Positions 1-64,000 of a DNA stretch of 64,000 bases are shown here, piece by piece. The position numbers and the translations under genes were made by a program. This DNA comes from Streptomyces sp. TN58 (GTDB taxonomy: Bacteria > Actinomycetota > Actinomycetes > Streptomycetales > Streptomycetaceae): positions 3,566,501 through 3,630,500 of the forward strand of contig NZ_CP018870.1 in NCBI RefSeq assembly GCF_001941845.1, read 5' to 3'. Position 1 is the first letter of the stretch. The number at the start of each line of letters is the position of its first letter. The notes under the pieces were generated by a model. The model was not told the DNA's origin and ran no database searches. It saw only the letters and a list, made by a program, of their open reading frames with translations.

Positions 1-2
1 CG

Positions 3-461
3 GTCGGCAAGGGCGTCTCGAACAACACCAAGCTGGGCGAGGACCTCGGCGAGGAGGCAGCCCGTCGGCACATGCTCCTTCAGAAGGAGTTCGAAGGGTC
101 CCACGAGATCCTCGACCTGCCGGACACTCCCAACGGCTCGAAGCGGTTCGATCAGCTCTGGCGTGACAAGGACGGCAATCTGGTCATTGTGGAGGCCAAG
201 AGCCCCAACGGAGTTCTGGAATGGCGTCAGAGCAACGGCCGCCCCGACATAGTGAAGGTGAAGCAAGGAAGTATCGATTACATCAAGACGATTGTGGCGG
301 ATATGAAGGAGCGAGCCTTCACGTCTCCAGACGACGCCAGGTACGCCAAGGAGATCGAAGACGCCCTCGACAACAAGACCTTGCGCTATGTACTCGTCCA
401 GGCCAATGAGAACGCCGGCCAGTATGCTGGTGCAGTGCTCAAGTACTTCAAGCTCTTCTAA
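3..461 (+). CDS. Polymorphic toxin, C-terminal restriction-endonuclease-fold domain (5' end outside window)
   Basis: The reading frame is open from the first bases of the window, so this is the C-terminal part of a larger protein. The visible part begins with a Leu-Gly-Glu-x-Ala-Ala stretch that commonly precedes toxin domains in secreted repeat proteins. It then has an Asp followed about ten residues later by the VEAKSPNG segment, the D-(E/Q)xK signature of restriction-endonuclease-like nucleases. Such domains act as nuclease warheads at the tips of contact-dependent toxins. Two Imm49-like genes follow directly, as expected for a toxin-immunity cassette. The upstream delivery domains cannot be seen. 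A solitary nuclease is less likely because no start is visible. Confidence 0.68.
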   Translation, partial: VGKGVSNNTKLGEDLGEEAARRHMLLQKEFEGSHEILDLPDTPNGSKRFDQLWRDKDGNLVIVEAKSPNGVLEWRQSNGRPDIVKVKQGSIDYIKTIVADMKERAFTSPDDARYAKEIEDALDNKTLRYVLVQANENAGQYAGAVLKYFKLF

Positions 462-472
462 GGAGTAATGCG

Positions 473-1324
473 TTGGTCGCGATCATCCCCCGTCATCCCT
501 TTCCCACGGGGAACGCGGAAGCCGGCCTCGCCTTCCTGGAGGAGAGTGCGCAGGCGTGGCTCGGCCGCCTGGAAGGGCGGTCCACAGCCCTCGGTGAAGC
601 GCTGAGCAGCACCTTCATCGTGGCCCAGGCGCGTTGCCTGATGGACCCGCGAGGTGCGATCTACCCCACTTGGGACGCGTGGGTCACTGCGATGCAGGTC
701 GGCTCCGCCGTGTTCGCCGCAGCGACCACGACCGAGACCCACGTCCGCTGCCGCATCGCTCACGAGGACCGCACGCTCGAAGCCACCGGGCCGCAGCCCT
801 ACGTGACTCCGGCGTCCTGGCTCACCGCTTTTTACCTGGCAGCCGTGTGCCGTGAGCGGGACCGGATCACCGCGCTCTGCCGGGTACCGCTGTCGCTGTT
901 GCGCGAGAACGGAGCCGTCTCCCAGGAATTCGAGTACGCCTGGATCGACGCCCTCCAGACCTACTGGCTCGGCGGTCCCGACCTGGGTCAGAAGCTGGTG
1001 GCGGCAATCGACGGAACGGACCCGGAGACCGCTTCGGACCCGGAAACGGTCGGGAAGCTGTTCTACCCGCCGATGGAGATGCTCCACCGCATCATCCGCG
1101 GTGACCACGCCGGCTTCACCCGTGCCCTCACGGCCGCCCTGCAGTGGCACCAGGAGTACTGGACCCAGGAGGGGCGATCGGAGCTGATCCCCGGCCTCGT
1201 CGCACTCGCGCCACTCGCCATGACCTGCTTCGCCCACGACGCCGGCATCCCGATCGAAGTCGAATCCGACTACGTGCCCGCCGTCCTTGTCACGCGCAAC
1301 TGGTGCGGTGAGTTCCCCACGTAG
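473..1324 (+). CDS. Imm49-like immunity protein (first of two)
   Basis: The product is about 283 residues, largely helical, with the conserved pieces TWDAWVTAMQ, a TGPQPY turn and W-x-ALQ. These fit the Imm49 family of immunity proteins common in Streptomyces toxin loci. It would neutralise the nuclease toxin whose gene ends 12 bases upstream. TTG is preferred as the start: the AAGGAG at 460-465 sits seven bases before TTG 473, whereas the nearby ATG at 468 is out of frame. It is clearly paralogous to the next gene. Family assignment is from memory of the motif pattern, not a search. Confidence 0.65.
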   Translation: MVAIIPRHPFPTGNAEAGLAFLEESAQAWLGRLEGRSTALGEALSSTFIVAQARCLMDPRGAIYPTWDAWVTAMQVGSAVFAAATTTETHVRCRIAHEDRTLEATGPQPYVTPASWLTAFYLAAVCRERDRITALCRVPLSLLRENGAVSQEFEYAWIDALQTYWLGGPDLGQKLVAAIDGTDPETASDPETVGKLFYPPMEMLHRIIRGDHAGFTRALTAALQWHQEYWTQEGRSELIPGLVALAPLAMTCFAHDAGIPIEVESDYVPAVLVTRNWCGEFPT

Positions 1325-1333
1325 GAAACGCGG

Positions 1334-2194
1334 ATGACGGGGCCGGTGTCCGGCCAGGAGTGTCCGAAGGACGAGATGGCGGCGGTGGTTCCCTCCATGG
1401 AGGGGGCGCTGTCCTATTCGCTGGAGGCGATCGAGACCTCGCACAACTCCAGGTCGGGCGCGGTCATGAGGTCGCTGAACGTCGCCTTCGTACGCTGTGT
1501 CGGCGATCCTGGTGCCGTCATGCTGGAGACGTGGGAGTCCTGGCTGCTGGCCATGCAGGTGCACTCCGCCGTCTTCGCCGCCGTCGACCCCGACCGGGAG
1601 ACGGTCACCTGCAAGATCCGGCAGGAGGAGCGCCACCTCGCGACCACCGGACCGCAGCCCTACCTCAACGCGAACACCTGGCTCAACGCCTTCTACCTTG
1701 CGATCATCTGCCGCGAAGCAGCCCGCCTCGACATGCTGGCGCGGATCCCGGTTTCCGTGCTGCGCGACTTCGGCGGCGCCCTGGACGAGTACACCTATGC
1801 CTGGGTGGAGACCCTCCAGAGCTTCTGGCTCCGCCGCGACGACGTGGGTGCGCACCTGGTGCGCGCCGTGGACCTGAGCGCTCCCGAGCAGGCCCGCGTC
1901 ATCGACGCCGAGACGATGAGCAAGCTCCGCTACCCGCCGATCATGATGCTGTACCGCTACCTGCGCAACGACGCCGCCGGCTTCAACGAGGCCTTGGCCG
2001 ATGCCGTCCGCTGGCACAAGGAGTACTGGACTGCCGACGAGGACCGCCGACAGAACATCCTGGGCATCGTCGCCCTTGCTCCTCTGGCGATCGCCTGCCT
2101 GGCCAAGGCCAACGGCATCCCGGTCGAGGTCGAGACCGACTACCTACCGCAGGCCCTCCTCGACTTCGCCTGGCGCGGCGAGTTCGACGCGTAG
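1334..2194 (+). CDS. Imm49-like immunity protein (second of two)
   Basis: This 286-residue paralogue of the preceding gene shares the W-x-x-W-L-L-AMQVHSAVFAA block, a TGPQPYLNANTWLNAFYLA segment and the W-x-ETLQSFWL segment at matching positions. It begins nine bases after the stop of the first copy and is presumably co-transcribed with the toxin. Tandem immunity genes usually protect against toxin variants, or are kept as orphan immunities after toxin exchange. The sequences have diverged well beyond a recent duplication, so the two may recognise different toxins. The ATG at 1334 is preceded by a weak purine-rich stretch, and translational coupling is likely. Confidence 0.65.
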   Translation: MTGPVSGQECPKDEMAAVVPSMEGALSYSLEAIETSHNSRSGAVMRSLNVAFVRCVGDPGAVMLETWESWLLAMQVHSAVFAAVDPDRETVTCKIRQEERHLATTGPQPYLNANTWLNAFYLAIICREAARLDMLARIPVSVLRDFGGALDEYTYAWVETLQSFWLRRDDVGAHLVRAVDLSAPEQARVIDAETMSKLRYPPIMMLYRYLRNDAAGFNEALADAVRWHKEYWTADEDRRQNILGIVALAPLAIACLAKANGIPVEVETDYLPQALLDFAWRGEFDA

Positions 2195-2251
2195 CCGCCG
2201 GTCGGGGCTTGAGTAGGGTGGGCGGGATCAAGACACACGGGGGATTCGCAT

Positions 2252-3109
2252 ATGGAAGCGCTGGGGCATGACGACCCGGTGCGGGTCGGGGCGTACACCG
2301 TACTCGCGCGGCTCGGCGCCGAGCCGGAACTGAGGTCTGCCGAGCGGGCGTTCGTCGTCCGGAGCGGTGACGGCCGTACGCTGCTCGCACGCCTCCCCCG
2401 CCCCGGCACCGACCCGACCCGCTGGGCCATCGAGGCCGAGGGGGCGCGCAGGCTCTCCATACCCGGGTTCCTGACGGTCGGCGAGGTGGGAGGCGGCCCA
2501 GCGGAACTCCCCTGGTGCACCGCGCCGTACGTGCCCGCCCTCACGCTGCCCGCCGCCCTGCGGGCCCACGGCGGGCCGCTGCCCGACCCCGTCGTACGGG
2601 CGCTGGGCGCGGCTCTCGCCCGGACGCTGGCCGGCGCCCACGCGCAGGGCGTCGCGCACGCCGGCCTGTCCCCCGCCGCCGTGCTGCTCACCACCGACGG
2701 GCCCCGCCTGAGCTGCTTCGGCGCCGTACGGGTCGCCGGCCCCGACGGCGAACCGCGCAGCGGCCTGCCGGGGCTCGACTCCGGCAGTCTCGCCCCGGAG
2801 CAGGCGGCCGGCGGCCGGCCGCAGCCGCCGGGCGACGTGTACGCGCTGGGCGCGGTACTCGCGTACGCCGCGACCGGCCACACCGTCCCCGAACGCGACG
2901 AGCTCCCCGCCTTCCTGCGTGAGCCGGTCACGGCCTGCCTCTCCCGCGACCCGGCCCGCCGCCCCCAGGCTCACCAGGTCCTCCCCCCGTCGGGCCCGGA
3001 CGCCGGCCCGATGCCCCTGCCGGCATCCGTCGTCACCGCGCTCGCACGCCAGTCGGCGGAGCTCCTCGCCGCCGAACTCCCCGTCCCCGCCTCCCGGACC
3101 GCCCTCTGA
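2252..3109 (+). CDS. Ser/Thr pseudokinase, first gene of a kinase operon
   Basis: This 285-residue protein aligns along its length with the kinase domain of the next gene (GAYTVLARLG start, PDPVVRALGAALARTLAGAHAQG helix, LAPEQ and GDVYALGAVLAYAATGH segments). It lacks the catalytic apparatus. The glycine loop is LGAEPE, the ATP-anchoring Lys position reads Arg (LLARL), HRD is HAG at 136-138, the metal-binding Asn is Ala, and DFG is CFG at 155-157. There is no transmembrane segment or propeller. It is probably a catalytically dead partner or scaffold for the neighbouring kinases. Its stop overlaps the next start by one base (TGATG), implying coupled translation. Confidence 0.85.
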   Translation: MEALGHDDPVRVGAYTVLARLGAEPELRSAERAFVVRSGDGRTLLARLPRPGTDPTRWAIEAEGARRLSIPGFLTVGEVGGGPAELPWCTAPYVPALTLPAALRAHGGPLPDPVVRALGAALARTLAGAHAQGVAHAGLSPAAVLLTTDGPRLSCFGAVRVAGPDGEPRSGLPGLDSGSLAPEQAAGGRPQPPGDVYALGAVLAYAATGHTVPERDELPAFLREPVTACLSRDPARRPQAHQVLPPSGPDAGPMPLPASVVTALARQSAELLAAELPVPASRTAL

Positions 3110-5301
3110 TGATCGCCCCTCTCACCCACGACGACCCGCACTCCCTCGGCGGCTACCGCCTCCTCGCCCGCCTGGGCAGCGGCGGCATGGGCACCGTCTA
3201 CCTCGCCCGCTCGGCCGGCGGCCGCACGGCGGCGCTCAAGACGATGCACGCGCACATCGCCGCCGATCCCGCCGCCCGCACCCGCTTCCGCCTCGAAACC
3301 GACGCGGCCCGCGTCATCGGCCCCGTCCACGGCGCCCGGGTCTTCGACGCCGACCCGCTTGCCGAAACCCCCTGGCTGGCCACCGAGTACGTCCTCGGTC
3401 CGCCCCTCGACGAGGCCGTCTCCACCGCCGGACCGCTCCCCGAGCCCGCGGTGCGCGCCCTGGGGGCCCTGCTGTGCGCGGCGCTGGCCCAGCTGCACGC
3501 CTCCGACGTCGTCCACCGCGACCTCAAGCCCTCCAACGTGATGATCACCGCCGAGGGTCCCAAGGTCATCGACTTCGGGATCGCCCGCGCCCTCGGCGAC
3601 GACCGCCTCACCCGCACCGGCACCGCCGCCGGCACGCCCGCCTTCATGTCCCCCGAGCAGGCGACCGGCCTCGAACACACCTCCGCCGGCGACGTCTTCG
3701 CCCTCGCCGGCGTCCTCATCTACGCGGCCACCGGCCACGGCCCCTTCGGCAGCGGCGGCCACGCCGACCTCATGTACCGCGTGCGGCACGCCGAACCCGA
3801 CCTCACCGGGCTCCCGCCGGCCCTGTTGCCGATCCTGGCCCGCTGCCTCGACAAGGACCCGGCCGGCCGGCCCACCACCGCCGGCCTCGCCGCCCTGCTC
3901 CAGCCCGGGCCGGACGACTTCGCCGGGCACCTCCCCGAGCCCCTCCTCCGGGAGATCGCCCGCCGCGTCGGCGGCGTCTGGAACGACGCGCCCCACCGCC
4001 TGCCCGCCCCACCCGAGCACGCCCTCGCCGCGACCCTCCCCGCCGACGGCCGGCCACCCTCGCCGTCCGGTCCCTCCCGCCGCCGCGCCCTCGCCCTCGG
4101 CGGGGGTGCCGTACTGGTGACGGCGGCGGCCGGCGCCGGCGCCTGGGCCTGGCTCGGCCGTCAGGAGAGCACCGGACCGAAGCCGCCCGGCCCCGTCTCC
4201 AAGGAGCCCGCCTGGGACCTCCTGTGGCAGGAGCCCGTCAGCTACGCCGACCCGCTCATCCCGCCCGCCCCGCTGACCCTGGACGGCCTCCTCCTCGTCG
4301 GCGAGTACGGCGTCAAGGGCTTGGACCCGGCCACCGGAGCGGCCAAGTGGGAGGACCCGTCGGTCTACTTCATGCGCCGCACCACCACCGACGGCACGAA
4401 GATCTACGCCGCCGACTACACCCTCGACGAGGCCGACCCGCTGCGCGTCTCCACGGTCGACCCGGCCACCGGCAAGCTCGACTCCCCCTTCAGCGAGCTC
4501 AGGGACCTGCGGGCGATCCTCTACGGAACCCAGCTGCTCTGCGCGACCGGCGACGCCGTCTACCTGGCGGGAGGCCGCGGCACCCACAACCGCGAGGGCT
4601 TCGGCAAGGACCAGAAGTGGTTCCTGCTGAAAGTCGACACCCGTTCCGGCGGCAAGCTCTGGGAGGTGCCGCTGCCCGCCCGCCCCGAAGGGTCCCCGCA
4701 CCTGAACTACCTGTCCGCGCGGGCCGTGGGACGCCACCTCGTCCTCGTCCAGCAGCCCGCCGAGGGCGAGCCGCGCCTCGTCGTCCACGACGCCGCGACG
4801 GGCAGGGTCCTGTGGGACAGGCCGCTGCAGAGCCCGCAGCCCGTCCTGAACCGGGCCCACCTGGCCGTGGACGACCGGCACGTGTACCCGTCGGCGGGTG
4901 AACTCGTCGCGCTCGGCCTCGCCGACGGCAAACCGGCCTGGCGCTTCGCGGGACAGACCCCGACGGCACGCTTCGGCCCCCCGGCCGTCAAGGACGGCGT
5001 GGTGTACGCGGTCGAGGAGAACCGCGGCCTGGTCGCCCTCGACGCCGCGAACGGCACCCTGCGGTGGGCGGAGAAGACCCGCCCGGTCACCGCCGAGGAC
5101 CTCGCCGTCCCGCCCGCGGTCGGCATCTCGTACGTGTACGCCTACGACGGGGCCTCCGCCGCGCTGGTCGCCGCCGACATCCGCACCGGCACCCTCAGCC
5201 GGCCCTTCAAGGCCGCCAGGGCGCGGTACTTCGCCGACCCGGCCGCCAAGCGGCTCATCGCCGTCGGCGGCGAATACGTCGCCGCGTACCCCCTCGCCTG
5301 A
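3109..5301 (+). CDS. Membrane-anchored Ser/Thr protein kinase with PQQ-like beta-propeller
   Basis: The protein has 730 residues. The N-terminal Hanks-type kinase is complete: glycine loop GSGGMG at 23-28, Lys44, HRDLKPSN from 136, DFG at 155-157 and a GTPAFMSPEQ activation segment with several threonines. A basic stretch (SRRR) and one hydrophobic segment around 325-347 anchor it in the membrane. The remainder, about 360-730, consists of PQQ-like repeats (LDPATGAAKW, VDPATGKLD, HDAATGRVLW and similar), predicted to form an extracytoplasmic propeller that may bind a ligand or wall component. It follows the pseudokinase with a one-base overlap and precedes a paralogous kinase. Confidence 0.92.
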   Translation: MIAPLTHDDPHSLGGYRLLARLGSGGMGTVYLARSAGGRTAALKTMHAHIAADPAARTRFRLETDAARVIGPVHGARVFDADPLAETPWLATEYVLGPPLDEAVSTAGPLPEPAVRALGALLCAALAQLHASDVVHRDLKPSNVMITAEGPKVIDFGIARALGDDRLTRTGTAAGTPAFMSPEQATGLEHTSAGDVFALAGVLIYAATGHGPFGSGGHADLMYRVRHAEPDLTGLPPALLPILARCLDKDPAGRPTTAGLAALLQPGPDDFAGHLPEPLLREIARRVGGVWNDAPHRLPAPPEHALAATLPADGRPPSPSGPSRRRALALGGGAVLVTAAAGAGAWAWLGRQESTGPKPPGPVSKEPAWDLLWQEPVSYADPLIPPAPLTLDGLLLVGEYGVKGLDPATGAAKWEDPSVYFMRRTTTDGTKIYAADYTLDEADPLRVSTVDPATGKLDSPFSELRDLRAILYGTQLLCATGDAVYLAGGRGTHNREGFGKDQKWFLLKVDTRSGGKLWEVPLPARPEGSPHLNYLSARAVGRHLVLVQQPAEGEPRLVVHDAATGRVLWDRPLQSPQPVLNRAHLAVDDRHVYPSAGELVALGLADGKPAWRFAGQTPTARFGPPAVKDGVVYAVEENRGLVALDAANGTLRWAEKTRPVTAEDLAVPPAVGISYVYAYDGASAALVAADIRTGTLSRPFKAARARYFADPAAKRLIAVGGEYVAAYPLA

Positions 5302-5324
5302 GCTCACAGAAAGCACCACACCCC

Positions 5325-7427
5325 ATGAAGCCCCTGGAGTCCGGAGACCCGATCCGACTGGGTCCGTACCGCGTCCTCGCCGTCCTCGGCGAAGGAGGCA
5401 TGGGCAAGGTCTACGCCGGCCAGGACGGCGAGGGGCAGACCGCCGCGGTGAAGGTGCTGCACCCCCACCTGGCGCACGACGAGAACCTCAGCCGGCGCTT
5501 CGTCCGCGAGGCCCGGATGGCCCAGGCGGTCGGCGGCGCGTCCGTGGCCCGCGTACTGGACGCCCAGACCGAGGGCGGGCGGCCGTGGATCGCCACCGAG
5601 TACCTGACCGGGCCGACCCTCGCGGACGCCGTACGCGCCCACGGGCCGCTCGACGAGCCGGCCGTACGGGCCCTGGCGGCGGCGCTCGCCGGGGCGCTGC
5701 GCGACATCCACGCCGCCGGCCTCGTCCACCGGGACCTCAAGCCCGCCAACATCGTGCTCACCGCGACGGGCCCCCGCGTCATCGACTTCGGCATCGCCCG
5801 CCCCGAGCACGGCCTCACCCTCACCACCACCGGCCAGGTCCCCGTCACCCCGGGGTACGGCGCGCCCGAGCAGGTCGTCGGGCAGCGCGTCGGACCGCCG
5901 GCCGACGTCTTCTCCCTGGGTGCCGTCCTGGTGTACGCGGCGAGCGGGGGCCACGCCTACGAGGGTTCGCACGTCGCCGCCGTGCAGTACGAGGTGGTGC
6001 ACGGCGAGCCGCGCCTGGACCGCGTACCGCCCGCGCTGCGGCCGCTGATCGGCCCGTGCCTCGCCAAGGACCCGGCGTCGCGGCCGCTGCCCGACCAGAT
6101 CGCCTGGTCGGCCGCCCCGCCCCGCGGAGCCGAACGCGCCTGGCGGCGCGGAGCGATCGCGCGGGACATCACCTCCCTGGAGCACGGCCTGTCCCGGCTG
6201 ACGACCCTGCCCGGCGGGGCCGCACCGCGCCCGCTCTCCCGGCGCCGTCTGCTGACGGGTCTCGCGGCCGGCGGGTCCGTGCTCGCGGTCGGCGGGGGCG
6301 GCGCGGCCTGGTGGGCCCTGGCGAACCGTTCCGGCGGCGGCCCCTTCGACATTCCCCCGGCCGTGCCGACGCCGCAGGGCAAGGTCTTCGACACGAAGAA
6401 GGGCGACTACGTCCTGGGGGAGACTCCCGCACCGCTGTGGAGCGTCCCGGCGGCCGTCGCGGCCGACACGCCCGCGCCCCTGCCCGTACGGGACGTGGTC
6501 GTCGTCGCCGCGCCGGAAGGCGGGATCGCCGCGCGCAGCGTCGTCGACGGGTCACTGCGGTGGACGGCGGCGAAGGCGGTGGCGGCCAGCCGCTACCTGT
6601 CCCTCTCCGACCGGCTGGTGGCCGCCACCGACGGCGACGGCACCCTCGTGACGTTCGTCGCCTCGACCGGGAAGCCCAAGTGGACGGCTGCCGCCGATGC
6701 CGCGTGGCTCCTCGCCGCGGACGACGAGGCCGTCTACCTGGTGACCAAGGACCGGCGCGTGCGCAGTGTCGGCCGATCCGATGCCAGGATCCGCTGGACC
6801 GTCGGCGTCGGCGCGGACCTCGGCACGGGGGCCGCCTCGCGCGGCCTCGCGGCCCAGGGCCGGCTCGTCGTGACGGCGGCCGACGGAAGCGTGCTCGCCC
6901 TCGACACGGCCGACGGCCGCACGGTGTGGGACCGCCGCGGGCAGTCCGCCGACGGCCGGGCCAAGGTCGCCGTGTCGGGCCGCACTCTGTGCGTGACCGG
7001 AAAGAAACTCACCGCCGTCGACGTCGTCGACGGCAAGGAGCTCTGGTCGGCCGAGAACCCCCAGCCGAAGGACGGGACACCGGTCTTCTGGGGCCCGCCG
7101 ACCATCCACGGCGAGCACGTGTACGCGAGCGTGCTGACCGTCCCCCTGCGCTTGGACCTGCGCACCGGCCGGGGAACGGACTGGTCCTTCCAGGGCCTGT
7201 TCGAGTGCGACCCGCCCAGCCCGCTGGTCGTACAGGGCAACGGGCTGTGGTCCGTCACCGTGAACAGGACGGAGGGCGGCATCAACGTTGTCGACCTCTC
7301 GCCCGAAGGCCGGACGACGTGGGTCTTCCGCGTCGTCAAGAACCCCGACCGGTACTGGATCACGGGCGACGCGAACCGTGTGTTCCTCCTCGACGGCACG
7401 ACGCTCGCCGCCCTGCCCGTCTTCTGA
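5325..7427 (+). CDS. Membrane-anchored Ser/Thr protein kinase with PQQ-like beta-propeller (paralogue)
   Basis: The product has 700 residues from ATG 5325, which starts MKPLESGDPIRLGPYRV; the frame is open further upstream but only as a shadow of the previous gene. The kinase core is intact: GEGGMG glycine loop, Lys43 in AAVKVLHPHL, HRDLKPAN near 137, DFGIAR near 155 and a GYGAPEQ activation segment with adjacent threonines. A transmembrane helix follows SRRRLLTG near residue 307. The C-terminal half carries PQQ-like repeats (LDTADGRTVWDR, VDVVDGKELW). It lies 23 bases after the preceding kinase and is likely in the same operon. The two propellers differ enough to sense different ligands. Confidence 0.92.
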   Translation: MKPLESGDPIRLGPYRVLAVLGEGGMGKVYAGQDGEGQTAAVKVLHPHLAHDENLSRRFVREARMAQAVGGASVARVLDAQTEGGRPWIATEYLTGPTLADAVRAHGPLDEPAVRALAAALAGALRDIHAAGLVHRDLKPANIVLTATGPRVIDFGIARPEHGLTLTTTGQVPVTPGYGAPEQVVGQRVGPPADVFSLGAVLVYAASGGHAYEGSHVAAVQYEVVHGEPRLDRVPPALRPLIGPCLAKDPASRPLPDQIAWSAAPPRGAERAWRRGAIARDITSLEHGLSRLTTLPGGAAPRPLSRRRLLTGLAAGGSVLAVGGGGAAWWALANRSGGGPFDIPPAVPTPQGKVFDTKKGDYVLGETPAPLWSVPAAVAADTPAPLPVRDVVVVAAPEGGIAARSVVDGSLRWTAAKAVAASRYLSLSDRLVAATDGDGTLVTFVASTGKPKWTAAADAAWLLAADDEAVYLVTKDRRVRSVGRSDARIRWTVGVGADLGTGAASRGLAAQGRLVVTAADGSVLALDTADGRTVWDRRGQSADGRAKVAVSGRTLCVTGKKLTAVDVVDGKELWSAENPQPKDGTPVFWGPPTIHGEHVYASVLTVPLRLDLRTGRGTDWSFQGLFECDPPSPLVVQGNGLWSVTVNRTEGGINVVDLSPEGRTTWVFRVVKNPDRYWITGDANRVFLLDGTTLAALPVF

Positions 7428-7473
7428 GCCGCCAGGCGGCACCCGGTGGCGGGCAGTACCCCGTCGTCCCCCG

Positions 7474-8145
7474 TCAGACCCGGAAGGGCGGCTGCGGCCA
7501 GCGGTGCGGGCGGTGCGGCGCCCACCACCACAGCTCGCCGACGCCGACCAGGAGGGACTCCGCCGCCAGGTCGGCCCGCACACCGGGGTCGACCGCGCCG
7601 GCGGTCGGGTCCGCCCGGACCGCCTCCACCCCGGCGAGGTAGGCCGGTTCGTCGATCACGATCCGGTTCAGCACACCGGAGCGGTGGTCGCGGACCTCCA
7701 GGAAGCCGGGGCCGTTGCGGACGAGGCACTTGCCGAGGAAGAAGCCCTCCGCCCAGGCCGCGCGGAGCTCCGCCGCGTCGGCCGGCCCCTCGATCCCGGA
7801 CGGCGGGTAGAGATGGCCGAGCGTGAACGCCGACGGGCCGGACCGGCACGACCCCGCGTCGGGCAGCCGCACGCGCCAGTCGACGACGACGCCCCAGGCG
7901 GTCAGCTCCCGGATCAGGTCCAGGAGCCGTACGGCGCAGACCGGCTCGGCCGCGGGAGACAGGTCCACCAGGGTGCTGAACTCGGCCCTGCGCACCCCCG
8001 TTCGGTACAGCTCGCGGGCGGTGTGCGCGGCGTCCGCGCAGGCGTCGGCGACGGCGACGCTGCCGAGGTGCATGCCCGGAAGCGTCCGCGCGTGGTCGCG
8101 GTAGTCCCGCCACAGGTCGATCACCGGCTTGCGGGCGGGGATCAC
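7474..8145 (-). CDS. DUF5825-like protein, partner of the radical SAM methyltransferase
   Basis: The protein has 223 residues, no signal peptide and no membrane segment. The C-terminus is rich in Trp, His and Pro (WWWAPHRPHRWPQPPF). It resembles the DUF5825 proteins found next to RiPP-maturation radical SAM C-methyltransferases in actinomycetes. Its ATG overlaps the stop of that methyltransferase gene (ATGA, 8142-8145), so the two are translationally coupled. The role is unknown; a substrate-recognition or partner function in peptide maturation is an inference from the pairing. It converges with the kinase gene that ends at 7427. Confidence 0.6.
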   Translation of the reverse strand: MIPARKPVIDLWRDYRDHARTLPGMHLGSVAVADACADAAHTARELYRTGVRRAEFSTLVDLSPAAEPVCAVRLLDLIRELTAWGVVVDWRVRLPDAGSCRSGPSAFTLGHLYPPSGIEGPADAAELRAAWAEGFFLGKCLVRNGPGFLEVRDHRSGVLNRIVIDEPAYLAGVEAVRADPTAGAVDPGVRADLAAESLLVGVGELWWWAPHRPHRWPQPPFRV

Positions 8146-10055
8146 GAGACGTCCTCGTACGCGGGGCCGGGGGCCCGGGTGAAGTCCCGGGTCAGGTCCG
8201 GGGCGCAGCCGCCGAGACGGGTCAGCTCCGCGTTGGTGCCCAGGGGCACGACGTGGACGTACCGGTCAGCGTCCTCGTAGAGCAGCCCGGCCTCACCCCA
8301 CTCAGCGAGCAGTTCGGCGACGCGGGCCGGGGACACGCCGGTGTTGAACCTGGCGCGGAGCCTGTGGGTCAGCGACTGGGAGCTGCGCGGGTCCTCCAGC
8401 AGGCGGAACGCGGCCACCTCGACGGGGTCCGTGATGCTGCGCGTCGTCCAGTCGAAGTCTTCCCGCCGGTTGGTCAGCACGATTCTCGATCCGATGTCGT
8501 AACGGGTGAGGCTGCTGTGGAGGTGCAGGTCGCGCCACCGCTCGACGGCGCCCGCGAGCTGCTTGGCCACCGTCTCGCCGATGCCGGCGTGCGGGGCGTC
8601 GAAGAGGTAGGCCAGGTCGTACAGCTCCGCCTCCGGCAGGTCGTAGACGACCGCGTAGTGGGGCGCCGGCCGCAGCGGGGCGAAGCCCAGCTCCGGCCGG
8701 TCGAAGTAGGGGCTGAACCGCTCGATCTCGATGCGGGTGACGCCGTCCGGCGGGGTGAGGTGGGCGAGGGCGGGCAGCTGCCGGATCACCTGGGTGTAGT
8801 CGCGCTCCCGCTCGCCGGGGAAGCCGTAGAGGTAGTTCCACGTGGCCCAGAGCCCGGCGGACTGGGCGTCGCGCAGGTGGCGCACGTTCTGGCAGCCGGT
8901 GACGCCCTTGTCCATCAGGCGCAGGACCCTGCTGCTCAGGCTCTCGATGCCGGGCTGCACCTGGACGAGGCCGGCGTCGGCGAGCGTCTGGAGGTGGCGG
9001 TAGCGCAGGTTGGACTTGATCTCGTAGTGGAACCGCAGGTCGTGGCCCCGCTCGATCAGCGCGGGCACCACACTGCGCAGATAGCCCATGTCGAGGATGT
9101 TGTCGACGACGAGGACGTCGAGCACCTGGTGGCGCCGGGTCTGTTCCAGGATCTCGCCCAGGAACGTCTCGGGGGCCTTGCTGCGGAAGGCCATCGACGA
9201 TCCGTTGAGCCCGCAGAAGGTGCAGTGGTGCTTCTCGCCCCACCAGCACCCGCGCGATCCTTCCAGCACCAGCTTCGGCTCGATCCTGGAGCGGGCCGCC
9301 GAGGTCTGCACGCGGGTGAAGTAGGGCCGGTAGTCCGGCTGCCGCAGCTCGCCCGGCGGGAGCGGGAGCCGGGTCATCGGGTTCGCCCGGTGGCCGCCGT
9401 CGGCCCCGCGCCAGCACAGGCCGGGGACCGTCGCGGCCTCCACCTCGCCGCGGACCACGCCGAGCAGGGCGGGGAAGGCGCGCTCGCCCTCGCCGCGGAC
9501 CACGAAGTCGACGGCGGGGAAGTTGCGGTGCAGTGCCGCGCCCTGCGGGCCGTCGCAGTTGGCGCCGCCGAGCACCGTGACGGTGCCCGGCGACAGCCTC
9601 TTGAGGGCCGCGGCGGTGGCCAGGGCCGCGGTGTTCTGCTGGAACGTGGTGGTGAAGCCGACCACGTCCGGTCGGGTGTCGGCGATCCGCACGGCCAGTT
9701 CGTCGACGAACCGCGCGGACGCCTCGTGCAGGGCCAGGGTCACGGTCCGCAGGTGCGGGCTGAGGCCCTGCGCCATCCGCTCTTCGAATTCCGTCACCCG
9801 CCACGCCGGAACACCGTGGAGGGCGCTGGAGAACACCCAGTCCCCGTAGCCTTCGAAGTACGCGTGGCTGGCGAAGAACTCGTAGTCCTCGACACTCAGT
9901 CCGATCGCTTCCGCCGCCCAGTCGTAGAAGTCCAGGTTGGCGTTCACCGTCTCCACGTCCGCCCTGTGGGAGCGGCCGACGGAATGCAGGATCCCCAGCG
10001 CGAGGGACGGTGTGTCCAAGGAAGCCCACGGCATGTTCACCAGAGTCACACGCAT
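8142..10055 (-). CDS. RiPP maturation B12-binding radical SAM C-methyltransferase
   Basis: From ATG 10055 the protein is 637 residues and opens with MRVTLVNMPWASLDTPSLA, the usual start of cobalamin-binding radical SAM enzymes. A GG(A/G)EGG-ring B12 fold is suggested by the VGFTTTFQQN and VTVLGGANCDG strands. Around residue 267 is GCWWGEKHHCTFCG, a C-x7-C-x2-C iron-sulfur cluster motif typical of the RiPP C-methyltransferase family (TIGR03975 type) rather than the common C-x3-C-x2-C. It should transfer methyl groups to unactivated carbons of a peptide. A longer start at 10115 is possible, but GGAGGG lies about 12 bases before 10055. It is coupled to the DUF5825-like gene. Confidence 0.88.
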   Translation of the reverse strand: MRVTLVNMPWASLDTPSLALGILHSVGRSHRADVETVNANLDFYDWAAEAIGLSVEDYEFFASHAYFEGYGDWVFSSALHGVPAWRVTEFEERMAQGLSPHLRTVTLALHEASARFVDELAVRIADTRPDVVGFTTTFQQNTAALATAAALKRLSPGTVTVLGGANCDGPQGAALHRNFPAVDFVVRGEGERAFPALLGVVRGEVEAATVPGLCWRGADGGHRANPMTRLPLPPGELRQPDYRPYFTRVQTSAARSRIEPKLVLEGSRGCWWGEKHHCTFCGLNGSSMAFRSKAPETFLGEILEQTRRHQVLDVLVVDNILDMGYLRSVVPALIERGHDLRFHYEIKSNLRYRHLQTLADAGLVQVQPGIESLSSRVLRLMDKGVTGCQNVRHLRDAQSAGLWATWNYLYGFPGERERDYTQVIRQLPALAHLTPPDGVTRIEIERFSPYFDRPELGFAPLRPAPHYAVVYDLPEAELYDLAYLFDAPHAGIGETVAKQLAGAVERWRDLHLHSSLTRYDIGSRIVLTNRREDFDWTTRSITDPVEVAAFRLLEDPRSSQSLTHRLRARFNTGVSPARVAELLAEWGEAGLLYEDADRYVHVVPLGTNAELTRLGGCAPDLTRDFTRAPGPAYEDVS

Positions 10056-10080
10056 GTGCGGAGCAGCCCTCCGGCCTTTC

Positions 10081-10188
10081 TCAGAGTCCTTCCGCCGCAA
10101 GGGTCCTGCGGACACCGATGACGTCCGTGCCGGATCTCTTGCCCGCAGCCATCGCGCGTGGGTCGCTGACGATGGTGGTCTTCTTCAC
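10081..10188 (-). CDS. Candidate 35-residue precursor peptide for the radical SAM enzyme
   Basis: A small open frame on the same strand as the radical SAM gene starts with GTG 10188 and stops at 10081, 25 bases before the enzyme's start. It begins MKKTTIVSDPRAMAAG and ends RRTLAAEGL: a charged, hydrophilic peptide with Thr, Val and Ile residues that could be methylated. No Cys is present. The ribosome site is weak. It is proposed because the enzyme family acts on peptides and no other short gene lies beside it. It could equally be untranslated leader. Confidence 0.35.
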   Translation of the reverse strand: MKKTTIVSDPRAMAAGKRSGTDVIGVRRTLAAEGL

Positions 10189-10213
10189 GATGGATCGCCG
10201 TCCGTTTCCGTGG

Positions 10214-13200
10214 TCAGTGGAGCGGTTGCAGAACCGGAACTCTAGACAGAGTCACTACCGGATTCCTTCCGGTCACTCTGCGTGCAACCAGGGCGAGGAT
10301 CGAGTCGATCCGGTGGGCCGGCGCGGGGGTGCCGATGCAGGCGGCCAGTTCGGTCAGCTCCAGGCGCAGCACCTGGCCCGCCGCCCGGTCCTCGGCGTCC
10401 AGCGCACGGCACAGCAGCTCGACGGCGGAGAGCAGTACGTGGTGGACGGGCTCCGCGCCGAGCAGCCGGATGGACTGGGCCAGCCGGTCGACGGCCCGGT
10501 CGAGGTGGCCGTCGGCGAGCTCCAGCGAGGCCAGCACGTAGAAGAGCTCGCCCATCCCGAACTCCAGGTTCATGTCCCGCAGTACGGCGTGCCCCTCCTC
10601 GATGAACCGCCGGGCGGCCGGGTCGCGCAGTTCCAGCAGGCACAGGCCGAGGGTGAGGCCGCTGAACGCCTCGTAGGGGCGGTCGCCCAGTTCGTGGAAG
10701 GCGGCGAGGGCTGTCTCCGCCTTCTCCCGCGCCTCCTGGAGCTCCCCGCGGTGGCGCAGTACGACGGCCCAGTGCCGCAGCGCCAGGGCTTCCTCGCGCC
10801 GGTTGCCGGCGAGGCGGCCGAGCCGGACCGCGTCCTCGAAGGCCGCCGACGCCGGCTCCCAGCGCCCCTGCTCGTAACGGATCGTGCCCAGTTCGCGGGC
10901 GGCGAGGGCCTGCGCGAGCCGGCTGGGGGACTCCTGTGCCAGCTCGGTGGCCCGCGTCGCCTCGGTGAGGGCGGGCCCCAGCCGGCCCAGCGCCCGCAGC
11001 GCCCCGGCGCGGATCACCAGACACTCGCTGCGCAGGGCGCCGATGCCCAGGTCCTCGAAGAGCGCGGCCGCCCGGTCGACGAGTTCCAGGCCGGCCTCGG
11101 GGTCCTTGCGGATGCACCGCAGGTTGGCCAGCCGCAGGGACATGACGCCGACACCGAGGGTGTCGCCGTCGGCGTCGGCCGCCGCGAGGGCGAGGCGGTG
11201 GCCGGCTTCCCAGTCGTCGTAGAGGTGGCGCAGCTCCAGGAAGCCGGTCGTGCTGTCGGCCAGCTCCCAGGCGATCCGGCCGAATCCGTTCGCGCAGGCC
11301 ATCGCGACCGCGGACGCCAGGGCCGGGCGCTCGGCCTCGAACCACAGGTAGGGGTCCTCGACGATGTAGTCGACGTCGGATCGGTCGAAGGCGTCGTAGC
11401 GTTCCGTCGTGCCCCGCGGCGCGGCCGGCCATTCCTGGGAGCGCTCACCGGTGATGCGCTGCGCGGCCGTGGTGGACAGGGTGAGCCACCCGTCGAGCAC
11501 CCTGGCGAGCGCCTCGCGGCACTGTGCCTGCGAGTACTCGGCGTCGGCCCGCTCCTTGGCGTACAGGCGGACCAGGTTGTGGTACCGGTACCGGGTCTGA
11601 CCGGCGACGTCGCAGCCGACGACGTCGAGGAGCTGGGTGCTGACGAGTTCCTCGATCAGGTCCTCGGCCTCGTCGATGGTGATCCGCAGCAGCGGCGCGA
11701 GTAACCAGGACGCGAAGTCCGGCGCGTCGATCAGGCCCAGCAGGCAGAACGCCTCGCGCTCGCGCGGCCCCAGTTCCCGGTAGCCGGTGGCGAGGGTGGC
11801 CCGCACCTCCAGGTCGCCGGAGACCAGTACGTCCAGCCGCCGCCGCTCGTCGGCCAGGCGGCGGGCGAACCGGGTGATGCCGCCCTGGGAGTGCTGGGCG
11901 AGCCGGGCGGCCGCGATGCGTACGGCGAGGGGCAGGTAGCCGCAGAGCCGGGCGATCTCCGCCGTGGTCGCCTCGTCGCCGGCGACGCGGTGGCGCCCCG
12001 CGATCCGCTCGATGAGCGCCCCGGATTCCTCCGCGTTGAAGACGTCGAGGTCGAGGTGGGTGGCGGATTCCAGGCCGGTGAGCCGCGGCCGGCTGGTGAT
12101 GAGGACGACGCAGCCGGGCGAGCCGGGGAGCAGCGGTCTGACCTGGGCCTCGCTGACGGCGTCGTCGAGCAGGATGAGCATGCGGGAGGAGGCGGTCCGG
12201 CTGCGGAAGAGCTCGCTGCACTCCTCCAGGTCGTCGGGTATGCCCTCCTCGCCTACACCGAGCGCGCGCAGGAAGCGTTTGAGCGCCACCAGGGGGTCGA
12301 GCGGCCGGGTGTCGGCCGTCCGCAGGCGTATGTACAGCTGCCCGTCGGGGAACTGCGCGGCGACGCGGCGCGCGGCCTGCACGGCGAGGGTGGACTTGCC
12401 GACCCCGCCCTTGCCGGAGAGGGCGACCAGGGCCAGCGACTCCTTGTCCCCCGTCGTCAGCGTCTCGCGGATGCGGCCGACGTGGTCGGTGCGTCCGGTG
12501 AAGTCGGCTATCGAGGGCGGGAGCTGGGCCGGTACGACCGGGACGATCGGCGACCAGACGCGCTCGGGCGCCTCGTCGGGCGCCTTGCGGGGCAGGTCCA
12601 GGCCGGGGCCGCCGACCAGGATCGCCTCGTGGAGGCGTTGCAGCTCGCCGCCTGGTTCGAGGCCGAGTTCCTCGGCGAGGAGGGTGCGCCCGGCCTGGTA
12701 GACGGCGAGTGCGTCGGCCACCCGGCCGCAGCGGTAGAGCGCCAGCATCAGCTGTCCGCGCAGCCGCTCGCGCAGCGGCTGCTCCCCGACGAGCGCCTTG
12801 AGTTCGCTGACGAGTTCGCCGTGCCGGCCCAGGGCCAGCTCCGTCTCGATGCGCTCCATGAGCACCCCGATCCGGCGCTCCTCCAGCGCCGGCGACTCCG
12901 TCCGTATCAGCTCGTCCGTGCCATCGGCCAGTGGCTCCCCCCGCCACTGGGCGAGCCCGGCGCAGTACGCCTCCAGGGCGTCGAGCCGGCGGTCCTCGGC
13001 GAGCGCGGCCCGCGCGTCGGCGACGGCCTGGTCGAAGGTCAGCAGATCGAAGCGGTGCTCGCCGAGCTGCAGGCGGTAGCCGTTGCCCGACCGGACGATC
13101 AGCTCCGGGCCGAACTCGCCGCGCAGTTGGGACACGCACTTCTGGATCTGGGCCACGGCTGTCGGCGGCGGCGACTCCCCCCACAGGATCGCGACGAGCC

Positions 13201-13336
13201 GTTCCACCGGAACGACGTGTTCTGAGCGGAGCAGCAACGCGGCGAGCACCGATCTGGTCTTGCGCCCGTTGAGCCTTACTGCGAGTCCGTCACGCCATGC
13301 CGTGATCGGCCCGAGAACACGGAACTGGAATGCCAC
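10214..13336 (-). CDS. SARP/AfsR-family transcriptional activator with NB-ARC ATPase and TPR domains
   Basis: This large regulator has 1040 residues. The N-terminus is an OmpR-like winged helix (MAFQFRVLGPITAWRDG, then NGRKTRSVLAALLLR). It is followed by a bacterial transcriptional activation domain up to about 250, an NB-ARC/AP-ATPase with P-loop GKGGVGKST near 305 and LLDD Walker B, and C-terminal TPR-like helices from about 700. This is the architecture of AfsR-type pathway activators. It is divergently placed from the N-hydroxylase-NRPS operon (437 bases between them) and most likely activates that operon. Its downstream end faces the small RiPP locus on the same strand, so it could also influence that. 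Confidence 0.93.
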   Translation of the reverse strand: MAFQFRVLGPITAWRDGLAVRLNGRKTRSVLAALLLRSEHVVPVERLVAILWGESPPPTAVAQIQKCVSQLRGEFGPELIVRSGNGYRLQLGEHRFDLLTFDQAVADARAALAEDRRLDALEAYCAGLAQWRGEPLADGTDELIRTESPALEERRIGVLMERIETELALGRHGELVSELKALVGEQPLRERLRGQLMLALYRCGRVADALAVYQAGRTLLAEELGLEPGGELQRLHEAILVGGPGLDLPRKAPDEAPERVWSPIVPVVPAQLPPSIADFTGRTDHVGRIRETLTTGDKESLALVALSGKGGVGKSTLAVQAARRVAAQFPDGQLYIRLRTADTRPLDPLVALKRFLRALGVGEEGIPDDLEECSELFRSRTASSRMLILLDDAVSEAQVRPLLPGSPGCVVLITSRPRLTGLESATHLDLDVFNAEESGALIERIAGRHRVAGDEATTAEIARLCGYLPLAVRIAAARLAQHSQGGITRFARRLADERRRLDVLVSGDLEVRATLATGYRELGPREREAFCLLGLIDAPDFASWLLAPLLRITIDEAEDLIEELVSTQLLDVVGCDVAGQTRYRYHNLVRLYAKERADAEYSQAQCREALARVLDGWLTLSTTAAQRITGERSQEWPAAPRGTTERYDAFDRSDVDYIVEDPYLWFEAERPALASAVAMACANGFGRIAWELADSTTGFLELRHLYDDWEAGHRLALAAADADGDTLGVGVMSLRLANLRCIRKDPEAGLELVDRAAALFEDLGIGALRSECLVIRAGALRALGRLGPALTEATRATELAQESPSRLAQALAARELGTIRYEQGRWEPASAAFEDAVRLGRLAGNRREEALALRHWAVVLRHRGELQEAREKAETALAAFHELGDRPYEAFSGLTLGLCLLELRDPAARRFIEEGHAVLRDMNLEFGMGELFYVLASLELADGHLDRAVDRLAQSIRLLGAEPVHHVLLSAVELLCRALDAEDRAAGQVLRLELTELAACIGTPAPAHRIDSILALVARRVTGRNPVVTLSRVPVLQPLH

Positions 13337-13773
13337 TCAGATCCCTTCCGGCCCCGTCCGCCCCTGGGGCCGCAACGGGGCACCGCCCCCCCACCTGATG
13401 ACCTGCGCTTGTGGACGATACCGCACGGTCGGAAGCCCGGCGGAAGCCAACCGGTAGCGGTGAGTGAAAAGCTCATTACATCTCGGACGCCGACGGAAGC
13501 TGCAGTTCAAATGAGTAGAAATGCGGACACCGAAAATGCGGCGGCGGACACCGCCGGCCCGGCGCCGGCAAGCGACCTCACCGGCCCGGAAGCCGCGGAG
13601 TGGGCGGCCCCGCACGCAGCGGGGGCCCTCAGCGACGGCGCGTTCTTCGCCGGCCGCCACTCGGCCGGGCCGTACTCCGACGGCGCTTGCACGGACGTTC
13701 AGGCGGTCTCCCGTCCGTGACCCAGCCGGCATGCCGTCGGCATGCCCGTTCCATTCAACTTTGGAGGATCAGC
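13337..13773. promoter_or_regulatory. Divergent promoter region between SARP gene and N-hydroxylase operon
   Basis: These 437 bases separate two divergent genes and must hold the promoters of both. The stretch 13440-13510 is less GC-rich than its surroundings (gtgaaaagctcattacatc), as expected near a Streptomyces promoter. I did not find a convincing pair of direct heptamer repeats of the type SARPs bind. The right half also contains a small open frame (13511-13720). Confidence 0.45.
13511..13720 (+). CDS. Possible small protein upstream of the N-hydroxylase
   Basis: This frame of 69 residues runs from ATG 13511 to a TGA 54 bases before the N-hydroxylase start. It begins MSRNADTENAAADTAG and is rich in Ala, Gly and acidic residues, with one Cys near the end. 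Nearly every codon from the tenth onward ends in G or C, whereas second positions are mixed; that is the pattern of translated Streptomyces genes. There is no strong ribosome site and no recognised family. It could be a leader or a cluster-specific small protein, or chance. Confidence 0.3.
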   Translation: MSRNADTENAAADTAGPAPASDLTGPEAAEWAAPHAAGALSDGAFFAGRHSAGPYSDGACTDVQAVSRP

Positions 13774-15111
<1,338 letters not shown>

Positions 15112-15122
15112 GAGAGACGATC

Positions 15123-16502
15123 ATGCAGACGCTCGAAGCGACTTCGCCGAGACCGGCGGTCGACCTCACCCAGCCCGGACCCAACGGACGCGTGCTGCTC
15201 GACAGCCAGGCGGCCACCGAGTCCAACGCCCGCACCTACCCGCGCCGGATACCCGTCGCGATAGCCGAGGCGTCCGGGTCCCACATCACCGACGTCGACG
15301 GCCGCCGCTACATCGACTTCCTCTCCGGCGCGGGCGTCCTCGCCCTGGGCCACAACCACCCCGAGCTGGTCGCGGCCGTCACCGCCCAGCTGCCGAAGCT
15401 GACGCACGGCCTGGACTTCCCGACCCCGGTGCGCGACGAGTTCAAACGCCGCCAGATCGGGATGCTCCCGGAGCACATCCGGGACGACTACAAGATGCAC
15501 TTCTGCGGGCCCACCGGCTCGGACGCGGTCGAGGCCGCGATCAAACTGTGCAAAAAATCCACCGGCCGCGGCCAGGTCGTCGTCTTCCAGGGCGCCTACC
15601 ACGGCTCCACCCAGGGGGCCATGTCCCTCACCTCGGAGCACGCGCCCAAGACCGGCCTGCACAACCTGCTGCCGGGCATCCACTTCACCCCGTACTCCTA
15701 CTGCCACCGCTGCCCGGTCGGCCTCGCTCCGCAGAGCTGCAGCACCAACTGCGCCGACGTCCTGGTGAACACGCTCACCGACACCCACGGCGGGGTGCAG
15801 CTGCCGGCCGCGATCATCATGGAGCTGGTCCAGGGCGAGGGCGGCGCCATCCCGGCCCGCCGCGAGTTCGTCCACCGGGTCGCCGACACCGCCCGCGAGC
15901 TCGGCATCCCCCTGATCGTGGACGAGGTCCAGACCGGCTGCGGCCGTACCGGAACCTGGTTCGCCTTCGAGCAGTACGGCATCACCCCCGACGTCGTCGT
16001 CGCCTCCAAGGGCCTGTCCGGAATGGGGCTGCCCGTCGCGGCCATCCTCTACCGCCGGCACCTGGACACCTGGACGCCGGGCAGCCACATCGGCACCTTC
16101 CGCGGCAACAACCTCGCCTTCGCCAGCGCCAACGCCTTCCTCGACGTCGTCGAGCGCGAGGACCTGCTCGCCCACGTCCGCAAGATCGGCGACCACCTGC
16201 TCGGCGAGCTGAACGTGCTCGGCGACAGCCCGCTGGTCTCCGACGTACGCGGCCTGGGCCTGATGCTCGGCATGGAGATGGCCGCCGCACCGACGGCCGA
16301 CGCCACCGAGGTCGCCGCCCGGTTCCAGCAGGAGGCGCTGCGCCGGGGCCTGATCGTCGAGCTCGGCGGCCGGGGCGACAGCGTGGTGCGGCTGCTGCCG
16401 CCGCTGAACATCACCGTGGAGGTCGCCGACGAGGCCGTGGCGATCCTGCGCGACGCCCTCACCACGCTGGAGGCGGAACTCGCCGCGGAGGCCGGCCGAT
16501 GA
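15123..16502 (+). CDS. Diaminobutyrate--2-oxoglutarate aminotransferase
   Basis: This 459-residue class III PLP aminotransferase belongs to the EctB/Dat type. Visible features are the GAGVLALGHNHPE segment, FCGPTGSDAVEAAIKLCKK for PLP phosphate contact, IMELVQGEGG, VDEVQTGCGRTG, and the PLP lysine in VVASKGLSGMG near residue 295. The reaction is conversion of aspartate semialdehyde to L-2,4-diaminobutyrate with glutamate as donor. No ectoine genes (ectA, ectC) are nearby, so this copy serves the cluster. The aspartate kinase downstream would feed it. ATG 15123 follows GAGAGACGATC, and its stop overlaps the next ATG (ATGA). Confidence 0.9.
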   Translation: MQTLEATSPRPAVDLTQPGPNGRVLLDSQAATESNARTYPRRIPVAIAEASGSHITDVDGRRYIDFLSGAGVLALGHNHPELVAAVTAQLPKLTHGLDFPTPVRDEFKRRQIGMLPEHIRDDYKMHFCGPTGSDAVEAAIKLCKKSTGRGQVVVFQGAYHGSTQGAMSLTSEHAPKTGLHNLLPGIHFTPYSYCHRCPVGLAPQSCSTNCADVLVNTLTDTHGGVQLPAAIIMELVQGEGGAIPARREFVHRVADTARELGIPLIVDEVQTGCGRTGTWFAFEQYGITPDVVVASKGLSGMGLPVAAILYRRHLDTWTPGSHIGTFRGNNLAFASANAFLDVVEREDLLAHVRKIGDHLLGELNVLGDSPLVSDVRGLGLMLGMEMAAAPTADATEVAARFQQEALRRGLIVELGGRGDSVVRLLPPLNITVEVADEAVAILRDALTTLEAELAAEAGR

Positions 16503-17317
16503 GCACGATCGTGTCCGGACGCCCCGGCCGGCTGCCGCGCATCGGCATCGTCAACCTGATGCCGAACGCGGAGCAGTACGAGAACTGGCTGATGCCGCAG
16601 CTTTCCCTGGCCGGCCCCTTCGAACTCCAGTGGATCCGGATCTCCTCCCGCCGCTACCACCTGGACGACCCGGCCCGCATCGCCGCGACGTACCGCACCT
16701 ACAAGGAAGCGACCGCCGACGCACCGCTGGACGGCCTGATCGTCAGCGGTGCCGCGGTGGAGCACCTCCCCTTCGAGGAGGTGCGGTTCATGGACGAGCT
16801 GAACGACATGGTGCAGGACGTCCACGCGCAGGGATCACCGCTGCTCGGCCTGTGCTGGGGCGCGATGGGCGTGGGCCACCTGGTCTACGGGCTGCCCAAG
16901 GACATCTACAGCGCCAAGATCTCCGGCATGTACGAGACCGAGCTGCTGGCGCAGGACGGTCCCATCGCCTCGTCCCTCGACGACCGCTTCTGGTCGACGC
17001 ACAGCCGCTTCGCCGGCTTCGACGACAAGGCGCTGGACGCCAGCACCACCGTCCGCGCCCTGGCCCGGGCCGAGGGCGCCGGCACCGTCATCGCCGAGTC
17101 CTACGACCACTCCGTCCTCATGCACACCGGCCACCCCGAGTACTACGGGTCGCGGCTGGCGGAGGAGTACCGCCGGGACGTGGACCAGCAGGTGGCGGGC
17201 GTACGGGCACCGGTCGGCGTCGACCTCGACCAGCCGCTGCGGCTGTGGCGCAGCCACAGCCTGGCGTTCTTCGCCAGCTGGGTCCGGCTGGTCGGCGACC
17301 AGTCGGCCGCGCGCTAG
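16499..17317 (+). CDS. MetA-like homoserine O-acyltransferase family protein (class I glutamine-amidotransferase fold)
   Basis: The 272-residue protein matches MetA/HTS across its length. It has IGIVNLMPNAEQYE at the start, the nucleophile in LLGLCWGAMG (Cys119), KISGMYETELL, a WSTHSRFAGF segment and TGHPEYYG with His212 and Glu214 completing the triad. Family members transfer succinyl or acetyl from CoA to homoserine. Actinomycetes normally make methionine through MetX, so a MetA-type enzyme inside a biosynthetic operon probably acts on a pathway amino acid, perhaps hydroxylated diaminobutyrate or homoserine. That substrate is inference. The ATG overlaps the upstream stop (ATGA). Confidence 0.85.
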   Translation: MSTIVSGRPGRLPRIGIVNLMPNAEQYENWLMPQLSLAGPFELQWIRISSRRYHLDDPARIAATYRTYKEATADAPLDGLIVSGAAVEHLPFEEVRFMDELNDMVQDVHAQGSPLLGLCWGAMGVGHLVYGLPKDIYSAKISGMYETELLAQDGPIASSLDDRFWSTHSRFAGFDDKALDASTTVRALARAEGAGTVIAESYDHSVLMHTGHPEYYGSRLAEEYRRDVDQQVAGVRAPVGVDLDQPLRLWRSHSLAFFASWVRLVGDQSAAR

Positions 17318-17332
17318 GGACGGGGAGGACCA

Positions 17333-18652
17333 GTGTCAGCTGTGCCACCCGCGTCACCCCCACCCGCCTCACCCGCGTCCGTGCCCGCTTCCGCGGCCGC
17401 GCCCGCGGGGGGCCCGTCCGGCCGCCCGCTGCGCCCGGTGGTGTGGAAGTTCGGCGGCTCCTCGGTCGGCGACATGGACCGGCTGCGCCGGGTCGCCCAG
17501 CGGCTGGTGGACGCCAGGCGCGCCGGGGCGGACGTCGTCGCGGTCCTGTCCGCGATGTCGGACACCACCGACGACCTGCTGGAGATGGCGAACGGTCTCA
17601 CGACACAGCCCGACGCCCGGGAGCTCGACGCGCTCCTGGCGACCGGCGAGTCCATGTCGTGCGCGCTCGCCGCGATCGCCGTACACGAACTCGGCGAGCG
17701 CGCCGTCTCCCTCAACGGCCGGCAGGCCGGAGTCCTGACCGACACCGCGCACGGCAACGCCCGTATGCGGTCGATCGACCCGGCCCGGATCGTGGCGGCC
17801 CTGGAGCAGGGCCTGATCGTCCTGGTCACCGGCTACCAGGGCGTCACCGACGACGGTGACGTCACCACCCTGGGCCGCGGCGGCTCGGACGCCTCGGCCA
17901 TCGCCGTGGCGGCCGCGCTGGGACTGCCCGCATGCGACATCTGGACCGACGTCCCGGGGGTCTTCACCGCCGACCCCCGGGTCGTCCCCGACGCGCGGCG
18001 CCTGGACCGGCTCAGCCACGAGGCGATGCTCCAACTGGCCGAGGCCGGCGCGCAGGTCATGCAGCCCCGGGCCGTGGAGCTCGCCGCCGCGCACGGTGTC
18101 GCCATCCACGTCCGGTCCTCGTTCACCGGCGAACCCGGCACGTGGATCACAGAAGTCAGGGAGGAGCACGACATGTTCGAGACGGCCCGGATCACCGGTG
18201 TCGCCCACCGCCGGCACGACCCGCTCTACCAGGTCGACGGCCTGACACCCGCCCAGGTGTCGGCGGCCCTCGCGGGCCACGGCCTGCCGGTCGGTTCCAT
18301 CATCGGCAGCCCGGGCGAACTCCGCTTCACCTCGCCGGGAGCCGAACCGCAGTCGGTCATCGCCGCCCTCGGCGACATCGGTGCCGCCGTCGCCGTCCAC
18401 GACGAGGAGCTGGGCAGTGTGAGCGTCGCCGGGGACGCCTGCGGCAACCGCTCCGAGGTCACCCTGCGGATCCTGGAATCCCTGGAAAGCACCGGCATCA
18501 GGCCGGTGTTGGTCACCAGCACCCCCAGCCGGGTCTCCTGCCACGTCGCCTCCGGCGCCGTCGACGAGGCCGCCCGGGTCCTGCACAGCGCCTTCGGCCT
18601 GCACACCGACGCTGCCGCCCCGCAGCCCGTCGGCGCGGGACGAGCCAACTGA
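17333..18652 (+). CDS. Aspartate kinase (cluster-dedicated copy)
   Basis: This 439-residue aspartokinase has the signature VVWKFGGSSVGDMDRLRRV after a Pro/Ala-rich leader of about 35 residues, LLATGESMSCALAA, a TTLGRGGSDASAIA block and IWTDVPGVFTADPR. The C-terminal ACT-type regulatory region is present but looks diverged from housekeeping Ask, which could mean altered lysine/threonine feedback. It phosphorylates aspartate, the first step toward aspartate semialdehyde, and so supplies the diaminobutyrate aminotransferase. GTG 17333 has GGGAGG about six bases upstream. An extra aspartokinase is a recurrent sign of aspartate-derived specialised metabolites. Confidence 0.92.
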   Translation: MSAVPPASPPPASPASVPASAAAPAGGPSGRPLRPVVWKFGGSSVGDMDRLRRVAQRLVDARRAGADVVAVLSAMSDTTDDLLEMANGLTTQPDARELDALLATGESMSCALAAIAVHELGERAVSLNGRQAGVLTDTAHGNARMRSIDPARIVAALEQGLIVLVTGYQGVTDDGDVTTLGRGGSDASAIAVAAALGLPACDIWTDVPGVFTADPRVVPDARRLDRLSHEAMLQLAEAGAQVMQPRAVELAAAHGVAIHVRSSFTGEPGTWITEVREEHDMFETARITGVAHRRHDPLYQVDGLTPAQVSAALAGHGLPVGSIIGSPGELRFTSPGAEPQSVIAALGDIGAAVAVHDEELGSVSVAGDACGNRSEVTLRILESLESTGIRPVLVTSTPSRVSCHVASGAVDEAARVLHSAFGLHTDAAAPQPVGAGRAN

Positions 18653-18664
18653 GGAGGCGAGAGC

Positions 18665-19987
18665 ATGACCAGCACGCAGGGGCGTGAGGACACCGCGGGC
18701 CGACGCGGCGTCCTCGCCAACCGGGACTTCGTCAAACTCTGGAGCGGGCAGACGGTCTCCCTCGTCGGCTCGCAGGTGACCGACATCGCGCTGCCGCTGG
18801 CGGCGGTCATCACCCTGAACGCCAGCGCGTTCCAGATCGGCCTGCTCAACGTCGCCAGGTTCGCACCGTACGTCCTGGTGACCCTGCTGGCCGGAGTCTG
18901 GTTCGACCGGCGGCGCAGGAAGCCGACCCTGATCGCGGCCGACGCGGTCCGGGTGCTGCTGATCGGCGCGTTGCCGGTGGCCCACCTGCTCGGCGTGCTC
19001 TCGCTCCCGTGGCTCTACGCCGTCGGGTTCCTGGCCGGCGTGGCGACGGTCCTCTTCGACGTGGGGATCCTCTCCTACATCCCGGGACTCGTCGACAAGG
19101 ACGACCTGGCGGACGCCAACAGCAAGATGACGGCCAGCTACTCGGTGGCCGGCATCGCCGGCCCCGGGCTGGCCGGCTTCCTGGTCGGCGCGCTGACCGC
19201 GCCCGTCGCGCTGACCGTGGGCGCCGCCACCTACCTGGCATCGGCCGTCGCCCTGTGGTGGATCCGCAGGGCGGAAGCCGAACCGGAACGGCCCGCCGAG
19301 GCGAAGTCGGTACGCGCCGACATCGTCGAGGGCCTGCGCACGGTCGTCGGCAGCCGCATCCTGCGGCACCTGGCGACCCAGTCCGCGGTGTTCAACCTGT
19401 TCGAGAACGTCATGACGACCGTCTTCCTGGTCTACGCGGTCAGGACCCTGGAACTGAGCCCCTTCCAGCTCGGCCTGGTCGTCGGCGCCGGCTCCGTCGG
19501 CGCGCTGCTCGGCGCGACGTTCTCCGGACGCATCAGCAAGCGCCTCGGCTTCGGCCCGGCGCTGCGCCTGGTCACGCTGCTGGCCTGCCTGTCGCCCGTA
19601 CTGCTGCTCGTACCCGGCGGCACCGGCCTGTTCTCCCTGGTCGTCCTCGGCGCGACGCTCGCCGTCCACGGATTCAACCTGGCCGTCTTCAACGTCAACT
19701 CGCTCACCCTGCGCCAGACCGTCACACCGGCCCGCCTGCTGGGGCGGATGAACGCCAGCTACCGGCTCATCCTCTACGGCACGATCCCGCTCGGCGCACT
19801 GCTGGCAGGCTCGCTGGCCTCCGTCTTCGGCCTGCGCACCGCCCTCGCCGTCGGCGTCGCGGGCATCGCCCTGCCGGCCGTCTGGATCACCTTCTCGCCC
19901 GTCTACCGGCTGCGGGAGATGCCCGAGGGCCCCGTCGACACGGACCAGCCCGCAAGCGTCGCGCCGTCACGCGCGGCCGAGTCGTGA
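18665..19987 (+). CDS. MFS transporter, probable product exporter
   Basis: This 440-residue major facilitator has about twelve hydrophobic segments. It includes the FVKLWSGQTVSLVGSQVTDIALPLA opening and the motif-A-like WFDRRRRKPTL loop between helices 2 and 3, typical of the enterobactin-exporter-like (EntS) branch common in actinomycete clusters. The likely job is efflux of the NRPS product and self-protection. GGAGG lies eight bases before ATG 18665. The gene is 12 bases after the aspartokinase stop and 53 bases before the NRPS start, so it is part of the operon. The exported molecule cannot be deduced from sequence. Confidence 0.9.
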   Translation: MTSTQGREDTAGRRGVLANRDFVKLWSGQTVSLVGSQVTDIALPLAAVITLNASAFQIGLLNVARFAPYVLVTLLAGVWFDRRRRKPTLIAADAVRVLLIGALPVAHLLGVLSLPWLYAVGFLAGVATVLFDVGILSYIPGLVDKDDLADANSKMTASYSVAGIAGPGLAGFLVGALTAPVALTVGAATYLASAVALWWIRRAEAEPERPAEAKSVRADIVEGLRTVVGSRILRHLATQSAVFNLFENVMTTVFLVYAVRTLELSPFQLGLVVGAGSVGALLGATFSGRISKRLGFGPALRLVTLLACLSPVLLLVPGGTGLFSLVVLGATLAVHGFNLAVFNVNSLTLRQTVTPARLLGRMNASYRLILYGTIPLGALLAGSLASVFGLRTALAVGVAGIALPAVWITFSPVYRLREMPEGPVDTDQPASVAPSRAAES

Positions 19988-20040
19988 CCGCGCCCCGCAC
20001 GCCGCTCCAACCCACCGCCCGAAAGAAGGACCACCCAGTC

Positions 20041-24129
<4,089 letters not shown>

Positions 24130-24136
24130 CCCCGTC

Positions 24137-24201
24137 CCGGGGCGCGGCCCGACCGCGCCCCGGACCCCACAGACCCCGGGCCGGCCACTGCCGCCCGGGG
24201 T
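24137..24201 (+). terminator. Tandem hairpins ending the NRPS operon
   Basis: Two strong inverted repeats lie directly after the NRPS stop. The first has an 11-bp stem (CCGGGGCGCGG at 24137-24147 with its complement at 24153-24163) and a five-base loop. The second has a 9-bp stem (ACCCCGGGC at 24173-24181 with its complement at 24193-24201), followed by TTT. This is the usual form of Streptomyces terminators, which lack long U tracts. Confidence 0.7.
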
Positions 24202-24379
24202 TTCCCCTGTGCGAAACGAAAAGGCAGAAGCCCCGGGGCCCGGTTCGGATGGGCGGGACCGTGGCGTGAAAAGGCTGGCCGAAAGCCGAAAGCGTAGCCG
24301 TGGAACGATCACCGCACTATCATCCGATTTTGCTTGGGCTTGACCAGAAGCCCAGGTGAAAGCGATGCGGGGGGATCAC

Positions 24380-25405
24380 GTGCATCACCATTTGGGTCGG
24401 CTCGGAGTAGAGGAAAAGCAAGAGCAGGCATACAGAGGCCTGTTGCGCTGTACACGCGCCACGCCCCACACCCTGGCGGTCCACCTCGGCTGTGACGACA
24501 CCGAGGCCGTGGAATCCGTGTTGAACACCCTCGTGGCCATGGGCATGGCCACCGCCGACGGGACGGAGGCCTACCGGCCGGTCGCGCCGAGCACGGTCGT
24601 CGCCCGGCTCGTCGAGCGGCGGCTCAAGGCCCTCCACGAAGAAATGCGGCACGTCTCGGAGACCCGGGACCTGCTCGAATCCCTGCTGCGCGAACAGGAA
24701 TTCGAGAACGGGGGACCGTACGGCGACTCCCAGTCCGACGCGCCACTCATCGAACGGCTCGAAGGCCTGGTCAAAGTCCGGGAGAAACTCGACGAGTTGT
24801 CGTTCTTCTGTCGGACCGAACTGCTCGCCACCCAGCCGGGCGGCCCGATGACGAAGGACAACATCGACGCCGCCCGGCCGCTCACCGAGCAGCTGCTGCG
24901 GCGCGGGGTCGCGATGCGCACCATCGTGGAGAGCGGCGCCGTCGCCGACCTGGCCACCGCCACCTACCTGCAGGAACTGACCACCAAGGGGGTACGGATC
25001 CGGGTCGTGGAGCGGACCGCCGAACGGCTGCTGATCTTCGACCGGCAGACCGCACTGGCGCCCATCGACCCGAACGACTCGACCCTGGGCGCGGTGGCCG
25101 TCCGCGAGCCGGGCCTCGTCGGCGGCATGATCGCGCTCTTCGACCGGATCTGGGCCGAGAGCCGCGAACTCCACGAGGTCGTCGGCAGCCCTGCGGAGGG
25201 CGAGGGCCCCGAGGGCGGACTGTCCGAGCTGGAAAGGCAGATCCTGGCCACCATGCAGATGGTCGACAAGGACGAGATCGGCGCGCGCGAGGTCGGCGTC
25301 TCCGTCCGCACCTACCGCAAGTACGTGGCCGCGCTCATGGGCCGCCTGGACGCGGCCAACCGCTTCCAGGCGGCGCTGCTGGCCCGCGACCGCGGCTGGA
25401 TCTGA
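24380..25405 (+). CDS. TrmB/LuxR-like transcriptional regulator
   Basis: The product has about 341 residues. The N-terminal third is a TrmB-like winged helix (EEKQEQAYRGLLRC... NTLVAMGMATADG). The middle is a phospholipase-D-like sensor fold (RPLTEQLLRRGVAMRTIVESG, RIRVVERTAERLLIFDRQ). The C-terminus is a LuxR-type helix-turn-helix beginning LSELERQILATMQMVDKDEIGA and containing VSVRTYRKYVAALMGRL. Such orphan regulators are frequent beside Streptomyces clusters. GTG 24380 is preferred because a GGGGGG run lies six bases upstream; an in-frame GTG 24356 and ATG 24365 are alternatives. It sits between the NRPS operon and the convergent lanthipeptide operon and could regulate either. Confidence 0.8.
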   Translation: MHHHLGRLGVEEKQEQAYRGLLRCTRATPHTLAVHLGCDDTEAVESVLNTLVAMGMATADGTEAYRPVAPSTVVARLVERRLKALHEEMRHVSETRDLLESLLREQEFENGGPYGDSQSDAPLIERLEGLVKVREKLDELSFFCRTELLATQPGGPMTKDNIDAARPLTEQLLRRGVAMRTIVESGAVADLATATYLQELTTKGVRIRVVERTAERLLIFDRQTALAPIDPNDSTLGAVAVREPGLVGGMIALFDRIWAESRELHEVVGSPAEGEGPEGGLSELERQILATMQMVDKDEIGAREVGVSVRTYRKYVAALMGRLDAANRFQAALLARDRGWI

Positions 25406-25441
25406 CCAGCACCGGATCCCGGGCCCGGACCCCCGGCCGCG

Positions 25442-25774
25442 TCAGCGGGCCGGGGTGTCCTCGGGGTCGAGCAGCCACTCCCAGCCGGCCAGCCCCGGGT
25501 CCTGCCACAGCCTCCGCAGCTCCTCGGTGACGGCCTCGGCGGCCATCGCCTCCGGCAGGACGACCGCCAGCGAGAAGCCGACCTGGAAGAACTGCACCGT
25601 TCCGCGCCATCCCGACGGCAGGAGGGACGACACCCGCACCGCCGTCGTCTCCGGCGCACCGGGCCGCCCGTGGGCCGACACGGACGCCGCCGCCGGGGAC
25701 GGCATCACAAGGACGCGCAGGAAGGTCAGCGCACCGGTGTCCCGCGGCGCGGGCTCGTGAGAGCCGTCTGTCAT
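25442..25774 (-). CDS. Hypothetical 110-residue protein, last gene of the lanthipeptide operon
   Basis: No family was recognised. The protein is soluble, with a disordered N-terminus, a central SLLPSGWRGTVQFFQVGFSLAVVLP stretch and a C-terminal acidic helix containing several Trp (LWQDPGLAGWEWLLDPED). Its ATG overlaps the stop of the M16 peptidase gene (ATGA, 25771-25774), so it is translated with the lanthipeptide genes. It may be an accessory or immunity factor; nothing in the sequence decides. Confidence 0.7.
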   Translation of the reverse strand: MTDGSHEPAPRDTGALTFLRVLVMPSPAAASVSAHGRPGAPETTAVRVSSLLPSGWRGTVQFFQVGFSLAVVLPEAMAAEAVTEELRRLWQDPGLAGWEWLLDPEDTPAR

Positions 25775-28305
25775 GCCGCCCGCCCGTCCGGCAGGACCCG
25801 CGCCGCCTCGTCCGTGTCCGTGCCCGCCGTGTCAGCCGTCTCCGTCAGGTCCACCGCGTCCGTCCGCACGGCCAGGGCCGTCAGCGGGCGCTCCGCGAAC
25901 ATCCGTACGGCGGCTCGGGAGACATCGGCGAACGGGGCCTCGCGCAACGCCCGGGGCAGGCGCATGAGCCAGGTCGCGTCGTGCCCGTAGGCGGCGGTCT
26001 GACAGAGCATGTCCGCAAGGGTCTCCTGTGCGTCGAACACGCTCAGCACCTGACCCGCGCAGAAGATCCGCGTGGCGTCCGTCTCGGCCGCCGTGAACGG
26101 CTCGCGCGCCAGCCGGCGCACCCGCTCGCGCAACTCCCCGACCGTATGCGGCCGGTACGGCCCTTCGTGCCAGGCCCGCAGGTAGGCGCGGTGGCCCGCC
26201 GCGACCATGTCGCGGCCGGTGATCACGGTCAGGCCGGGGGTGCGGTCGACGGCCAGCCGGGAGCCGAACCAGCCACCCAGCGCGGCCGTGGCCAGGTAGT
26301 CCGCCGCCTCGGTCGCGGTGCTCATCGCTGCCGGCGCACAGAGGGTCACGTGCGCCTCGGCGGCACCCGGCCGGTGCAGGGTCAGCACGGTGTCCTCCCC
26401 GTAGGCGTCTGCGGGCCCCGGCGCCGCCCCCTCGGGGGTGACGGCATCGGCGGCGCTCCACCCGGCGAGGGTACGGGTCACGAGGGCGGCCGTGGCGTCC
26501 GGGTCGCCGGGGCCCGTCACCACGACCACGGCGCCCGCGGGTCCGGGCAGTGCGGCGGCGTCGCCGGTCCCCGGGAGCAGCCGCAGGCGCAGTGCGGCGT
26601 CGGCGGCCCGCTGGAGCGCGGTCGCGGCCGGAGCGGCCGACACCGCGGCGTGCGCGGGCCCGTTCGCCGCGCCCGCCGCGGCCGTACCGCGGGCCAGGAC
26701 CGTCCCGACGACCGTACGCAGCCAGTCCCCGGCCCGCTCGGCCGGCGCGTGACCGCTCACTTCCAGCCACTGGTCGTCCGTGGTCACCTGGACGGTGCCG
26801 AAGTGTCCCGTGGCCCGCCAGGCCGCGCCCGCCCGCAGCTGGGCCTCGTACGCCAGCCGCCGGATCCGACCCGGGGCCCGCCAGCCGTCCGGACCGAGCG
26901 GCGCCTTGATCCGCAGCTCGGCGAGCGGGGTCCGCTCGTCCCGGTAGCAGACCACGCGGGTGCCGGCCGGGGTGTGCGTCTCGGCCCACGCGGGCACCAC
27001 CGGCTCGCCGGTGGTGCCCGCGCATCCGACCGGGGCGGCCGGGGCCTCGTACGGCGCCGGGCGGGTGCGCTCCGGGCCCGGCGCCAGCACCAGCACGGCC
27101 CGCGCCGACCCGCGCAACGCCCGCGCCGCCCCGGCCACTTCGGCGGGGCCGATGTCGGCCAGCAGGTCCGGCAGCTCGGCGAGGAGTCCGGGGCGGCCGA
27201 AGAGCAGCTCCAGCCGGCCCAGCGCGCGGGCCCGGGTCTGCAGGTCGTCGTGGCGGCGCACGTGGTCCAGGGCCAGGTCGCGGACGGCCGTGCGGACCGC
27301 CTCGCCGTGGCCCGGCGCGCCCGGCTCCGCCCAGTGCGCCAGCCCGGCGTCGACCCGTTCCACGAACCGTTCGGGCGCGGTGTCCGGCGGCAGCAGCCCG
27401 GTGACCACCAGGGTCTCGGGGGCCAGGGCGTCGAGCGGCCCGAAGAAGCCGCAGCTCGTCTCGACGGGACCGCCACCGCCCCGCGCGCCGGTGGCGCGCA
27501 GCAGCCGGGCCAGCACGGTGTGCGCGAGGTACCCGGCCAGGTCGCGGGCCGGGTCCGGCAGCCGGTAGCCGAGCGCCACGGCGGTCGCGGCCACGCCCGG
27601 TTCGGTGCCGTACGCCCACCGGTCCGCTTCCGGCGCCCGCTCGCGCAGGTCCGGGCGGGTGGGCACGGGCCGCCCCGGGATGTCCCCGAAGTACCGCTCG
27701 ACCAGCGCGCGGGCCTCGGCCGCGTCGAACCCGCCGACGAGCGTCAGCACGGCGTTGCCGGGCGCGTAGTGCTCGGCGAAGAAGGCCCGGCAGTCGGCGA
27801 CGGTCGCGCTGCGCAGCCGCTCCGGGTCCCCGTACCCGTCGTGCGCGTTGGCGTACGAGCGGTAGAGCACAGAGGGCAGCAGCGGCCAGGGGAAGCCGCC
27901 GTACGGGCGCTCCACGGTCGTCCCGCGGATCTCCAGGGCGACGCCCTCAAGCTGCTCCGCGAGGGCCTCCTCGGTGAACAGCGGCGCCCGCATCCGGTCG
28001 GCTTCGGCGAACAGCGCCCCGTCGAGGGCGGAGGCGGGCACGGCCTGGTAGTAGTCCGTGTAGTCCTGGTGCGTGGTGCCGTTCGCGGAACCGCCGAGCC
28101 GGTGGATCCGGTCGTAGAACTCGCCTCCGGCCAGCTGGGCGCTGCCCTGGAACATGAGGTGCTCGAAGAGGTGCGCGAAGCCCTCGCGGCCGGGGGGTTC
28201 GGACCGGAACCCGACCCCGTAGTGCACGGCCACCGCCACCCGGGGGTGGCCGTGGGAGGGGGCGAGCAGCACCCGGAGCCCGTTGGGCAGGGTGAACCGG
28301 TGCAT
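25771..28305 (-). CDS. M16-family zinc metallopeptidase, candidate leader peptidase
   Basis: The product has 844 residues from ATG 28305; the frame is open further upstream but only as a shadow of the next gene. It opens MHRFTLPNGLRVLLAP and carries the inverted zinc motif HLFEH at 45-49 with the distal ligand Glu125 (LEIRG), then further M16 repeats (SVFDAQETLADMLCQ, GWFGSRLAVDRTPGL), so both halves of the M16 clamp are in one chain. Class V lanthipeptide clusters carry M16 peptidases, which probably trim the leader. It overlaps the stop of the upstream gene by one base. Confidence 0.9.
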   Translation of the reverse strand: MHRFTLPNGLRVLLAPSHGHPRVAVAVHYGVGFRSEPPGREGFAHLFEHLMFQGSAQLAGGEFYDRIHRLGGSANGTTHQDYTDYYQAVPASALDGALFAEADRMRAPLFTEEALAEQLEGVALEIRGTTVERPYGGFPWPLLPSVLYRSYANAHDGYGDPERLRSATVADCRAFFAEHYAPGNAVLTLVGGFDAAEARALVERYFGDIPGRPVPTRPDLRERAPEADRWAYGTEPGVAATAVALGYRLPDPARDLAGYLAHTVLARLLRATGARGGGGPVETSCGFFGPLDALAPETLVVTGLLPPDTAPERFVERVDAGLAHWAEPGAPGHGEAVRTAVRDLALDHVRRHDDLQTRARALGRLELLFGRPGLLAELPDLLADIGPAEVAGAARALRGSARAVLVLAPGPERTRPAPYEAPAAPVGCAGTTGEPVVPAWAETHTPAGTRVVCYRDERTPLAELRIKAPLGPDGWRAPGRIRRLAYEAQLRAGAAWRATGHFGTVQVTTDDQWLEVSGHAPAERAGDWLRTVVGTVLARGTAAAGAANGPAHAAVSAAPAATALQRAADAALRLRLLPGTGDAAALPGPAGAVVVVTGPGDPDATAALVTRTLAGWSAADAVTPEGAAPGPADAYGEDTVLTLHRPGAAEAHVTLCAPAAMSTATEAADYLATAALGGWFGSRLAVDRTPGLTVITGRDMVAAGHRAYLRAWHEGPYRPHTVGELRERVRRLAREPFTAAETDATRIFCAGQVLSVFDAQETLADMLCQTAAYGHDATWLMRLPRALREAPFADVSRAAVRMFAERPLTALAVRTDAVDLTETADTAGTDTDEAARVLPDGRAA

Positions 28306-29267
28306 CAGTGGTCTCCTGGTGCGGTGGGACCGCCGAAGCCGGTGAGGTAGCCGAGGAAGCCGGCGAAGCGTTCGACGGTCTCCGGCTGCCAGCCGACGTA
28401 GGCGGTGTAGTCGTGCAGGTGCAGGGCGATGCGCAGGGCCGCCAGCCGCGGCCGCAGCGGACCGAGGGAGCGCCCGTACCCCTCCTCGACGGCGTCGACG
28501 AGGGACTGCCAGGCCCGGCTGTCGCCGGAGAGCTGCCAGGCGAGCTCGGTGAGCTCGCCGACGGCCCAGCCCACGTCGGAGTACCAGGGGGCGAGGCACA
28601 GGTCCTCGCCGGCCAGCAGCTCCACGGGGCCGTCGGCGGCGGGGCCGGACACGGGGGCGGCGGCGACGAGCGAGCCGAGGCCGGGCGCGCCGTGGGAGAC
28701 GACGAGGGCCGGGTCGGCGGCGAGTTCGGCGGTCCAGTCGCGCAGCCGGTGCCAGCGCTCGGCGCCGAGCCGCTCGCGCAGTACGGACGCGGCCTGCGCG
28801 GCCCAGACCTCCGGCGCGCGGCCGGCGAGCCACGCGTCGAGCCGGGCCCAGCCGCGCGAGGCGGTGGACGGGGCCGGCACGCCGGACGGGACGGGCACCG
28901 GGACCGGGGCGGTGTGCAGGGCGGCGAGGGCGCGGCCGAGGGCGTGCAGGGCCGGGCGCAGCCCGGGGTGCGGGCCGTGCCGCAGCAGGTGGCCGGCCAC
29001 GGACTCGTCCCCGGACAGGCCGCGGTAGGCGCGCGCGCCGCCGGGCAGCTCCTCCCCGTGGACCAGGCGCACGCCCGGGGTCGGGGGGGTCTCGGGGAGC
29101 GGGGTCGGCAGCGGGTGGAAGCCGGCGGGGGCGAGCGGTCCGGGCTCGCGGATCCACAGGCCGCCGTGGACGGTCGTGCGCAGCAGCCCGGTCCCGAAGC
29201 GGACGGGACCGCCGCCGACGCCCTCGGCGGCCTCCTTGACGGCGGTGGCGGTGGGGGTGGCGGTCAC
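28305..29267 (-). CDS. Degenerate aminoglycoside-phosphotransferase-like protein, possible third lanthionine-forming component
   Basis: From GTG 29267 (GTGA overlap with the flavoprotein gene) the product is 320 residues. The overall order resembles an APH fold, but the catalytic HxDxxxxN reads VVSHGAPGLGSLVAA and the metal-binding DxD region reads EDLCLAPWYSDVGWAVGEL, so phosphotransfer is doubtful. Class V lanthipeptide synthesis needs a kinase, a lyase and a third protein of unclear chemistry (LxmX in the lexapeptide pathway). This protein is the best candidate here, either for that role or as a cyclase or scaffold. The assignment to LxmX is inference from context. Confidence 0.6.
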   Translation of the reverse strand: MTATPTATAVKEAAEGVGGGPVRFGTGLLRTTVHGGLWIREPGPLAPAGFHPLPTPLPETPPTPGVRLVHGEELPGGARAYRGLSGDESVAGHLLRHGPHPGLRPALHALGRALAALHTAPVPVPVPSGVPAPSTASRGWARLDAWLAGRAPEVWAAQAASVLRERLGAERWHRLRDWTAELAADPALVVSHGAPGLGSLVAAAPVSGPAADGPVELLAGEDLCLAPWYSDVGWAVGELTELAWQLSGDSRAWQSLVDAVEEGYGRSLGPLRPRLAALRIALHLHDYTAYVGWQPETVERFAGFLGYLTGFGGPTAPGDH

Positions 29268-29980
29268 AGCGTGCTCGCCGGCGGCGGGAGGGGCACGGAC
29301 CCGGCGGCGGCCAGTTCGCGGCGGCGCTGCTCGACCATCGCGAGCGCGTCGGGCAGCGGCGCGGGCGCCCAGGCGTCCTCGCGGCCCGTGGTCATGGAGA
29401 GCCCGGGACGCGGCGGCAGCACGGCCACGTTGGGACGGGCGGCCAGCGCCGCGTGGTGGGCCCGGTAGGCGGCGCTGTGCAGCCCGCCCGGCGGCAGCGC
29501 GGGCAGCAGCACCACCGGGGCGGTGGTGCACTGCGCGGCCAGCAGCGCGGGGCTGTCGGCCAGCCCGAGGGCCAGGCGCGCCATGAAGTGCAGGGTGGCG
29601 GGGGCGACGACCACGGCTTCGGCCCACTCGGTCCACAGCACGTGCCGCGCGTGCACCTCGTCCTCGGCCCACCGGTCCGGCAGGACCTCGGCGCCGCTGT
29701 GCCCGGCGAGCGTGACCCGGCTGACGAACCGCTCGGCGCTCGCGGTCACCCCGATCCGCAGCTCCAGGGACGGGTACGTGCTGCGCAACCAGCCAAGCCA
29801 ATACGGTAGTTCGGCGGCTGCCACGGCCCCGGTCACCACGAGCAGCAGCCGCGAGATCCCCAGCGCGGGCGCCGGTACGGCGGCCACGGAACCGGGGGCG
29901 GCCTGCGCGGCGACCGCCGCCGGAACGGTCTCCGGGGCCGGGGCCGCCGGGGTCGCGGGGGCCTGCGTACCGGCGCTCAC
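29264..29980 (-). CDS. HFCD-family flavoprotein, cysteine decarboxylase of the EpiD/CypD type
   Basis: From GTG 29980 (GTGA overlap with the preceding reductase gene) the product is 238 residues. After an Ala/Pro-rich leader of about 40 residues comes the FMN-binding start LLLVVTGAVAAAELPYWLGW, then VVVAPATLHFMARLALGLADSPALLA in place of the usual PASANT block, and a late PPGGLHSAAY segment. These enzymes oxidatively decarboxylate a C-terminal cysteine to the thioenol used for AviCys/AviMeCys rings. Only the third precursor (36559-36765) ends in Cys, so that peptide is its probable substrate. Confidence 0.85.
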   Translation of the reverse strand: MSAGTQAPATPAAPAPETVPAAVAAQAAPGSVAAVPAPALGISRLLLVVTGAVAAAELPYWLGWLRSTYPSLELRIGVTASAERFVSRVTLAGHSGAEVLPDRWAEDEVHARHVLWTEWAEAVVVAPATLHFMARLALGLADSPALLAAQCTTAPVVLLPALPPGGLHSAAYRAHHAALAARPNVAVLPPRPGLSMTTGREDAWAPAPLPDALAMVEQRRRELAAAGSVPLPPPASTL

Positions 29981-30939
29981 CGCGTCAGCTCCGGCAGCAT
30001 CGCCTGCAGGTCCGCCAGCGCGGAGGGCAGCCCCTCCACCTGGCACACACCGGTCAGGTTCAGCGCGATCTCGTCGACGCCCACCGCCGCGTACTCCACG
30101 AGCCGGTCACGCACCTCGCCGAGGTCGCCGTGGACGAACGCGCCGCCCTCGATCACGGCCTTCGCGACGGACAGCGGGTCGGGCTGGTCGACGTCGATGC
30201 CCGAGCGGCGCAGCATGTCCTGGTAGTGCGGCATCGAGAGGTGGCCGGTGTTGCCGGCCAGGACCAGCTTCGCCGGGTCCCGGTCGGGCGCGGTCAGCGC
30301 CACCGGGACCATCGCCACCAGGCGCGGCATCGGCCGGCCCGCGGCCTCGGCCCCGGCCCGGAGCTCGGGAACGATGACGTCCCGCAGGTACTTCGGCGGG
30401 GTCAGCCACGTGATGGCCACGTCCGCCACCTCGCCGGCCAGCCGGGCCATCTTCGGCCGCAGCACGCCGGCGCCGAGCTCGACGCGCGGTCCCGGCAGGG
30501 ACGGCAGCCCGATGCGGCAGTCGAAGTACTCGCCGCGCAGCTCGACCTCGCGGCCGGCCAGCAGGCCGCCCATGATGGTGAAGTACTCGCGCACCGCGCC
30601 CAGCTGGCTGCGGTAGGGCGCGCCCAGCACGTTCTTCTGGAGGATCGCCGCGCCCGGTCCGATGCCCGCGACCACCGGGTGGCCGGTGGTCACCGCGAGG
30701 GACTTGGCCTGGAGCGCGGCCTCGATCGGGTGTCGGAAGGGCATCAGCGTGACCGCCGTGCCCACCGGGATCCGGAATCCGGAGGCCGCCGCGTACGTGA
30801 AGGTCTGGTACGGCTCGGACATCAGGGCCTGGCCCTGCCACAGCCGGTCCGCGGCGCCGGAGGCGACCAGCGCGGCCAGCGGGAGCGCCTGCTCGTGCCG
30901 GGTCGGCATGAACGGCATCATGATCGAGTACTTGGTCAT
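29977..30939 (-). CDS. Luciferase-like (LLM) F420-dependent reductase
   Basis: The 320-residue protein has the luciferase-like TIM-barrel pattern: MTKYSIMMPFMPTRHEQALP, then a TLMPFRHPIEAALQAKSLA and VVAGIGPGAAILQKNVLG block, and a C-terminal SALADLQAMLPEL helix. LLM proteins with these features use F420 or FMN. In the lexapeptide pathway a homologous F420H2-dependent enzyme (LxmJ) reduces dehydroalanine to D-alanine, and the same role is inferred here. The start overlaps the ABC transporter stop (ATGA) and its stop overlaps the flavoprotein start, so all three are coupled. Confidence 0.85.
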   Translation of the reverse strand: MTKYSIMMPFMPTRHEQALPLAALVASGAADRLWQGQALMSEPYQTFTYAAASGFRIPVGTAVTLMPFRHPIEAALQAKSLAVTTGHPVVAGIGPGAAILQKNVLGAPYRSQLGAVREYFTIMGGLLAGREVELRGEYFDCRIGLPSLPGPRVELGAGVLRPKMARLAGEVADVAITWLTPPKYLRDVIVPELRAGAEAAGRPMPRLVAMVPVALTAPDRDPAKLVLAGNTGHLSMPHYQDMLRRSGIDVDQPDPLSVAKAVIEGGAFVHGDLGEVRDRLVEYAAVGVDEIALNLTGVCQVEGLPSALADLQAMLPELTR

Positions 30940-32771
30940 GCCGTGACTTCCTTCGTGGACCGGGCCGCCGGGGCGGCGGCGCCGCTGAGCAACTGGGCAC
31001 TGACCAGTTCGCTGTAGGCGGGGCTGGAGTCGAGCAGTTCGTCGTGCGTGCCCTCGGCGATGACCCGGCCGCGGTCCATGACGACGACCTTCGCGGCGTG
31101 CCGGACGGTGGACAGGCGGTGCGCGACCACCAGGACCGCCCGGTCCTCGGCGAGGGTGTCGACGATCTGCCGCAGCCGCTGCTCGTTGACGCTGTCGAGC
31201 TGCGAGGACGGCTCGTCGAGGAGGACCAGGCTCCCTTCCGCCAGTACCGCGCGGGCCAGGGCGACCCGCTGGCGCTGCCCGCCGGAGAGGTCGTGGGCGC
31301 CGCCGAGGACGGTGTCCAGGCCGTCGGGCAGCGCCCGGACGGAGGTGTCGAGGCCGACCGCGGCGAGCGCCGCGTACAGCTCCTCGTCGGTCGGTACGGC
31401 GGCCAGGCCCAGGCTCAGGTTGGCCCGTACGGTGTCGCCGAGCAGGGTGAACGCCTGGTCGACGAAGGCGATCCGGCCGCGCAGCTCGTTCAGCGGCAGG
31501 CGCGCGGCCTCCTCGCCGAACAGGTGCACACGGCCCGACTGCGGCTCCATGAACCGTTCGATGAGGGCCAGCGCGGTGGACTTGCCGGCGCCGGAGAGAC
31601 CGACGACGGCCGTCAGACCCTGGGCGGGCACCTCGAAGTCCACGCCGCGCAGGACGGGTTCGTCGCCATAGCCGAAGGTCACGTCCTCGAAGCGGACGGC
31701 GGGGGCCGGACCGGGGGTGTTCCGGCCGCCCGCCGTCCGGGCCGGCTCCGCCGCGGCGGGCGCCAGGTCCTCCACCGGTAGGGCGAAGACGTCGTTGAAC
31801 CGCTGCCGGGAGGTGAGCCCGGCCTGGATCTGCGCGGCACCGGAGGCCGCCATGATCAGGGGAGCGGTCAGCTGGAGCAGGTAGAGGAGGAAGGCGACGA
31901 AGTCGGGGAGGGCGAGGTCACCGGAGACGAGCCGGGCGCCGCCGCCGAGCAGCACGGTCAGCAGGGCGATCTGCTGGCCCAGGTTGATCACGGGGACGAC
32001 CAGCGACTCCATGCGCGCCGCGTCCACGCCGAGCTTCTCCAGCCGCCGTGCGTGACCGTCCAGCGTGCGGCCGACCCGCTCCTCCGCCCGGTACGCCTTG
32101 ATGACGACGAGGGCGTCGAGCGCGGTGATGAACTGGTGGGTCAGCGTGCCGATGTCGTCCTGCATGTTCTGGTACGTGCGCCGGAGCCCGCGGATCACGA
32201 CGGCGACGAAGGCCAGGGCGCACACGAACCCGGCCAGGGTGATCAGCAGCAGCACCCAGTCCAGGACGCCCATGATGACGATGGTGCCGAGCAGGGTGAT
32301 CGCGGCCATCGGGAGCTGGATCGGCCCGATGTTGATGGCGCCCTTGAGCTGCATGGCGTCGGCGGTCAGCCGGGTGGCGAGGTCGCCGCTGCCCACCGCC
32401 TTGGCGTCGGACAGCCGCATGGCCAGGCCGCGCCGCATCGTGGTGATGCGCAGCCGGCGGACCAGCTGCTCGCCGAGGCGGGACAGCAGGAACGCGGCGA
32501 GCGCGCCCGCCAGGGCGGAGCCCAGTCCGGTGCCGATCATCAGCAGGGCGGCCCGGGTGAGTCCCTGGCCCTGCTGGACCTGCTGGACCAGCTCGGCGAC
32601 GACCAGCGGCAGTGCGAGGGTGGCGGCGGCGGAGACCGCCGCGAGCAGGGCGATCACGGCCATCTGGAGCCGGTTGCCGGGCCGGAACAGCTCGCGCAGG
32701 ATGCGCAGCTCACCGTCCCAGGAGTCGGCGGCGCGTTCGGCGGACGCCTCGGTCTTGGTGGTGACGGTCAT
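30936..32771 (-). CDS. ABC exporter, fused transmembrane and ATPase domains
   Basis: From ATG 32771 the product is 611 residues. Six transmembrane helices fill the N-terminal half (VIALLAAVSAAATLALPLVVAEL and others), followed by an ATPase with Walker A GLSGAGKST, signature LSGGQRQR, Walker B VLLDEPSSQLDS and switch His in VAHRLST. There is no N-terminal C39 peptidase, so leader removal must be done elsewhere, presumably by the M16 protein. The likely job is export of the mature lanthipeptide. It overlaps the neighbouring permease gene by ATGA at 32768-32771. Confidence 0.92.
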   Translation of the reverse strand: MTVTTKTEASAERAADSWDGELRILRELFRPGNRLQMAVIALLAAVSAAATLALPLVVAELVQQVQQGQGLTRAALLMIGTGLGSALAGALAAFLLSRLGEQLVRRLRITTMRRGLAMRLSDAKAVGSGDLATRLTADAMQLKGAINIGPIQLPMAAITLLGTIVIMGVLDWVLLLITLAGFVCALAFVAVVIRGLRRTYQNMQDDIGTLTHQFITALDALVVIKAYRAEERVGRTLDGHARRLEKLGVDAARMESLVVPVINLGQQIALLTVLLGGGARLVSGDLALPDFVAFLLYLLQLTAPLIMAASGAAQIQAGLTSRQRFNDVFALPVEDLAPAAAEPARTAGGRNTPGPAPAVRFEDVTFGYGDEPVLRGVDFEVPAQGLTAVVGLSGAGKSTALALIERFMEPQSGRVHLFGEEAARLPLNELRGRIAFVDQAFTLLGDTVRANLSLGLAAVPTDEELYAALAAVGLDTSVRALPDGLDTVLGGAHDLSGGQRQRVALARAVLAEGSLVLLDEPSSQLDSVNEQRLRQIVDTLAEDRAVLVVAHRLSTVRHAAKVVVMDRGRVIAEGTHDELLDSSPAYSELVSAQLLSGAAAPAARSTKEVTA

Positions 32772-33991
32772 GACATTCCCCCCAGTCGGGCGTTGCGCAG
32801 GGCGGTCCGGGCCTTGACGATGCCGCCGTGCTGGAGCAGGCCACCGATGTAGATCCGGCCGCCGACGCGCAGCAGCGCGGCGATCGAACCGAGCAGCAGG
32901 ACGGCGGCCAGGGCGACCTCCCACCACGGCACGTTCTCGCTCGCCATCCGGACCGGCATGACGGCCGAGGACAGGCCCGGCACCAGGGACAGCACCCGGG
33001 TGAGGGTGTCGCTGATCCCGGTGAAGGGCGCCAGCGCGGCCATCAGGCTCAAGGTCTGGAGCATGCTGACCGGGCCGGCCGCGTGCTGGAGGTCCTCGGC
33101 CCGGGAGGCCAGGGCCCCCGCGACGGCCCACAGGGCGGCGAATCCCAGGAAGCCGGGGATGAACCAGAGCACCACGGACACGCTGGTGCCGATCGCGTCG
33201 GCCGGCGCGTCCACCAGGTCGGCGGCGATGGCGACCGTGACGCCGCCCGCCGCCATGGCGCTGATCTGCACGAACGCCACGAGCCCGATGCCGAGCACCT
33301 TGCCCGCCAGCAGCTGCCAGGCGTGCACCTTGGCCAGCAGCACCTCCACGATGCGGCTGGACTTCTCCTCCAGGACGCCCTGGGCGATGCCCTGGCCGAA
33401 CATGAAGGTCAGGAAGAACAGGGCCATCACGCCGATCGCGGCGGTCATGGTCCGCTCGGTCCTGCGGTCCGCGTCCGGGTCGAGCGCGGACACGGTCAGC
33501 GGCTGTACGGCCAGGGCCCGCGCGATCGCGGGGTCGGTCAGTCCGCCGTCCCGCAGCCGTTCGGTGGTCTGCGCCGTGCGGTGGGCCTCGTACAGCGGGC
33601 CGGCCAGCGGCTCGGGGAGCTTCTCGCGGACCAGGACCCGGCCCTCGCCGACCAGCGCGGCGTCGGCCTTCTCCGCCCGTACGGCGGCCTCCGCGGCCGC
33701 CTCGTTCTCGTAGGAGACGACCTCCACGCCGCGCGCGCCACCGTCGCCGGATGCCCCGGCGGTCTGCGCGCGCAGCGATTCGGTCAGGTCCCGGTGTTCG
33801 CCGACGACGGCGAGGACCGGACGGTCCGCGGCGCCGGTGAAGACCTTCTGCAGCCCGAGGGCACCGCAGAACACCAGGATCATCATGACGAGGGAGGCCC
33901 ACAGCTCCTTGCGCTGGAACTGCGTGACGATCTCGCGCCAGGCGACGAGGCCGACGAGGGTGAGCGGCCCGTGCGGGGTGTTCCGGTTCAT
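32768..33991 (-). CDS. ABC-2 type permease
   Basis: From ATG 33991 the product is 407 residues with a NatB/ABC-2 layout: one N-terminal helix (WASLVMMILVFCGALG), a large extracytoplasmic loop of about 150 residues, then five or six helices starting at MTAAIGVMALFFLTFMFG. The cytoplasmic EEKSSRIVEVLLAKVHAWQLLAGK segment is the conserved coupling loop of this family. It pairs with the ATPase gene just upstream (ATGA overlap) and may form the self-immunity or a second export pump. Role inferred. Confidence 0.9.
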   Translation of the reverse strand: MNRNTPHGPLTLVGLVAWREIVTQFQRKELWASLVMMILVFCGALGLQKVFTGAADRPVLAVVGEHRDLTESLRAQTAGASGDGGARGVEVVSYENEAAAEAAVRAEKADAALVGEGRVLVREKLPEPLAGPLYEAHRTAQTTERLRDGGLTDPAIARALAVQPLTVSALDPDADRRTERTMTAAIGVMALFFLTFMFGQGIAQGVLEEKSSRIVEVLLAKVHAWQLLAGKVLGIGLVAFVQISAMAAGGVTVAIAADLVDAPADAIGTSVSVVLWFIPGFLGFAALWAVAGALASRAEDLQHAAGPVSMLQTLSLMAALAPFTGISDTLTRVLSLVPGLSSAVMPVRMASENVPWWEVALAAVLLLGSIAALLRVGGRIYIGGLLQHGGIVKARTALRNARLGGMS

Positions 33992-34875
33992 GCTGCCACC
34001 GCCTCGCGGAAGATTTCGGTCAGGGACGACTCGCGCCAGGCGAAGTGGACGATGTCGCCGTGGGTCTGGGCGGCCGAGAGGATCTCCCGTACGGAGACCT
34101 GCTCCTCGACCTCCAGCGTGTAGCGGTCGTGGCGCGCCTCGACGACGCGGGTGCCGGCAACGGCCGACGCCCACCCGGCCGGAGCGCCCTCCAGGGCGAT
34201 CTCCAGGCGGCGGGTGGTCTTGCCGCGCAGTTCCTCCACCGTCCCCTCGGCGACCAGGGCGCCGTCGCGGACGATGCCCACCCGGTCGCACAGCCGCTCC
34301 ACCAGGTCGAGCTGGTGGCTGGAGAAGACGACGGGCACGCCGTCGCGGGTGAACTCGGTCAGTGCCTGCGCCATCGCGTCGGAGGCGACCGGGTCAAGGC
34401 CGGAGAAGGGCTCGTCCAGGATCAGCACGCCCGGGCGGTGGATCAGGGCGGCGATCAGCTGGACCTTCTGCTGATTGCCCAGCGACAGCTTGTCCAGCAC
34501 GTCCTTGGGGCCCATCTTGACCCCGAGGCGCTCGATCCACTCGTCGGCCCGGGCCTTGGCCTCGCGGGCCCCCATGCCGCTGAGCCGGGCGAAGTAGACG
34601 AGCTGGTCGCGGGGACGCATCTTGCCGTACAGGCCCCGCTCCTCGGGCATGTAGCCGATGAGGCGGCGGCCGGCGCTGTCGACGGGGCGGCCCTCGAAGC
34701 GGACCTCGCCGGTGTCGGCGGCCAGCATGCCGAGCGCGATGCGCATGGCGGTGGTCTTGCCGGCGCCGTTGGCCCCGCAGAACCCGTACAGCTCACCGGG
34801 GCGGACCTGGAAGGACAGTCCGCGCAGGACCTTCTTGTCGCCGAACGCCTTGGTGAGAGCGTCGAACTCAAGCAC
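33988..34875 (-). CDS. ABC transporter ATP-binding protein
   Basis: From GTG 34875 the product is 295 residues: VLEFDALTKAFGDKKVLRGLSF, Walker A GANGAGKTT, a LSLGNQQKVQL signature, Walker B VLILDEPFSGLDP, and a C-terminal DUF4162-like extension of about 70 residues typical of ATPases that partner ABC-2 permeases. Its start overlaps the end of the methyltransferase gene by eight bases and its stop overlaps the permease start. Together with the permease it forms an ABC-2 pump, a common self-resistance device in lantibiotic clusters. Confidence 0.92.
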   Translation of the reverse strand: MLEFDALTKAFGDKKVLRGLSFQVRPGELYGFCGANGAGKTTAMRIALGMLAADTGEVRFEGRPVDSAGRRLIGYMPEERGLYGKMRPRDQLVYFARLSGMGAREAKARADEWIERLGVKMGPKDVLDKLSLGNQQKVQLIAALIHRPGVLILDEPFSGLDPVASDAMAQALTEFTRDGVPVVFSSHQLDLVERLCDRVGIVRDGALVAEGTVEELRGKTTRRLEIALEGAPAGWASAVAGTRVVEARHDRYTLEVEEQVSVREILSAAQTHGDIVHFAWRESSLTEIFREAVAA

Positions 34876-35917
34876 CGGCCACCTCCGGGACGCGGTCCCC
34901 GGCGACGGCCGGGGAGAACTCGACGACGGACCGCACCGGGGTGACCGGACCCTGCCAGGTCGGGGTGAGACCGGCCCGGTCGGCCAGGTCCTTGACGGCC
35001 TCGACGGTCCGGGCGGGGACCGGGACGGTGGCGGCGACGCGCAGCGCGGTGTCGGCGGCGGCCAGGCCCGTGCCCGTCTCGGGCAGGTTGATCTCGGCGA
35101 GGAGCACCCGCCCGTCGGGACCGGCGGCCTCGGCGACGCGGCGCAGGATGGCCACGGACTTCTCGTCGCTCCAGTCGGCGAGGATCCCCGACAGCAGGTA
35201 GACGTCGTGTCCCTTGGGCAGTTCCTCGAAGAAGCTGGCGGCGACGGCGCTGCCGCGGTCGGCCAGGCCGGCCTCCTCGATGCGGCGGGCGGCGATCCCC
35301 GCGACGTTGGGCAGGTCGATGACGGTGCCCCGCAGGTGCGGGTGGGCACGCAGCAGCTCGATGAGCAGGGTGCCGTTGTTGCCGCCGACGTCGGCGACGC
35401 TGCGGACCGTCGACCAGTCGTACGCGCGGATGACGGCGTCGGCGTCCCAGCCGGCCACGGTCGGCCCCTCCGCCTCCAGGGCTCTGACGTAGACCGGGTC
35501 GGTGTTGATCTCGTCCCAGTAGTCGCGGCCGAACACGGCGGCGTGGGAGGCCTCCCCGGTCCGCACGGTGTGCAGCAGGCCCACCAGTCCGAGGGAGACA
35601 CGGCCGAACAGGCCCTCCATGCTGAGGTACTGGGCCAGGCTCGGCTCATGGGTGCGCAGCAGGGGGCGGGAGAGGTCGGTGAGGGCGTGGACGCCGTCGG
35701 CGTCGACCGTGAACAGCCCCAGTTCCACGAGGTAGCGCAGGAGCTTCGCGAACACCTCGGGGTGCGCGCCGGCCCGTTCGGCCAGCGTCGCGGCAGTGCC
35801 ACCTCCTTCAGCCACCAGGTCGGCGATGCCGAGGGTGGCGGCCACGCGGACGGCGTTGGGCTTGAGGAGGTCGGACATGTCGAGGAGGGTCTGGGTGTGT
35901 GCGCTGTTGTCGGTCAT
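34868..35917 (-). CDS. SAM-dependent methyltransferase (COMT-like, dimerisation plus Rossmann domain)
   Basis: The product has 349 residues. A helical dimerisation domain occupies the first 110 residues, followed by a Rossmann methyltransferase with SAM motif VADVGGNNGTLL near 175, VIDLPNVAG (motif II acid), a FFEELPKGHDVYLLSGILADWSD segment and VLLAEINLPE. The family methylates O or N atoms. Lexapeptide-type products carry an N,N-dimethylated N-terminus, so tailoring of the lanthipeptide is the natural guess. It is the first gene after the precursor block, separated from it by 174 bases with a strong hairpin. Confidence 0.88.
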   Translation of the reverse strand: MTDNSAHTQTLLDMSDLLKPNAVRVAATLGIADLVAEGGGTAATLAERAGAHPEVFAKLLRYLVELGLFTVDADGVHALTDLSRPLLRTHEPSLAQYLSMEGLFGRVSLGLVGLLHTVRTGEASHAAVFGRDYWDEINTDPVYVRALEAEGPTVAGWDADAVIRAYDWSTVRSVADVGGNNGTLLIELLRAHPHLRGTVIDLPNVAGIAARRIEEAGLADRGSAVAASFFEELPKGHDVYLLSGILADWSDEKSVAILRRVAEAAGPDGRVLLAEINLPETGTGLAAADTALRVAATVPVPARTVEAVKDLADRAGLTPTWQGPVTPVRSVVEFSPAVAGDRVPEVAGA

Positions 35918-36052
35918 TCGCCTGGGCTTCCCGTTGTGGAGTGAGGGGTTCGATGGGCACGGGGCCCGGAAGTGGGGCGGGCACGGTGCCCGGAAGTCAG
36001 GTGGGGGCGCGGGGGCCCGGGGGCGGGGCGCGGTGCCGTGACGCCCCGGGGG

Positions 36053-36084
36053 GCGGCGGGTGCCCGGAGTCGGGCACCCGCCGC
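36053..36084 (-). terminator. Perfect 14-bp hairpin between precursor genes and the downstream operon
   Basis: Left arm 36053-36066 and right arm 36071-36084 pair without mismatch around a four-base loop. The hairpin begins eight bases after the stop of the precursor gene at 36092-36262 (minus strand). There is no clear U tract. It probably acts as an intrinsic attenuator or 3' stabiliser, so precursor mRNA exceeds mRNA for the modification genes that follow. Just beyond it (35955-36000) the motif GGGCACGGTGCCCGG occurs twice in near-identical form. Confidence 0.65.
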
Positions 36085-36091
36085 GGGCGTT

Positions 36092-36262
36092 CTAGCCCGG
36101 CCCGTTGGTGGTGACGTAGCTGAGCGCGAAGCTCGCCACGGCGCCGCAGAACGGGGTGGTGGCCGGGGCGCCGGTCACCGCATCGACCTCGATCTCGTCG
36201 GCGTCGGCATAGGACTCGTAACCCGTCACCAGGTCTTCGAGCGTGCTCTGGTCGTTTCTCAT
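36092..36262 (-). CDS. Class V lanthipeptide precursor, copy 1
   Basis: A 56-residue peptide with a strong ribosome site (GAAGGGAG, nine bases before ATG 36262). The leader is acidic with spaced aromatic residues (LVTGYESYADADEIEVDAVT). The core begins near GAPA-TTPFC and continues GAVASFALSYVTTNGPG. There is one Cys (39) and several Ser/Thr, so at most one lanthionine is possible, with other residues left dehydrated or reduced. The TTPxC start matches that of the third precursor and the general xPC start of known class V cores. It is 50/56 identical to copy 2. Confidence 0.85.
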   Translation of the reverse strand: MRNDQSTLEDLVTGYESYADADEIEVDAVTGAPATTPFCGAVASFALSYVTTNGPG

Positions 36263-36320
36263 GGCGGTCGTCTCCCTTCAAATCGTGTGTGTGGATGATG
36301 AGTTGGAGTGAGGCTCCGGC

Positions 36321-36491
36321 TTAACCGGGTCCGTTGGTGGTGACGTAGCTGAGCATGAAGCTCGCGGCGGCACCGCAGAACGGGGTGGTGGCCGGGGCGC
36401 CGGTCACCGCGTCGACCTCGATCTCGTCGGCGTCGGCATAGGACTCGTAACCCGTCACCAGCTCCTCAAGGGTGTTCTGGTCGTGGGACAT
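36321..36491 (-). CDS. Class V lanthipeptide precursor, copy 2
   Basis: This is a 56-residue near-duplicate of copy 1, differing at positions 2, 3, 6, 10, 42 and 46 only, two of which (V/A at 42, A/M at 46) fall in the core. GGGAGGTGA lies eight bases before ATG 36491. The core again starts TTPFC and ends in VTTNGPG without a C-terminal Cys, so it cannot be a substrate for C-terminal cysteine decarboxylation. Two almost identical non-Cys-ending cores beside one Cys-ending core suggest two product types from one cluster. Confidence 0.85.
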   Translation of the reverse strand: MSHDQNTLEELVTGYESYADADEIEVDAVTGAPATTPFCGAAASFMLSYVTTNGPG

Positions 36492-36558
36492 GTGGTTCAC
36501 CTCCCTTCGTCGGCTCGTTGCGTACGGGAGGACGGCGGCTGCGGGAATCCCGCGGGGA

Positions 36559-36765
36559 TCAGCAGCCGAGCTTGTAGGTGGCGCCACCGGCGGCGGAGGC
36601 GGCGGCCGAGGCGCACCAGCCGGAGGACACCGCGGACGCGGCGACGGTCGCGGCGCAGACCGGGGTGGTGGCCGGGGCGTCGGCGACCGCCTGGATGCCC
36701 AGCTCCGAGGCCTCGGCGTAGGTGTTGTAGCCGGCGACCAGGTCCATCATCGAAGCGTTGTCCAT
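36559..36765 (-). CDS. Class V lanthipeptide precursor, Cys-terminated core
   Basis: A 68-residue peptide with AAGGAG seven bases before ATG 36765. The leader MDNASMMDLVAGYNTYAEAS resembles that of copies 1 and 2 (LV-x-GY-x-x-YA). The core starts at about residue 33 with TTPVC, continues AATVAASAVSSGWC and ends GGATYKLGC. Cys residues are 37, 51 and 68; Ser/Thr available are 33, 34, 40, 44, 47, 48, 53, 57 and 63. The C-terminal Cys with Thr63 upstream fits an aminovinyl-(methyl)cysteine ring made by the flavoprotein. Remaining Ser could become D-Ala through the F420 enzyme. It is first in transcription order. Confidence 0.9.
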   Translation of the reverse strand: MDNASMMDLVAGYNTYAEASELGIQAVADAPATTPVCAATVAASAVSSGWCASAAASAAGGATYKLGC

Positions 36766-36893
36766 GGTTCTTCTCCTTGTGGAAGGGTGCCCGGTGGGCA
36801 CCTGAGAGGTGTGCCGTACGTGGTGCACGTGCGGTACGTACTGAGGTGGAAGCAGGGAGCGGGTGCGCGGGGCACTCACGCCCTGCAGCCCCC
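36766..36893 (-). promoter_or_regulatory. Region between the lyase gene and the precursor block
   Basis: These 128 bases separate the HopA1-like gene from the first precursor and hold the precursor ribosome site. Two inverted repeats are visible: GTGCCC/GGGCAC near 36787-36800, and a larger imperfect palindrome around CGTACGTGGTGCACGTGCGGTACG near 36813-36838. They could be an attenuator and an operator for separate precursor transcription. I cannot name a -10/-35 pair. Confidence 0.4.
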
Positions 36894-37946
36894 TCAGGCC
36901 GCGGCGGCCGTCGGGGCGGTGCCGGTCGCGCCCGGGGTCACCGGTGCGGGGAGTTCCGGCGAGGTGAGGTTGCGCGCCGGACGGTGCGGGTCGATGCCGG
37001 CCTGGGTGAAGCGGGCCGTGAGCGCCTCGGTCAGCGGGATTCCGTGCCGGGCCCGGTCGAGCAGGGCTTCGGCGGCGGCGCCGGCGCGGTGCTGTCCGAA
37101 GCTGAGGCCGCGCATGGCCGGCCGGTGGTCCGCGGGCTCGAAGGCCACGCCGACGCCGGGGGCGACGCGGTGGACGAAGTGCGATGTCTCGGCGCCCAGT
37201 CCGGGCAGGGACGGCGCCAGTTCGGCGAGGACCGGAACTGCGTGCCAGGCGTCGGGCTGGAGGTAGACGACGAGGGCGTCGCGCCTCGGGTAGAGCGGCA
37301 GGCAGGAGAGGACCTTGGCCTGGTAGGCGATCTCCAGCTCGTTGAGCCGGGTCAGGACGGCCCGCCAGGCGTCCGGGGCGGCCTGGGAGTCGCTCAGGTT
37401 CAGGTAGACGCGCAGCAGTTCCGTCGGCGCGCCCCGGTTGACCGGGCTGGTGACGACGAAGAAGCCGGGGGAGAGCGCGGGCCGCGCGGCGGGCACGCCG
37501 AGTTCGACGCGGGTGCCGGGTGCCGGGGCGGTGACGCTCATGGTCTGCCGGGGGACCCATGTCCGGATGCCGTCCCGCAGGACGAGCACGTCGGCGGCGT
37601 CGGCGGGGGTGCCGGCCGGCTGGGGAAGCACCACGGCCTCGGCGGTGACGGTGCGGTGCGGTACGGCGTCGCCGAGGCGCCGCTCGAAGTCGGTGTCGCG
37701 CAGGATCCGCGGCAGCTTGGAGGCCGACTCGTCCTGGCCGGAGTGCAGGGTCTCGTACAGGGCGGTGCCGAGGAGGGTCTTGAGCTCACCGGGGCTGTCC
37801 GCGGTCAGTTCGCGGCCCGCGACGGTCGCGGAGAGGCGGTCGTCGGCGATGCGTACGCGTTCCAGGGCCTGGAGCAGCGCGGCGGGCGGGGCTTCGGTAC
37901 CGGTGCCGGGGCCGGTGCTCGTTCTTGTTCTCGTTCCCGTGCTCAC
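36894..37946 (-). CDS. HopA1-family lyase, class V lanthipeptide dehydration (LxmY-like)
   Basis: From GTG 37946 (GTGA overlap with the kinase gene) the product is 350 residues. It has the features of HopA1-like proteins of class V clusters: an N-terminal helical part, then RVYLNLSDSQAAPDAWRAVL, a RLNELEIAYQAKVLSCLPLYP segment, RRDALVVYLQPDAW and a C-terminal SFGQHRAGAAAEALLDRAR with HGIPLTEALTARF. HopA1-type effectors carry a phospho-eliminating lyase activity. With the adjacent kinase it should convert Ser/Thr in the cores to Dha/Dhb. The N-terminal 25 residues are a Thr/Gly-rich tail. Similar in size and order to known class V clusters. Confidence 0.85.
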   Translation of the reverse strand: MSTGTRTRTSTGPGTGTEAPPAALLQALERVRIADDRLSATVAGRELTADSPGELKTLLGTALYETLHSGQDESASKLPRILRDTDFERRLGDAVPHRTVTAEAVVLPQPAGTPADAADVLVLRDGIRTWVPRQTMSVTAPAPGTRVELGVPAARPALSPGFFVVTSPVNRGAPTELLRVYLNLSDSQAAPDAWRAVLTRLNELEIAYQAKVLSCLPLYPRRDALVVYLQPDAWHAVPVLAELAPSLPGLGAETSHFVHRVAPGVGVAFEPADHRPAMRGLSFGQHRAGAAAEALLDRARHGIPLTEALTARFTQAGIDPHRPARNLTSPELPAPVTPGATGTAPTAAAA

Positions 37947-39049
37947 GGGGTTACCTCCAATCCGAGTGCGGTGACGAACTTCTGGGGGTGGAGAAGGATG
38001 TTGCGGCCGATGCCGGCGGCCGCCCGCTCGATGCCGGACAGGCGCATCCGCTGCGCGCTGCCTGCGATCAGGCGGTCGAGCATGTGCCAGCCGGCGAAGG
38101 CGGCGGCCCGCTCGGGGAGTCCGGGGTCCATGTCGGGGCGTACGGCGGCGTACGCCCGCCAGAAGTGCCGGATCTTGGGCCGCAGGCGTTCGATCTTGGC
38201 CACGCCGCGGCTGAGGATCGCCTCGTGGGTGAGCTCGTACTCCTCGGGCCCGCTGCCCTCTTCGTCGCCACGGGTGGTGACCACGTCGAGGATGGAGCGG
38301 TAGAGCCACTCGCCGGCGAAGCTGCCCACGTCGCGGGCGGGGTCGGCGAGCCGGAACTCCTCCCAGTCCGCCACGTACAGGCCCTCGTCGGTGAGCAGGA
38401 GCTGGTCGACGCGGAAGTCGCAGTGGGAGGGGACCTTGGGCGCGGCGGCCTCGGCGGCGCGCAGCCGCGTCAGTGCCTCGACCAGCTGTGCGTCGCTCTG
38501 CATCAGGCGCCAGGCCTGGAGTTCGGCGAAGCCCAGGTTGTCGAACATGCCCGGAGGCAGGCCCTGGAGGAAGTCCAGGGAGGGCAGCGCCGGCGGGGTG
38601 GTGTCCAGCTCCTCGGGGCCGGGGTGCTCCGCGCCGTGCAGGAGGCCGATGGCGCGGCCGACCTGGCCGGCCAGCTCGTCGTCGAAGCTCTCGTCCACCA
38701 TCAGCTCGGCCCCGCTGCGGGCGCCGTCGAGGTAGGTGAAGGCGACCAGCCGTTCGGCGGTGTCGTTGCCCAGGAAGACCGGGCCGCGCAGTGCGTGGGG
38801 CGGGAGGGTGACGGCGAACCGCTCGAAGGCGAGCAGGCGCCGCATCCGGTCGCGGACGTCATCGCCGGTTCCGACGAGCCGTTTGACGAAGACCTCGCGG
38901 CCGCTTTCCGTACTGCCGGCCCATATTTCGTTGCGGCCTATCGGCGCGGAGAGCGAATTCCTGTCGAAGTGGCCGAATCCCATACGGTCGAGAAAGGATT
39001 CCACCGCCGGAACTCCGTCGAGATCGACGGGAGCGAATGTGGTCGACAT
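37943..39049 (-). CDS. APH-like Ser/Thr kinase of class V lanthipeptide synthesis (LxmK-like)
   Basis: The product has 368 residues. The small lobe holds the EVFVKRLVG segment with the ATP lysine and an ERFAVTLPPHALRGP stretch. The catalytic loop is VPSHCDFRVDQLLL and the metal-binding loop is LYVADWEEFRLADPARDVG, both intact, unlike the degenerate homologue at 28305-29267. It would phosphorylate Ser/Thr side chains of the precursor for elimination by the HopA1-like partner, with which it is coupled by GTGA. It follows a small membrane-protein gene by 13 bases, the likely start of the operon. Confidence 0.87.
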   Translation of the reverse strand: MSTTFAPVDLDGVPAVESFLDRMGFGHFDRNSLSAPIGRNEIWAGSTESGREVFVKRLVGTGDDVRDRMRRLLAFERFAVTLPPHALRGPVFLGNDTAERLVAFTYLDGARSGAELMVDESFDDELAGQVGRAIGLLHGAEHPGPEELDTTPPALPSLDFLQGLPPGMFDNLGFAELQAWRLMQSDAQLVEALTRLRAAEAAAPKVPSHCDFRVDQLLLTDEGLYVADWEEFRLADPARDVGSFAGEWLYRSILDVVTTRGDEEGSGPEEYELTHEAILSRGVAKIERLRPKIRHFWRAYAAVRPDMDPGLPERAAAFAGWHMLDRLIAGSAQRMRLSGIERAAAGIGRNILLHPQKFVTALGLEVTP

Positions 39050-39062
39050 CGGGTGGCCGACC

Positions 39063-39422
39063 TCAGATGCTCTGCGTCGCGGGACCGGTGGTCACCGAGG
39101 GGCTCTGCCAGCCGGGAATCGACTGGTTCGGGCCCTGCCGGCTCGGGCCCTGCCAGCCCGGGATCTGCTGGCTGGGGCTCTGCCAGCCCGGGATCGAAGC
39201 CGCCGTGACCTGCGGTTCCGTCGGCTCGCCCGGCGTCTCGTCGGCCACCGTGACGGCGGTCGCGGTGACCTGGTGAATGCCGGCCGGCGCGGCGGAACGG
39301 TCCTCCGAGTCACCCGAACCGGTCAGGGTCGCGACGGCGATTCCGGCGACCAGTCCCAGTGCGGTGAATACGTAGACCGAGCGCTTCTTCGAACGTTCCC
39401 TGACGGTGGCAGACTTCGACAT
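39063..39422 (-). CDS. Small membrane-anchored protein with IPGWQSP repeats, first gene of the lanthipeptide operon
   Basis: From ATG 39422 (AGGGG seven bases upstream) the product is 119 residues: a basic N-terminus (SATVRERSKKRS), one hydrophobic helix at about 15-34, then a Pro/Gln/Ser-rich outward-facing tail in which IPGW recurs at 77-80, 87-90 and 102-105 within IPGWQSPS-like units. No family was recognised. Its position at the head of the operon suggests immunity, a docking or anchoring factor, or another peptide substrate. An in-frame GTG 39449 is possible but has no properly spaced ribosome site. Confidence 0.7.
   Translation of the reverse strand: MSKSATVRERSKKRSVYVFTALGLVAGIAVATLTGSGDSEDRSAAPAGIHQVTATAVTVADETPGEPTEPQVTAASIPGWQSPSQQIPGWQGPSRQGPNQSIPGWQSPSVTTGPATQSI
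39090..39200 (-). repeat. Three tandem units encoding IPGWQ-containing repeats
   Basis: The DNA motif TGCCAGCC(C/G)GG(A/G)AT recurs three times (about 39112, 39157 and 39181) inside the small membrane protein gene, together with related CTGCCGGCTCGGGCCC. The units encode the IPGW(Q) segments. The periodicity suggests repeat expansion of the extracytoplasmic tail. Confidence 0.6.
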
Positions 39423-39950
39423 CTCGTTTCCCCTCGTGGTGTCGTTCACTTCTCGACGAGGACAACTCTGCCGCGCCGGAGAGCCCCTGAGAGGGAAAAG
39501 AGCGTTCAGCTTCCTGTATGCGCGGTTCAGCTTCCTGCACCCGCTTCCGGGCCTTGAAGAGACCGCGGAACAACCCAGGCCCAGGTCGCTGACCTGGGCC
39601 TTCCTGGAGGAACTGCATCGACCGCACGGAGGCCTCGGCTTCCCCCTGTACCGAAGACGTGCCGCCGCAACGCGTCGGGCGCGAGCGGGGTGAGGCTCAG
39701 GTGTGTGTGCCGGCCCGCACGGCCCCGCGTCTCACGCGTCTACGACGCAGGCTGGTTCATCACCTCACAGCGTGCCGAGGGCGAAAGCAGTTACCTGGAG
39801 CCCCTGGCAACGGCAACGTCGGACGTCCTTCGCGCAGCAATTGAGGGGCGTGTCAAGGTAGTCAAGGCGATGCTGAAGGAGTAGGACGTGGGCGGCCCCG
39901 GTGGGCACCCAGGCCTTGGTTGCCTGCGATGCTCACCGTGCCAGTTGCAA
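39423..39950. other. 528-base region without a convincing intact gene
   Basis: This region lies upstream of the lanthipeptide operon, whose promoter should be at 39423-39500 (minus strand). The only coding-like piece is 39690-39884 on the plus strand, described separately. No tRNA, integrase or insertion sequence is visible. It marks the border between the lanthipeptide cluster and the defence island. Confidence 0.5.
39690..39884 (+). pseudogene. Possible remnant of a plus-strand gene
   Basis: The frame ends in a coding-like segment GWFITSQRAEGESSYLEPLA followed by a helical ATSDVLRAAIEGRVKVVKAM tail and a stop at 39882-39884. The first 20 residues are Arg-rich and look like noise. There is no good start or ribosome site. 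I read it as the 3' end of a gene whose front was lost at the cluster border; family unknown. Confidence 0.25.
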
Positions 39951-40676
39951 CTAACCCGGGAAGCCCAGGTTCTTCAGGTAGGTAAGGCGCGCGTCTATGG
40001 CGGCCGAGAACCGAAGCCAGTTGAGCTTGTCGACAGGCTCGTTGGGCTTGGGGTTCGAGGATGACGACGTGACGTAGCACGCAGCGTTGTAGAGCCGCTC
40101 AGACATGAGCCTTTGGCAGAAGACGCCGAAGCGCTCCTGGTAGGACATCCCATGCCAGATCGGGTCTACAGGCAGTGCGCCTTTGGACGGCTTAACCGGC
40201 CGACGGGATCCTTCTTCGTCCTGCATGATGAAGAAATATCCGAGCCAGGGCTCCTCCCCCGGGTACAGCTCGGCCAGGGCCGCGTGCCGCAAGTCGATGG
40301 CGCTGCCCAGCGCTTCCTCGACCCGGTTGTTGTAGTTGTTCCCGAACGAGGGTCCGCCGAGCGCCTTCAGCTCGAAGGCAGCCACGAGGGTGTCCCTGTG
40401 GACGACGACCAGGTCCCACTGCTTCTGGGGCCGGTAGTAGCCAGGCAGTTCAAGGCCCTGCGACTTGGTGACGCGGATGCTCTCAGGGGGGTACCCGGCG
40501 TCGAGAAAGAACTTCGACAGCAGCACAGCGATGGGGTCGAAGTGCTTGCCGCCACGTACGGAGCCTGCCGTGCCGGCGCCCACAGCAGCCTTGATCGCCG
40601 ACTGCTCGCGCTGCAGGTCCTTGGCTCCCCAGTAAGCGGCTACGGCGTCTTCGAAGTCTTGGCGGGTGACCGTCAA
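39951..40676 (-). CDS. Type II restriction endonuclease, PaeR7I/XhoI family (predicted CTCGAG)
   Basis: The product has 241 residues. It opens MTVTRQDFEDAVAAYWGAKD and carries QWDLVVVHRDTLVAAFELKA followed by GGPSFGNNYNNRVEEALGSA, the strongly conserved PaeR7I block that contains the D-ExK nuclease centre (Asp in QWDLVV, Glu and Lys in FELKA). The family cuts CTCGAG. The gene lies 12 bases downstream of its methyltransferase partner on the same strand, so the pair forms one operon with the protective enzyme first. Confidence 0.9.
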   Translation of the reverse strand: MTVTRQDFEDAVAAYWGAKDLQREQSAIKAAVGAGTAGSVRGGKHFDPIAVLLSKFFLDAGYPPESIRVTKSQGLELPGYYRPQKQWDLVVVHRDTLVAAFELKALGGPSFGNNYNNRVEEALGSAIDLRHAALAELYPGEEPWLGYFFIMQDEEGSRRPVKPSKGALPVDPIWHGMSYQERFGVFCQRLMSERLYNAACYVTSSSSNPKPNEPVDKLNWLRFSAAIDARLTYLKNLGFPG

Positions 40677-40688
40677 GATCCGCTCCTT

Positions 40689-42365
40689 CTAGTCAGGCAG
40701 CTCGGCGAGGCCGTAGACACGCAGAGCGGCGGTCGTTGCAGCCTCTGCGTCTCGCCTGTCGAAGGCATCGGCCAGGGCTACCCGATCGCTCTCGCTGATC
40801 GCCGCCGGATCGGGCACCCGGATCTTACGCAGGTACTGGGCCTGGAAGCGGAGGGTTCCCCCCCGCATCTTGACCGCGTACGCCTCCACGAAAGCCTCCG
40901 CGACCTTGGACAGCAGCAGGCCACCGAGTACGCGCATGTCCCAGACGTCCGAGACGATGAAGTACAAGTTGTGGTGAGGGTACAGGCCGCCTTCGTCGAG
41001 GACCGGATGGATCCTCAGCTTCATGTCCGGAAACAGGAGCTTCTGCCGACGCGTGAGACGGTGATCGACCTTGTCGATGGTCTTGTACCAGCGCTCCGGC
41101 TGCTTGACCGCGACGTACCGCTTACGCAGGGCTGCGCCGTGTTCCGCGAAGTATGCAGCGAGTCGCGGAAATGCACTGAGGTCGACCAGGTCGCCGCCAG
41201 CCGTCCACGGGTTGACCAGGAGCGTGCCATTCCAGTCGAGCGTGCCGCTTGTGGTGTCGCGGACCATGGCCATGGGCAGCAGCCGGTCCTCTTCGACCAG
41301 GTGCGCATCCTTGGTGAGGAAGACCTTGTCAGCTCCGGTGGCAATGCCGATGCCGACCTTCGTCCCCGTCTGGGTGTCCTCCAGCAGCTGGAAGCGCTCG
41401 GTGAGGTCTTCGAGGACAGCGAGCCTTGCGGGTGAGGCCGCCGGCCAGGAGTCCTCGTCAGGGAACCAATGGGGCATGCGGGCCGCCTGGAACGAGTCCC
41501 CAGTGATCGCCCCCGGCGCATCGCTCAGGAACCAGGCAGCAAAGTCTCGCGCCTGCTTGGCACCGAACGACCGCGTGGTGTCCGCAGCCACTGCTTCACC
41601 CTGGTCACCGTTCGAGATGAGAGTGATCGCGGGATAGGCCGAAACCTGCTCGTCGAATGCGTCGACGTCATGCATGACGAGCGCCAAGTCCATGCTGAAT
41701 TGCTTGGTCACCAGCTCCCGGAGCCGGCGGCCGTACTGGTTTCGCATCCAGCGGTCAGCGCAGATGAAGCCCAGGCGTCCACCGGGCTTGAGGCTCCGGA
41801 GCGCGACCTCGTAGAACCCGACGTAGATGTCCGCCCGGCCGCCCATGGTGGAGCAAGCGCTGCGGTACGCCGCCATCCGCTCGTCCGGTACATCTTCGAG
41901 TCGGATGTACGGAGGGTTGCCCACAATGTAGTCAGCCCGATGGAACGTGTCCGTCTGCAGCAGGTAGTCACCTTGCCCGATCCAGGCTTCGGCTACCTTC
42001 CGGGCCTCTTCCGGGGCCGCTCCTGCATCGAGCAGCTCGTTTTCGACCAGCGCACGGCTGTCACGCACGTTGCGGGCCAGAAGATCAAAGGCATGGACGG
42101 CGTCGAGCGCGTCCGTGATCGGACGCTTGTGCGCGCGGCAGGAGGCGCTGATCCGCGAGGCGATCACACTGAGGAAGGCGCCTCCACCGCAAGCCGGCTC
42201 CACGATCTTCAGGCCGCAGAGGTCCTTGTCGGAGGTGTAGCCAATGAGATCGAGAATGAGATCGACCACCCAACGCCTCGTGAAGACCTCTCCATGCTCC
42301 ACCGCCTCCGTCGGAACATCCGGGAGGTCATGCATGTCGTCGGGGAGCGAGAAGAGCGTGGCCAC
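40689..42365 (-). CDS. N6-adenine DNA methyltransferase, partner of the PaeR7I-type endonuclease
   Basis: A Rossmann methyltransferase of about 558 residues with SAM motif IVEPACGGGAFLSVIASR and the adenine-methylase catalytic motif NPPYIR (in YIVGNPPYIRLED). A C-terminal target-recognition region of about 250 residues ends near LRFQAQYLRKIRVPDP. It should methylate the adenine of CTCGAG. GTG 42365 is preferred: it opens VATLFSLPDDMHDLP just before the conserved EHGEVFTRRWVVDLI, and a TACTGT -10-like box seven bases upstream suggests a leaderless message. The frame is open to 42434. Confidence 0.85.
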   Translation of the reverse strand: MATLFSLPDDMHDLPDVPTEAVEHGEVFTRRWVVDLILDLIGYTSDKDLCGLKIVEPACGGGAFLSVIASRISASCRAHKRPITDALDAVHAFDLLARNVRDSRALVENELLDAGAAPEEARKVAEAWIGQGDYLLQTDTFHRADYIVGNPPYIRLEDVPDERMAAYRSACSTMGGRADIYVGFYEVALRSLKPGGRLGFICADRWMRNQYGRRLRELVTKQFSMDLALVMHDVDAFDEQVSAYPAITLISNGDQGEAVAADTTRSFGAKQARDFAAWFLSDAPGAITGDSFQAARMPHWFPDEDSWPAASPARLAVLEDLTERFQLLEDTQTGTKVGIGIATGADKVFLTKDAHLVEEDRLLPMAMVRDTTSGTLDWNGTLLVNPWTAGGDLVDLSAFPRLAAYFAEHGAALRKRYVAVKQPERWYKTIDKVDHRLTRRQKLLFPDMKLRIHPVLDEGGLYPHHNLYFIVSDVWDMRVLGGLLLSKVAEAFVEAYAVKMRGGTLRFQAQYLRKIRVPDPAAISESDRVALADAFDRRDAEAATTAALRVYGLAELPD

Positions 42366-42566
42366 GGTGACGACAGTACAAGGGTCGGTTTTGCAGGTCG
42401 CATTTGTGCACGAGCGGGCGGACCAGGAGATCACTCATCCTCTAGCGGCTTCCCCGACCGCCTTGAGGTGCTCGGCCGCTCGGCGATGCGGATACCCAGG
42501 ACTCCAGACCGCGTCCCCCGTTCGTCACCGTGGTGTGGGACGGGGAGGGGACATCGTCGCGAGCGG

Positions 42567-43121
42567 CTACGGTCGCTCTGCTGGCTTCGCCAGGCCATCC
42601 AAGTGCCGCGCGCAACTGATCCGCACTGCCTCGGCCACCCCACCCTGCGTGATCGTCACGGTGTCGGGAGTCGCCACCCGGCTGGTGCTCTGCACTGAGA
42701 GGGCATCCAGGGAGCGGTTCAGCGCCTCCCACCACGCTTCCGGCAAGAGCGGATCAGCCACCAACACGCTGTTGCCGACCGGAGTACCGGGCAGCAGATC
42801 GGTCTCGTCAGCACGCCACATCACCGGCGCATCCCGCTGCCGCCACGCCGCACCCCGCCGCCACCGCGGCATCGCGACGCCATCCAGCAGTGCGGCACAC
42901 TCCGTGCCGTTCCAGCCCTGATTCCCGATCTTCTCGAAGCGGCGCCGCTCAACTCGCACCCAGGTGTCGCGATCCGTCCTGGCACCGAGCGAGCGGCGCT
43001 TGCGCACGAGCGTGGCTGGGTCCAGCTGCGTATCGAGCATCCGCTCTACCTCGTCGAGAACGACGTCAGTCGGCTCGACTCGCAAGTCGAAGGCGGCGGT
43101 GGCTGATGCGGAAGACGGCAC
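42567..43121 (-). CDS. Hypothetical protein, about 184 residues, between the RM pair and the tRNA scar
   Basis: No family was recognised. GTG 43121 is preferred because AAGGAGGT lies four to five bases upstream. The protein is soluble, with a charged middle (VRKRRSLGARTDRDTWVRVE), a Trp-rich stretch (MPRWRRGAAWRQRDAPVMW) and a C-terminal segment VATPDTVTITQGGVAEAVRI. It lies about 200 bases upstream of the methyltransferase on the same strand. The strong ribosome site and codon bias support a real gene. Confidence 0.65.
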   Translation of the reverse strand: MPSSASATAAFDLRVEPTDVVLDEVERMLDTQLDPATLVRKRRSLGARTDRDTWVRVERRRFEKIGNQGWNGTECAALLDGVAMPRWRRGAAWRQRDAPVMWRADETDLLPGTPVGNSVLVADPLLPEAWWEALNRSLDALSVQSTSRVATPDTVTITQGGVAEAVRISCARHLDGLAKPAERP

Positions 43122-43255
43122 TGGACCTCCTTGGCGACTGACCGACGTTAGCAAGTAGCCATCCCCTGGAGGCCAAGCACCACAAATCCGATCCAGCCGG
43201 TCAGCGCGACACAGCGTCGGCACTCAAGCGACCCTGATGTCCCCCGGACAACAGA

Positions 43256-43290
43256 AAAGGCCAGGTCAGCTGGTATCTGACCTGGCCTTT
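43256..43290 (-). terminator. 14-bp perfect hairpin downstream of the tRNA-Thr 3' half
   Basis: Arms 43256-43269 and 43277-43290 pair perfectly around a seven-base loop. Read on the minus strand the hairpin follows the end of the tRNA fragment by six bases and ends in a TTTT run, a classic rho-independent tRNA terminator. Confidence 0.88.
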
Positions 43291-43296
43291 CTCTGA

Positions 43297-43337
43297 GCCG
43301 CCTTCGGGATTCGAACCCGAGACCTACGCATTACGAG
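43297..43337 (-). other. 3' half of a tRNA-Thr(CGT) gene, probable attachment site
   Basis: On the minus strand this reads CTCGTAA (anticodon loop with CGT), then TGCGT, AGGTC, the T-arm TCGGG-TTCGAAT-CCCGA, and the acceptor strand AGGCGGC. The matching 5' half, which should begin GCCGCCT and carry the D-arm, is absent from the sequence upstream (43338 onward). A tRNA cut at the anticodon loop is the hallmark of site-specific integration into a tRNA 3' end. Because the natural terminator still follows, the inserted DNA should lie on the higher-coordinate side. Confidence 0.75.
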
Positions 43338-43528
43338 GGCCCGCAAGATCATCCCAGCTGATGCCGGACGATGCCGCAGAATCCCGTTTCCCCAGGTCAG
43401 AGACATCCGACCGTGATCACCATGACGCTGGGTCCACCCTAGTGCCGTCCAGTCCGCTCACGCAGCGCTCACGCAAAACGGGTGGCGCGTACGAGGCATC
43501 CGCCGGGAGCGCACGCGTCCGCCCGCCG

Positions 43529-44119
43529 TCACACGCGCGCGAGTCGTAGGGTGATGTGGCGGAGATCGATAGTCGCCTCCTTGGCAAGGAGGCGATGCCG
43601 AAGCATCTCGCCTTCGCTGAGGCGTGTTCCCTGCGGGGAGGCAACGACGATGAGCGGCTCGGCTCCACCATCTACGCGGGTGTTTATCCCCGCCCAAACG
43701 AGATCTGCAAGGTCGGCCGCCGGCCCCCAGATCATCAAGACTTTGGACTCGGGCCCGTGAACAAGACAACGGTTGGGCTTGACTTCCACTGTTTCGGGGT
43801 CGGCCAGCCACTCAGGCCCGATGGCCTGGTGCGCGATCTGCTCCATCCCGGGGTAGCGGCTGACCGCGAACTGCGCATACGGGCCAAGGCCATAGCGGGC
43901 CCGAGGCAACTCCTTGATCGGTCCGTCCTTGACCCATACGCGGACCCGGTCGCGTGCAATGAAGCGCGTGAGCTTGCCACCGATGAGCGGATCATCGATG
44001 CAACGGGCGTACCAATCCGACCGTGCGCGGGTGGTCATACCGTCCCAGTCGAGGTCATCGACCTGCCGATAGACCTCGGCGATCACCTCGCGACGGATCC
44101 CCTCGTCGATGTTACTCAT
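43529..44119 (-). CDS. Unrecognised 196-residue protein, third gene of the GHKL-helicase operon
   Basis: From ATG 44119 (MSNIDEGIRREVIAEVYRQV) the product is soluble with no clear catalytic motif. It has a WDGMTTRARSDWYARCIDD segment, a middle Arg/Lys-rich strand (RFIARDRVRVWVKDG) and a C-terminal HRLLAKEATIDLRHITLRL. It starts seven bases after the stop of the helicase gene on the same strand and so belongs to the operon 48197-43529. A specificity or regulatory subunit of the putative defence complex is one possibility. Confidence 0.72.
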   Translation of the reverse strand: MSNIDEGIRREVIAEVYRQVDDLDWDGMTTRARSDWYARCIDDPLIGGKLTRFIARDRVRVWVKDGPIKELPRARYGLGPYAQFAVSRYPGMEQIAHQAIGPEWLADPETVEVKPNRCLVHGPESKVLMIWGPAADLADLVWAGINTRVDGGAEPLIVVASPQGTRLSEGEMLRHRLLAKEATIDLRHITLRLARV

Positions 44120-44126
44120 CGCTGCA

Positions 44127-45800
44127 TCATCCCCCAAAGGCGGCCGGGTCCGGAAACTGGAGGCGGCTCTCCTCCAATGAAGTCTCCAGGCTGGCCGCAT
44201 CCTTGATCCACTCGCGCATCAGGCTCTCCGCGCGCCGGTCAGAGAAGTCGAAGCTCGTACCGCGCTCTGCCAGGCGCAAGATCTCAACCTCGTCGTCGGC
44301 AATCTGTTGACGGATGTTCAAGATAGCGGCGACGCGCCGGATGTCGCTGACGAAGTCCAACACCTCCACGTGCGACTTACCAGGGCGCAGCCGGAGACCG
44401 CGGCCCAGTTGTTGGACGAAGATGCGACGGCTATGCGTGACCCGGGCGAAGCAAAGAATGTTCACGTCCGGGATGTCGACCCCCTCGTTGAGGATGTCGA
44501 CGGCAGTCAGGATCGGCGTCTTACCGCTACGGAAGCTCATCAGTCGGGCTTGCCGCTCTCGCTTGTTCAGGCCCGCGTGCACAGCAAGCGCGCCGCGCCA
44601 CTGTGGCACCTCCGTCAGTAGCGCCGCCATTCGTTCGGAGTGCTCGATGGTGCGGCAGAAGACGACCGCACGGGGTTGTTGTGTGCGCGCCCAGACTTCC
44701 ATCAGCTGATCACGCACTCCTTCGTCCCTCTCGGGGAGGAAGAGACGGGCGTTCAGGTCCTTGATCGAGTAGCTGTGGTCGCTGACGCCACGGACGAAGT
44801 CCCAGTCGATGTTGTCCGCGTAGAGCCGGTATCGGACCTCGGATAGATAGCCCAGCCGCATGCCTTCCTCGATGCCGAGCGTGTAGCTGGGTTCGCCGAA
44901 GCGCGTGCGGATGTCGAAACGGTCACCACGCCAGGGGGTGGCTGTAACCCCAAACTGCCGACTGGCGTGGAGCATGTCGAGAAGCTCCGCCAGTTGCCCG
45001 TCCTCGGCAACGTGGTGGGCTTCGTCGACCATGACCAGTGCGGGCCGGTAGCCGGCGCGGGCATAGCTGAGAGCACTGGCTGTGGTCGCGCAGGTGACTC
45101 CGCGCAGGTCGTCAGGACGGTGATCTCCGGTCAGTAGCTGCGTGCGCACTGTTTTGGGAAGGTGGTGCCACAGTGCCCGTTCAAGTTGCTCCACGAGGTC
45201 CTTGGCCGGGGCGACGACCAGAACCTTGTCCTGAGGGCGTTCGCCCAGGTGGTAGTTGATGGCCTCGCCACCGACCACCGTCTTGCCCAGGCCGGTGGCC
45301 AGTACCAGCAGGGCCCGGTCGGCACCGCCCAGGTCGCTGATGATCGCCCCCAATGCCTCGTTCTGATAAGGGCGCAGTGATCGGGGCGGTAGTCGGTCTG
45401 CGGTGAACTGATCATCCGCGTACAGGTCGGCCAGTTCCTGGCCCGACCACAGCTCTACTCGCATTCCGACCGCCGCCAGGCTGTCGCGGCGCTTGCGGGT
45501 GAGGGGCCCGAACCGGCTGTTCGTGACTACAACGGCGTGATCGGCCCCGTAGTGGGCTTTGGCCTCCAGGACCTCGTCGATGGCGCTGGGCGGCACCGCC
45601 GCCCCCGCCTTCCATTTGGCCTGGAACACCCACAGACGCCCCTCGCGGGTTGCGAGGATGTCGCCTCCCTGATCGTTCGCACCATCGATGTTGGCGACGT
45701 CGGTGAAGCCCAGGTGGAGTGCTAGCCGCTCCACCTGACGCGTAAAGCCGAACGGTCCCACCTCGCGCAGGAAGTCCGGAGCCGTGAACGAGGTGGTCAT
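44127..45800 (-). CDS. Mrr-type nuclease fused to a DEAD/DEAH (SF2) helicase
   Basis: The product has 557 residues. The N-terminal domain (about 1-130) is an Mrr-like restriction-endonuclease fold with GGDILA (Asp47) and VFQAKWK (Gln60, Lys62), the D-QxK active site. An SF2 helicase follows: Q-motif-like LRPYQNEALG, Walker A ATGLGKT at 168-174, DEAH at 259-262, TATPWRGD, then motifs in AVVFCRTIEHSERM and QQLGRGLRLRPGKS. It should translocate along and cleave DNA. The gene begins three bases after the stop of the GHKL ATPase and is translationally linked to it. Confidence 0.9.
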   Translation of the reverse strand: MTTSFTAPDFLREVGPFGFTRQVERLALHLGFTDVANIDGANDQGGDILATREGRLWVFQAKWKAGAAVPPSAIDEVLEAKAHYGADHAVVVTNSRFGPLTRKRRDSLAAVGMRVELWSGQELADLYADDQFTADRLPPRSLRPYQNEALGAIISDLGGADRALLVLATGLGKTVVGGEAINYHLGERPQDKVLVVAPAKDLVEQLERALWHHLPKTVRTQLLTGDHRPDDLRGVTCATTASALSYARAGYRPALVMVDEAHHVAEDGQLAELLDMLHASRQFGVTATPWRGDRFDIRTRFGEPSYTLGIEEGMRLGYLSEVRYRLYADNIDWDFVRGVSDHSYSIKDLNARLFLPERDEGVRDQLMEVWARTQQPRAVVFCRTIEHSERMAALLTEVPQWRGALAVHAGLNKRERQARLMSFRSGKTPILTAVDILNEGVDIPDVNILCFARVTHSRRIFVQQLGRGLRLRPGKSHVEVLDFVSDIRRVAAILNIRQQIADDEVEILRLAERGTSFDFSDRRAESLMREWIKDAASLETSLEESRLQFPDPAAFGG

Positions 45801-45803
45801 CTC

Positions 45804-48197
45804 TCACACCGTCCCGGCGACGCTCTGGTCGAGCATGTCGAAGGTGATCCTCGCCAGGGACAGTTCCAGCCGAGTCTTCCCGCCCGGCTCGGTAAGGAAC
45901 TCGCTGACGACCTCGAGGGGCCGCACGGTTTGCGCCACCTGCCGGTCTTTGACGGCATTGTCCGACCAGCCGTTCCAGGACGTCTTGAACACCGCTCCGT
46001 CAAGGAAGCTAGCCGGGCGCGCTCGGACGACCGCCGCGATGCCGGCGGCGTCCAAGTGAGTCACGAAAGCTCCGTCTTTGACCACGGTAGGCCAGTCCAA
46101 AGATGCGTCGGACCGCCCGGCGTCACGCTCCGCGCGCAGCCTGACGGCCTCCGGCAGGGCCTCCCAAAGCTCTTCGGCCATCGGCGCAACGATGGGGCCC
46201 ATCAGTTCGCGCACCCGGCCAAGCAGTGAGTCAGCCCGGTCGCGCAGCGCTGATTCGGTGACCCTCTGGTCGGGGAATTGCCGGGTGACCTCGGCCGCGA
46301 CCGCCGTGACCTTCTGTCCGTCCGGCTCAAAGGCGTGCAGAGTCTGGGCGATCTCCATCAGCGCGTAATCCCGGGGGTCCCGTCCGTACTCACGGAACAC
46401 CGGGTGCTCGCCGTGCACGAACACCTCCAGGTTCACTCCCTTACCCATGCGCGCGAGTGAGGGGACCTGCCGCTCGCGGTCGTCCAACAGTGGTGTGCGT
46501 GTGTCGAAGACCCTCACGACTTTGCGGCCCAGTCGAGGCAGCGTCACCTCACCCGTCAGATCGAAGACCTGACGGGAGTCGGCCCGATAGCGGTCGAAGC
46601 GCTGCTCTTCGGTTTCCACCGGCTCGGGCTCGGGTGCGGGGGCGAGAGTGGGCGGCGTCGCTCCCAGGTCCGGGCCGTTGGTTGAGCCGCCGCCCAGGGG
46701 GGTAAGCCCAGTGCGCCCGGTAAGCGAGGGGCTACCGGCGCCGGTAGGCCGCAGGGCGGCTTCGCCACCGTTTCGGGCCTCGTCGTGGGCCAGGACCGCT
46801 TGGTACCAGATCTCGTCCGAAAGGAACTCGGGGTGCTGGCCCGAGTGGAACTTCGTGCCCCACTCCCTGGCCGTGTCGTGGATGGCCGTGCTTCCGTTGC
46901 CAGGAATCAGGCAGCCAGCACCTGGGCGGTTTTCCTGATAGCCCTTGAAGATCTCTCCGAGGGGCGAGGTGTTCGCTGGGTACCCCGCGAGCTTGGCCTT
47001 CTTCGGCCGCATCGGGCCCTCGCCGCGCAGAGCGACGACAGCGTGCCGCCAGTCGCGACTCTCCCGGTTGAAGTCCATCTTCTGATAGCCCACCGGAACG
47101 TGGTCGAGGTGGATCTCGCCCACGATGCGCCCCTGAGTGGCAGGGATGTCCACCGGGTACTCCGGGATCTGGGTCCCGTCGTTCGGGTTCTCCCAGGAAA
47201 ACAGCGAGCGATCCCCGATTCGGATCTTCCTTCCGTTGCGCAGGAAGTCGATTCCGTAGTCGCTCTCGTCTAGGTAGCGCTGAACCCCGAACCAACCGTG
47301 GATACGGCGCTCACGCAACTGCATGTCGTCGCCGTCGCACTCTGCGCACCGGTCCAAGGCAAGATCAGGACTCTGCCAGTGGCCGCACTTCATACAGGCC
47401 AGCGCCGACGCGAGCGGAATGTCCACCGACCTGATGGCGGCAATCTCCCGCCCTTCCTTGGTCACCGTTCGCGAGGCAGACCAAACGCAGGGCAGTCGGG
47501 GCGAGACTGTCTTCCCGTTCACCTTCAGCCTAAAGCCGCGGCCAGCCATCGGGCCATCTGGAACGCCGGGCACCGGATTCTCGCCGCGCAGCAGGTAGGA
47601 GTAGACCCGACCGAGGTCGGCACGGACCGAGGCATGTCGGTTGGCCTTCTTCAGATCCTCAGCGATCTCGGTGCGCAACCGACGGACTATCACCTCGGTA
47701 CCGTGCTCGGAGATGTCTTGCTTGGGCTCCCGCCGCAGAGGCGTCCTGAAGCTGTCGTTCCGTGCGAGGCGGCGCAGATCAATCTCTACGACCAACCAGT
47801 CCGGGTCGCCCGCCCGTGTGGTCCGGACCTCAGTGTGGTGCCCCAGGCGGGCCGTGGCGATGTTGAAGCCCATGCCGAACAGCCCCAGACTGCCGTACCG
47901 TCGCTTGCCGCTGTAGCCGGCCTTCAGCGCGCTCTGCAGCGTCTCCAGGCTCATGCCCCGCCCGTTGTCGAGAAGGCCCACGATCGGATCGTCATCGCTG
48001 GGCTTCGGCAAGGTGATCCAGACCTCCTGCGCCTCGCTGCGGTCCGGGTCTGTCAGGAAGTCATCGAAGGAGTTGTCGATCAGCTCTGCCAGACACTGCC
48101 ATGGCTTGTAGGGGATGTCGCCCAGCGCCTCCAGTAGCTGTGGAGAAGGCGTGAGGTCGATCTCCTCGGACAGAACCTGTGCGGCGTCGGTCGACAA
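45804..48197 (-). CDS. MORC/MutL-like GHKL ATPase with zinc ribbon, defence-associated
   Basis: The product has about 797 residues from TTG 48197 (GGGAG seven bases upstream); the frame stays open to 48464, with ATG 48266 lacking a ribosome site. The GHKL fold shows the N-box ELIDNSFDDF at 38-47, DNGRGM at 77-82 and GLFGMGFN at 105-112. A CxxC...CxxC zinc ribbon (CMKCGHW ... CAECDGDD) lies in the middle, and a Pro-rich linker precedes a helical C-terminus. MORC/MutL-like ATPases of this kind occur in restriction-modification-like operons with helicases and nucleases, as here. It probably clamps DNA in an ATP-dependent way. Confidence 0.87.
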   Translation of the reverse strand: MSTDAAQVLSEEIDLTPSPQLLEALGDIPYKPWQCLAELIDNSFDDFLTDPDRSEAQEVWITLPKPSDDDPIVGLLDNGRGMSLETLQSALKAGYSGKRRYGSLGLFGMGFNIATARLGHHTEVRTTRAGDPDWLVVEIDLRRLARNDSFRTPLRREPKQDISEHGTEVIVRRLRTEIAEDLKKANRHASVRADLGRVYSYLLRGENPVPGVPDGPMAGRGFRLKVNGKTVSPRLPCVWSASRTVTKEGREIAAIRSVDIPLASALACMKCGHWQSPDLALDRCAECDGDDMQLRERRIHGWFGVQRYLDESDYGIDFLRNGRKIRIGDRSLFSWENPNDGTQIPEYPVDIPATQGRIVGEIHLDHVPVGYQKMDFNRESRDWRHAVVALRGEGPMRPKKAKLAGYPANTSPLGEIFKGYQENRPGAGCLIPGNGSTAIHDTAREWGTKFHSGQHPEFLSDEIWYQAVLAHDEARNGGEAALRPTGAGSPSLTGRTGLTPLGGGSTNGPDLGATPPTLAPAPEPEPVETEEQRFDRYRADSRQVFDLTGEVTLPRLGRKVVRVFDTRTPLLDDRERQVPSLARMGKGVNLEVFVHGEHPVFREYGRDPRDYALMEIAQTLHAFEPDGQKVTAVAAEVTRQFPDQRVTESALRDRADSLLGRVRELMGPIVAPMAEELWEALPEAVRLRAERDAGRSDASLDWPTVVKDGAFVTHLDAAGIAAVVRARPASFLDGAVFKTSWNGWSDNAVKDRQVAQTVRPLEVVSEFLTEPGGKTRLELSLARITFDMLDQSVAGTV

Positions 48198-48511
48198 AGT
48201 GCTACTCCCATCTGAAGTGTTGCTGGAGGACACCAGTTCATCCAGCTCTACCAAGAGATACCGCATGGCGCTGACACCAGGGCCAAGTCCTGCTGAAGGC
48301 ATCGGTTTAGGCGAGGTCTCTGACCGCGCGCTCTGGGATGAGTCAAGGAGAAAGGGCTGTCTGCCGGACACCAAGAGCGGCCCAGTCCACTCACGCGGCG
48401 CACGCGACGTCGGCCTCCCGAACCACGAACCCGCGTAGGTTCCCTGTGCTGTGTGGGCAACCACCCGTACGACTCATTGCACCTGGGTCGGCCCCGGGGT
48501 GAGCTGTTGCC
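48198..48511. promoter_or_regulatory. Divergent region between the GHKL operon and a hypothetical gene
   Basis: These 314 bases lie between the preferred start of the GHKL gene and the plus-strand gene at 48512, and should hold both promoters. Part of the left side may be coding if the GHKL gene starts earlier (48266 or 48464). The stretch 48290-48350 is less GC-rich. I see no operator repeats. Confidence 0.4.
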
Positions 48512-49933
48512 ATGCATCGCTGGTCTCCCCTGAACGAACGACAGCTCGCCCTGCTCGGCCGGCTCGCGAACGGCAATGAGTCCGAGGAGCCCTGGGACCC
48601 CGGCGAGTTCCGCACCGCCTACGCGCTGCCCGACAGAGGGCTGGTGACGATCAAGCGCAGCGGGAGTGAGGTGGATGCCAAGGTCACCGAGGCAGGCACC
48701 TTCTACATCCAGCATGGCCACCACCCGGACGACCCCGCGCACGCCGAGGAAAAGAAGACCGCAAGGGGGAAGGCGGCGGGTGGCACACGCTCCGCGTCCT
48801 ACGCCGACAGGCCAGTGGCACTCGCCCGTCGGACCAAGGCGAAGGAGCTCATCGAGCGACTCGTTAGGGACAGGCGGGTCACCTTCACCGCGCCCGACGA
48901 CGCCACGGTGACGGAGTGGCGACGCGTGATCGACTACGCGAAGCGCCACAGCCTCGTCCCTGAGAGCAAGCGCATCGAAAGTCTCCGCATGTGGAATCGC
49001 GACCTGCAGATCTCTCTGATTGAGGGACCACACCCCAACTCACTGCGCCAGAGGCCGGATGAGGCGCCACCGGTCCACGTACCCACTCAGTTGCGCTCTC
49101 CGCAGCCGGTCGTGGCCTCACTGAGAGACGACGAGGGCCGACTCGTCATGCCCGCCCCACTGCGCCGCCGATCGTTGCTGCTCCTCCAGGGCCTCGCGGC
49201 CGAGGCAGTACGTCGAGGGCACAAGGTGAAGGAACATGAAGTCCCCTCCCGCCGGCGCAGTCGCGCCTACACCACGTACGACGGGCGGCACCACCCCTCC
49301 AGCTACTCCCTCCGTGAGGGCGAACTGGACTTGGTCGTGGACGGCTTCACCTACACCGTCACGATCCAGCAGGAGTCTCCCCAGTCCACCGACCCGGAGC
49401 GCTCGAAGAGCCTTGTGATCGAACTCGGCTACAGCCGATCCAGCCGGCAGTCCCGCTGGGCCGATCGCAAGCGCTGGGTGCTGGAGGACATCCTGGGAGC
49501 AGTGCTCCGGGAGATCGAGACCCGCGCCGTAGAGGACGCCCAGCGGAAGGTGGACGAGGAGCGGGCGAAGGCCGAGCGCGAGGTCCGCTGGCGGGCGGCC
49601 ATGGAGAAGGCGAAGGACCTGGCCGCGCAGGAACAGTATGCCGAGGTACTCCGCGCACAGGCCGGCCACTGGCAGGAAGCGACAAGCCTGAGCGCGTACT
49701 GCAACGCCCTGGAGCGTCGGCTGGAAGAGGCGGCCGGGGAAGACGAGGCGGCGGTGGCCTCAGCACGAGGGTGGCTAGCCTGGGCACGCCGTTACGTTCA
49801 GAGCCTCGACCCACTGACCCGTCTACCCGGCATGCCCTCCGCTCGCGAACCGAAGCCCGAGGAGCTGGCACCCTACCTGAACGGCTGGAGCCCACACGGC
49901 CCCGAAGCTCACCGCGGATGGGGCGCTCGCTGA
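48512..49933 (+). CDS. Conserved Streptomyces hypothetical protein (often labelled PE-PGRS family)
   Basis: The product has 473 residues, beginning MHRWSPLNERQLALLGRLAN with a winged-helix-like N-terminus (ALPDRGLVTIKRSG). A basic linker (EEKKTARGKAAGG) follows, then a domain with ARRTKAKELIERLVRDR and VTEWRRVIDYAKRHSLVP, and a C-terminal coiled coil rich in Glu, Arg and Ala (about 350-440) that ends in a folded tail. Similar proteins are widespread in Streptomyces near mobile or defence DNA; the PE-PGRS label they often carry is misleading. Function is unknown. It is monocistronic here, between two defence modules. Confidence 0.82.
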   Translation: MHRWSPLNERQLALLGRLANGNESEEPWDPGEFRTAYALPDRGLVTIKRSGSEVDAKVTEAGTFYIQHGHHPDDPAHAEEKKTARGKAAGGTRSASYADRPVALARRTKAKELIERLVRDRRVTFTAPDDATVTEWRRVIDYAKRHSLVPESKRIESLRMWNRDLQISLIEGPHPNSLRQRPDEAPPVHVPTQLRSPQPVVASLRDDEGRLVMPAPLRRRSLLLLQGLAAEAVRRGHKVKEHEVPSRRRSRAYTTYDGRHHPSSYSLREGELDLVVDGFTYTVTIQQESPQSTDPERSKSLVIELGYSRSSRQSRWADRKRWVLEDILGAVLREIETRAVEDAQRKVDEERAKAEREVRWRAAMEKAKDLAAQEQYAEVLRAQAGHWQEATSLSAYCNALERRLEEAAGEDEAAVASARGWLAWARRYVQSLDPLTRLPGMPSAREPKPEELAPYLNGWSPHGPEAHRGWGAR

Positions 49934-50034
49934 GGAGAGAGCGTCATCCACGAGCAAGGGCTCGCGAGCCGGACGCGCGCTTCCTTCTGCGAGGTCGGCG
50001 CGGCAGGGGCCCAGTCGCTCTTACAGCAAGGCTG

Positions 50035-51612
50035 CTACGCCCCATAGAACTCGGGGGTGCTATCCCACACCCTCGTGCCGCAGTAGTACCGGGTTGCACT
50101 CGGGTACTCGACACCTCGCTCCCGATACATCACGACGTACCCCGATAGCGCACTGACCTGCCACTCCGCCCCCAGCGCTGCAGCCAACAGGCGGAACGCC
50201 TTATCTGCGGAAATGGCACCCTCGGGCACCTCCACCGAGACAGTTTCAATCTCACGGCCCTGATAAGCGAACCTGAAAAGATAGGGAAGCTTCCCCTTGA
50301 CTAAGGTTGCGAACTCAAGCACCGCCATCCGCCCACTTGGGCCATCATTTCGAATCACCCAGTCGAGGTTGATCGGGTGCTGCGCGTCAAAGTGCTGAAA
50401 CTTGAGCGCCGTACGGTCACGATTACGTCCAGGATCCGAGTTGCCGAACCCGTTCATATGCCAAGGGATTTCCTCCCCTTGGTCACGCAATCGATTAACG
50501 AGCAGGCGTGCAGGATTCACCACAGATAGGTCATCCTCTACATACAGCCGCGCGAAGGACATCTCGTTCACATCTATGTTGAGGCGTCCGCTGATTTTCA
50601 CCATCTGCCCCTGAAGCCGCTGCCTCAATGAGCGGTCGGACTGCCCCACATAGACAATCGCGCCTTCATTTCGCGCCTGACGTCGATACAGCTGATAGAT
50701 CCCGGGGGAGTCATCGAGGGTGGCCAGGTTCTCCAGCGTGAGATCAACTGGATCCTGCTTTTCCATGAGCCGAATCAACAACTCTTCGGCTTCCGGGGTG
50801 ATCAGCCTGACCGTGAGATCGCCAGCGCGCTCCGCCGTGTGCCCAGGGGGACGAAACGCCGTGTTTCGGGTGAAGGTGTACAGGTCGACAGTGTCCGTAC
50901 CACGTCGATTCGGCTCCGGAAGGCCCCGCGATTGAATCAGCAGTCGAAGTTCGCGGTAGATGTCGCCCAACGTAAGTGCCGAAGGGCCGTCGTGAATCCC
51001 CTCGCGCACAACGTCCAGGAACGCACGGGTGAACGAGGTTGGAACGGTGATCTGCTCAGCCAGCGGTACGACGTGCGCGGCAGCGTCTGCAGCAGTCAAC
51101 GTGTAAGCGCCGCTCACGGCGGTGACATCCGCAAAGTGGCTGTCACCGCCGGCCGACAACCCCTGGATGACGCGACCGGAATAGCAGCAGTCCAGAATGA
51201 CGATTTTTACTTGCGCTGGGCTCCCCATCACAATATGCCGGACTTTAGAATACTCCAGACCGGTCAGATCCGGATCACGCAAATCCGTACCCTGGACTGC
51301 AAGACAAACATCGCCTAGATCGGAGATTACGCCGTGCCCCACGAAGTAGACCAATAGCGTATCGCTGGTCTGCTCGGCGATCCGGCGAAGTTTCTGCGCA
51401 AGCATCGCAGCGTTCTCAGGGTTTTCAATGATGGTTACGCGATCCTCTGACCACCCGCAAAGTTCAGGGTCGGTCAGTACGTCAAACATGCCGCGCACAC
51501 TATTGAGTGCGGCCGGGACCTCAGGAAAGGCGGTGTCTCGATAACTCGAGACACCTATGAGCACCGCATGCGATTCACCATGACTGATATCCTCAGTCTC
51601 CACGGGCGCCAT
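50035..51612 (-). CDS. Caspase-like protease fused to a catalytically defective Eco29kI-type GIY-YIG domain
   Basis: The product has 525 residues. Residues 1-250 are a caspase/metacaspase p20 domain (HAVLIGVSSYRD, catalytic His93 in YFVGHG, Cys143 in DCCYSG). Residues about 285-525 are homologous to the intact Eco29kI-like enzyme at 52321-53160: GIYQLY (Tyr306), YVGQ (Tyr321), Arg332, NGFGN (Asn387) and GRNRDRTALKFQHFD. Two active-site positions have changed: Gln336 replaces the His four residues after the Arg, and Ala368 replaces the metal-binding Glu. So the protease looks active and the nuclease dead. It overlaps the EACC1 gene by 20 bases. Confidence 0.92.
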   Translation of the reverse strand: MAPVETEDISHGESHAVLIGVSSYRDTAFPEVPAALNSVRGMFDVLTDPELCGWSEDRVTIIENPENAAMLAQKLRRIAEQTSDTLLVYFVGHGVISDLGDVCLAVQGTDLRDPDLTGLEYSKVRHIVMGSPAQVKIVILDCCYSGRVIQGLSAGGDSHFADVTAVSGAYTLTAADAAAHVVPLAEQITVPTSFTRAFLDVVREGIHDGPSALTLGDIYRELRLLIQSRGLPEPNRRGTDTVDLYTFTRNTAFRPPGHTAERAGDLTVRLITPEAEELLIRLMEKQDPVDLTLENLATLDDSPGIYQLYRRQARNEGAIVYVGQSDRSLRQRLQGQMVKISGRLNIDVNEMSFARLYVEDDLSVVNPARLLVNRLRDQGEEIPWHMNGFGNSDPGRNRDRTALKFQHFDAQHPINLDWVIRNDGPSGRMAVLEFATLVKGKLPYLFRFAYQGREIETVSVEVPEGAISADKAFRLLAAALGAEWQVSALSGYVVMYRERGVEYPSATRYYCGTRVWDSTPEFYGA

Positions 51613-51952
51613 CCATGAAACGCTTGATCAGCTCCTCCGCCTCGTCCGCACTACTGGCCTCAATCTCCAGCGTTCGGTCCGCCCGCGTAATCGTGATCCG
51701 CAGTTTCGGGTCACTGCGACGGCTCTGCAGCCAGGTCGCCACGGAGCTGGCAAGCACAGTGGCGATCCCGCCAGACCCCAGCGCCACGGAAACCACTTCG
51801 AACGCACCGCCCAGCTGTCCAGGCTCCGGATTGCTCCGCACCTGCTGAACTCGGCCCTGCAGGCGACGCTCACCCCGAAGCCATTCAGACAGCCCGATGA
51901 GGTCGTCGACGGTCTTTGACGACTGCAGCCTGAGTTCTACGTTCACGTCCAC
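51593..51952 (-). CDS. EACC1-like adaptor (effector-associated constant component)
   Basis: From GTG 51952 the product is about 119 residues: VNVELRLQSSKTVDDLIGLS, then ERRLQGRVQQV, the hydrophobic GGAFEVVSVALGSGGIATVL segment and WLQSRRSDPKLRITITRAD. This matches the EACC1 proteins that sit beside caspase-like and other effectors in actinobacterial NTP-dependent conflict systems. The central hydrophobic helix may insert in a membrane or mediate assembly. Its 3' end overlaps the caspase gene by 20 bases, so the two are co-translated. GTG 51946 is an alternative start with better ribosome-site spacing; an upstream ATG at 52048 would add 32 unlike residues. Confidence 0.82.
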   Translation of the reverse strand: MDVNVELRLQSSKTVDDLIGLSEWLRGERRLQGRVQQVRSNPEPGQLGGAFEVVSVALGSGGIATVLASSVATWLQSRRSDPKLRITITRADRTLEIEASSADEAEELIKRFMDGARGD

Positions 51953-52057
51953 ACAGCCCCCATCTGTCCCCTTGCCGCATGGCCACCGGCCATGCAGAGG
52001 ATCCACCATACGATCACCCCAGGAGAAGGACGCATCCTCGGGTGACACCCGCAGGTC

Positions 52058-52246
52058 TCACAGCGTGCCGTTCTCCACAAGATCTCGAATCGCGTCAGCC
52101 TTGCGGCGGACGACGATTCGCCCATCTCCGTCGCTGTAGATGAGGACAGCGGCACCTGGAGACAGGCCAGCCTCCGCGAGCAGCCCCAAGGGGATCTCGA
52201 CAGTGCCAACGTCCGTCACGACAGCCTCAGCAGGTTCCCTGATCAC
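52058..52246 (-). CDS. AbrB/MazE-type (SpoVT-AbrB) small DNA-binding protein
   Basis: The 62-residue protein fits a swapped-hairpin AbrB domain: TDVGTVEIPLGLLAEAGLSP followed by GAAVLIYSDGDGRIVVRRK and a C-terminal tail ADAIRDLVENG. Such proteins are antitoxins or local transcription regulators. It lies upstream of the EACC1-caspase pair on the same strand and may control its expression. No toxin gene of the MazF or VapC type is adjacent, which argues for a regulator of the caspase module rather than a classic toxin-antitoxin pair. Confidence 0.75.
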   Translation of the reverse strand: MIREPAEAVVTDVGTVEIPLGLLAEAGLSPGAAVLIYSDGDGRIVVRRKADAIRDLVENGTL

Positions 52247-52320
52247 GCCGCTAGTGTGTCACCTCGCGCCACGCCGGTAGCGAGCTGCCACCTGAAGGCG
52301 GCGCGAGGTTCCTTGCCCGA

Positions 52321-53160
52321 TCAGTCGCCGAAGATCGGCTGATCCACTTCGACGTCTCCAGCGGGCTCAGCCTCCGGCACGGCACCAATCTGCTGGCCGG
52401 CGCGGTAGTACCGCCATGCGCTCTTGTACTCGTTCCGGCTGTCGTCGTACATGATTACGTAGCCCATGAGGGCAGTGACCTGCCACTTGGTCGGTATTTC
52501 CGCGGAGATCAGTTGGAAGAGCTCGTCGGCGGTCATCCCCGCCGCCGGCACATGGATGCGTCGAGTCTTGAACTCTGCCGACTTTCCGTACCTGAAGTTG
52601 TACGGGAGGTCAGCCTTGATCGTTTCCAGGAGTGAATGCAGCGTCGTCTCGCCGGCCTGCAGGCCCTCGACGGGTCGGTCCAAGTCGATCGGGAACAAGA
52701 CATCGAAGTGGTTCTGCTTCAGGACCGTGCTGTCCCGCTGACGGCCGGGGTCCTTGTTACCGAAGCCGTTGTTGTTCCAGGGGATGTCGCCCTGGCCCTT
52801 GTGGTGACTGATGAGCAGCCGTTCCGGGGCGAGGGCCGAGAAGTCTTCCGCCACGTACAGGCATGAGAAGGCCATCTCGGCCAGGGAGATGTTGCGGCGC
52901 CCCGAGATCTTGCGGAGGTGGTTGTGGAGGCGGGTCGGCAGGGACTTCTCGGCCTTGCCGACATAGACGAACTCGCCGTTCAGGTACAGCTGGTAGACCC
53001 CGGGCTTCTCCTTGAGCCGCGCGATGTTCTCCTCGGCGAGGGGAGCCCTGTCGAGTCCCTTGAGTGCAGCGGCCAGCTGGTCGCCGAGCGCCTTGGTGAT
53101 GCTCAGGGTGAAGTCCTTGTGGTACTGCGTCCCGTCGTCGGAGCCCACCACCGGCGCCAT
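52321..53160 (-). CDS. Type II restriction endonuclease, Eco29kI family (GIY-YIG; predicted CCGCGG)
   Basis: From ATG 53160 (AAGGGAG eight bases upstream) the product is 279 residues. The GIY-YIG centre is complete: Tyr56 (GVYQLY), Tyr66 (YVGKA), Arg77, His81, Glu113 (APERLL) and the NNNGFGNKDPG loop with Asn131, corresponding to the catalytic set described for Eco29kI. That enzyme cuts CCGCGG; the specificity here is inferred from family. It is divergent from a C5 methyltransferase, the expected partner. The C-terminal half (TKWQVTALMGYVIMY) is shared with the caspase fusion, showing the two GIY-YIG regions are paralogues. Confidence 0.88.
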   Translation of the reverse strand: MAPVVGSDDGTQYHKDFTLSITKALGDQLAAALKGLDRAPLAEENIARLKEKPGVYQLYLNGEFVYVGKAEKSLPTRLHNHLRKISGRRNISLAEMAFSCLYVAEDFSALAPERLLISHHKGQGDIPWNNNGFGNKDPGRQRDSTVLKQNHFDVLFPIDLDRPVEGLQAGETTLHSLLETIKADLPYNFRYGKSAEFKTRRIHVPAAGMTADELFQLISAEIPTKWQVTALMGYVIMYDDSRNEYKSAWRYYRAGQQIGAVPEAEPAGDVEVDQPIFGD

Positions 53161-53243
53161 CCGTCCCACTCCCTTGGTCGACATGATCTCGGAAACCCTA
53201 TCTGCGACCTGTACACGTGGCCGAACCTTCACCTCGAAATGGC

Positions 53244-53271
53244 TTGGAGATCTACAACTCCGCGGTATGCT
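53244..53271 (+). promoter_or_regulatory. Probable promoter of the C5 methyltransferase, containing a CCGCGG site
   Basis: TTGGAG (53244-53249) and TATGCT (53266-53271) are separated by 16 bases, and ATG follows six bases after the -10 box, so the message would be leaderless. There is no ribosome site before this ATG. CCGCGG at 53260-53265 abuts the -10 box; it is the sequence predicted to be methylated by the enzyme encoded downstream, so methylation could feed back on transcription. Box assignment is by eye. Confidence 0.5.
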
Positions 53272-53277
53272 TTTGAA

Positions 53278-54594
53278 ATGGCTGAACTGCAAGAAGGATC
53301 AAAGAAGGACCGCACGGGCGTCGAACTCTTCGCTGGCGCTGGCGGTCTGGCCATGGCCGTCCACCGTGCTGGATTCCGCCCCCTGCTCTTCAATGAGTTC
53401 GCCAAGCGGGCGTGCGAGACCCTGGAGACCAACGGGGCTCAGCGACTGCCCGACGGCCAGAAGCCGACCCATGTCCCCGGGCCCGACGAGAAGGTTCCCC
53501 TCGTCGCGGGCGATGTCCAAAAACTCGACATGGACTACCTGGCGGGCCAGGTAGACGTGCTCGCCGGCGGTCCTCCCTGCCAGCCGTTCAGCCTCGGCGG
53601 CGTCGCCAAGGGTGACGAGGACAAGCGGAACATGTTCCCGCAGATGTTCAAGGCCGTCCGGCAGATCCAGCCGAAGGCCGTGATCTGCGAGAACGTGCGC
53701 GGCCTGCTCAGGCCCTCGTTCCGCCGCTACTTCGACTACATCCAGCGCGAGCTGGAGCTGCCCTTCGAGGAACGAGCCGAAGGCACTGACTGGGAGCAGC
53801 ACTACGAGTACCTGCTGGAGCGCCGCGAGAAGGAGTTGGACGACCCCAGGAAGCGGTACGACATCGTCATGATGCCGGTGAACGCGGCCGACTACGGGGT
53901 CCCGCAGATTCGCAATCGCGTGATCATCGTCGCCTTTCGTCGCGACCTGAACGTCGACCTCGAGCTCTTCAAGGACCTCGTGAGGCCGACACACTCCGAG
54001 ACCGCCCTCTTCCGATCCATGGAGGACGGGAGCTACTGGGAGCGACACTCGAACGTCCCCAGTCACGTGCGCGAGTGGGTCATGGCCCGCCTCCCGAAGA
54101 CCATGCCGATGGACGACGGCCTGCTCCCCTGGCACACCCTGCGTGACGCGATCGCCGGCATCGGCGACAACAAGCCACTGCCAGAGGTGCCGGACGAGTG
54201 GCTGGACCGCACCGAGCACTTCCTCGGCGGGTTCACGGAACACATCGGCTGGCCCGGTGCCCGCATCTATGACGGGCACACCCCCAACGAACTCGACCGC
54301 CCGGCGAAGACCGTCAAGGCCGGCGTGCACGGCGTGCCCGGCGGCGAGTCGGTCATGCTCCTGGACGAGCTGGTGGCCGACAAGGCTGCTCAGGGCGGCG
54401 TCCGTTACAAGTACCGGTACATGACGGTCCGCGAAACCGCTCGCGTCATGACCTTCCCCGACACGTGGGAGCTCAAGGGCCCACGGGGGGAGAAGATGCG
54501 CCAGCTCGGCAACGCCGTACCCGTTGCCCTTGGCGAGGTCTTCGCCAAGGCGGTCGCCGCCGTCCTGGACGAGGCGGAGGAGCGCCAGAAGTGA
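53278..54594 (+). CDS. DNA C5-cytosine methyltransferase, partner of the Eco29kI-type endonuclease
   Basis: The product has 438 residues from ATG 53278. Motif I is GVELFAGAGGLAMAVHRAG, motif IV is GGPPCQPFSLGG with nucleophile Cys101, motif VI is ICENVRGLL, motif VIII is YGVPQIRNRVIIV and motif X is MRQLGNAVPVALGEVFAKAV. Between VIII and IX sits a target-recognition region of about 150 residues. It should protect CCGCGG sites from the divergent endonuclease. Its stop overlaps the Vsr start (TGATG), so the two are translated together. Confidence 0.92.
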   Translation: MAELQEGSKKDRTGVELFAGAGGLAMAVHRAGFRPLLFNEFAKRACETLETNGAQRLPDGQKPTHVPGPDEKVPLVAGDVQKLDMDYLAGQVDVLAGGPPCQPFSLGGVAKGDEDKRNMFPQMFKAVRQIQPKAVICENVRGLLRPSFRRYFDYIQRELELPFEERAEGTDWEQHYEYLLERREKELDDPRKRYDIVMMPVNAADYGVPQIRNRVIIVAFRRDLNVDLELFKDLVRPTHSETALFRSMEDGSYWERHSNVPSHVREWVMARLPKTMPMDDGLLPWHTLRDAIAGIGDNKPLPEVPDEWLDRTEHFLGGFTEHIGWPGARIYDGHTPNELDRPAKTVKAGVHGVPGGESVMLLDELVADKAAQGGVRYKYRYMTVRETARVMTFPDTWELKGPRGEKMRQLGNAVPVALGEVFAKAVAAVLDEAEERQK

Positions 54595-55379
54595 TGGCGC
54601 CCGCCAACAGAGCGCAGAGCGGCTGGAAGCACGACCCGCCGCCGGACCGGGCATGGAAGGGGCGGCCCGGCAGGGCACGCTCCGCCATCGCCGCTGAGCA
54701 GGACCGGGCAGCCGGCGGCCGTCACAGACGATCCGTGGACCTCGGCGAAGGGCGGTTCGCCCGGGCCTCCGTGGAGCTGAAGGTACTGCCCGACACACGA
54801 CGCATTCGCGCGTACCTGCGCTGGTCCGACGGCGGTAAGTCACCGGCCCGCTACCTCGGACAAGTCGAGCACGAGACCCGTGCCGCGAACCTCACCGAAG
54901 GCTGGAAGATGGCCTGGGAGAAGGGCCTTCTCACCGAGGAACCACCGGCTGAGGGCTCCTGGGCCTCCTCGCCGTCGGTACGCGCGGTGATGCGGGCCAA
55001 TCGGAGCAAGGACACCCGTCCTGAGCTGAGGCTCCGGTCCCTGTTGCACAAGCAGGGGCTCCGCTATCGCGTGGCAGCACGCCCGCTGCCCGACCTGCGG
55101 CGAACCGCCGACCTGATCTTCCCCAAACCGAAGATCGCAGTCTTCGTCGACGGTTGCTACTGGCACGGGTGCCCGGAGCACCTTCGGGAGTCGCACAAGA
55201 ACGCCGAGTTCTGGCGCAGCAAGATCGAGGGCAACCGCGCCCGCGACGCCGAGACCGACCGCCTGCTCGGTGAAGCGGGGTGGACCGTCGTCCGCGTCTG
55301 GGAACACGAAGATCCGGTGGATGCCTGCGCTCGGATCGAGGGCATTGTGCGACAGGCGTCAAGGGACACGACCGGTTAA
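54594..55379 (+). CDS. Vsr-type mismatch endonuclease with an N-terminal extension
   Basis: The product has 261 residues from ATG 54594 (GTG 54591 immediately precedes it in frame). The Vsr core begins near 128: SVRAVMRANRSKDTRPELRL, then RRTADLIFPKPKIAVFVDGC with Asp173, YWHGCPEH with His191, and a C-terminal VVRVWEHED. Vsr enzymes nick T:G mismatches left by deamination of 5-methylcytosine and usually accompany C5 methylases, as here. The first 125 residues, including VELKVLPDTRRIRAYLRWSD and ARYLGQVEHETRAANLTEGW, are not part of standard Vsr and may bind DNA. Confidence 0.88.
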   Translation: MAPANRAQSGWKHDPPPDRAWKGRPGRARSAIAAEQDRAAGGRHRRSVDLGEGRFARASVELKVLPDTRRIRAYLRWSDGGKSPARYLGQVEHETRAANLTEGWKMAWEKGLLTEEPPAEGSWASSPSVRAVMRANRSKDTRPELRLRSLLHKQGLRYRVAARPLPDLRRTADLIFPKPKIAVFVDGCYWHGCPEHLRESHKNAEFWRSKIEGNRARDAETDRLLGEAGWTVVRVWEHEDPVDACARIEGIVRQASRDTTG

Positions 55380-55602
55380 AGCCAGCGCCCGGGAAGTACG
55401 TTCGCGGCTACGTGCTTGACGCCCCATTGAGGCATGAGGCATGGCATGAACGATTCGATTGTCGAGTGTGGTGTCGTGGAGCCGCACTTCGCAGCCAGCC
55501 TCGGGCAGCAGCAGGCCCTCAGCTCGTGGCTCTCGCCCAGAGCGTCGATGTGCTGGGAGAAGCTGTCGGTCAGGCTGGCCAGCAGGGCCGGCGCTGCGAT
55601 GG

Positions 55603-56085
55603 TCAGGCACCTGTTGCCAGCGACTCCCCGTGCTCCAAGTAAGCAGTCAGGCCGTTCGCCCGGGCGTTGATGCCGGCGGAGATGCGGCGCGCGAGGCGGG
55701 GGATGGTGAGGTCCGGTACCTGGTCGGCGTCGTGGAAGTCGTAGCCGCGGAGCTCGTCTGCTTGCAGGGCGATCTGGCGGCGGTCTTCTGCGCTCAGGCG
55801 ACCACCGTCGAAGAGGTAGAGGACCTTGTCTCCCTCTCCGGGGTTCGGTGCCCAGTCGACGACTAGCAGGCGGCCGATGTGCGGTGCGATGCCGAGTTCC
55901 TCCTGGACCTCACGTACGCAGGCTTGTCGGGGTGACTCCCCCTTCTCGACGTAGCCCCCTGGGATGTCGCGGTAGTCCTTGTAGGACGGCTCGACGAGGA
56001 GGACTCGATCGGATTCGTCGAAGAAGAGAGCGCCGGCTGCCATGCGGGGGCGGGCCATCTTCGCTTCGTGCTCGTTCTCGCTCAC
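55603..56085 (-). CDS. NUDIX hydrolase
   Basis: The product has about 160 residues from GTG 56085 (ATG 56058 is an alternative). The NUDIX box GGYVEKGESPRQACVREVQE-ELGI is intact, with GALFFDESDRVLLVEPSYKD before it. Such enzymes hydrolyse nucleoside diphosphates linked to another moiety; the substrate cannot be read from sequence. It starts ten bases after the stop of the XRE regulator gene on the same strand, and the pair is divergent from the SAM synthetase operon, with which it may be functionally linked. Confidence 0.88.
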   Translation of the reverse strand: MSENEHEAKMARPRMAAGALFFDESDRVLLVEPSYKDYRDIPGGYVEKGESPRQACVREVQEELGIAPHIGRLLVVDWAPNPGEGDKVLYLFDGGRLSAEDRRQIALQADELRGYDFHDADQVPDLTIPRLARRISAGINARANGLTAYLEHGESLATGA

Positions 56086-56095
56086 GGTTCGGACT

Positions 56096-57328
56096 TTAGC
56101 TGCCCGCGACGACGCCCAGTCTGCGGGCCAGATCTGCCACGGGATGAGAAGGCCGGCCCCTGGTGCCACGTATCCAGCCGATGACCAGTTCCCGGCTCAG
56201 GTAGTGGTGGCGCACCTGCTCAGGCGCGGCCTGTTCGGCTTCCAGCAAGACGGCCAGGGCTTCGTCGGTGCGGTTCCAGGAGCTCAGCGCCCTGGCGACT
56301 TCGAGGCTGTGTCGTACGCGCCGCTCCACCGGCAGGGCAGTCGTGTCGATTCGTAAGCCCAGATCTGCGGCGATCTGGATGTCGCCGAGTTCGCCGGCGG
56401 TGGCCACGCAGTGGATAGCCACGTTGGTCGGACCGAAGGCGGTCCACATGTGATTGGCGTCGGCGCCGATTCGTTGCGCGGCCTCGTCGGCTTCGCGGAG
56501 GAAGGTCTGCGTGGTCGCCCGGTCATCCGCCCGCGCGGCAGCCATCGCGCCGGCGAGGAACAGCGTGCCGTACACCGACAGGTACTCGTTATTGGCATCG
56601 CCCAACTCCGGCTGCATGACGGCTGCCGCGTCGTTCACCAGCTGGACCGCGGCTGTGAAGCGCCCAGTGGCCAGGAGGCAGTGCGTGACTGCTCGGAAGA
56701 GCGAACCCGTAACCTCGCTGCGGCCGCTGGACTGCGCTGCTGCCAGGCCCCGGTCCGCGGCGATCCATGCCAGCTCGGGCTCTCCCAGCTTGCCCAGCAC
56801 CATGGCCGCCCCGTGGTAGGCGAGAGCGAGCAGCGCGCGGGCTTCCTCCGCCTCGTGCCCCGAGTAGGCGCGGGACGCGGCGAGGGCATCGGCCAGGACA
56901 AGGGGGAGACGTCGGGTGGCAAAGCCGTACCGGGATGCCTGGTAGGCATCGAGCACATCGCGCACGTTGCCTCGAAGGTCCTGCAGGGCAGGTGGCTCAT
57001 CCTCGGCTGCGAGGCTCAGTAAAGGGGTGAGCTGCTTGTAGTCCATGAGTGTTTCGCGCAGCGCAGGGACGGTCCGGCGCCCGCTGTCGGCCGACCACTC
57101 CATGAGGGTCGGCTCGGCTAGCAGGTCTCCGAGGGAGATGTCGAGCGCGTCGGCGAGTGAGGTGATCACCGAAAGGCGATCAAGCTCGATCCTGTTGTTC
57201 TCCGCCTTGCTCAGCCAGTCCGTCGTCCGGCCGACAAGGCCGGCCAGGACCTCTTGGGAGAGGCCGCGCCGACGCCGGTACCAGGCGACGCGCTCCCCGA
57301 TGGTCAGGTTCTGTGTCATCCCGCGCAT
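56096..57328 (-). CDS. XRE-family regulator with TPR-like C-terminal domain
   Basis: From ATG 57328 (GAGGTGAT about ten bases upstream) the product is 410 residues; the longer frame to 57472 is not supported by a ribosome site. The N-terminus is a Cro/CI helix-turn-helix (GERVAWYRRRRGLSQEVLAG and VGRTTDWLSKAENNRIELDR). The remaining 300 residues form helical repeats of the TPR type (GEPELAWIAADRGLAAAQSS, ATGRFTAAVQLVNDAAAVM). This is the form of Streptomyces peptide- or metabolite-sensing regulators. Divergent placement suggests control of the operon at 57526-63728. Confidence 0.88.
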   Translation of the reverse strand: MRGMTQNLTIGERVAWYRRRRGLSQEVLAGLVGRTTDWLSKAENNRIELDRLSVITSLADALDISLGDLLAEPTLMEWSADSGRRTVPALRETLMDYKQLTPLLSLAAEDEPPALQDLRGNVRDVLDAYQASRYGFATRRLPLVLADALAASRAYSGHEAEEARALLALAYHGAAMVLGKLGEPELAWIAADRGLAAAQSSGRSEVTGSLFRAVTHCLLATGRFTAAVQLVNDAAAVMQPELGDANNEYLSVYGTLFLAGAMAAARADDRATTQTFLREADEAAQRIGADANHMWTAFGPTNVAIHCVATAGELGDIQIAADLGLRIDTTALPVERRVRHSLEVARALSSWNRTDEALAVLLEAEQAAPEQVRHHYLSRELVIGWIRGTRGRPSHPVADLARRLGVVAGS

Positions 57329-57525
57329 GTCCTGATCATCACCTCGTGGCCGAAGTGGACCCCGGAAGGATTTTCCGGGGTGCCTTGGGGTGCCCTGGCT
57401 ACTGTCGCAGCAGACCGAGAACGCCGCAGGGCGATGCGAGCAACTCAGCCCGCGGCAAACGGCTTTGACCAAGGACGTTCATCCGTCCCACCCGTCTTCC
57501 TCAGGCCGAGAGATCGGAGTTTGTC
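57329..57525. promoter_or_regulatory. Divergent promoter region, XRE regulator versus SAM synthetase operon
   Basis: A 197-base interval with the regulator's ribosome site on the left. On the right only a short purine stretch (gagagatcggag, 57509-57520) precedes the SAM synthetase ATG. No obvious operator palindrome was found by eye. Confidence 0.45.
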
Positions 57526-58773
57526 ATGCGCGAAACCATCACGACCGAGGGTGGCTACCTGTCCATTGAGACGGGCGCCGCCAAGCCCGGTGCGACCACG
57601 ATCGTCGAGCGGAAGGGGCTCGGTCACCCGGACACCCTGGCCGACCACCTCGCCGAGCGGCTGTCCCGCGCGTACAGCCGCTACACCGTCGAGCGCTTCG
57701 GCGCGGTGCTGCACCACAACTTCGACAAGCTCGCCCTCCTCGGCGGTGCCAGCGAGGTCCGCTACGGCGCCGGCCACATGACAGCCCCTGTGCGCGTCCT
57801 GGTCAACGGGCGGGCCGCGCCCATGTGCGGGGGCGAGAAGATCCCCGTCGAGGAGATCGTCGAGGCCGAGGTCAGGGCATTCTTCGCCGAGCGGCTCCCG
57901 GAGGTGTCGGAGCACCTCAACATCACCTTCAACATCACCAGCAACTCCAGCCCCGGAGCGGTCCTCACCGGTGACGCGGTGCCGGACCGCACCCGCTGGT
58001 TCAATCCCCGTTCCATCGACGACCTGCGTGAGCGCCGGGTCCGGCTGTCGAACGACACCTCCCTCGGAACCGGCTGGGCGCCGGAGAACCCCTTCGAGTC
58101 GTTCGTCCGCGAGCTGGTGGACCACTTCTCCGGGGAGAGCGACTTCACCCTCTCCCATGCCTGGTGCGGCTCGGACGTGAAGCTCATGGGCTACTGGGAC
58201 GGCGAGCAGGCGGACGTCGTCCTCTGCGTCCCGCAGAAGTCGCGGCTGGTCGCCAGCCGCGCCGAGTACGTGCGGAACACCGAGAGCGTCCTCGCCGAGT
58301 GCCACCGGCTGGCCGGTCTCCGTCTGCCCGGAGCCGAGACGCGCTTCCGGCTCAACGCGCGCGACGTGCCGGAGAAGGACGAGCTGTACCTCACCTACAC
58401 CGGCAGCTCGATCGAGTCCGGCGACGAGGGCGTCGTCGGCCGCGGCAACCGGGTCAACGGACTGATCACGCCACTGCGGCCGATGAACTTGGAGGGTGCC
58501 AACGGCAAGAACCCCGTCTACCACGTCGGCAAGCTCTACAACGTCGCCGCCCAGCGCCTGGCGCAGCGGCTGCACGAGGCCACTGACGGGCACGCGGAGG
58601 TGCACCTCGTCAGCACCACCGGCCAGCGCCTCGACCAGCCGTGGCGGATCCTGGTCCGGCTGTCCTCCCCGGAGGTCGAGACTGACAAGGTCCAGGCGCT
58701 CGTCGCCGAATCCTTGGAGGGCTTCCCCGCCCTCACGGACGAGCTGGTCTCCGACGGGATCGTGCTGAGCTGA
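57526..58773 (+). CDS. Archaeal-type S-adenosylmethionine synthetase
   Basis: The 415-residue protein belongs to the archaeal MAT family (PF01941 type), not the bacterial MetK family. Features are [24 protein letters not shown] near the N-terminus, [51 protein letters not shown] and a conserved [20 protein letters not shown] near 305. It makes SAM from methionine and ATP. Streptomyces has its own bacterial MetK, so this second, unrelated enzyme probably serves the adjacent genes. The stop overlaps the next ATG by one base. Confidence 0.92.
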
Positions 58774-59699
58774 TGGAGAAGCGGACGCTCGGCGAGGTCT
58801 CCGAGGAATGCCGGCGGCGGCTGGTCACGCACTACGGCCCGGGAGTCTCCGGCTGGCTTGACGCCGTGCCCACCTTGATGGAGCGCGCGGCGGAGCGCTG
58901 GAAGCTCACGCTAGGGGCTTACCACGACGCCGGACATGCCTCGGTGGTCGTCACGGCCGGAACCTTCGACGGGCGTCCGCTGCTTCTCAAGGCGTGGGCC
59001 GATCCCACCCGGTTCCGCAACGAGGTCAATGCCTTACGCCTGTGGGCGGGCGGGCCAACGGCGGGCGTCGTCGAGGCGGCGGACGACCTGGCCGTGGCGG
59101 CCCTGGAAATGATCGGAGGGAGCCCCGGTGGCGGTGAGCGACCGCCCCGCGAGCTTCCGACCGTGGCCGCCGCCCTCCAGGGCCTCCACACCTTCGGCCG
59201 CCGTCGGCGCCGGCCGCGTCACCTTCCGCTCCTGACCACGTACCTCCACCAAGAGGTGCGCCACAGGGTGCGGCGCCGACTGGAATCGGTCGACGCCAGC
59301 CCGTGGCAGGAGCACGTCGACGCGGCCGTCCCGGCCCTCGTGGCCCTGGAGGAGGACTCCGCTCGGTCCACCGTCCTGCACGCGGATCTCTACCGAGAGA
59401 ACGTCCTCTTCGACTGGCTGGGCCACCCCCGCCTGATCGATCCCCTGCCGATGGTGGGCGACGCAGCCTTCGACTGGGCCTTCTGGACCGTGTACTACGA
59501 CCTCGGGCACGGCACGGACGCTCGCTTGGCCGCGGCAGCCCGGATCTCCCGCATCCCCGTGCCTGTCCTGGCGCCATGGTGCAGGGCCCTGGCCCTGGAC
59601 GGCCTGCTCTTCTACCTCGACACCGGTGATCCGCGCGCGCCGAGGATGGCCGACGTCCTCGAGTGGCTGTCGGCGCCGACCCCAAGGAACCGATCATGA
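58773..59699 (+). CDS. Aminoglycoside-phosphotransferase-fold small-molecule kinase
   Basis: The product has 308 residues. The ATP lysine lies in GRPLLLKAWAD, the catalytic loop is VLHADLYRENVLFD (HxDxxxxN intact) and the metal loop is LIDPLPMVGDAAFDWAF. It should phosphorylate a hydroxyl group of a small molecule or act in self-resistance. It overlaps the SAM synthetase by one base and the phosphatase gene by four (ATGA), so the three are coupled. Pairing a kinase with a phosphatase in one operon suggests a phosphorylated intermediate. Confidence 0.87.
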   Translation: MEKRTLGEVSEECRRRLVTHYGPGVSGWLDAVPTLMERAAERWKLTLGAYHDAGHASVVVTAGTFDGRPLLLKAWADPTRFRNEVNALRLWAGGPTAGVVEAADDLAVAALEMIGGSPGGGERPPRELPTVAAALQGLHTFGRRRRRPRHLPLLTTYLHQEVRHRVRRRLESVDASPWQEHVDAAVPALVALEEDSARSTVLHADLYRENVLFDWLGHPRLIDPLPMVGDAAFDWAFWTVYYDLGHGTDARLAAAARISRIPVPVLAPWCRALALDGLLFYLDTGDPRAPRMADVLEWLSAPTPRNRS

Positions 59700-60409
59700 C
59701 GACCTACGTCCTCCGTCACGGACAGACGAATTACAGCCGGCGCTACCTGGTCAACGGCGACCCGACGAAGCCCATCCGCTTGAGCGAGGACGGCCGTCGG
59801 TCGCTGAGCAAGGGCTGGAGCAGCGTTCCCCTCCACAGCGTGAAGACGTGGCTGGCCAGCGATTTTCCCCGTGCCCAGCAGACCGCCAACCTGCTGATGG
59901 GAGTTCCTGGACCGGAACTGATCACCGATCCGCGGCTCAACGAACTCGACTACGGGGAATTCGAGGGAAGCCCGTTCCTGGAATACGCAGTCTGGCTCGA
60001 CGGGCACGGCGCCCACGAGCGGCCGCCCGGCGGCAGCGAGTCGCAGCGCGAGGGCATCAGCAGGATGCTCACCGGGGTGCTCGCGGCCCTGGAGCACCCC
60101 GGCCCCCGCGTCCTGGTGGCCCACGGCCTGCTGGTCTCCGTGCTTCTGTGGCATCGCGAACGGACTCCCGACGGGGCCATACCCCTCTTCTTCCCGGAAG
60201 CCCCGTACATCGAGCCCGTCGCCATCCCCGATGACGAGTTGCCGGAATTCGTCGGGGCCCTGATGGGCGATCTTGAAACTGGCGTTCTCGATCACGCGGT
60301 CGGCTCTGGTGACAGGGAGGTAATGCAGATCGGCGAAGGGGCCGCGGTTGCTACCGTCGATCCCGTATCCCACCACTCGCCGGATCAGAAGGATCTTCCT
60401 CATGCATGA
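59696..60409 (+). CDS. Histidine phosphatase family protein (phosphoglycerate-mutase-like)
   Basis: The product has 237 residues from ATG 59696, with AAGGA seven bases upstream. It has the phosphohistidine motif YVLRHGQTNYSRRYLVNGD, a SDFPRAQQTANLLMG segment, LNELDYGEFEG with the acidic catalytic residue, and the second His in VLVAHGLLVSVLLWH. Branch members dephosphorylate small metabolites. Overlaps at both ends (ATGA with the kinase, eight bases with SerRS) place it firmly in the operon. Confidence 0.9.
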   Translation: MTTYVLRHGQTNYSRRYLVNGDPTKPIRLSEDGRRSLSKGWSSVPLHSVKTWLASDFPRAQQTANLLMGVPGPELITDPRLNELDYGEFEGSPFLEYAVWLDGHGAHERPPGGSESQREGISRMLTGVLAALEHPGPRVLVAHGLLVSVLLWHRERTPDGAIPLFFPEAPYIEPVAIPDDELPEFVGALMGDLETGVLDHAVGSGDREVMQIGEGAAVATVDPVSHHSPDQKDLPHA

Positions 60410-61694
60410 TGCCCGCGCCCTGATTGAAATGGGTGCCGAAGCGGTTCGTCGGCTCGCTCGTCGCGGTTACTCCCTGGACCTGTCCGAGCTGGAGTCCCTC
60501 CAGTCTCGTCGCAACCAGAACATCCGCTCGGCCGATGAGCTGCGGGCCGAGTCCAAGCGGGTGGCGAGTGAGGTTCAGCAGACGGCCAAGCAGGGCGGCG
60601 ACATCAGCAAGCTGAAGGAGCGCGCCCGCGAGATCAAGGAGCAGGTCCGCGACATCGAAGCAGGGCAGGAAGAGATCGAGGCCCAGCTCCGTGATCTGCT
60701 TCTGAGCATCCCGAACTTGCCGGACGACTCCGCACCTGACGGCGACTCCGAGGAGTTCGCCATCGAGATCCGGCGCGTCGGCACGCCTCCCGCGTTTTCG
60801 TTCGAGCCGAAGGACCACGTCGATCTCGGAGAGGCCACGGGCATCCTCGACTTCGGCCGCGCGACGAAGCTGTCCGGTCCGCGCTTCGCGGTCTCCCGCG
60901 GCGCCGGCGCCGCTCTGGAGCGGGCCCTGGCCACGCTCTTCCTCGATATCCACACCCGCCGACACGGGTACATCGAGTACGCGGTCCCCTACCTGGTCAC
61001 CCGCAAGACCATGACCGGCACCGGCCAGCTGCCGAAGTTCGAGGAGGACCTGTTCAAGACCGGTGTCGCCGACCGGGAGCTCTTCCTCATCCCGACGGCC
61101 GAGGTTCCGCTGACCAACCTCTACGCGGACGAGATCATCCCGCCCGCCGAGCTGCCGCTCGCGTTCACGGCGCACACTCCATGCTTCCGTTCCGAGGCCG
61201 GCTCGTACGGCCGCGACACCCGCGGTCTGATCCGCCAGCACCAGTTCGCCAAGGTCGAGATGGTCAAGATCGTCGATCCGGAGGCGGCGGACGCCGAGCT
61301 GGAGGAGATGGTCGGTCACGCCGAGGCGTGCCTCAAGGAGCTCGGCCTCGCCTACCGGGTCATCAAGCTGCCCGCTGGCGACACCGGCTTCTCCGCCCAG
61401 CTCACGTACGACCTCGAGGTCTGGATCCCGAGCCAGAACACGTACCGCGAGATCTCCTCGGTATCCAACTTCGGAACCTTCCAGGCCCGCCGGGCGAACA
61501 TCCGGACCCGAGGCGAGGACGGCAAGCCCAAGCTCGTCGCCACCCTCAACGGCTCCGGTCTGCCTGTCGGCCGCACCCTGGCCGCGCTCCTTGAGCAGTG
61601 CCAGCAGCAGGACGGCTCGATCGTCCTGCCCGAATCACTCTTCCCGTATCTCGGCTTCCGCCGTATCTCGGCGGACGGAACACCGGAGGCATAA
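60402..61694 (+). CDS. serS: Seryl-tRNA synthetase (second, cluster-encoded copy)
   Basis: The 430-residue protein is a full SerRS. It has an N-terminal coiled-coil tRNA-binding arm (about 30-110, SLQSRRNQNIRSADELRAES and ISKLKERAREIKEQVRDIEA), class II motif 2 in TPCFRSEAGSYGRDTRGLIR, and motif 3 in NGSGLPVGRTLAALLEQCQQ. Every catalytic element looks intact. AGAAGGA lies nine bases before ATG 60402. A non-housekeeping SerRS in an operon with a SAM synthetase and tailoring genes may supply seryl-tRNA as a substrate, as in valanimycin biosynthesis, or give resistance to a SerRS inhibitor. Which applies here is open. Confidence 0.93.
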   Translation: MHDARALIEMGAEAVRRLARRGYSLDLSELESLQSRRNQNIRSADELRAESKRVASEVQQTAKQGGDISKLKERAREIKEQVRDIEAGQEEIEAQLRDLLLSIPNLPDDSAPDGDSEEFAIEIRRVGTPPAFSFEPKDHVDLGEATGILDFGRATKLSGPRFAVSRGAGAALERALATLFLDIHTRRHGYIEYAVPYLVTRKTMTGTGQLPKFEEDLFKTGVADRELFLIPTAEVPLTNLYADEIIPPAELPLAFTAHTPCFRSEAGSYGRDTRGLIRQHQFAKVEMVKIVDPEAADAELEEMVGHAEACLKELGLAYRVIKLPAGDTGFSAQLTYDLEVWIPSQNTYREISSVSNFGTFQARRANIRTRGEDGKPKLVATLNGSGLPVGRTLAALLEQCQQQDGSIVLPESLFPYLGFRRISADGTPEA

Positions 61695-61695
61695 C

Positions 61696-62718
61696 GTGCT
61701 CGTCGGCGTCTGCGACTTCCCTGGTAGCTACGCCTTTCCACCCGCCGGATACGGCGGGATCGAACGATGGCTGTGGGCGGTCGCCGTAGGGGCCCGTGCC
61801 GCAGGCGCCGACGTACACCTCCTCGGGCCGGGCTGGCTCACGGACCTGGAGCACGACTGGGTCCGCAAGCCGGTCCGCCTGGAGGACATCTCCACCGGAT
61901 CGCTCGCCGAGCGCGAGCTGCACGACACGGGTTACGACCTCCTGGTCGTCGGCCACGAGTACCCGTCGCTTCCCGCGTGGACGCGCACCTGGAACGAGCT
62001 GGACTGCGACGTCGCCACCTTCCAGCACTCGCCCGTCTTCCAGCACACCGCCACCGCCTTCGACGGCCAGCGCTCGCGGCTCTACTGCTACTCGCCCGAG
62101 ATGATCGAACGGTACGCGGATCACCGGCCGATCCCTGAGCTCGCTGTCCATCTCGGCCTCGACGAGGAGGAGCCGCCGGCCACCGCGGGCACCGATCTCG
62201 TCTGGCTCGGCCGGATCGACGAGGAGAAGGCACCGCACATCGCCGTGCGGGCGGCCCAGATTCTTGGGCGCCGCATTCGGATCGTCGGCCCCGTCTTCGA
62301 CGAGGCGTACGTGCGACGCCACGAACGGCTCTTCAGCGCCGACCACGTGAAGTGGATCGGCGAACTCGGCGGTCCCGCCAAGACCGCAGCCATCGCCGAC
62401 GCCTCGGTCTTCGTCTACACGTACGCCCGCACGTACGTGGAAGCCGGTGCCGCGGTCTTCGGCGAATCCCTGCGCGCGGGCACTCCCATGGCCGCCCTGA
62501 CCTGGCGCGAAGGAACCTGCGCCGACGCCGCCCTGTGCGACGAGACGGGCGCGGTCGCGGTCGTCGACCCCCGGGAGGAGGACGAGACCGCGGCACGAAG
62601 GCTCGCCGACGCGATCGAACAGGCGGAAAGCCTCGACCACCAGCGCGTCCAGGCGATCGGAATGCAGCGCTTCGACCCGGCGCGCCACTTCCAGGCGATG
62701 TCGGCCCGATCGTGCTGA
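61696..62718 (+). CDS. GT4-like glycosyltransferase
   Basis: From GTG 61696 (GGAGG six bases upstream) the product is 340 residues. It opens VCDFPGSYAFPPAGYGGIER-WLWAVAVGARAAGADVHLLG, the glycine-rich acceptor-side loop of GT-B enzymes. The donor domain has LVWLGRIDEEKAPHIAVRAA and VFVYTYARTYVEAGAAVFGE with the conserved acid, followed by SLRAGTPMAALTWREG. It would transfer a sugar from a nucleotide donor to an unknown acceptor. It starts one base after the SerRS stop and overlaps the next gene by seven bases. Confidence 0.87.
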   Translation: MLVGVCDFPGSYAFPPAGYGGIERWLWAVAVGARAAGADVHLLGPGWLTDLEHDWVRKPVRLEDISTGSLAERELHDTGYDLLVVGHEYPSLPAWTRTWNELDCDVATFQHSPVFQHTATAFDGQRSRLYCYSPEMIERYADHRPIPELAVHLGLDEEEPPATAGTDLVWLGRIDEEKAPHIAVRAAQILGRRIRIVGPVFDEAYVRRHERLFSADHVKWIGELGGPAKTAAIADASVFVYTYARTYVEAGAAVFGESLRAGTPMAALTWREGTCADAALCDETGAVAVVDPREEDETAARRLADAIEQAESLDHQRVQAIGMQRFDPARHFQAMSARSC

Positions 62719-63728
62719 CCCGCGCCGCCGGCACCGCCGGAGACGACCTGGCCCAGCGGATACCCGGCGTACTGAGCGCCACGTTAGGCCGCCACTGGGA
62801 GTTCACCGCCGACGGCCCCCACATCGAGATTCTTCACCCGCACCGGGGAAGCCCCTACCAGCCGCCCCGCAGATCACCCACGTGGAGGGACATCCTCGAC
62901 TCCCTGGAAGCTGGCTTCGCGCGGGACGGCGCCCCACGTGACGCCTGCCTCCCACTCCGGTGGGGCAGGGAGACCGAACTGACGATCTCCGCTATCCAGG
63001 CCCTGGACCCGGTCCTCAAGGACGGCCAACCCCGCACGTATCGAAGCGGATTCATCCCGCAGCCGGTCGTCCGCTTCACCGGCCAACGGGACGCGGAAGG
63101 CCAGTTGATGGACGGCTTCCTGACCTCCTTCGTCAACGTCTCCCGAGTCCAACCCATAGGCGGCCTCGACGAGTACGGCGCCATCCTCGACAGCTGGCTG
63201 ACCGTCCTCTCCCAACTCGGCTTCCACGCACGGCACCTGAGCATCTACGGCACGCTCACCCCGTGGCGCCGACGGCAGGTCGAAGGCATCACACTGCGCT
63301 TCCGCCACCTGGACCTCATCCTCGGCGACATCGTCCTCCTGTGGAACACGGATCACCCGGACCGGATGGCCGTTGACCTCGGCACTGGGCTGGAACGCCT
63401 GGCCTGGGCGCGCACCAGGGCGAGCTGGCACCCCCTGATCTTTGGGCGCTTCGCAAAGATGGCGACACCACCGACGCTGGATGCCATCCGTACCGCCACG
63501 CTCCTGCTCGGTCACGGGATCGCCCCAGGAGCTCGGGGTGCCGGCGGAATCACACGGCGCGTCATAGGCGCCATCGATCCCGAAGCCACCCGCCTCGGCG
63601 TCAGCGCCATGGTTCGAGCCGCCTACGACTACTGGTCTCTCTTCGGTGCCTTGCGTGCTCCATGGCCGGAGATCGCTCGCGTCATTGAGGGAGAGGGGGA
63701 GGCGACGCGCTCGGCCCTGGCGGCATAG
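62712..63728 (+). CDS. Alanyl-tRNA-synthetase-like class II catalytic domain protein
   Basis: From GTG 62712 (overlapping the glycosyltransferase stop) the product is 338 residues. It resembles the catalytic region of AlaRS: a RTYRSGFIPQPVVRFTGQ stretch, LSQLGFHARHLSIYGTLTPW, LGDIVLLWNT, and VDLGTGLERLAWARTRASW, which corresponds to the class II motif 3 of AlaRS (usually D-x-GxGLER). Editing and C-Ala domains are absent; normal AlaRS is about 880 residues. It could activate an amino acid for transfer to a carrier, tRNA or small molecule. The family call is by motif only. Confidence 0.7.
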   Translation: MLTRAAGTAGDDLAQRIPGVLSATLGRHWEFTADGPHIEILHPHRGSPYQPPRRSPTWRDILDSLEAGFARDGAPRDACLPLRWGRETELTISAIQALDPVLKDGQPRTYRSGFIPQPVVRFTGQRDAEGQLMDGFLTSFVNVSRVQPIGGLDEYGAILDSWLTVLSQLGFHARHLSIYGTLTPWRRRQVEGITLRFRHLDLILGDIVLLWNTDHPDRMAVDLGTGLERLAWARTRASWHPLIFGRFAKMATPPTLDAIRTATLLLGHGIAPGARGAGGITRRVIGAIDPEATRLGVSAMVRAAYDYWSLFGALRAPWPEIARVIEGEGEATRSALAA

Positions 63729-63959
63729 CAGTTGCGTGCAGCGCTCGTTCTCGCCCCAAGCCTCGAAACGGCTGAAGCTGGTACGTCGAGCCGTAAACGC
63801 GCAGGTCGAACGACGAGCGACGGATGGGGTGCGGGGTTCTTCTGACCGAAAACCCGTCACTCCCGGTGATCGACTTCTTACATGCTGTCGGTGGTGCGTG
63901 CTGTCATACGACCGGGGCGGGGATGCACTAACGGCCTTGGACAGAGGGGGAATTCCTTC

Positions 63960-64000
63960 ATGGCGGTTCAGCTTGCGGACCACGTTCGGGGTGACGTCCC
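63960..64000 (+). CDS. Probable start of a gene cut by the window end
   Basis: ATG 63960 opens MAVQLADHVRGDV and remains open to the end of the window. A GGGGG run (63946-63950) lies about nine bases upstream. Too little is visible to name a product. Confidence 0.4.
   Translation, partial: MAVQLADHVRGDV

Follow-up and report, generated by a model that had tools for sequence, protein, structure and literature searches.

The window, by which we mean the whole stretch of 64,000 nucleotides of Streptomyces sp. TN58 considered here, contains a restriction island, and the genes of interest lie within it, as the sequence-only reading had it. At the left, the island comprises an Mrr_cat and DEAD/DEAH helicase gene (44127..45800, minus strand; PF04471 and PF04851) and a GHKL-type ATPase gene (45804..48464, minus strand; PF13589, E = 3.9e-11), which are 91% and 86% identical, respectively, to their homologues in the L101 island. 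Next comes a gene encoding a 473-aa protein (48512..49933, plus strand), the left neighbour of the cassette described below, whose 82% identical homologue lies beside restriction–modification (R-M) genes in the relative L046. The right part contains a stand-alone Eco29kI-like GIY-YIG nuclease, hereafter R (279 aa; 52321..53160, minus strand), a C5-cytosine DNA methyltransferase, hereafter M (53233..54594, plus strand; PF00145, E = 3.1e-51), whose homologues begin at about residue 16, near 53278, and a Vsr mismatch endonuclease (54651..55379, plus strand; TIGR00632, 121.6 bits). Between R and the EACC1 gene described below there is a small MazE/AbrB-like gene (62 aa; 52058..52246, minus strand), whose PF04014 match is below the family cut-off (E = 5.4e-4); the DNA stretch 52060–52263 is also found by blastn near R in L038, L040, L041 and L046. 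The gene models of the relatives come from a simple ORF caller.

R passes the Pfam cut-off for RE_Eco29kI (PF09517) narrowly, with 31.4 bits against 30.8, and a phmmer search of the PDB sequences with it yielded only UvrC (E = 0.013) and no Eco29kI match. The best PDB match of its AlphaFold2 model (pLDDT 84.3) is R.Eco29kI (3mx4, E = 2.2e-7), and all six catalytic positions are intact, His81 and Glu113 among them. R is thus assigned to the Eco29kI type by PF09517, the six catalytic positions and the predicted fold, which it appears to share with R.Eco29kI.

The gene at 50035..51612 (minus strand) encodes a 525-residue protein in which an EACC1-associated caspase is joined to a degenerate Eco29kI-like GIY-YIG domain. 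The caspase p20-like domain occupies about residues 14–240 (50893..51573, minus strand). Residues 14–224 match the NCBIfam model caspase_w_EACC1 (NF047832) with 217.5 bits (cut-off 140). In hmmscan, the protein also matches Pfam Peptidase_C14 (29.3 bits, cut-off 21.4), whereas a six-frame search of its own genome with the same family (PF00656) gave no matches, and hence the caspase assignment leans mainly on the NCBIfam model and the catalytic dyad. The latter, His93 (codon 51334–51336, minus strand) and Cys143 (codon 51184–51186, minus strand), is kept in seven of seven caspase fusions. A PDB sequence search with the fusion gave nothing useful. The full-length structural model is weak (pLDDT 69.5, pTM 0.46) and is used here for the linker only: at about residues 254–271 the pLDDT is less than 50, and so the linker may be flexible.

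Directly upstream lies the EACC1 gene (51593..52048, minus strand; PF19953, E = 8e-29, 100.2 bits against a cut-off of 23.6), which bears out the association with EACC1 that the sequence-only reading had named. The first start, a GTG, is at 52048, and an ATG at 52009 agrees better with the homologues. The protein has a hydrophobic, Gly-rich segment, VVSVALGSGGIATVLASSV, where the 19-residue hydropathy mean reaches its maximum, 1.76, suggesting a transmembrane-like helix with a Gly patch. This arrangement is that of the EACC1 two-gene systems described by Kaur et al. (2020, eLife 9:e52696, PMC7159879), in which the 5' gene encodes EACC1 with a Gly-rich hydrophobic segment and the 3' gene encodes an N-terminal caspase, here with the dyad intact, followed by a variable C-terminal domain, with up to 50 alternatives for the latter. 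An EACC1 gene was found by tblastn directly upstream of the fusion in all six other caspase-fusion loci; no EACC1 match was obtained at four loci where the same nuclease-like domain serves a second platform, a helix-turn-helix (HTH) protein with a coiled coil.

The EACC1 gene and the caspase fusion exist as a mobile cassette of about 2.15 kb (49912..52059, minus strand), with a G+C content of 60.2% against 70.3% for the window. The same island in L046 lacks the cassette at the corresponding place: window positions 48457–49911 and 52060–52263 match, by blastn, L046 positions 6320–7771 and 7816–8019, so that the flanking matches are only 44 bp apart in L046. In L063, L064, L065 and L097 the cassette is 88–92% identical over 2.1–2.3 kb, and the flanks are mostly different. 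No restriction island accompanies the cassette in L028, L063–L065, L069 and L097.

The nuclease-like domain covers residues 272–521 of the fusion (50050..50799, minus strand). Residues 271–521 are 41% identical to R over 251 columns (E = 3e-61), and hence the similarity is not due to chance. The domain has the NGFGN-D-GR-RD region of R.Eco29kI and the PF09517 enzymes and retains the active-site residues Tyr306, Tyr321 and Arg332; it also has an additional C-terminal region, after about residue 160 of R, beyond the part matching PF09517. Unlike R.Eco29kI, it is joined to a caspase and has three of the six active-site positions altered. The alignment confirms two of these changes as originally proposed, Gln336 (codon 50605–50607, minus strand) for His81 and Ala368 (codon 50509–50511, minus strand) for Glu113, and adds one overlooked earlier, His385 (codon 50458–50460, minus strand) for Asn129 of R, equivalent to Eco29kI N154. 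The fusion scores 18 bits with PF09517, under the cut-off of 30.8, which three other caspase fusions pass, and a fourth passes together with its neighbours in frame. In Eco29kI (PMC1952068), E142A and H108F show no cleavage and keep specific DNA binding (Kd 45 nM and 114 nM, respectively, versus 16 nM), N154L retains about 10% of cleavage, and His and Asn are the residues whose mutation reduced DNA binding most. Judging from its sequence, the domain in the window is very probably unable to cut.

In total, 11 intact fused copies were found, seven with the caspase and four with the HTH and coiled coil. The sequence-only reading had asked whether the loss of His and Glu recurs. It does in part: among the seven caspase fusions, His is gone in two and Glu in two, but in four, which form one tight clade, none of the six catalytic positions is changed. 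A uniform loss is thus rejected, the changes differing lineage by lineage. The four catalytically complete copies, which by their residues might still cut DNA, lack the glycine and lysine of the YxG-K motif, invariant in 45 of 45 stand-alone nucleases. In four of four HTH fusions, neither the first Tyr nor the His remains. The stand-alone copies keep the catalytic residues in 45 of 45 cases at five positions and in 44 of 45 at the sixth. Together, the 11 fused copies retain the catalytic residue in 51 of 66 cells, compared with 66 of 66 at six other charged, invariant or nearly invariant positions (Fisher p = 2.5e-5, relatedness not being allowed for, and the control positions having been chosen post hoc from the residue table, after viewing).

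The fused domain had been taken for a dead copy of the neighbouring enzyme, and this does not hold. For the phylogenetic analysis, 114 matches were collapsed by identity of the C-terminal 200 residues to 56 rows, leaving out duplicates and the broken or short remnants L026/L100, L061, L062 and L095. The 11 fused copies form one clade (support 99/93), separate from the 45 stand-alone nucleases. The AU test rejects a grouping of the window fusion with the window R (p = 3.7e-39). Since degenerate positions could have driven the tree, ten motif columns, the catalytic ones included, were removed and the tree was built again; the fused clade persisted (99/91). The membership of L069 is the least certain, because of its long branch (1.69). 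Long N-termini overlapping M in the stand-alone rows L098, L052, L088, L084 and L047 are artefacts of the ORF start. Hence, by their sequences, the fused domain and R have separate ancestry.

The genomic surroundings of the two groups are equally distinct. Of the 45 stand-alone copies, 44 have a C5 methyltransferase no more than 2 kb away, the exception, L073, being close to a contig end, and none of the ten fused copies other than that of the window has one nearby. In all six other caspase-fusion genomes no stand-alone R was found, the fusion being the only R-like match, and R is present in the window genome alone among the caspase-fusion carriers found; the four HTH-fusion genomes likewise gave no second R-like match. 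A methyltransferase match at E <= 1e-20 was obtained in one of the six, and it is partial and 37% identical. Phage records contained no match to the C-terminal half of the fusion, and ten pattern matches in viral contigs yielded no confirmed case. On plasmids, 44 records match the fusion, none of them across at least 80% of it; among the 30 matches listed of these 44, 27 correspond essentially to the caspase half and three to the GIY half, the latter from alpha- and gammaproteobacteria and situated in Vsr-M-R operons. In the phylum-wide search, one genome of 396 matched, the window's own, and two order-level matches outside the family are both stand-alone.

With moderate confidence, we interpret the locus as an EACC1-caspase suicide module, the variable C-terminal domain of which derives from a restriction nuclease and now serves for recognition by binding only. 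The fused tail probably recognises something in the phage attack rather than cutting DNA. The pseudo-nuclease would engage its ligand during infection, this would switch on a membrane-associated EACC1-caspase complex, and proteolysis by the caspase would then kill or arrest the cell. As the ligand we favour a putative phage-side factor interacting with restriction enzymes of this class, the domain being an integrated decoy, since such a mechanism would work without a resident methyltransferase and without DNA cutting. The second choice would be invading DNA distinguished without methylation, e.g. by its position at the membrane during injection. A parallel is SNIPE (PMC13190303), described as a phage-defence protein with a GIY-YIG domain at the membrane that tells self from non-self by location and not by methylation; its nuclease must be active, as E414A abolishes defence, and its main text mentions no caspase. 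A broader version, in which an Eco29kI-like lineage lost cutting and became bait on two unrelated platforms, so that an anti-restriction phage factor triggers cell death, is tentative and rather unlikely. Kaur et al. (2020, PMC7159879) emphasise that such conflict systems contain inactive copies of enzymes, and mention these as possible decoys. A decoy for an enzyme absent from the carrier is less compelling than a decoy beside its enzyme.

The strongest alternative, still unlikely, is that the caspase cleaves its own chain and the freed pseudo-nuclease coats the invading DNA or poisons a nuclease in a dominant-negative manner. Kaur et al. (PMC7159879) prefer an effector role for the variable domain, with deployment by autoproteolysis. 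The retention of all 66 charged cells outside the active site and the possibly flexible linker are consistent with release, but no cleavage site was found in the fusion. We know of no experiment demonstrating effector release in an EACC1 system.

Two alternatives tie the fusion to the resident R-M system, and we regard both as improbable. According to the first, proposed in the sequence-only reading, the dead domain binds unmethylated sites of the neighbouring system and frees the caspase activity when restriction fails. The EACC1 ORF starts 272 bp after R and is read in the same direction, the cassette is the sole EACC1 locus of the genome, and the only terminator-like site called in 49850–53300 lies within the fusion gene and not between R and EACC1, in a weak scan for which chance alone would give 2.3 sites; moreover, cleavage-dead Eco29kI mutants still bind site-specifically (PMC1952068). 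On the other hand, the fusion does not descend from R and lacks the very His and Asn whose mutation affected Eco29kI DNA binding most strongly. In carriers without M all host sites would be unmethylated, and the sensor would be always on unless its specificity has changed. Since the six other caspase-fusion genomes showed no stand-alone R and a weak M match in one case, sensing of unmethylated sites is ruled out as the general function; the fusions are routinely found without a cognate R-M system, an outcome that the reading itself had named as speaking against it.

The second makes the fusion a guard of R: its pseudo-nuclease would form a pair with the enzyme, and loss of R to a phage inhibitor would set off the caspase. 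Here the co-location of R and the only EACC1 locus again agrees with the model, as does the cooperative DNA binding of Eco29kI (n about 2; PMC1952068), and PrrC, a suicide effector tied genetically to a type I restriction enzyme (PMC2610378), provides a precedent. However, the linked enzyme keeps PrrC silent, and six of the seven caspase-fusion carriers have none such; the linkage to an R-M system, seen in the window, is seen in none of the ten other fused copies, which have no M nearby and no stand-alone R in their genomes.

That the fusion is a single-chain counterpart of Canu (PMC12799240), where a caspase activates a DNase in phage defence, with a GIY-YIG pro-nuclease switched on by the caspase, is very hard to maintain, even with six catalytic residues kept in four of seven caspase fusions, as the Canu nuclease is described as a separate MBL-fold protein that has to be active and have an intact site, whereas here the domain is fused, accompanied by EACC1, similar to GIY-YIG only and apparently inactive, three of its six catalytic residues being changed, two at positions where single replacements (E142A and H108F, the latter differing in letter from Gln336) abolish Eco29kI cleavage (PMC1952068), and as the four active-looking copies lack the otherwise invariant glycine and lysine.

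The best reading is hence a mobile EACC1-caspase variant with a binding-only sensor or decoy, new among the systems of Kaur et al. (2020, PMC7159879): a degenerate Eco29kI-like GIY-YIG domain was not found among the C-terminal domains that they name, the terms 'GIY-YIG' and 'URI' are absent from their main text, and a position within the operon of an R-M system whose nuclease belongs to the same family was not found among their descriptions. As the cassette follows R with the same orientation, it may in addition be coupled to the resident system; the reading does not require this. In this one genome, the presence of R together with the sole EACC1 locus hints at such a coupling, which the general model does not need, and the cassette possibly cooperates with R.

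A restriction-enzyme lineage has thus given rise to a recognition module that probably does not cut and that two platforms share. If the decoy reading is true, bait and real target are adjacent in this genome, the former having entered an operon that encodes a seemingly active family member. The window is a natural test object, having an intact R, M and a pseudo-enzyme caspase within 5 kb, and the relatives offer contrasts, the island without the cassette and the cassette without the island. The conversion provides a concrete case for asking whether pseudo-enzyme decoys let bacteria detect anti-restriction measures.

The fusion gene (50035–51612, minus strand, 525 aa) joins an EACC1-type caspase domain (residues 14–224; NF047832, 217.5 bits) to a C-terminal part that, from residue 271 onwards, is homologous to the protein encoded at 52321–53160 on the same strand (41% identity over 251 columns, E = 3e-61), as the sequence-only reading proposed. 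The latter protein, denoted R, is a restriction-type GIY-YIG nuclease: its Pfam RE_Eco29kI score is 31.4 bits (cut-off 30.8), the top PDB match of its AlphaFold2 model (pLDDT 84.3) is R.Eco29kI (3mx4, E = 2.2e-7), and its neighbours encode a C5 methyltransferase and a Vsr endonuclease. The PDB sequence search with R yielded UvrC as the sole match (E = 0.013) and no Eco29kI, and the six-frame search of the window's genome with PF00656 produced no caspase match; hence the caspase and R assignments depend on the stronger models, that is, NF047832, RE_Eco29kI and the AlphaFold2 match to 3mx4. The EACC1 gene (51593–52048) lies directly upstream of the fusion and overlaps its start. The PADLOC candidate defence family PDC-S14 weakly matches residues 294–336 of the fusion (E = 1.2e-4), and R still more weakly (E = 0.012).

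The active site of Eco29kI is formed by Y49, Y76, R104, H108, E142 and N154, according to PMC1952068. By alignment and that numbering, the equivalents are Y56, Y66, R77, H81, E113 and N129 in R, and Y306, Y321, R332, Q336, A368 and H385 in the fusion. Thus three of the six catalytic positions are altered: the losses of His and Glu are as originally described, and the replacement of Asn by H385 is an additional one. In the same source, H108F and E142A each abolish cleavage and N154L leaves about 10%; all three mutants still bind DNA specifically, though less tightly (Kd 16 nM for the wild type, 114 for H108F, 45 for E142A, 50 for N154L). Given these mutants, the fused domain of the window is very probably cutting-dead.

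Searching 392 genus genomes with the fused domain gave 27 matching places in 26 genomes. Of the places, 19 hold stand-alone enzymes and three hold caspase fusions (the window included in both counts); four hold fusions to an HTH-coiled-coil part, and one a broken caspase-fusion remnant. Among these 26, only the window genome has two matches, stand-alone and fused. In the order, family and phylum sets, which overlap, matches were found in 23 of 391, 22 of 394 and one of 396 genomes, respectively, the last being the window's own; a GTDB contig scan added 11 loci. With duplicates and remnants dropped, the set comprised 56 copies: 45 stand-alone, seven caspase fusions (the window, L028, L063, L064, L065, L069 and L097) and four HTH fusions (L029, L033, L066, L067). 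L064 matches G049, Streptomyces cyaneochromogenes, in its place, and L069 is from Kibdelosporangium persicum. The remnant (L026, 868–1896) retains about 90 last residues, in frame with unrelated, transposase-like-looking sequence, showing that the module was lost in one genome, G108. In L028 (genome G253), a 1427-aa protein (3061–7344) is encoded just upstream of the EACC1–fusion pair; its nSTAND similarity is very weak (E = 0.09).

In the maximum-likelihood tree all 11 fused copies form one clade (support 99/93), also after removal of ten motif columns (99/91). The window enzyme nests within the stand-alone enzymes, near L041 (88% identical), and forcing it together with the window fusion lowers the log-likelihood by 85.6 units (AU p = 3.7e-39). 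This rules out the initial view of the fusion as a dead copy of the neighbouring enzyme; the fusion is instead a member of a distinct pseudo-nuclease lineage that occurs on two platforms.

The stand-alone copies retain both Tyr, Arg, His and Glu in 45 of 45 cases and Asn in 44. Catalytic residues survive in 51 of the 66 cells that the 11 fused copies contribute, against 66 of 66 at K84, R88, D137, R142, D143 and R190 (Fisher p = 2.5e-5, with relatedness of the copies uncorrected), these controls having been picked by us from the conservation table, where many conserved hydrophobic columns did change in fused copies. In stand-alone copies the controls are retained 45/45 each, except K84 (44/45). 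The window fusion lost His, Glu and Asn, L069 lost Glu, L028 lost His, and the HTH fusions lost Tyr and His, one of them also Arg and another also the second Tyr; the tree requires at least two kept/lost changes for His and two for Glu. On the other hand, L063, L064, L065 and L097 keep all six residues, and have YVA or YAA plus Arg in place of YxG-Lys, invariant across the stand-alone set. The expected recurrence of His and Glu losses holds only in part, and this group of four is evidence against a uniformly dead fused domain.

In L046, 44 bp separate the counterpart of the gene to the left of the cassette from that of the DNA following R; at this place the window has 2.15 kb containing EACC1 and the fusion only (49912–52059). 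The right-hand stretch is also present in L038, L040 and L041, the homology beginning at 52051–52060. The G+C content is 60.2% in the cassette, 63.2% in R and 70.3% in the window. The corresponding 2.1–2.3-kb block is 88–92% identical among L063, L064, L065 and L097, while its flanks mostly differ, some flanking DNA being common to L063 and L064. We read the block as a putative mobile cassette. It is placed after R and a small MazE/AbrB-like gene (52058–52246), in the same direction. A scan of 49850–53300 called a single terminator-like site, within the fusion gene (fewer than the 2.3 expected by chance), so co-transcription with R is possible; no promoter-like sites were called in this interval. 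The DNA stretch of the MazE/AbrB-like gene also occurs near R in L038, L040, L041 and L046, and the gene is a possible regulator of the R operon. The cassette position and its being the sole EACC1 locus in the genome speak for local coupling over pure accident, albeit in a window picked for being striking.

A C5 methyltransferase is found within 2 kb of 44 of the 45 stand-alone copies, but nowhere in the 15–21 kb around each of the ten other fused copies; hence fusions commonly occur with no Eco29kI-type pair beside them. In all six other caspase-fusion genomes, three of them without stated completeness, the fusion is the only match both to R (E ≤ 0.001) and to PF09517, and one has a methyltransferase match (E ≤ 1e-20), partial and 37% identical. 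The genes for Vsr, the methyltransferase, the GIY-YIG nuclease, a GHKL ATPase, an Mrr-helicase and a 223-aa protein make a larger conserved unit (43529–48464 and 52321–55379). The six are also together in L101 of the same family, and on a Ruegeria plasmid (L117) Vsr, methyltransferase and R precede genes for an ATP-binding protein, a helicase and a hypothetical protein; the last three may be a helper module of this restriction-modification type. In four relatives the island also contains a second, more typical Eco29kI nuclease (L035, 9353–10216; L036, 8319–9092; L045, 5679–6599; L046, 11905–12855; PF09517 149–164 bits in L035, L045 and L046, the three scanned), giving two GIY-YIG nucleases per one methyltransferase.

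The explanation to which we give most weight, at about an even chance, is that the pseudo-nuclease would be a binding-only sensor or decoy, whose engagement of a ligand would trigger the caspase. The decoy version fits carriers without restriction-modification, and the loss of catalysis in a domain that is otherwise kept. Kaur et al. (PMC7159879) describe inactive enzyme copies in conflict systems as potential decoys. SNIPE, a membrane-held GIY-YIG protein of phage defence, separates phage DNA from self by location (PMC13190303); by analogy, a DNA-sensing version would need no methylation. A released DNA-binding effector, in line with the effector role that Kaur et al. favour for the variable C-terminal domain, is unlikely. 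Sensing of methylation state at cognate sites, the mechanism suggested in the sequence-only reading, is more doubtful still: in carriers without restriction-modification a detector of unmethylated sites would be permanently triggered, which, barring a change of specificity, excludes it as the general function. A role of the fusion as a guard of R seems equally doubtful. A caspase-activated nuclease agrees with the six residues kept in L063, L064, L065 and L097, but is very improbable given the three altered positions in the window.

In its anatomy the fusion belongs with the EACC1 systems; its C-terminal domain is one that we did not find in the open-licence papers searched: neither "GIY-YIG" nor "URI" occurs in the main text of PMC7159879, nor "GIY-YIG" in PMC8195603 or the main text of a polymorphic-toxin paper, and no open-licence paper tying a bacterial caspase to both anti-phage defence and restriction-modification was found. 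Inactive restriction-type domains have general precedent in conflict systems (iREase, PMC10853773), and the open-licence papers matched on decoys, phages and abortive infection comprise one on Panoptes.

As for the second platform, the HTH-coiled-coil part has matches in 29 of 101 genus genomes (E ≤ 1e-5), some being the HTH stretch alone. Of ten matching proteins scanned, five end in a recognised domain (a response regulator in three, DnaA in one and HATPase in one), and the other five show none. Swapped C-termini, including the DnaA ATPase with the DnaA C-terminal domain and response-regulator receivers, are seen in L127 (337–2205) and other loci among L123–L150. The HTH-coiled-coil may be a conflict or regulatory platform using copies of housekeeping domains.
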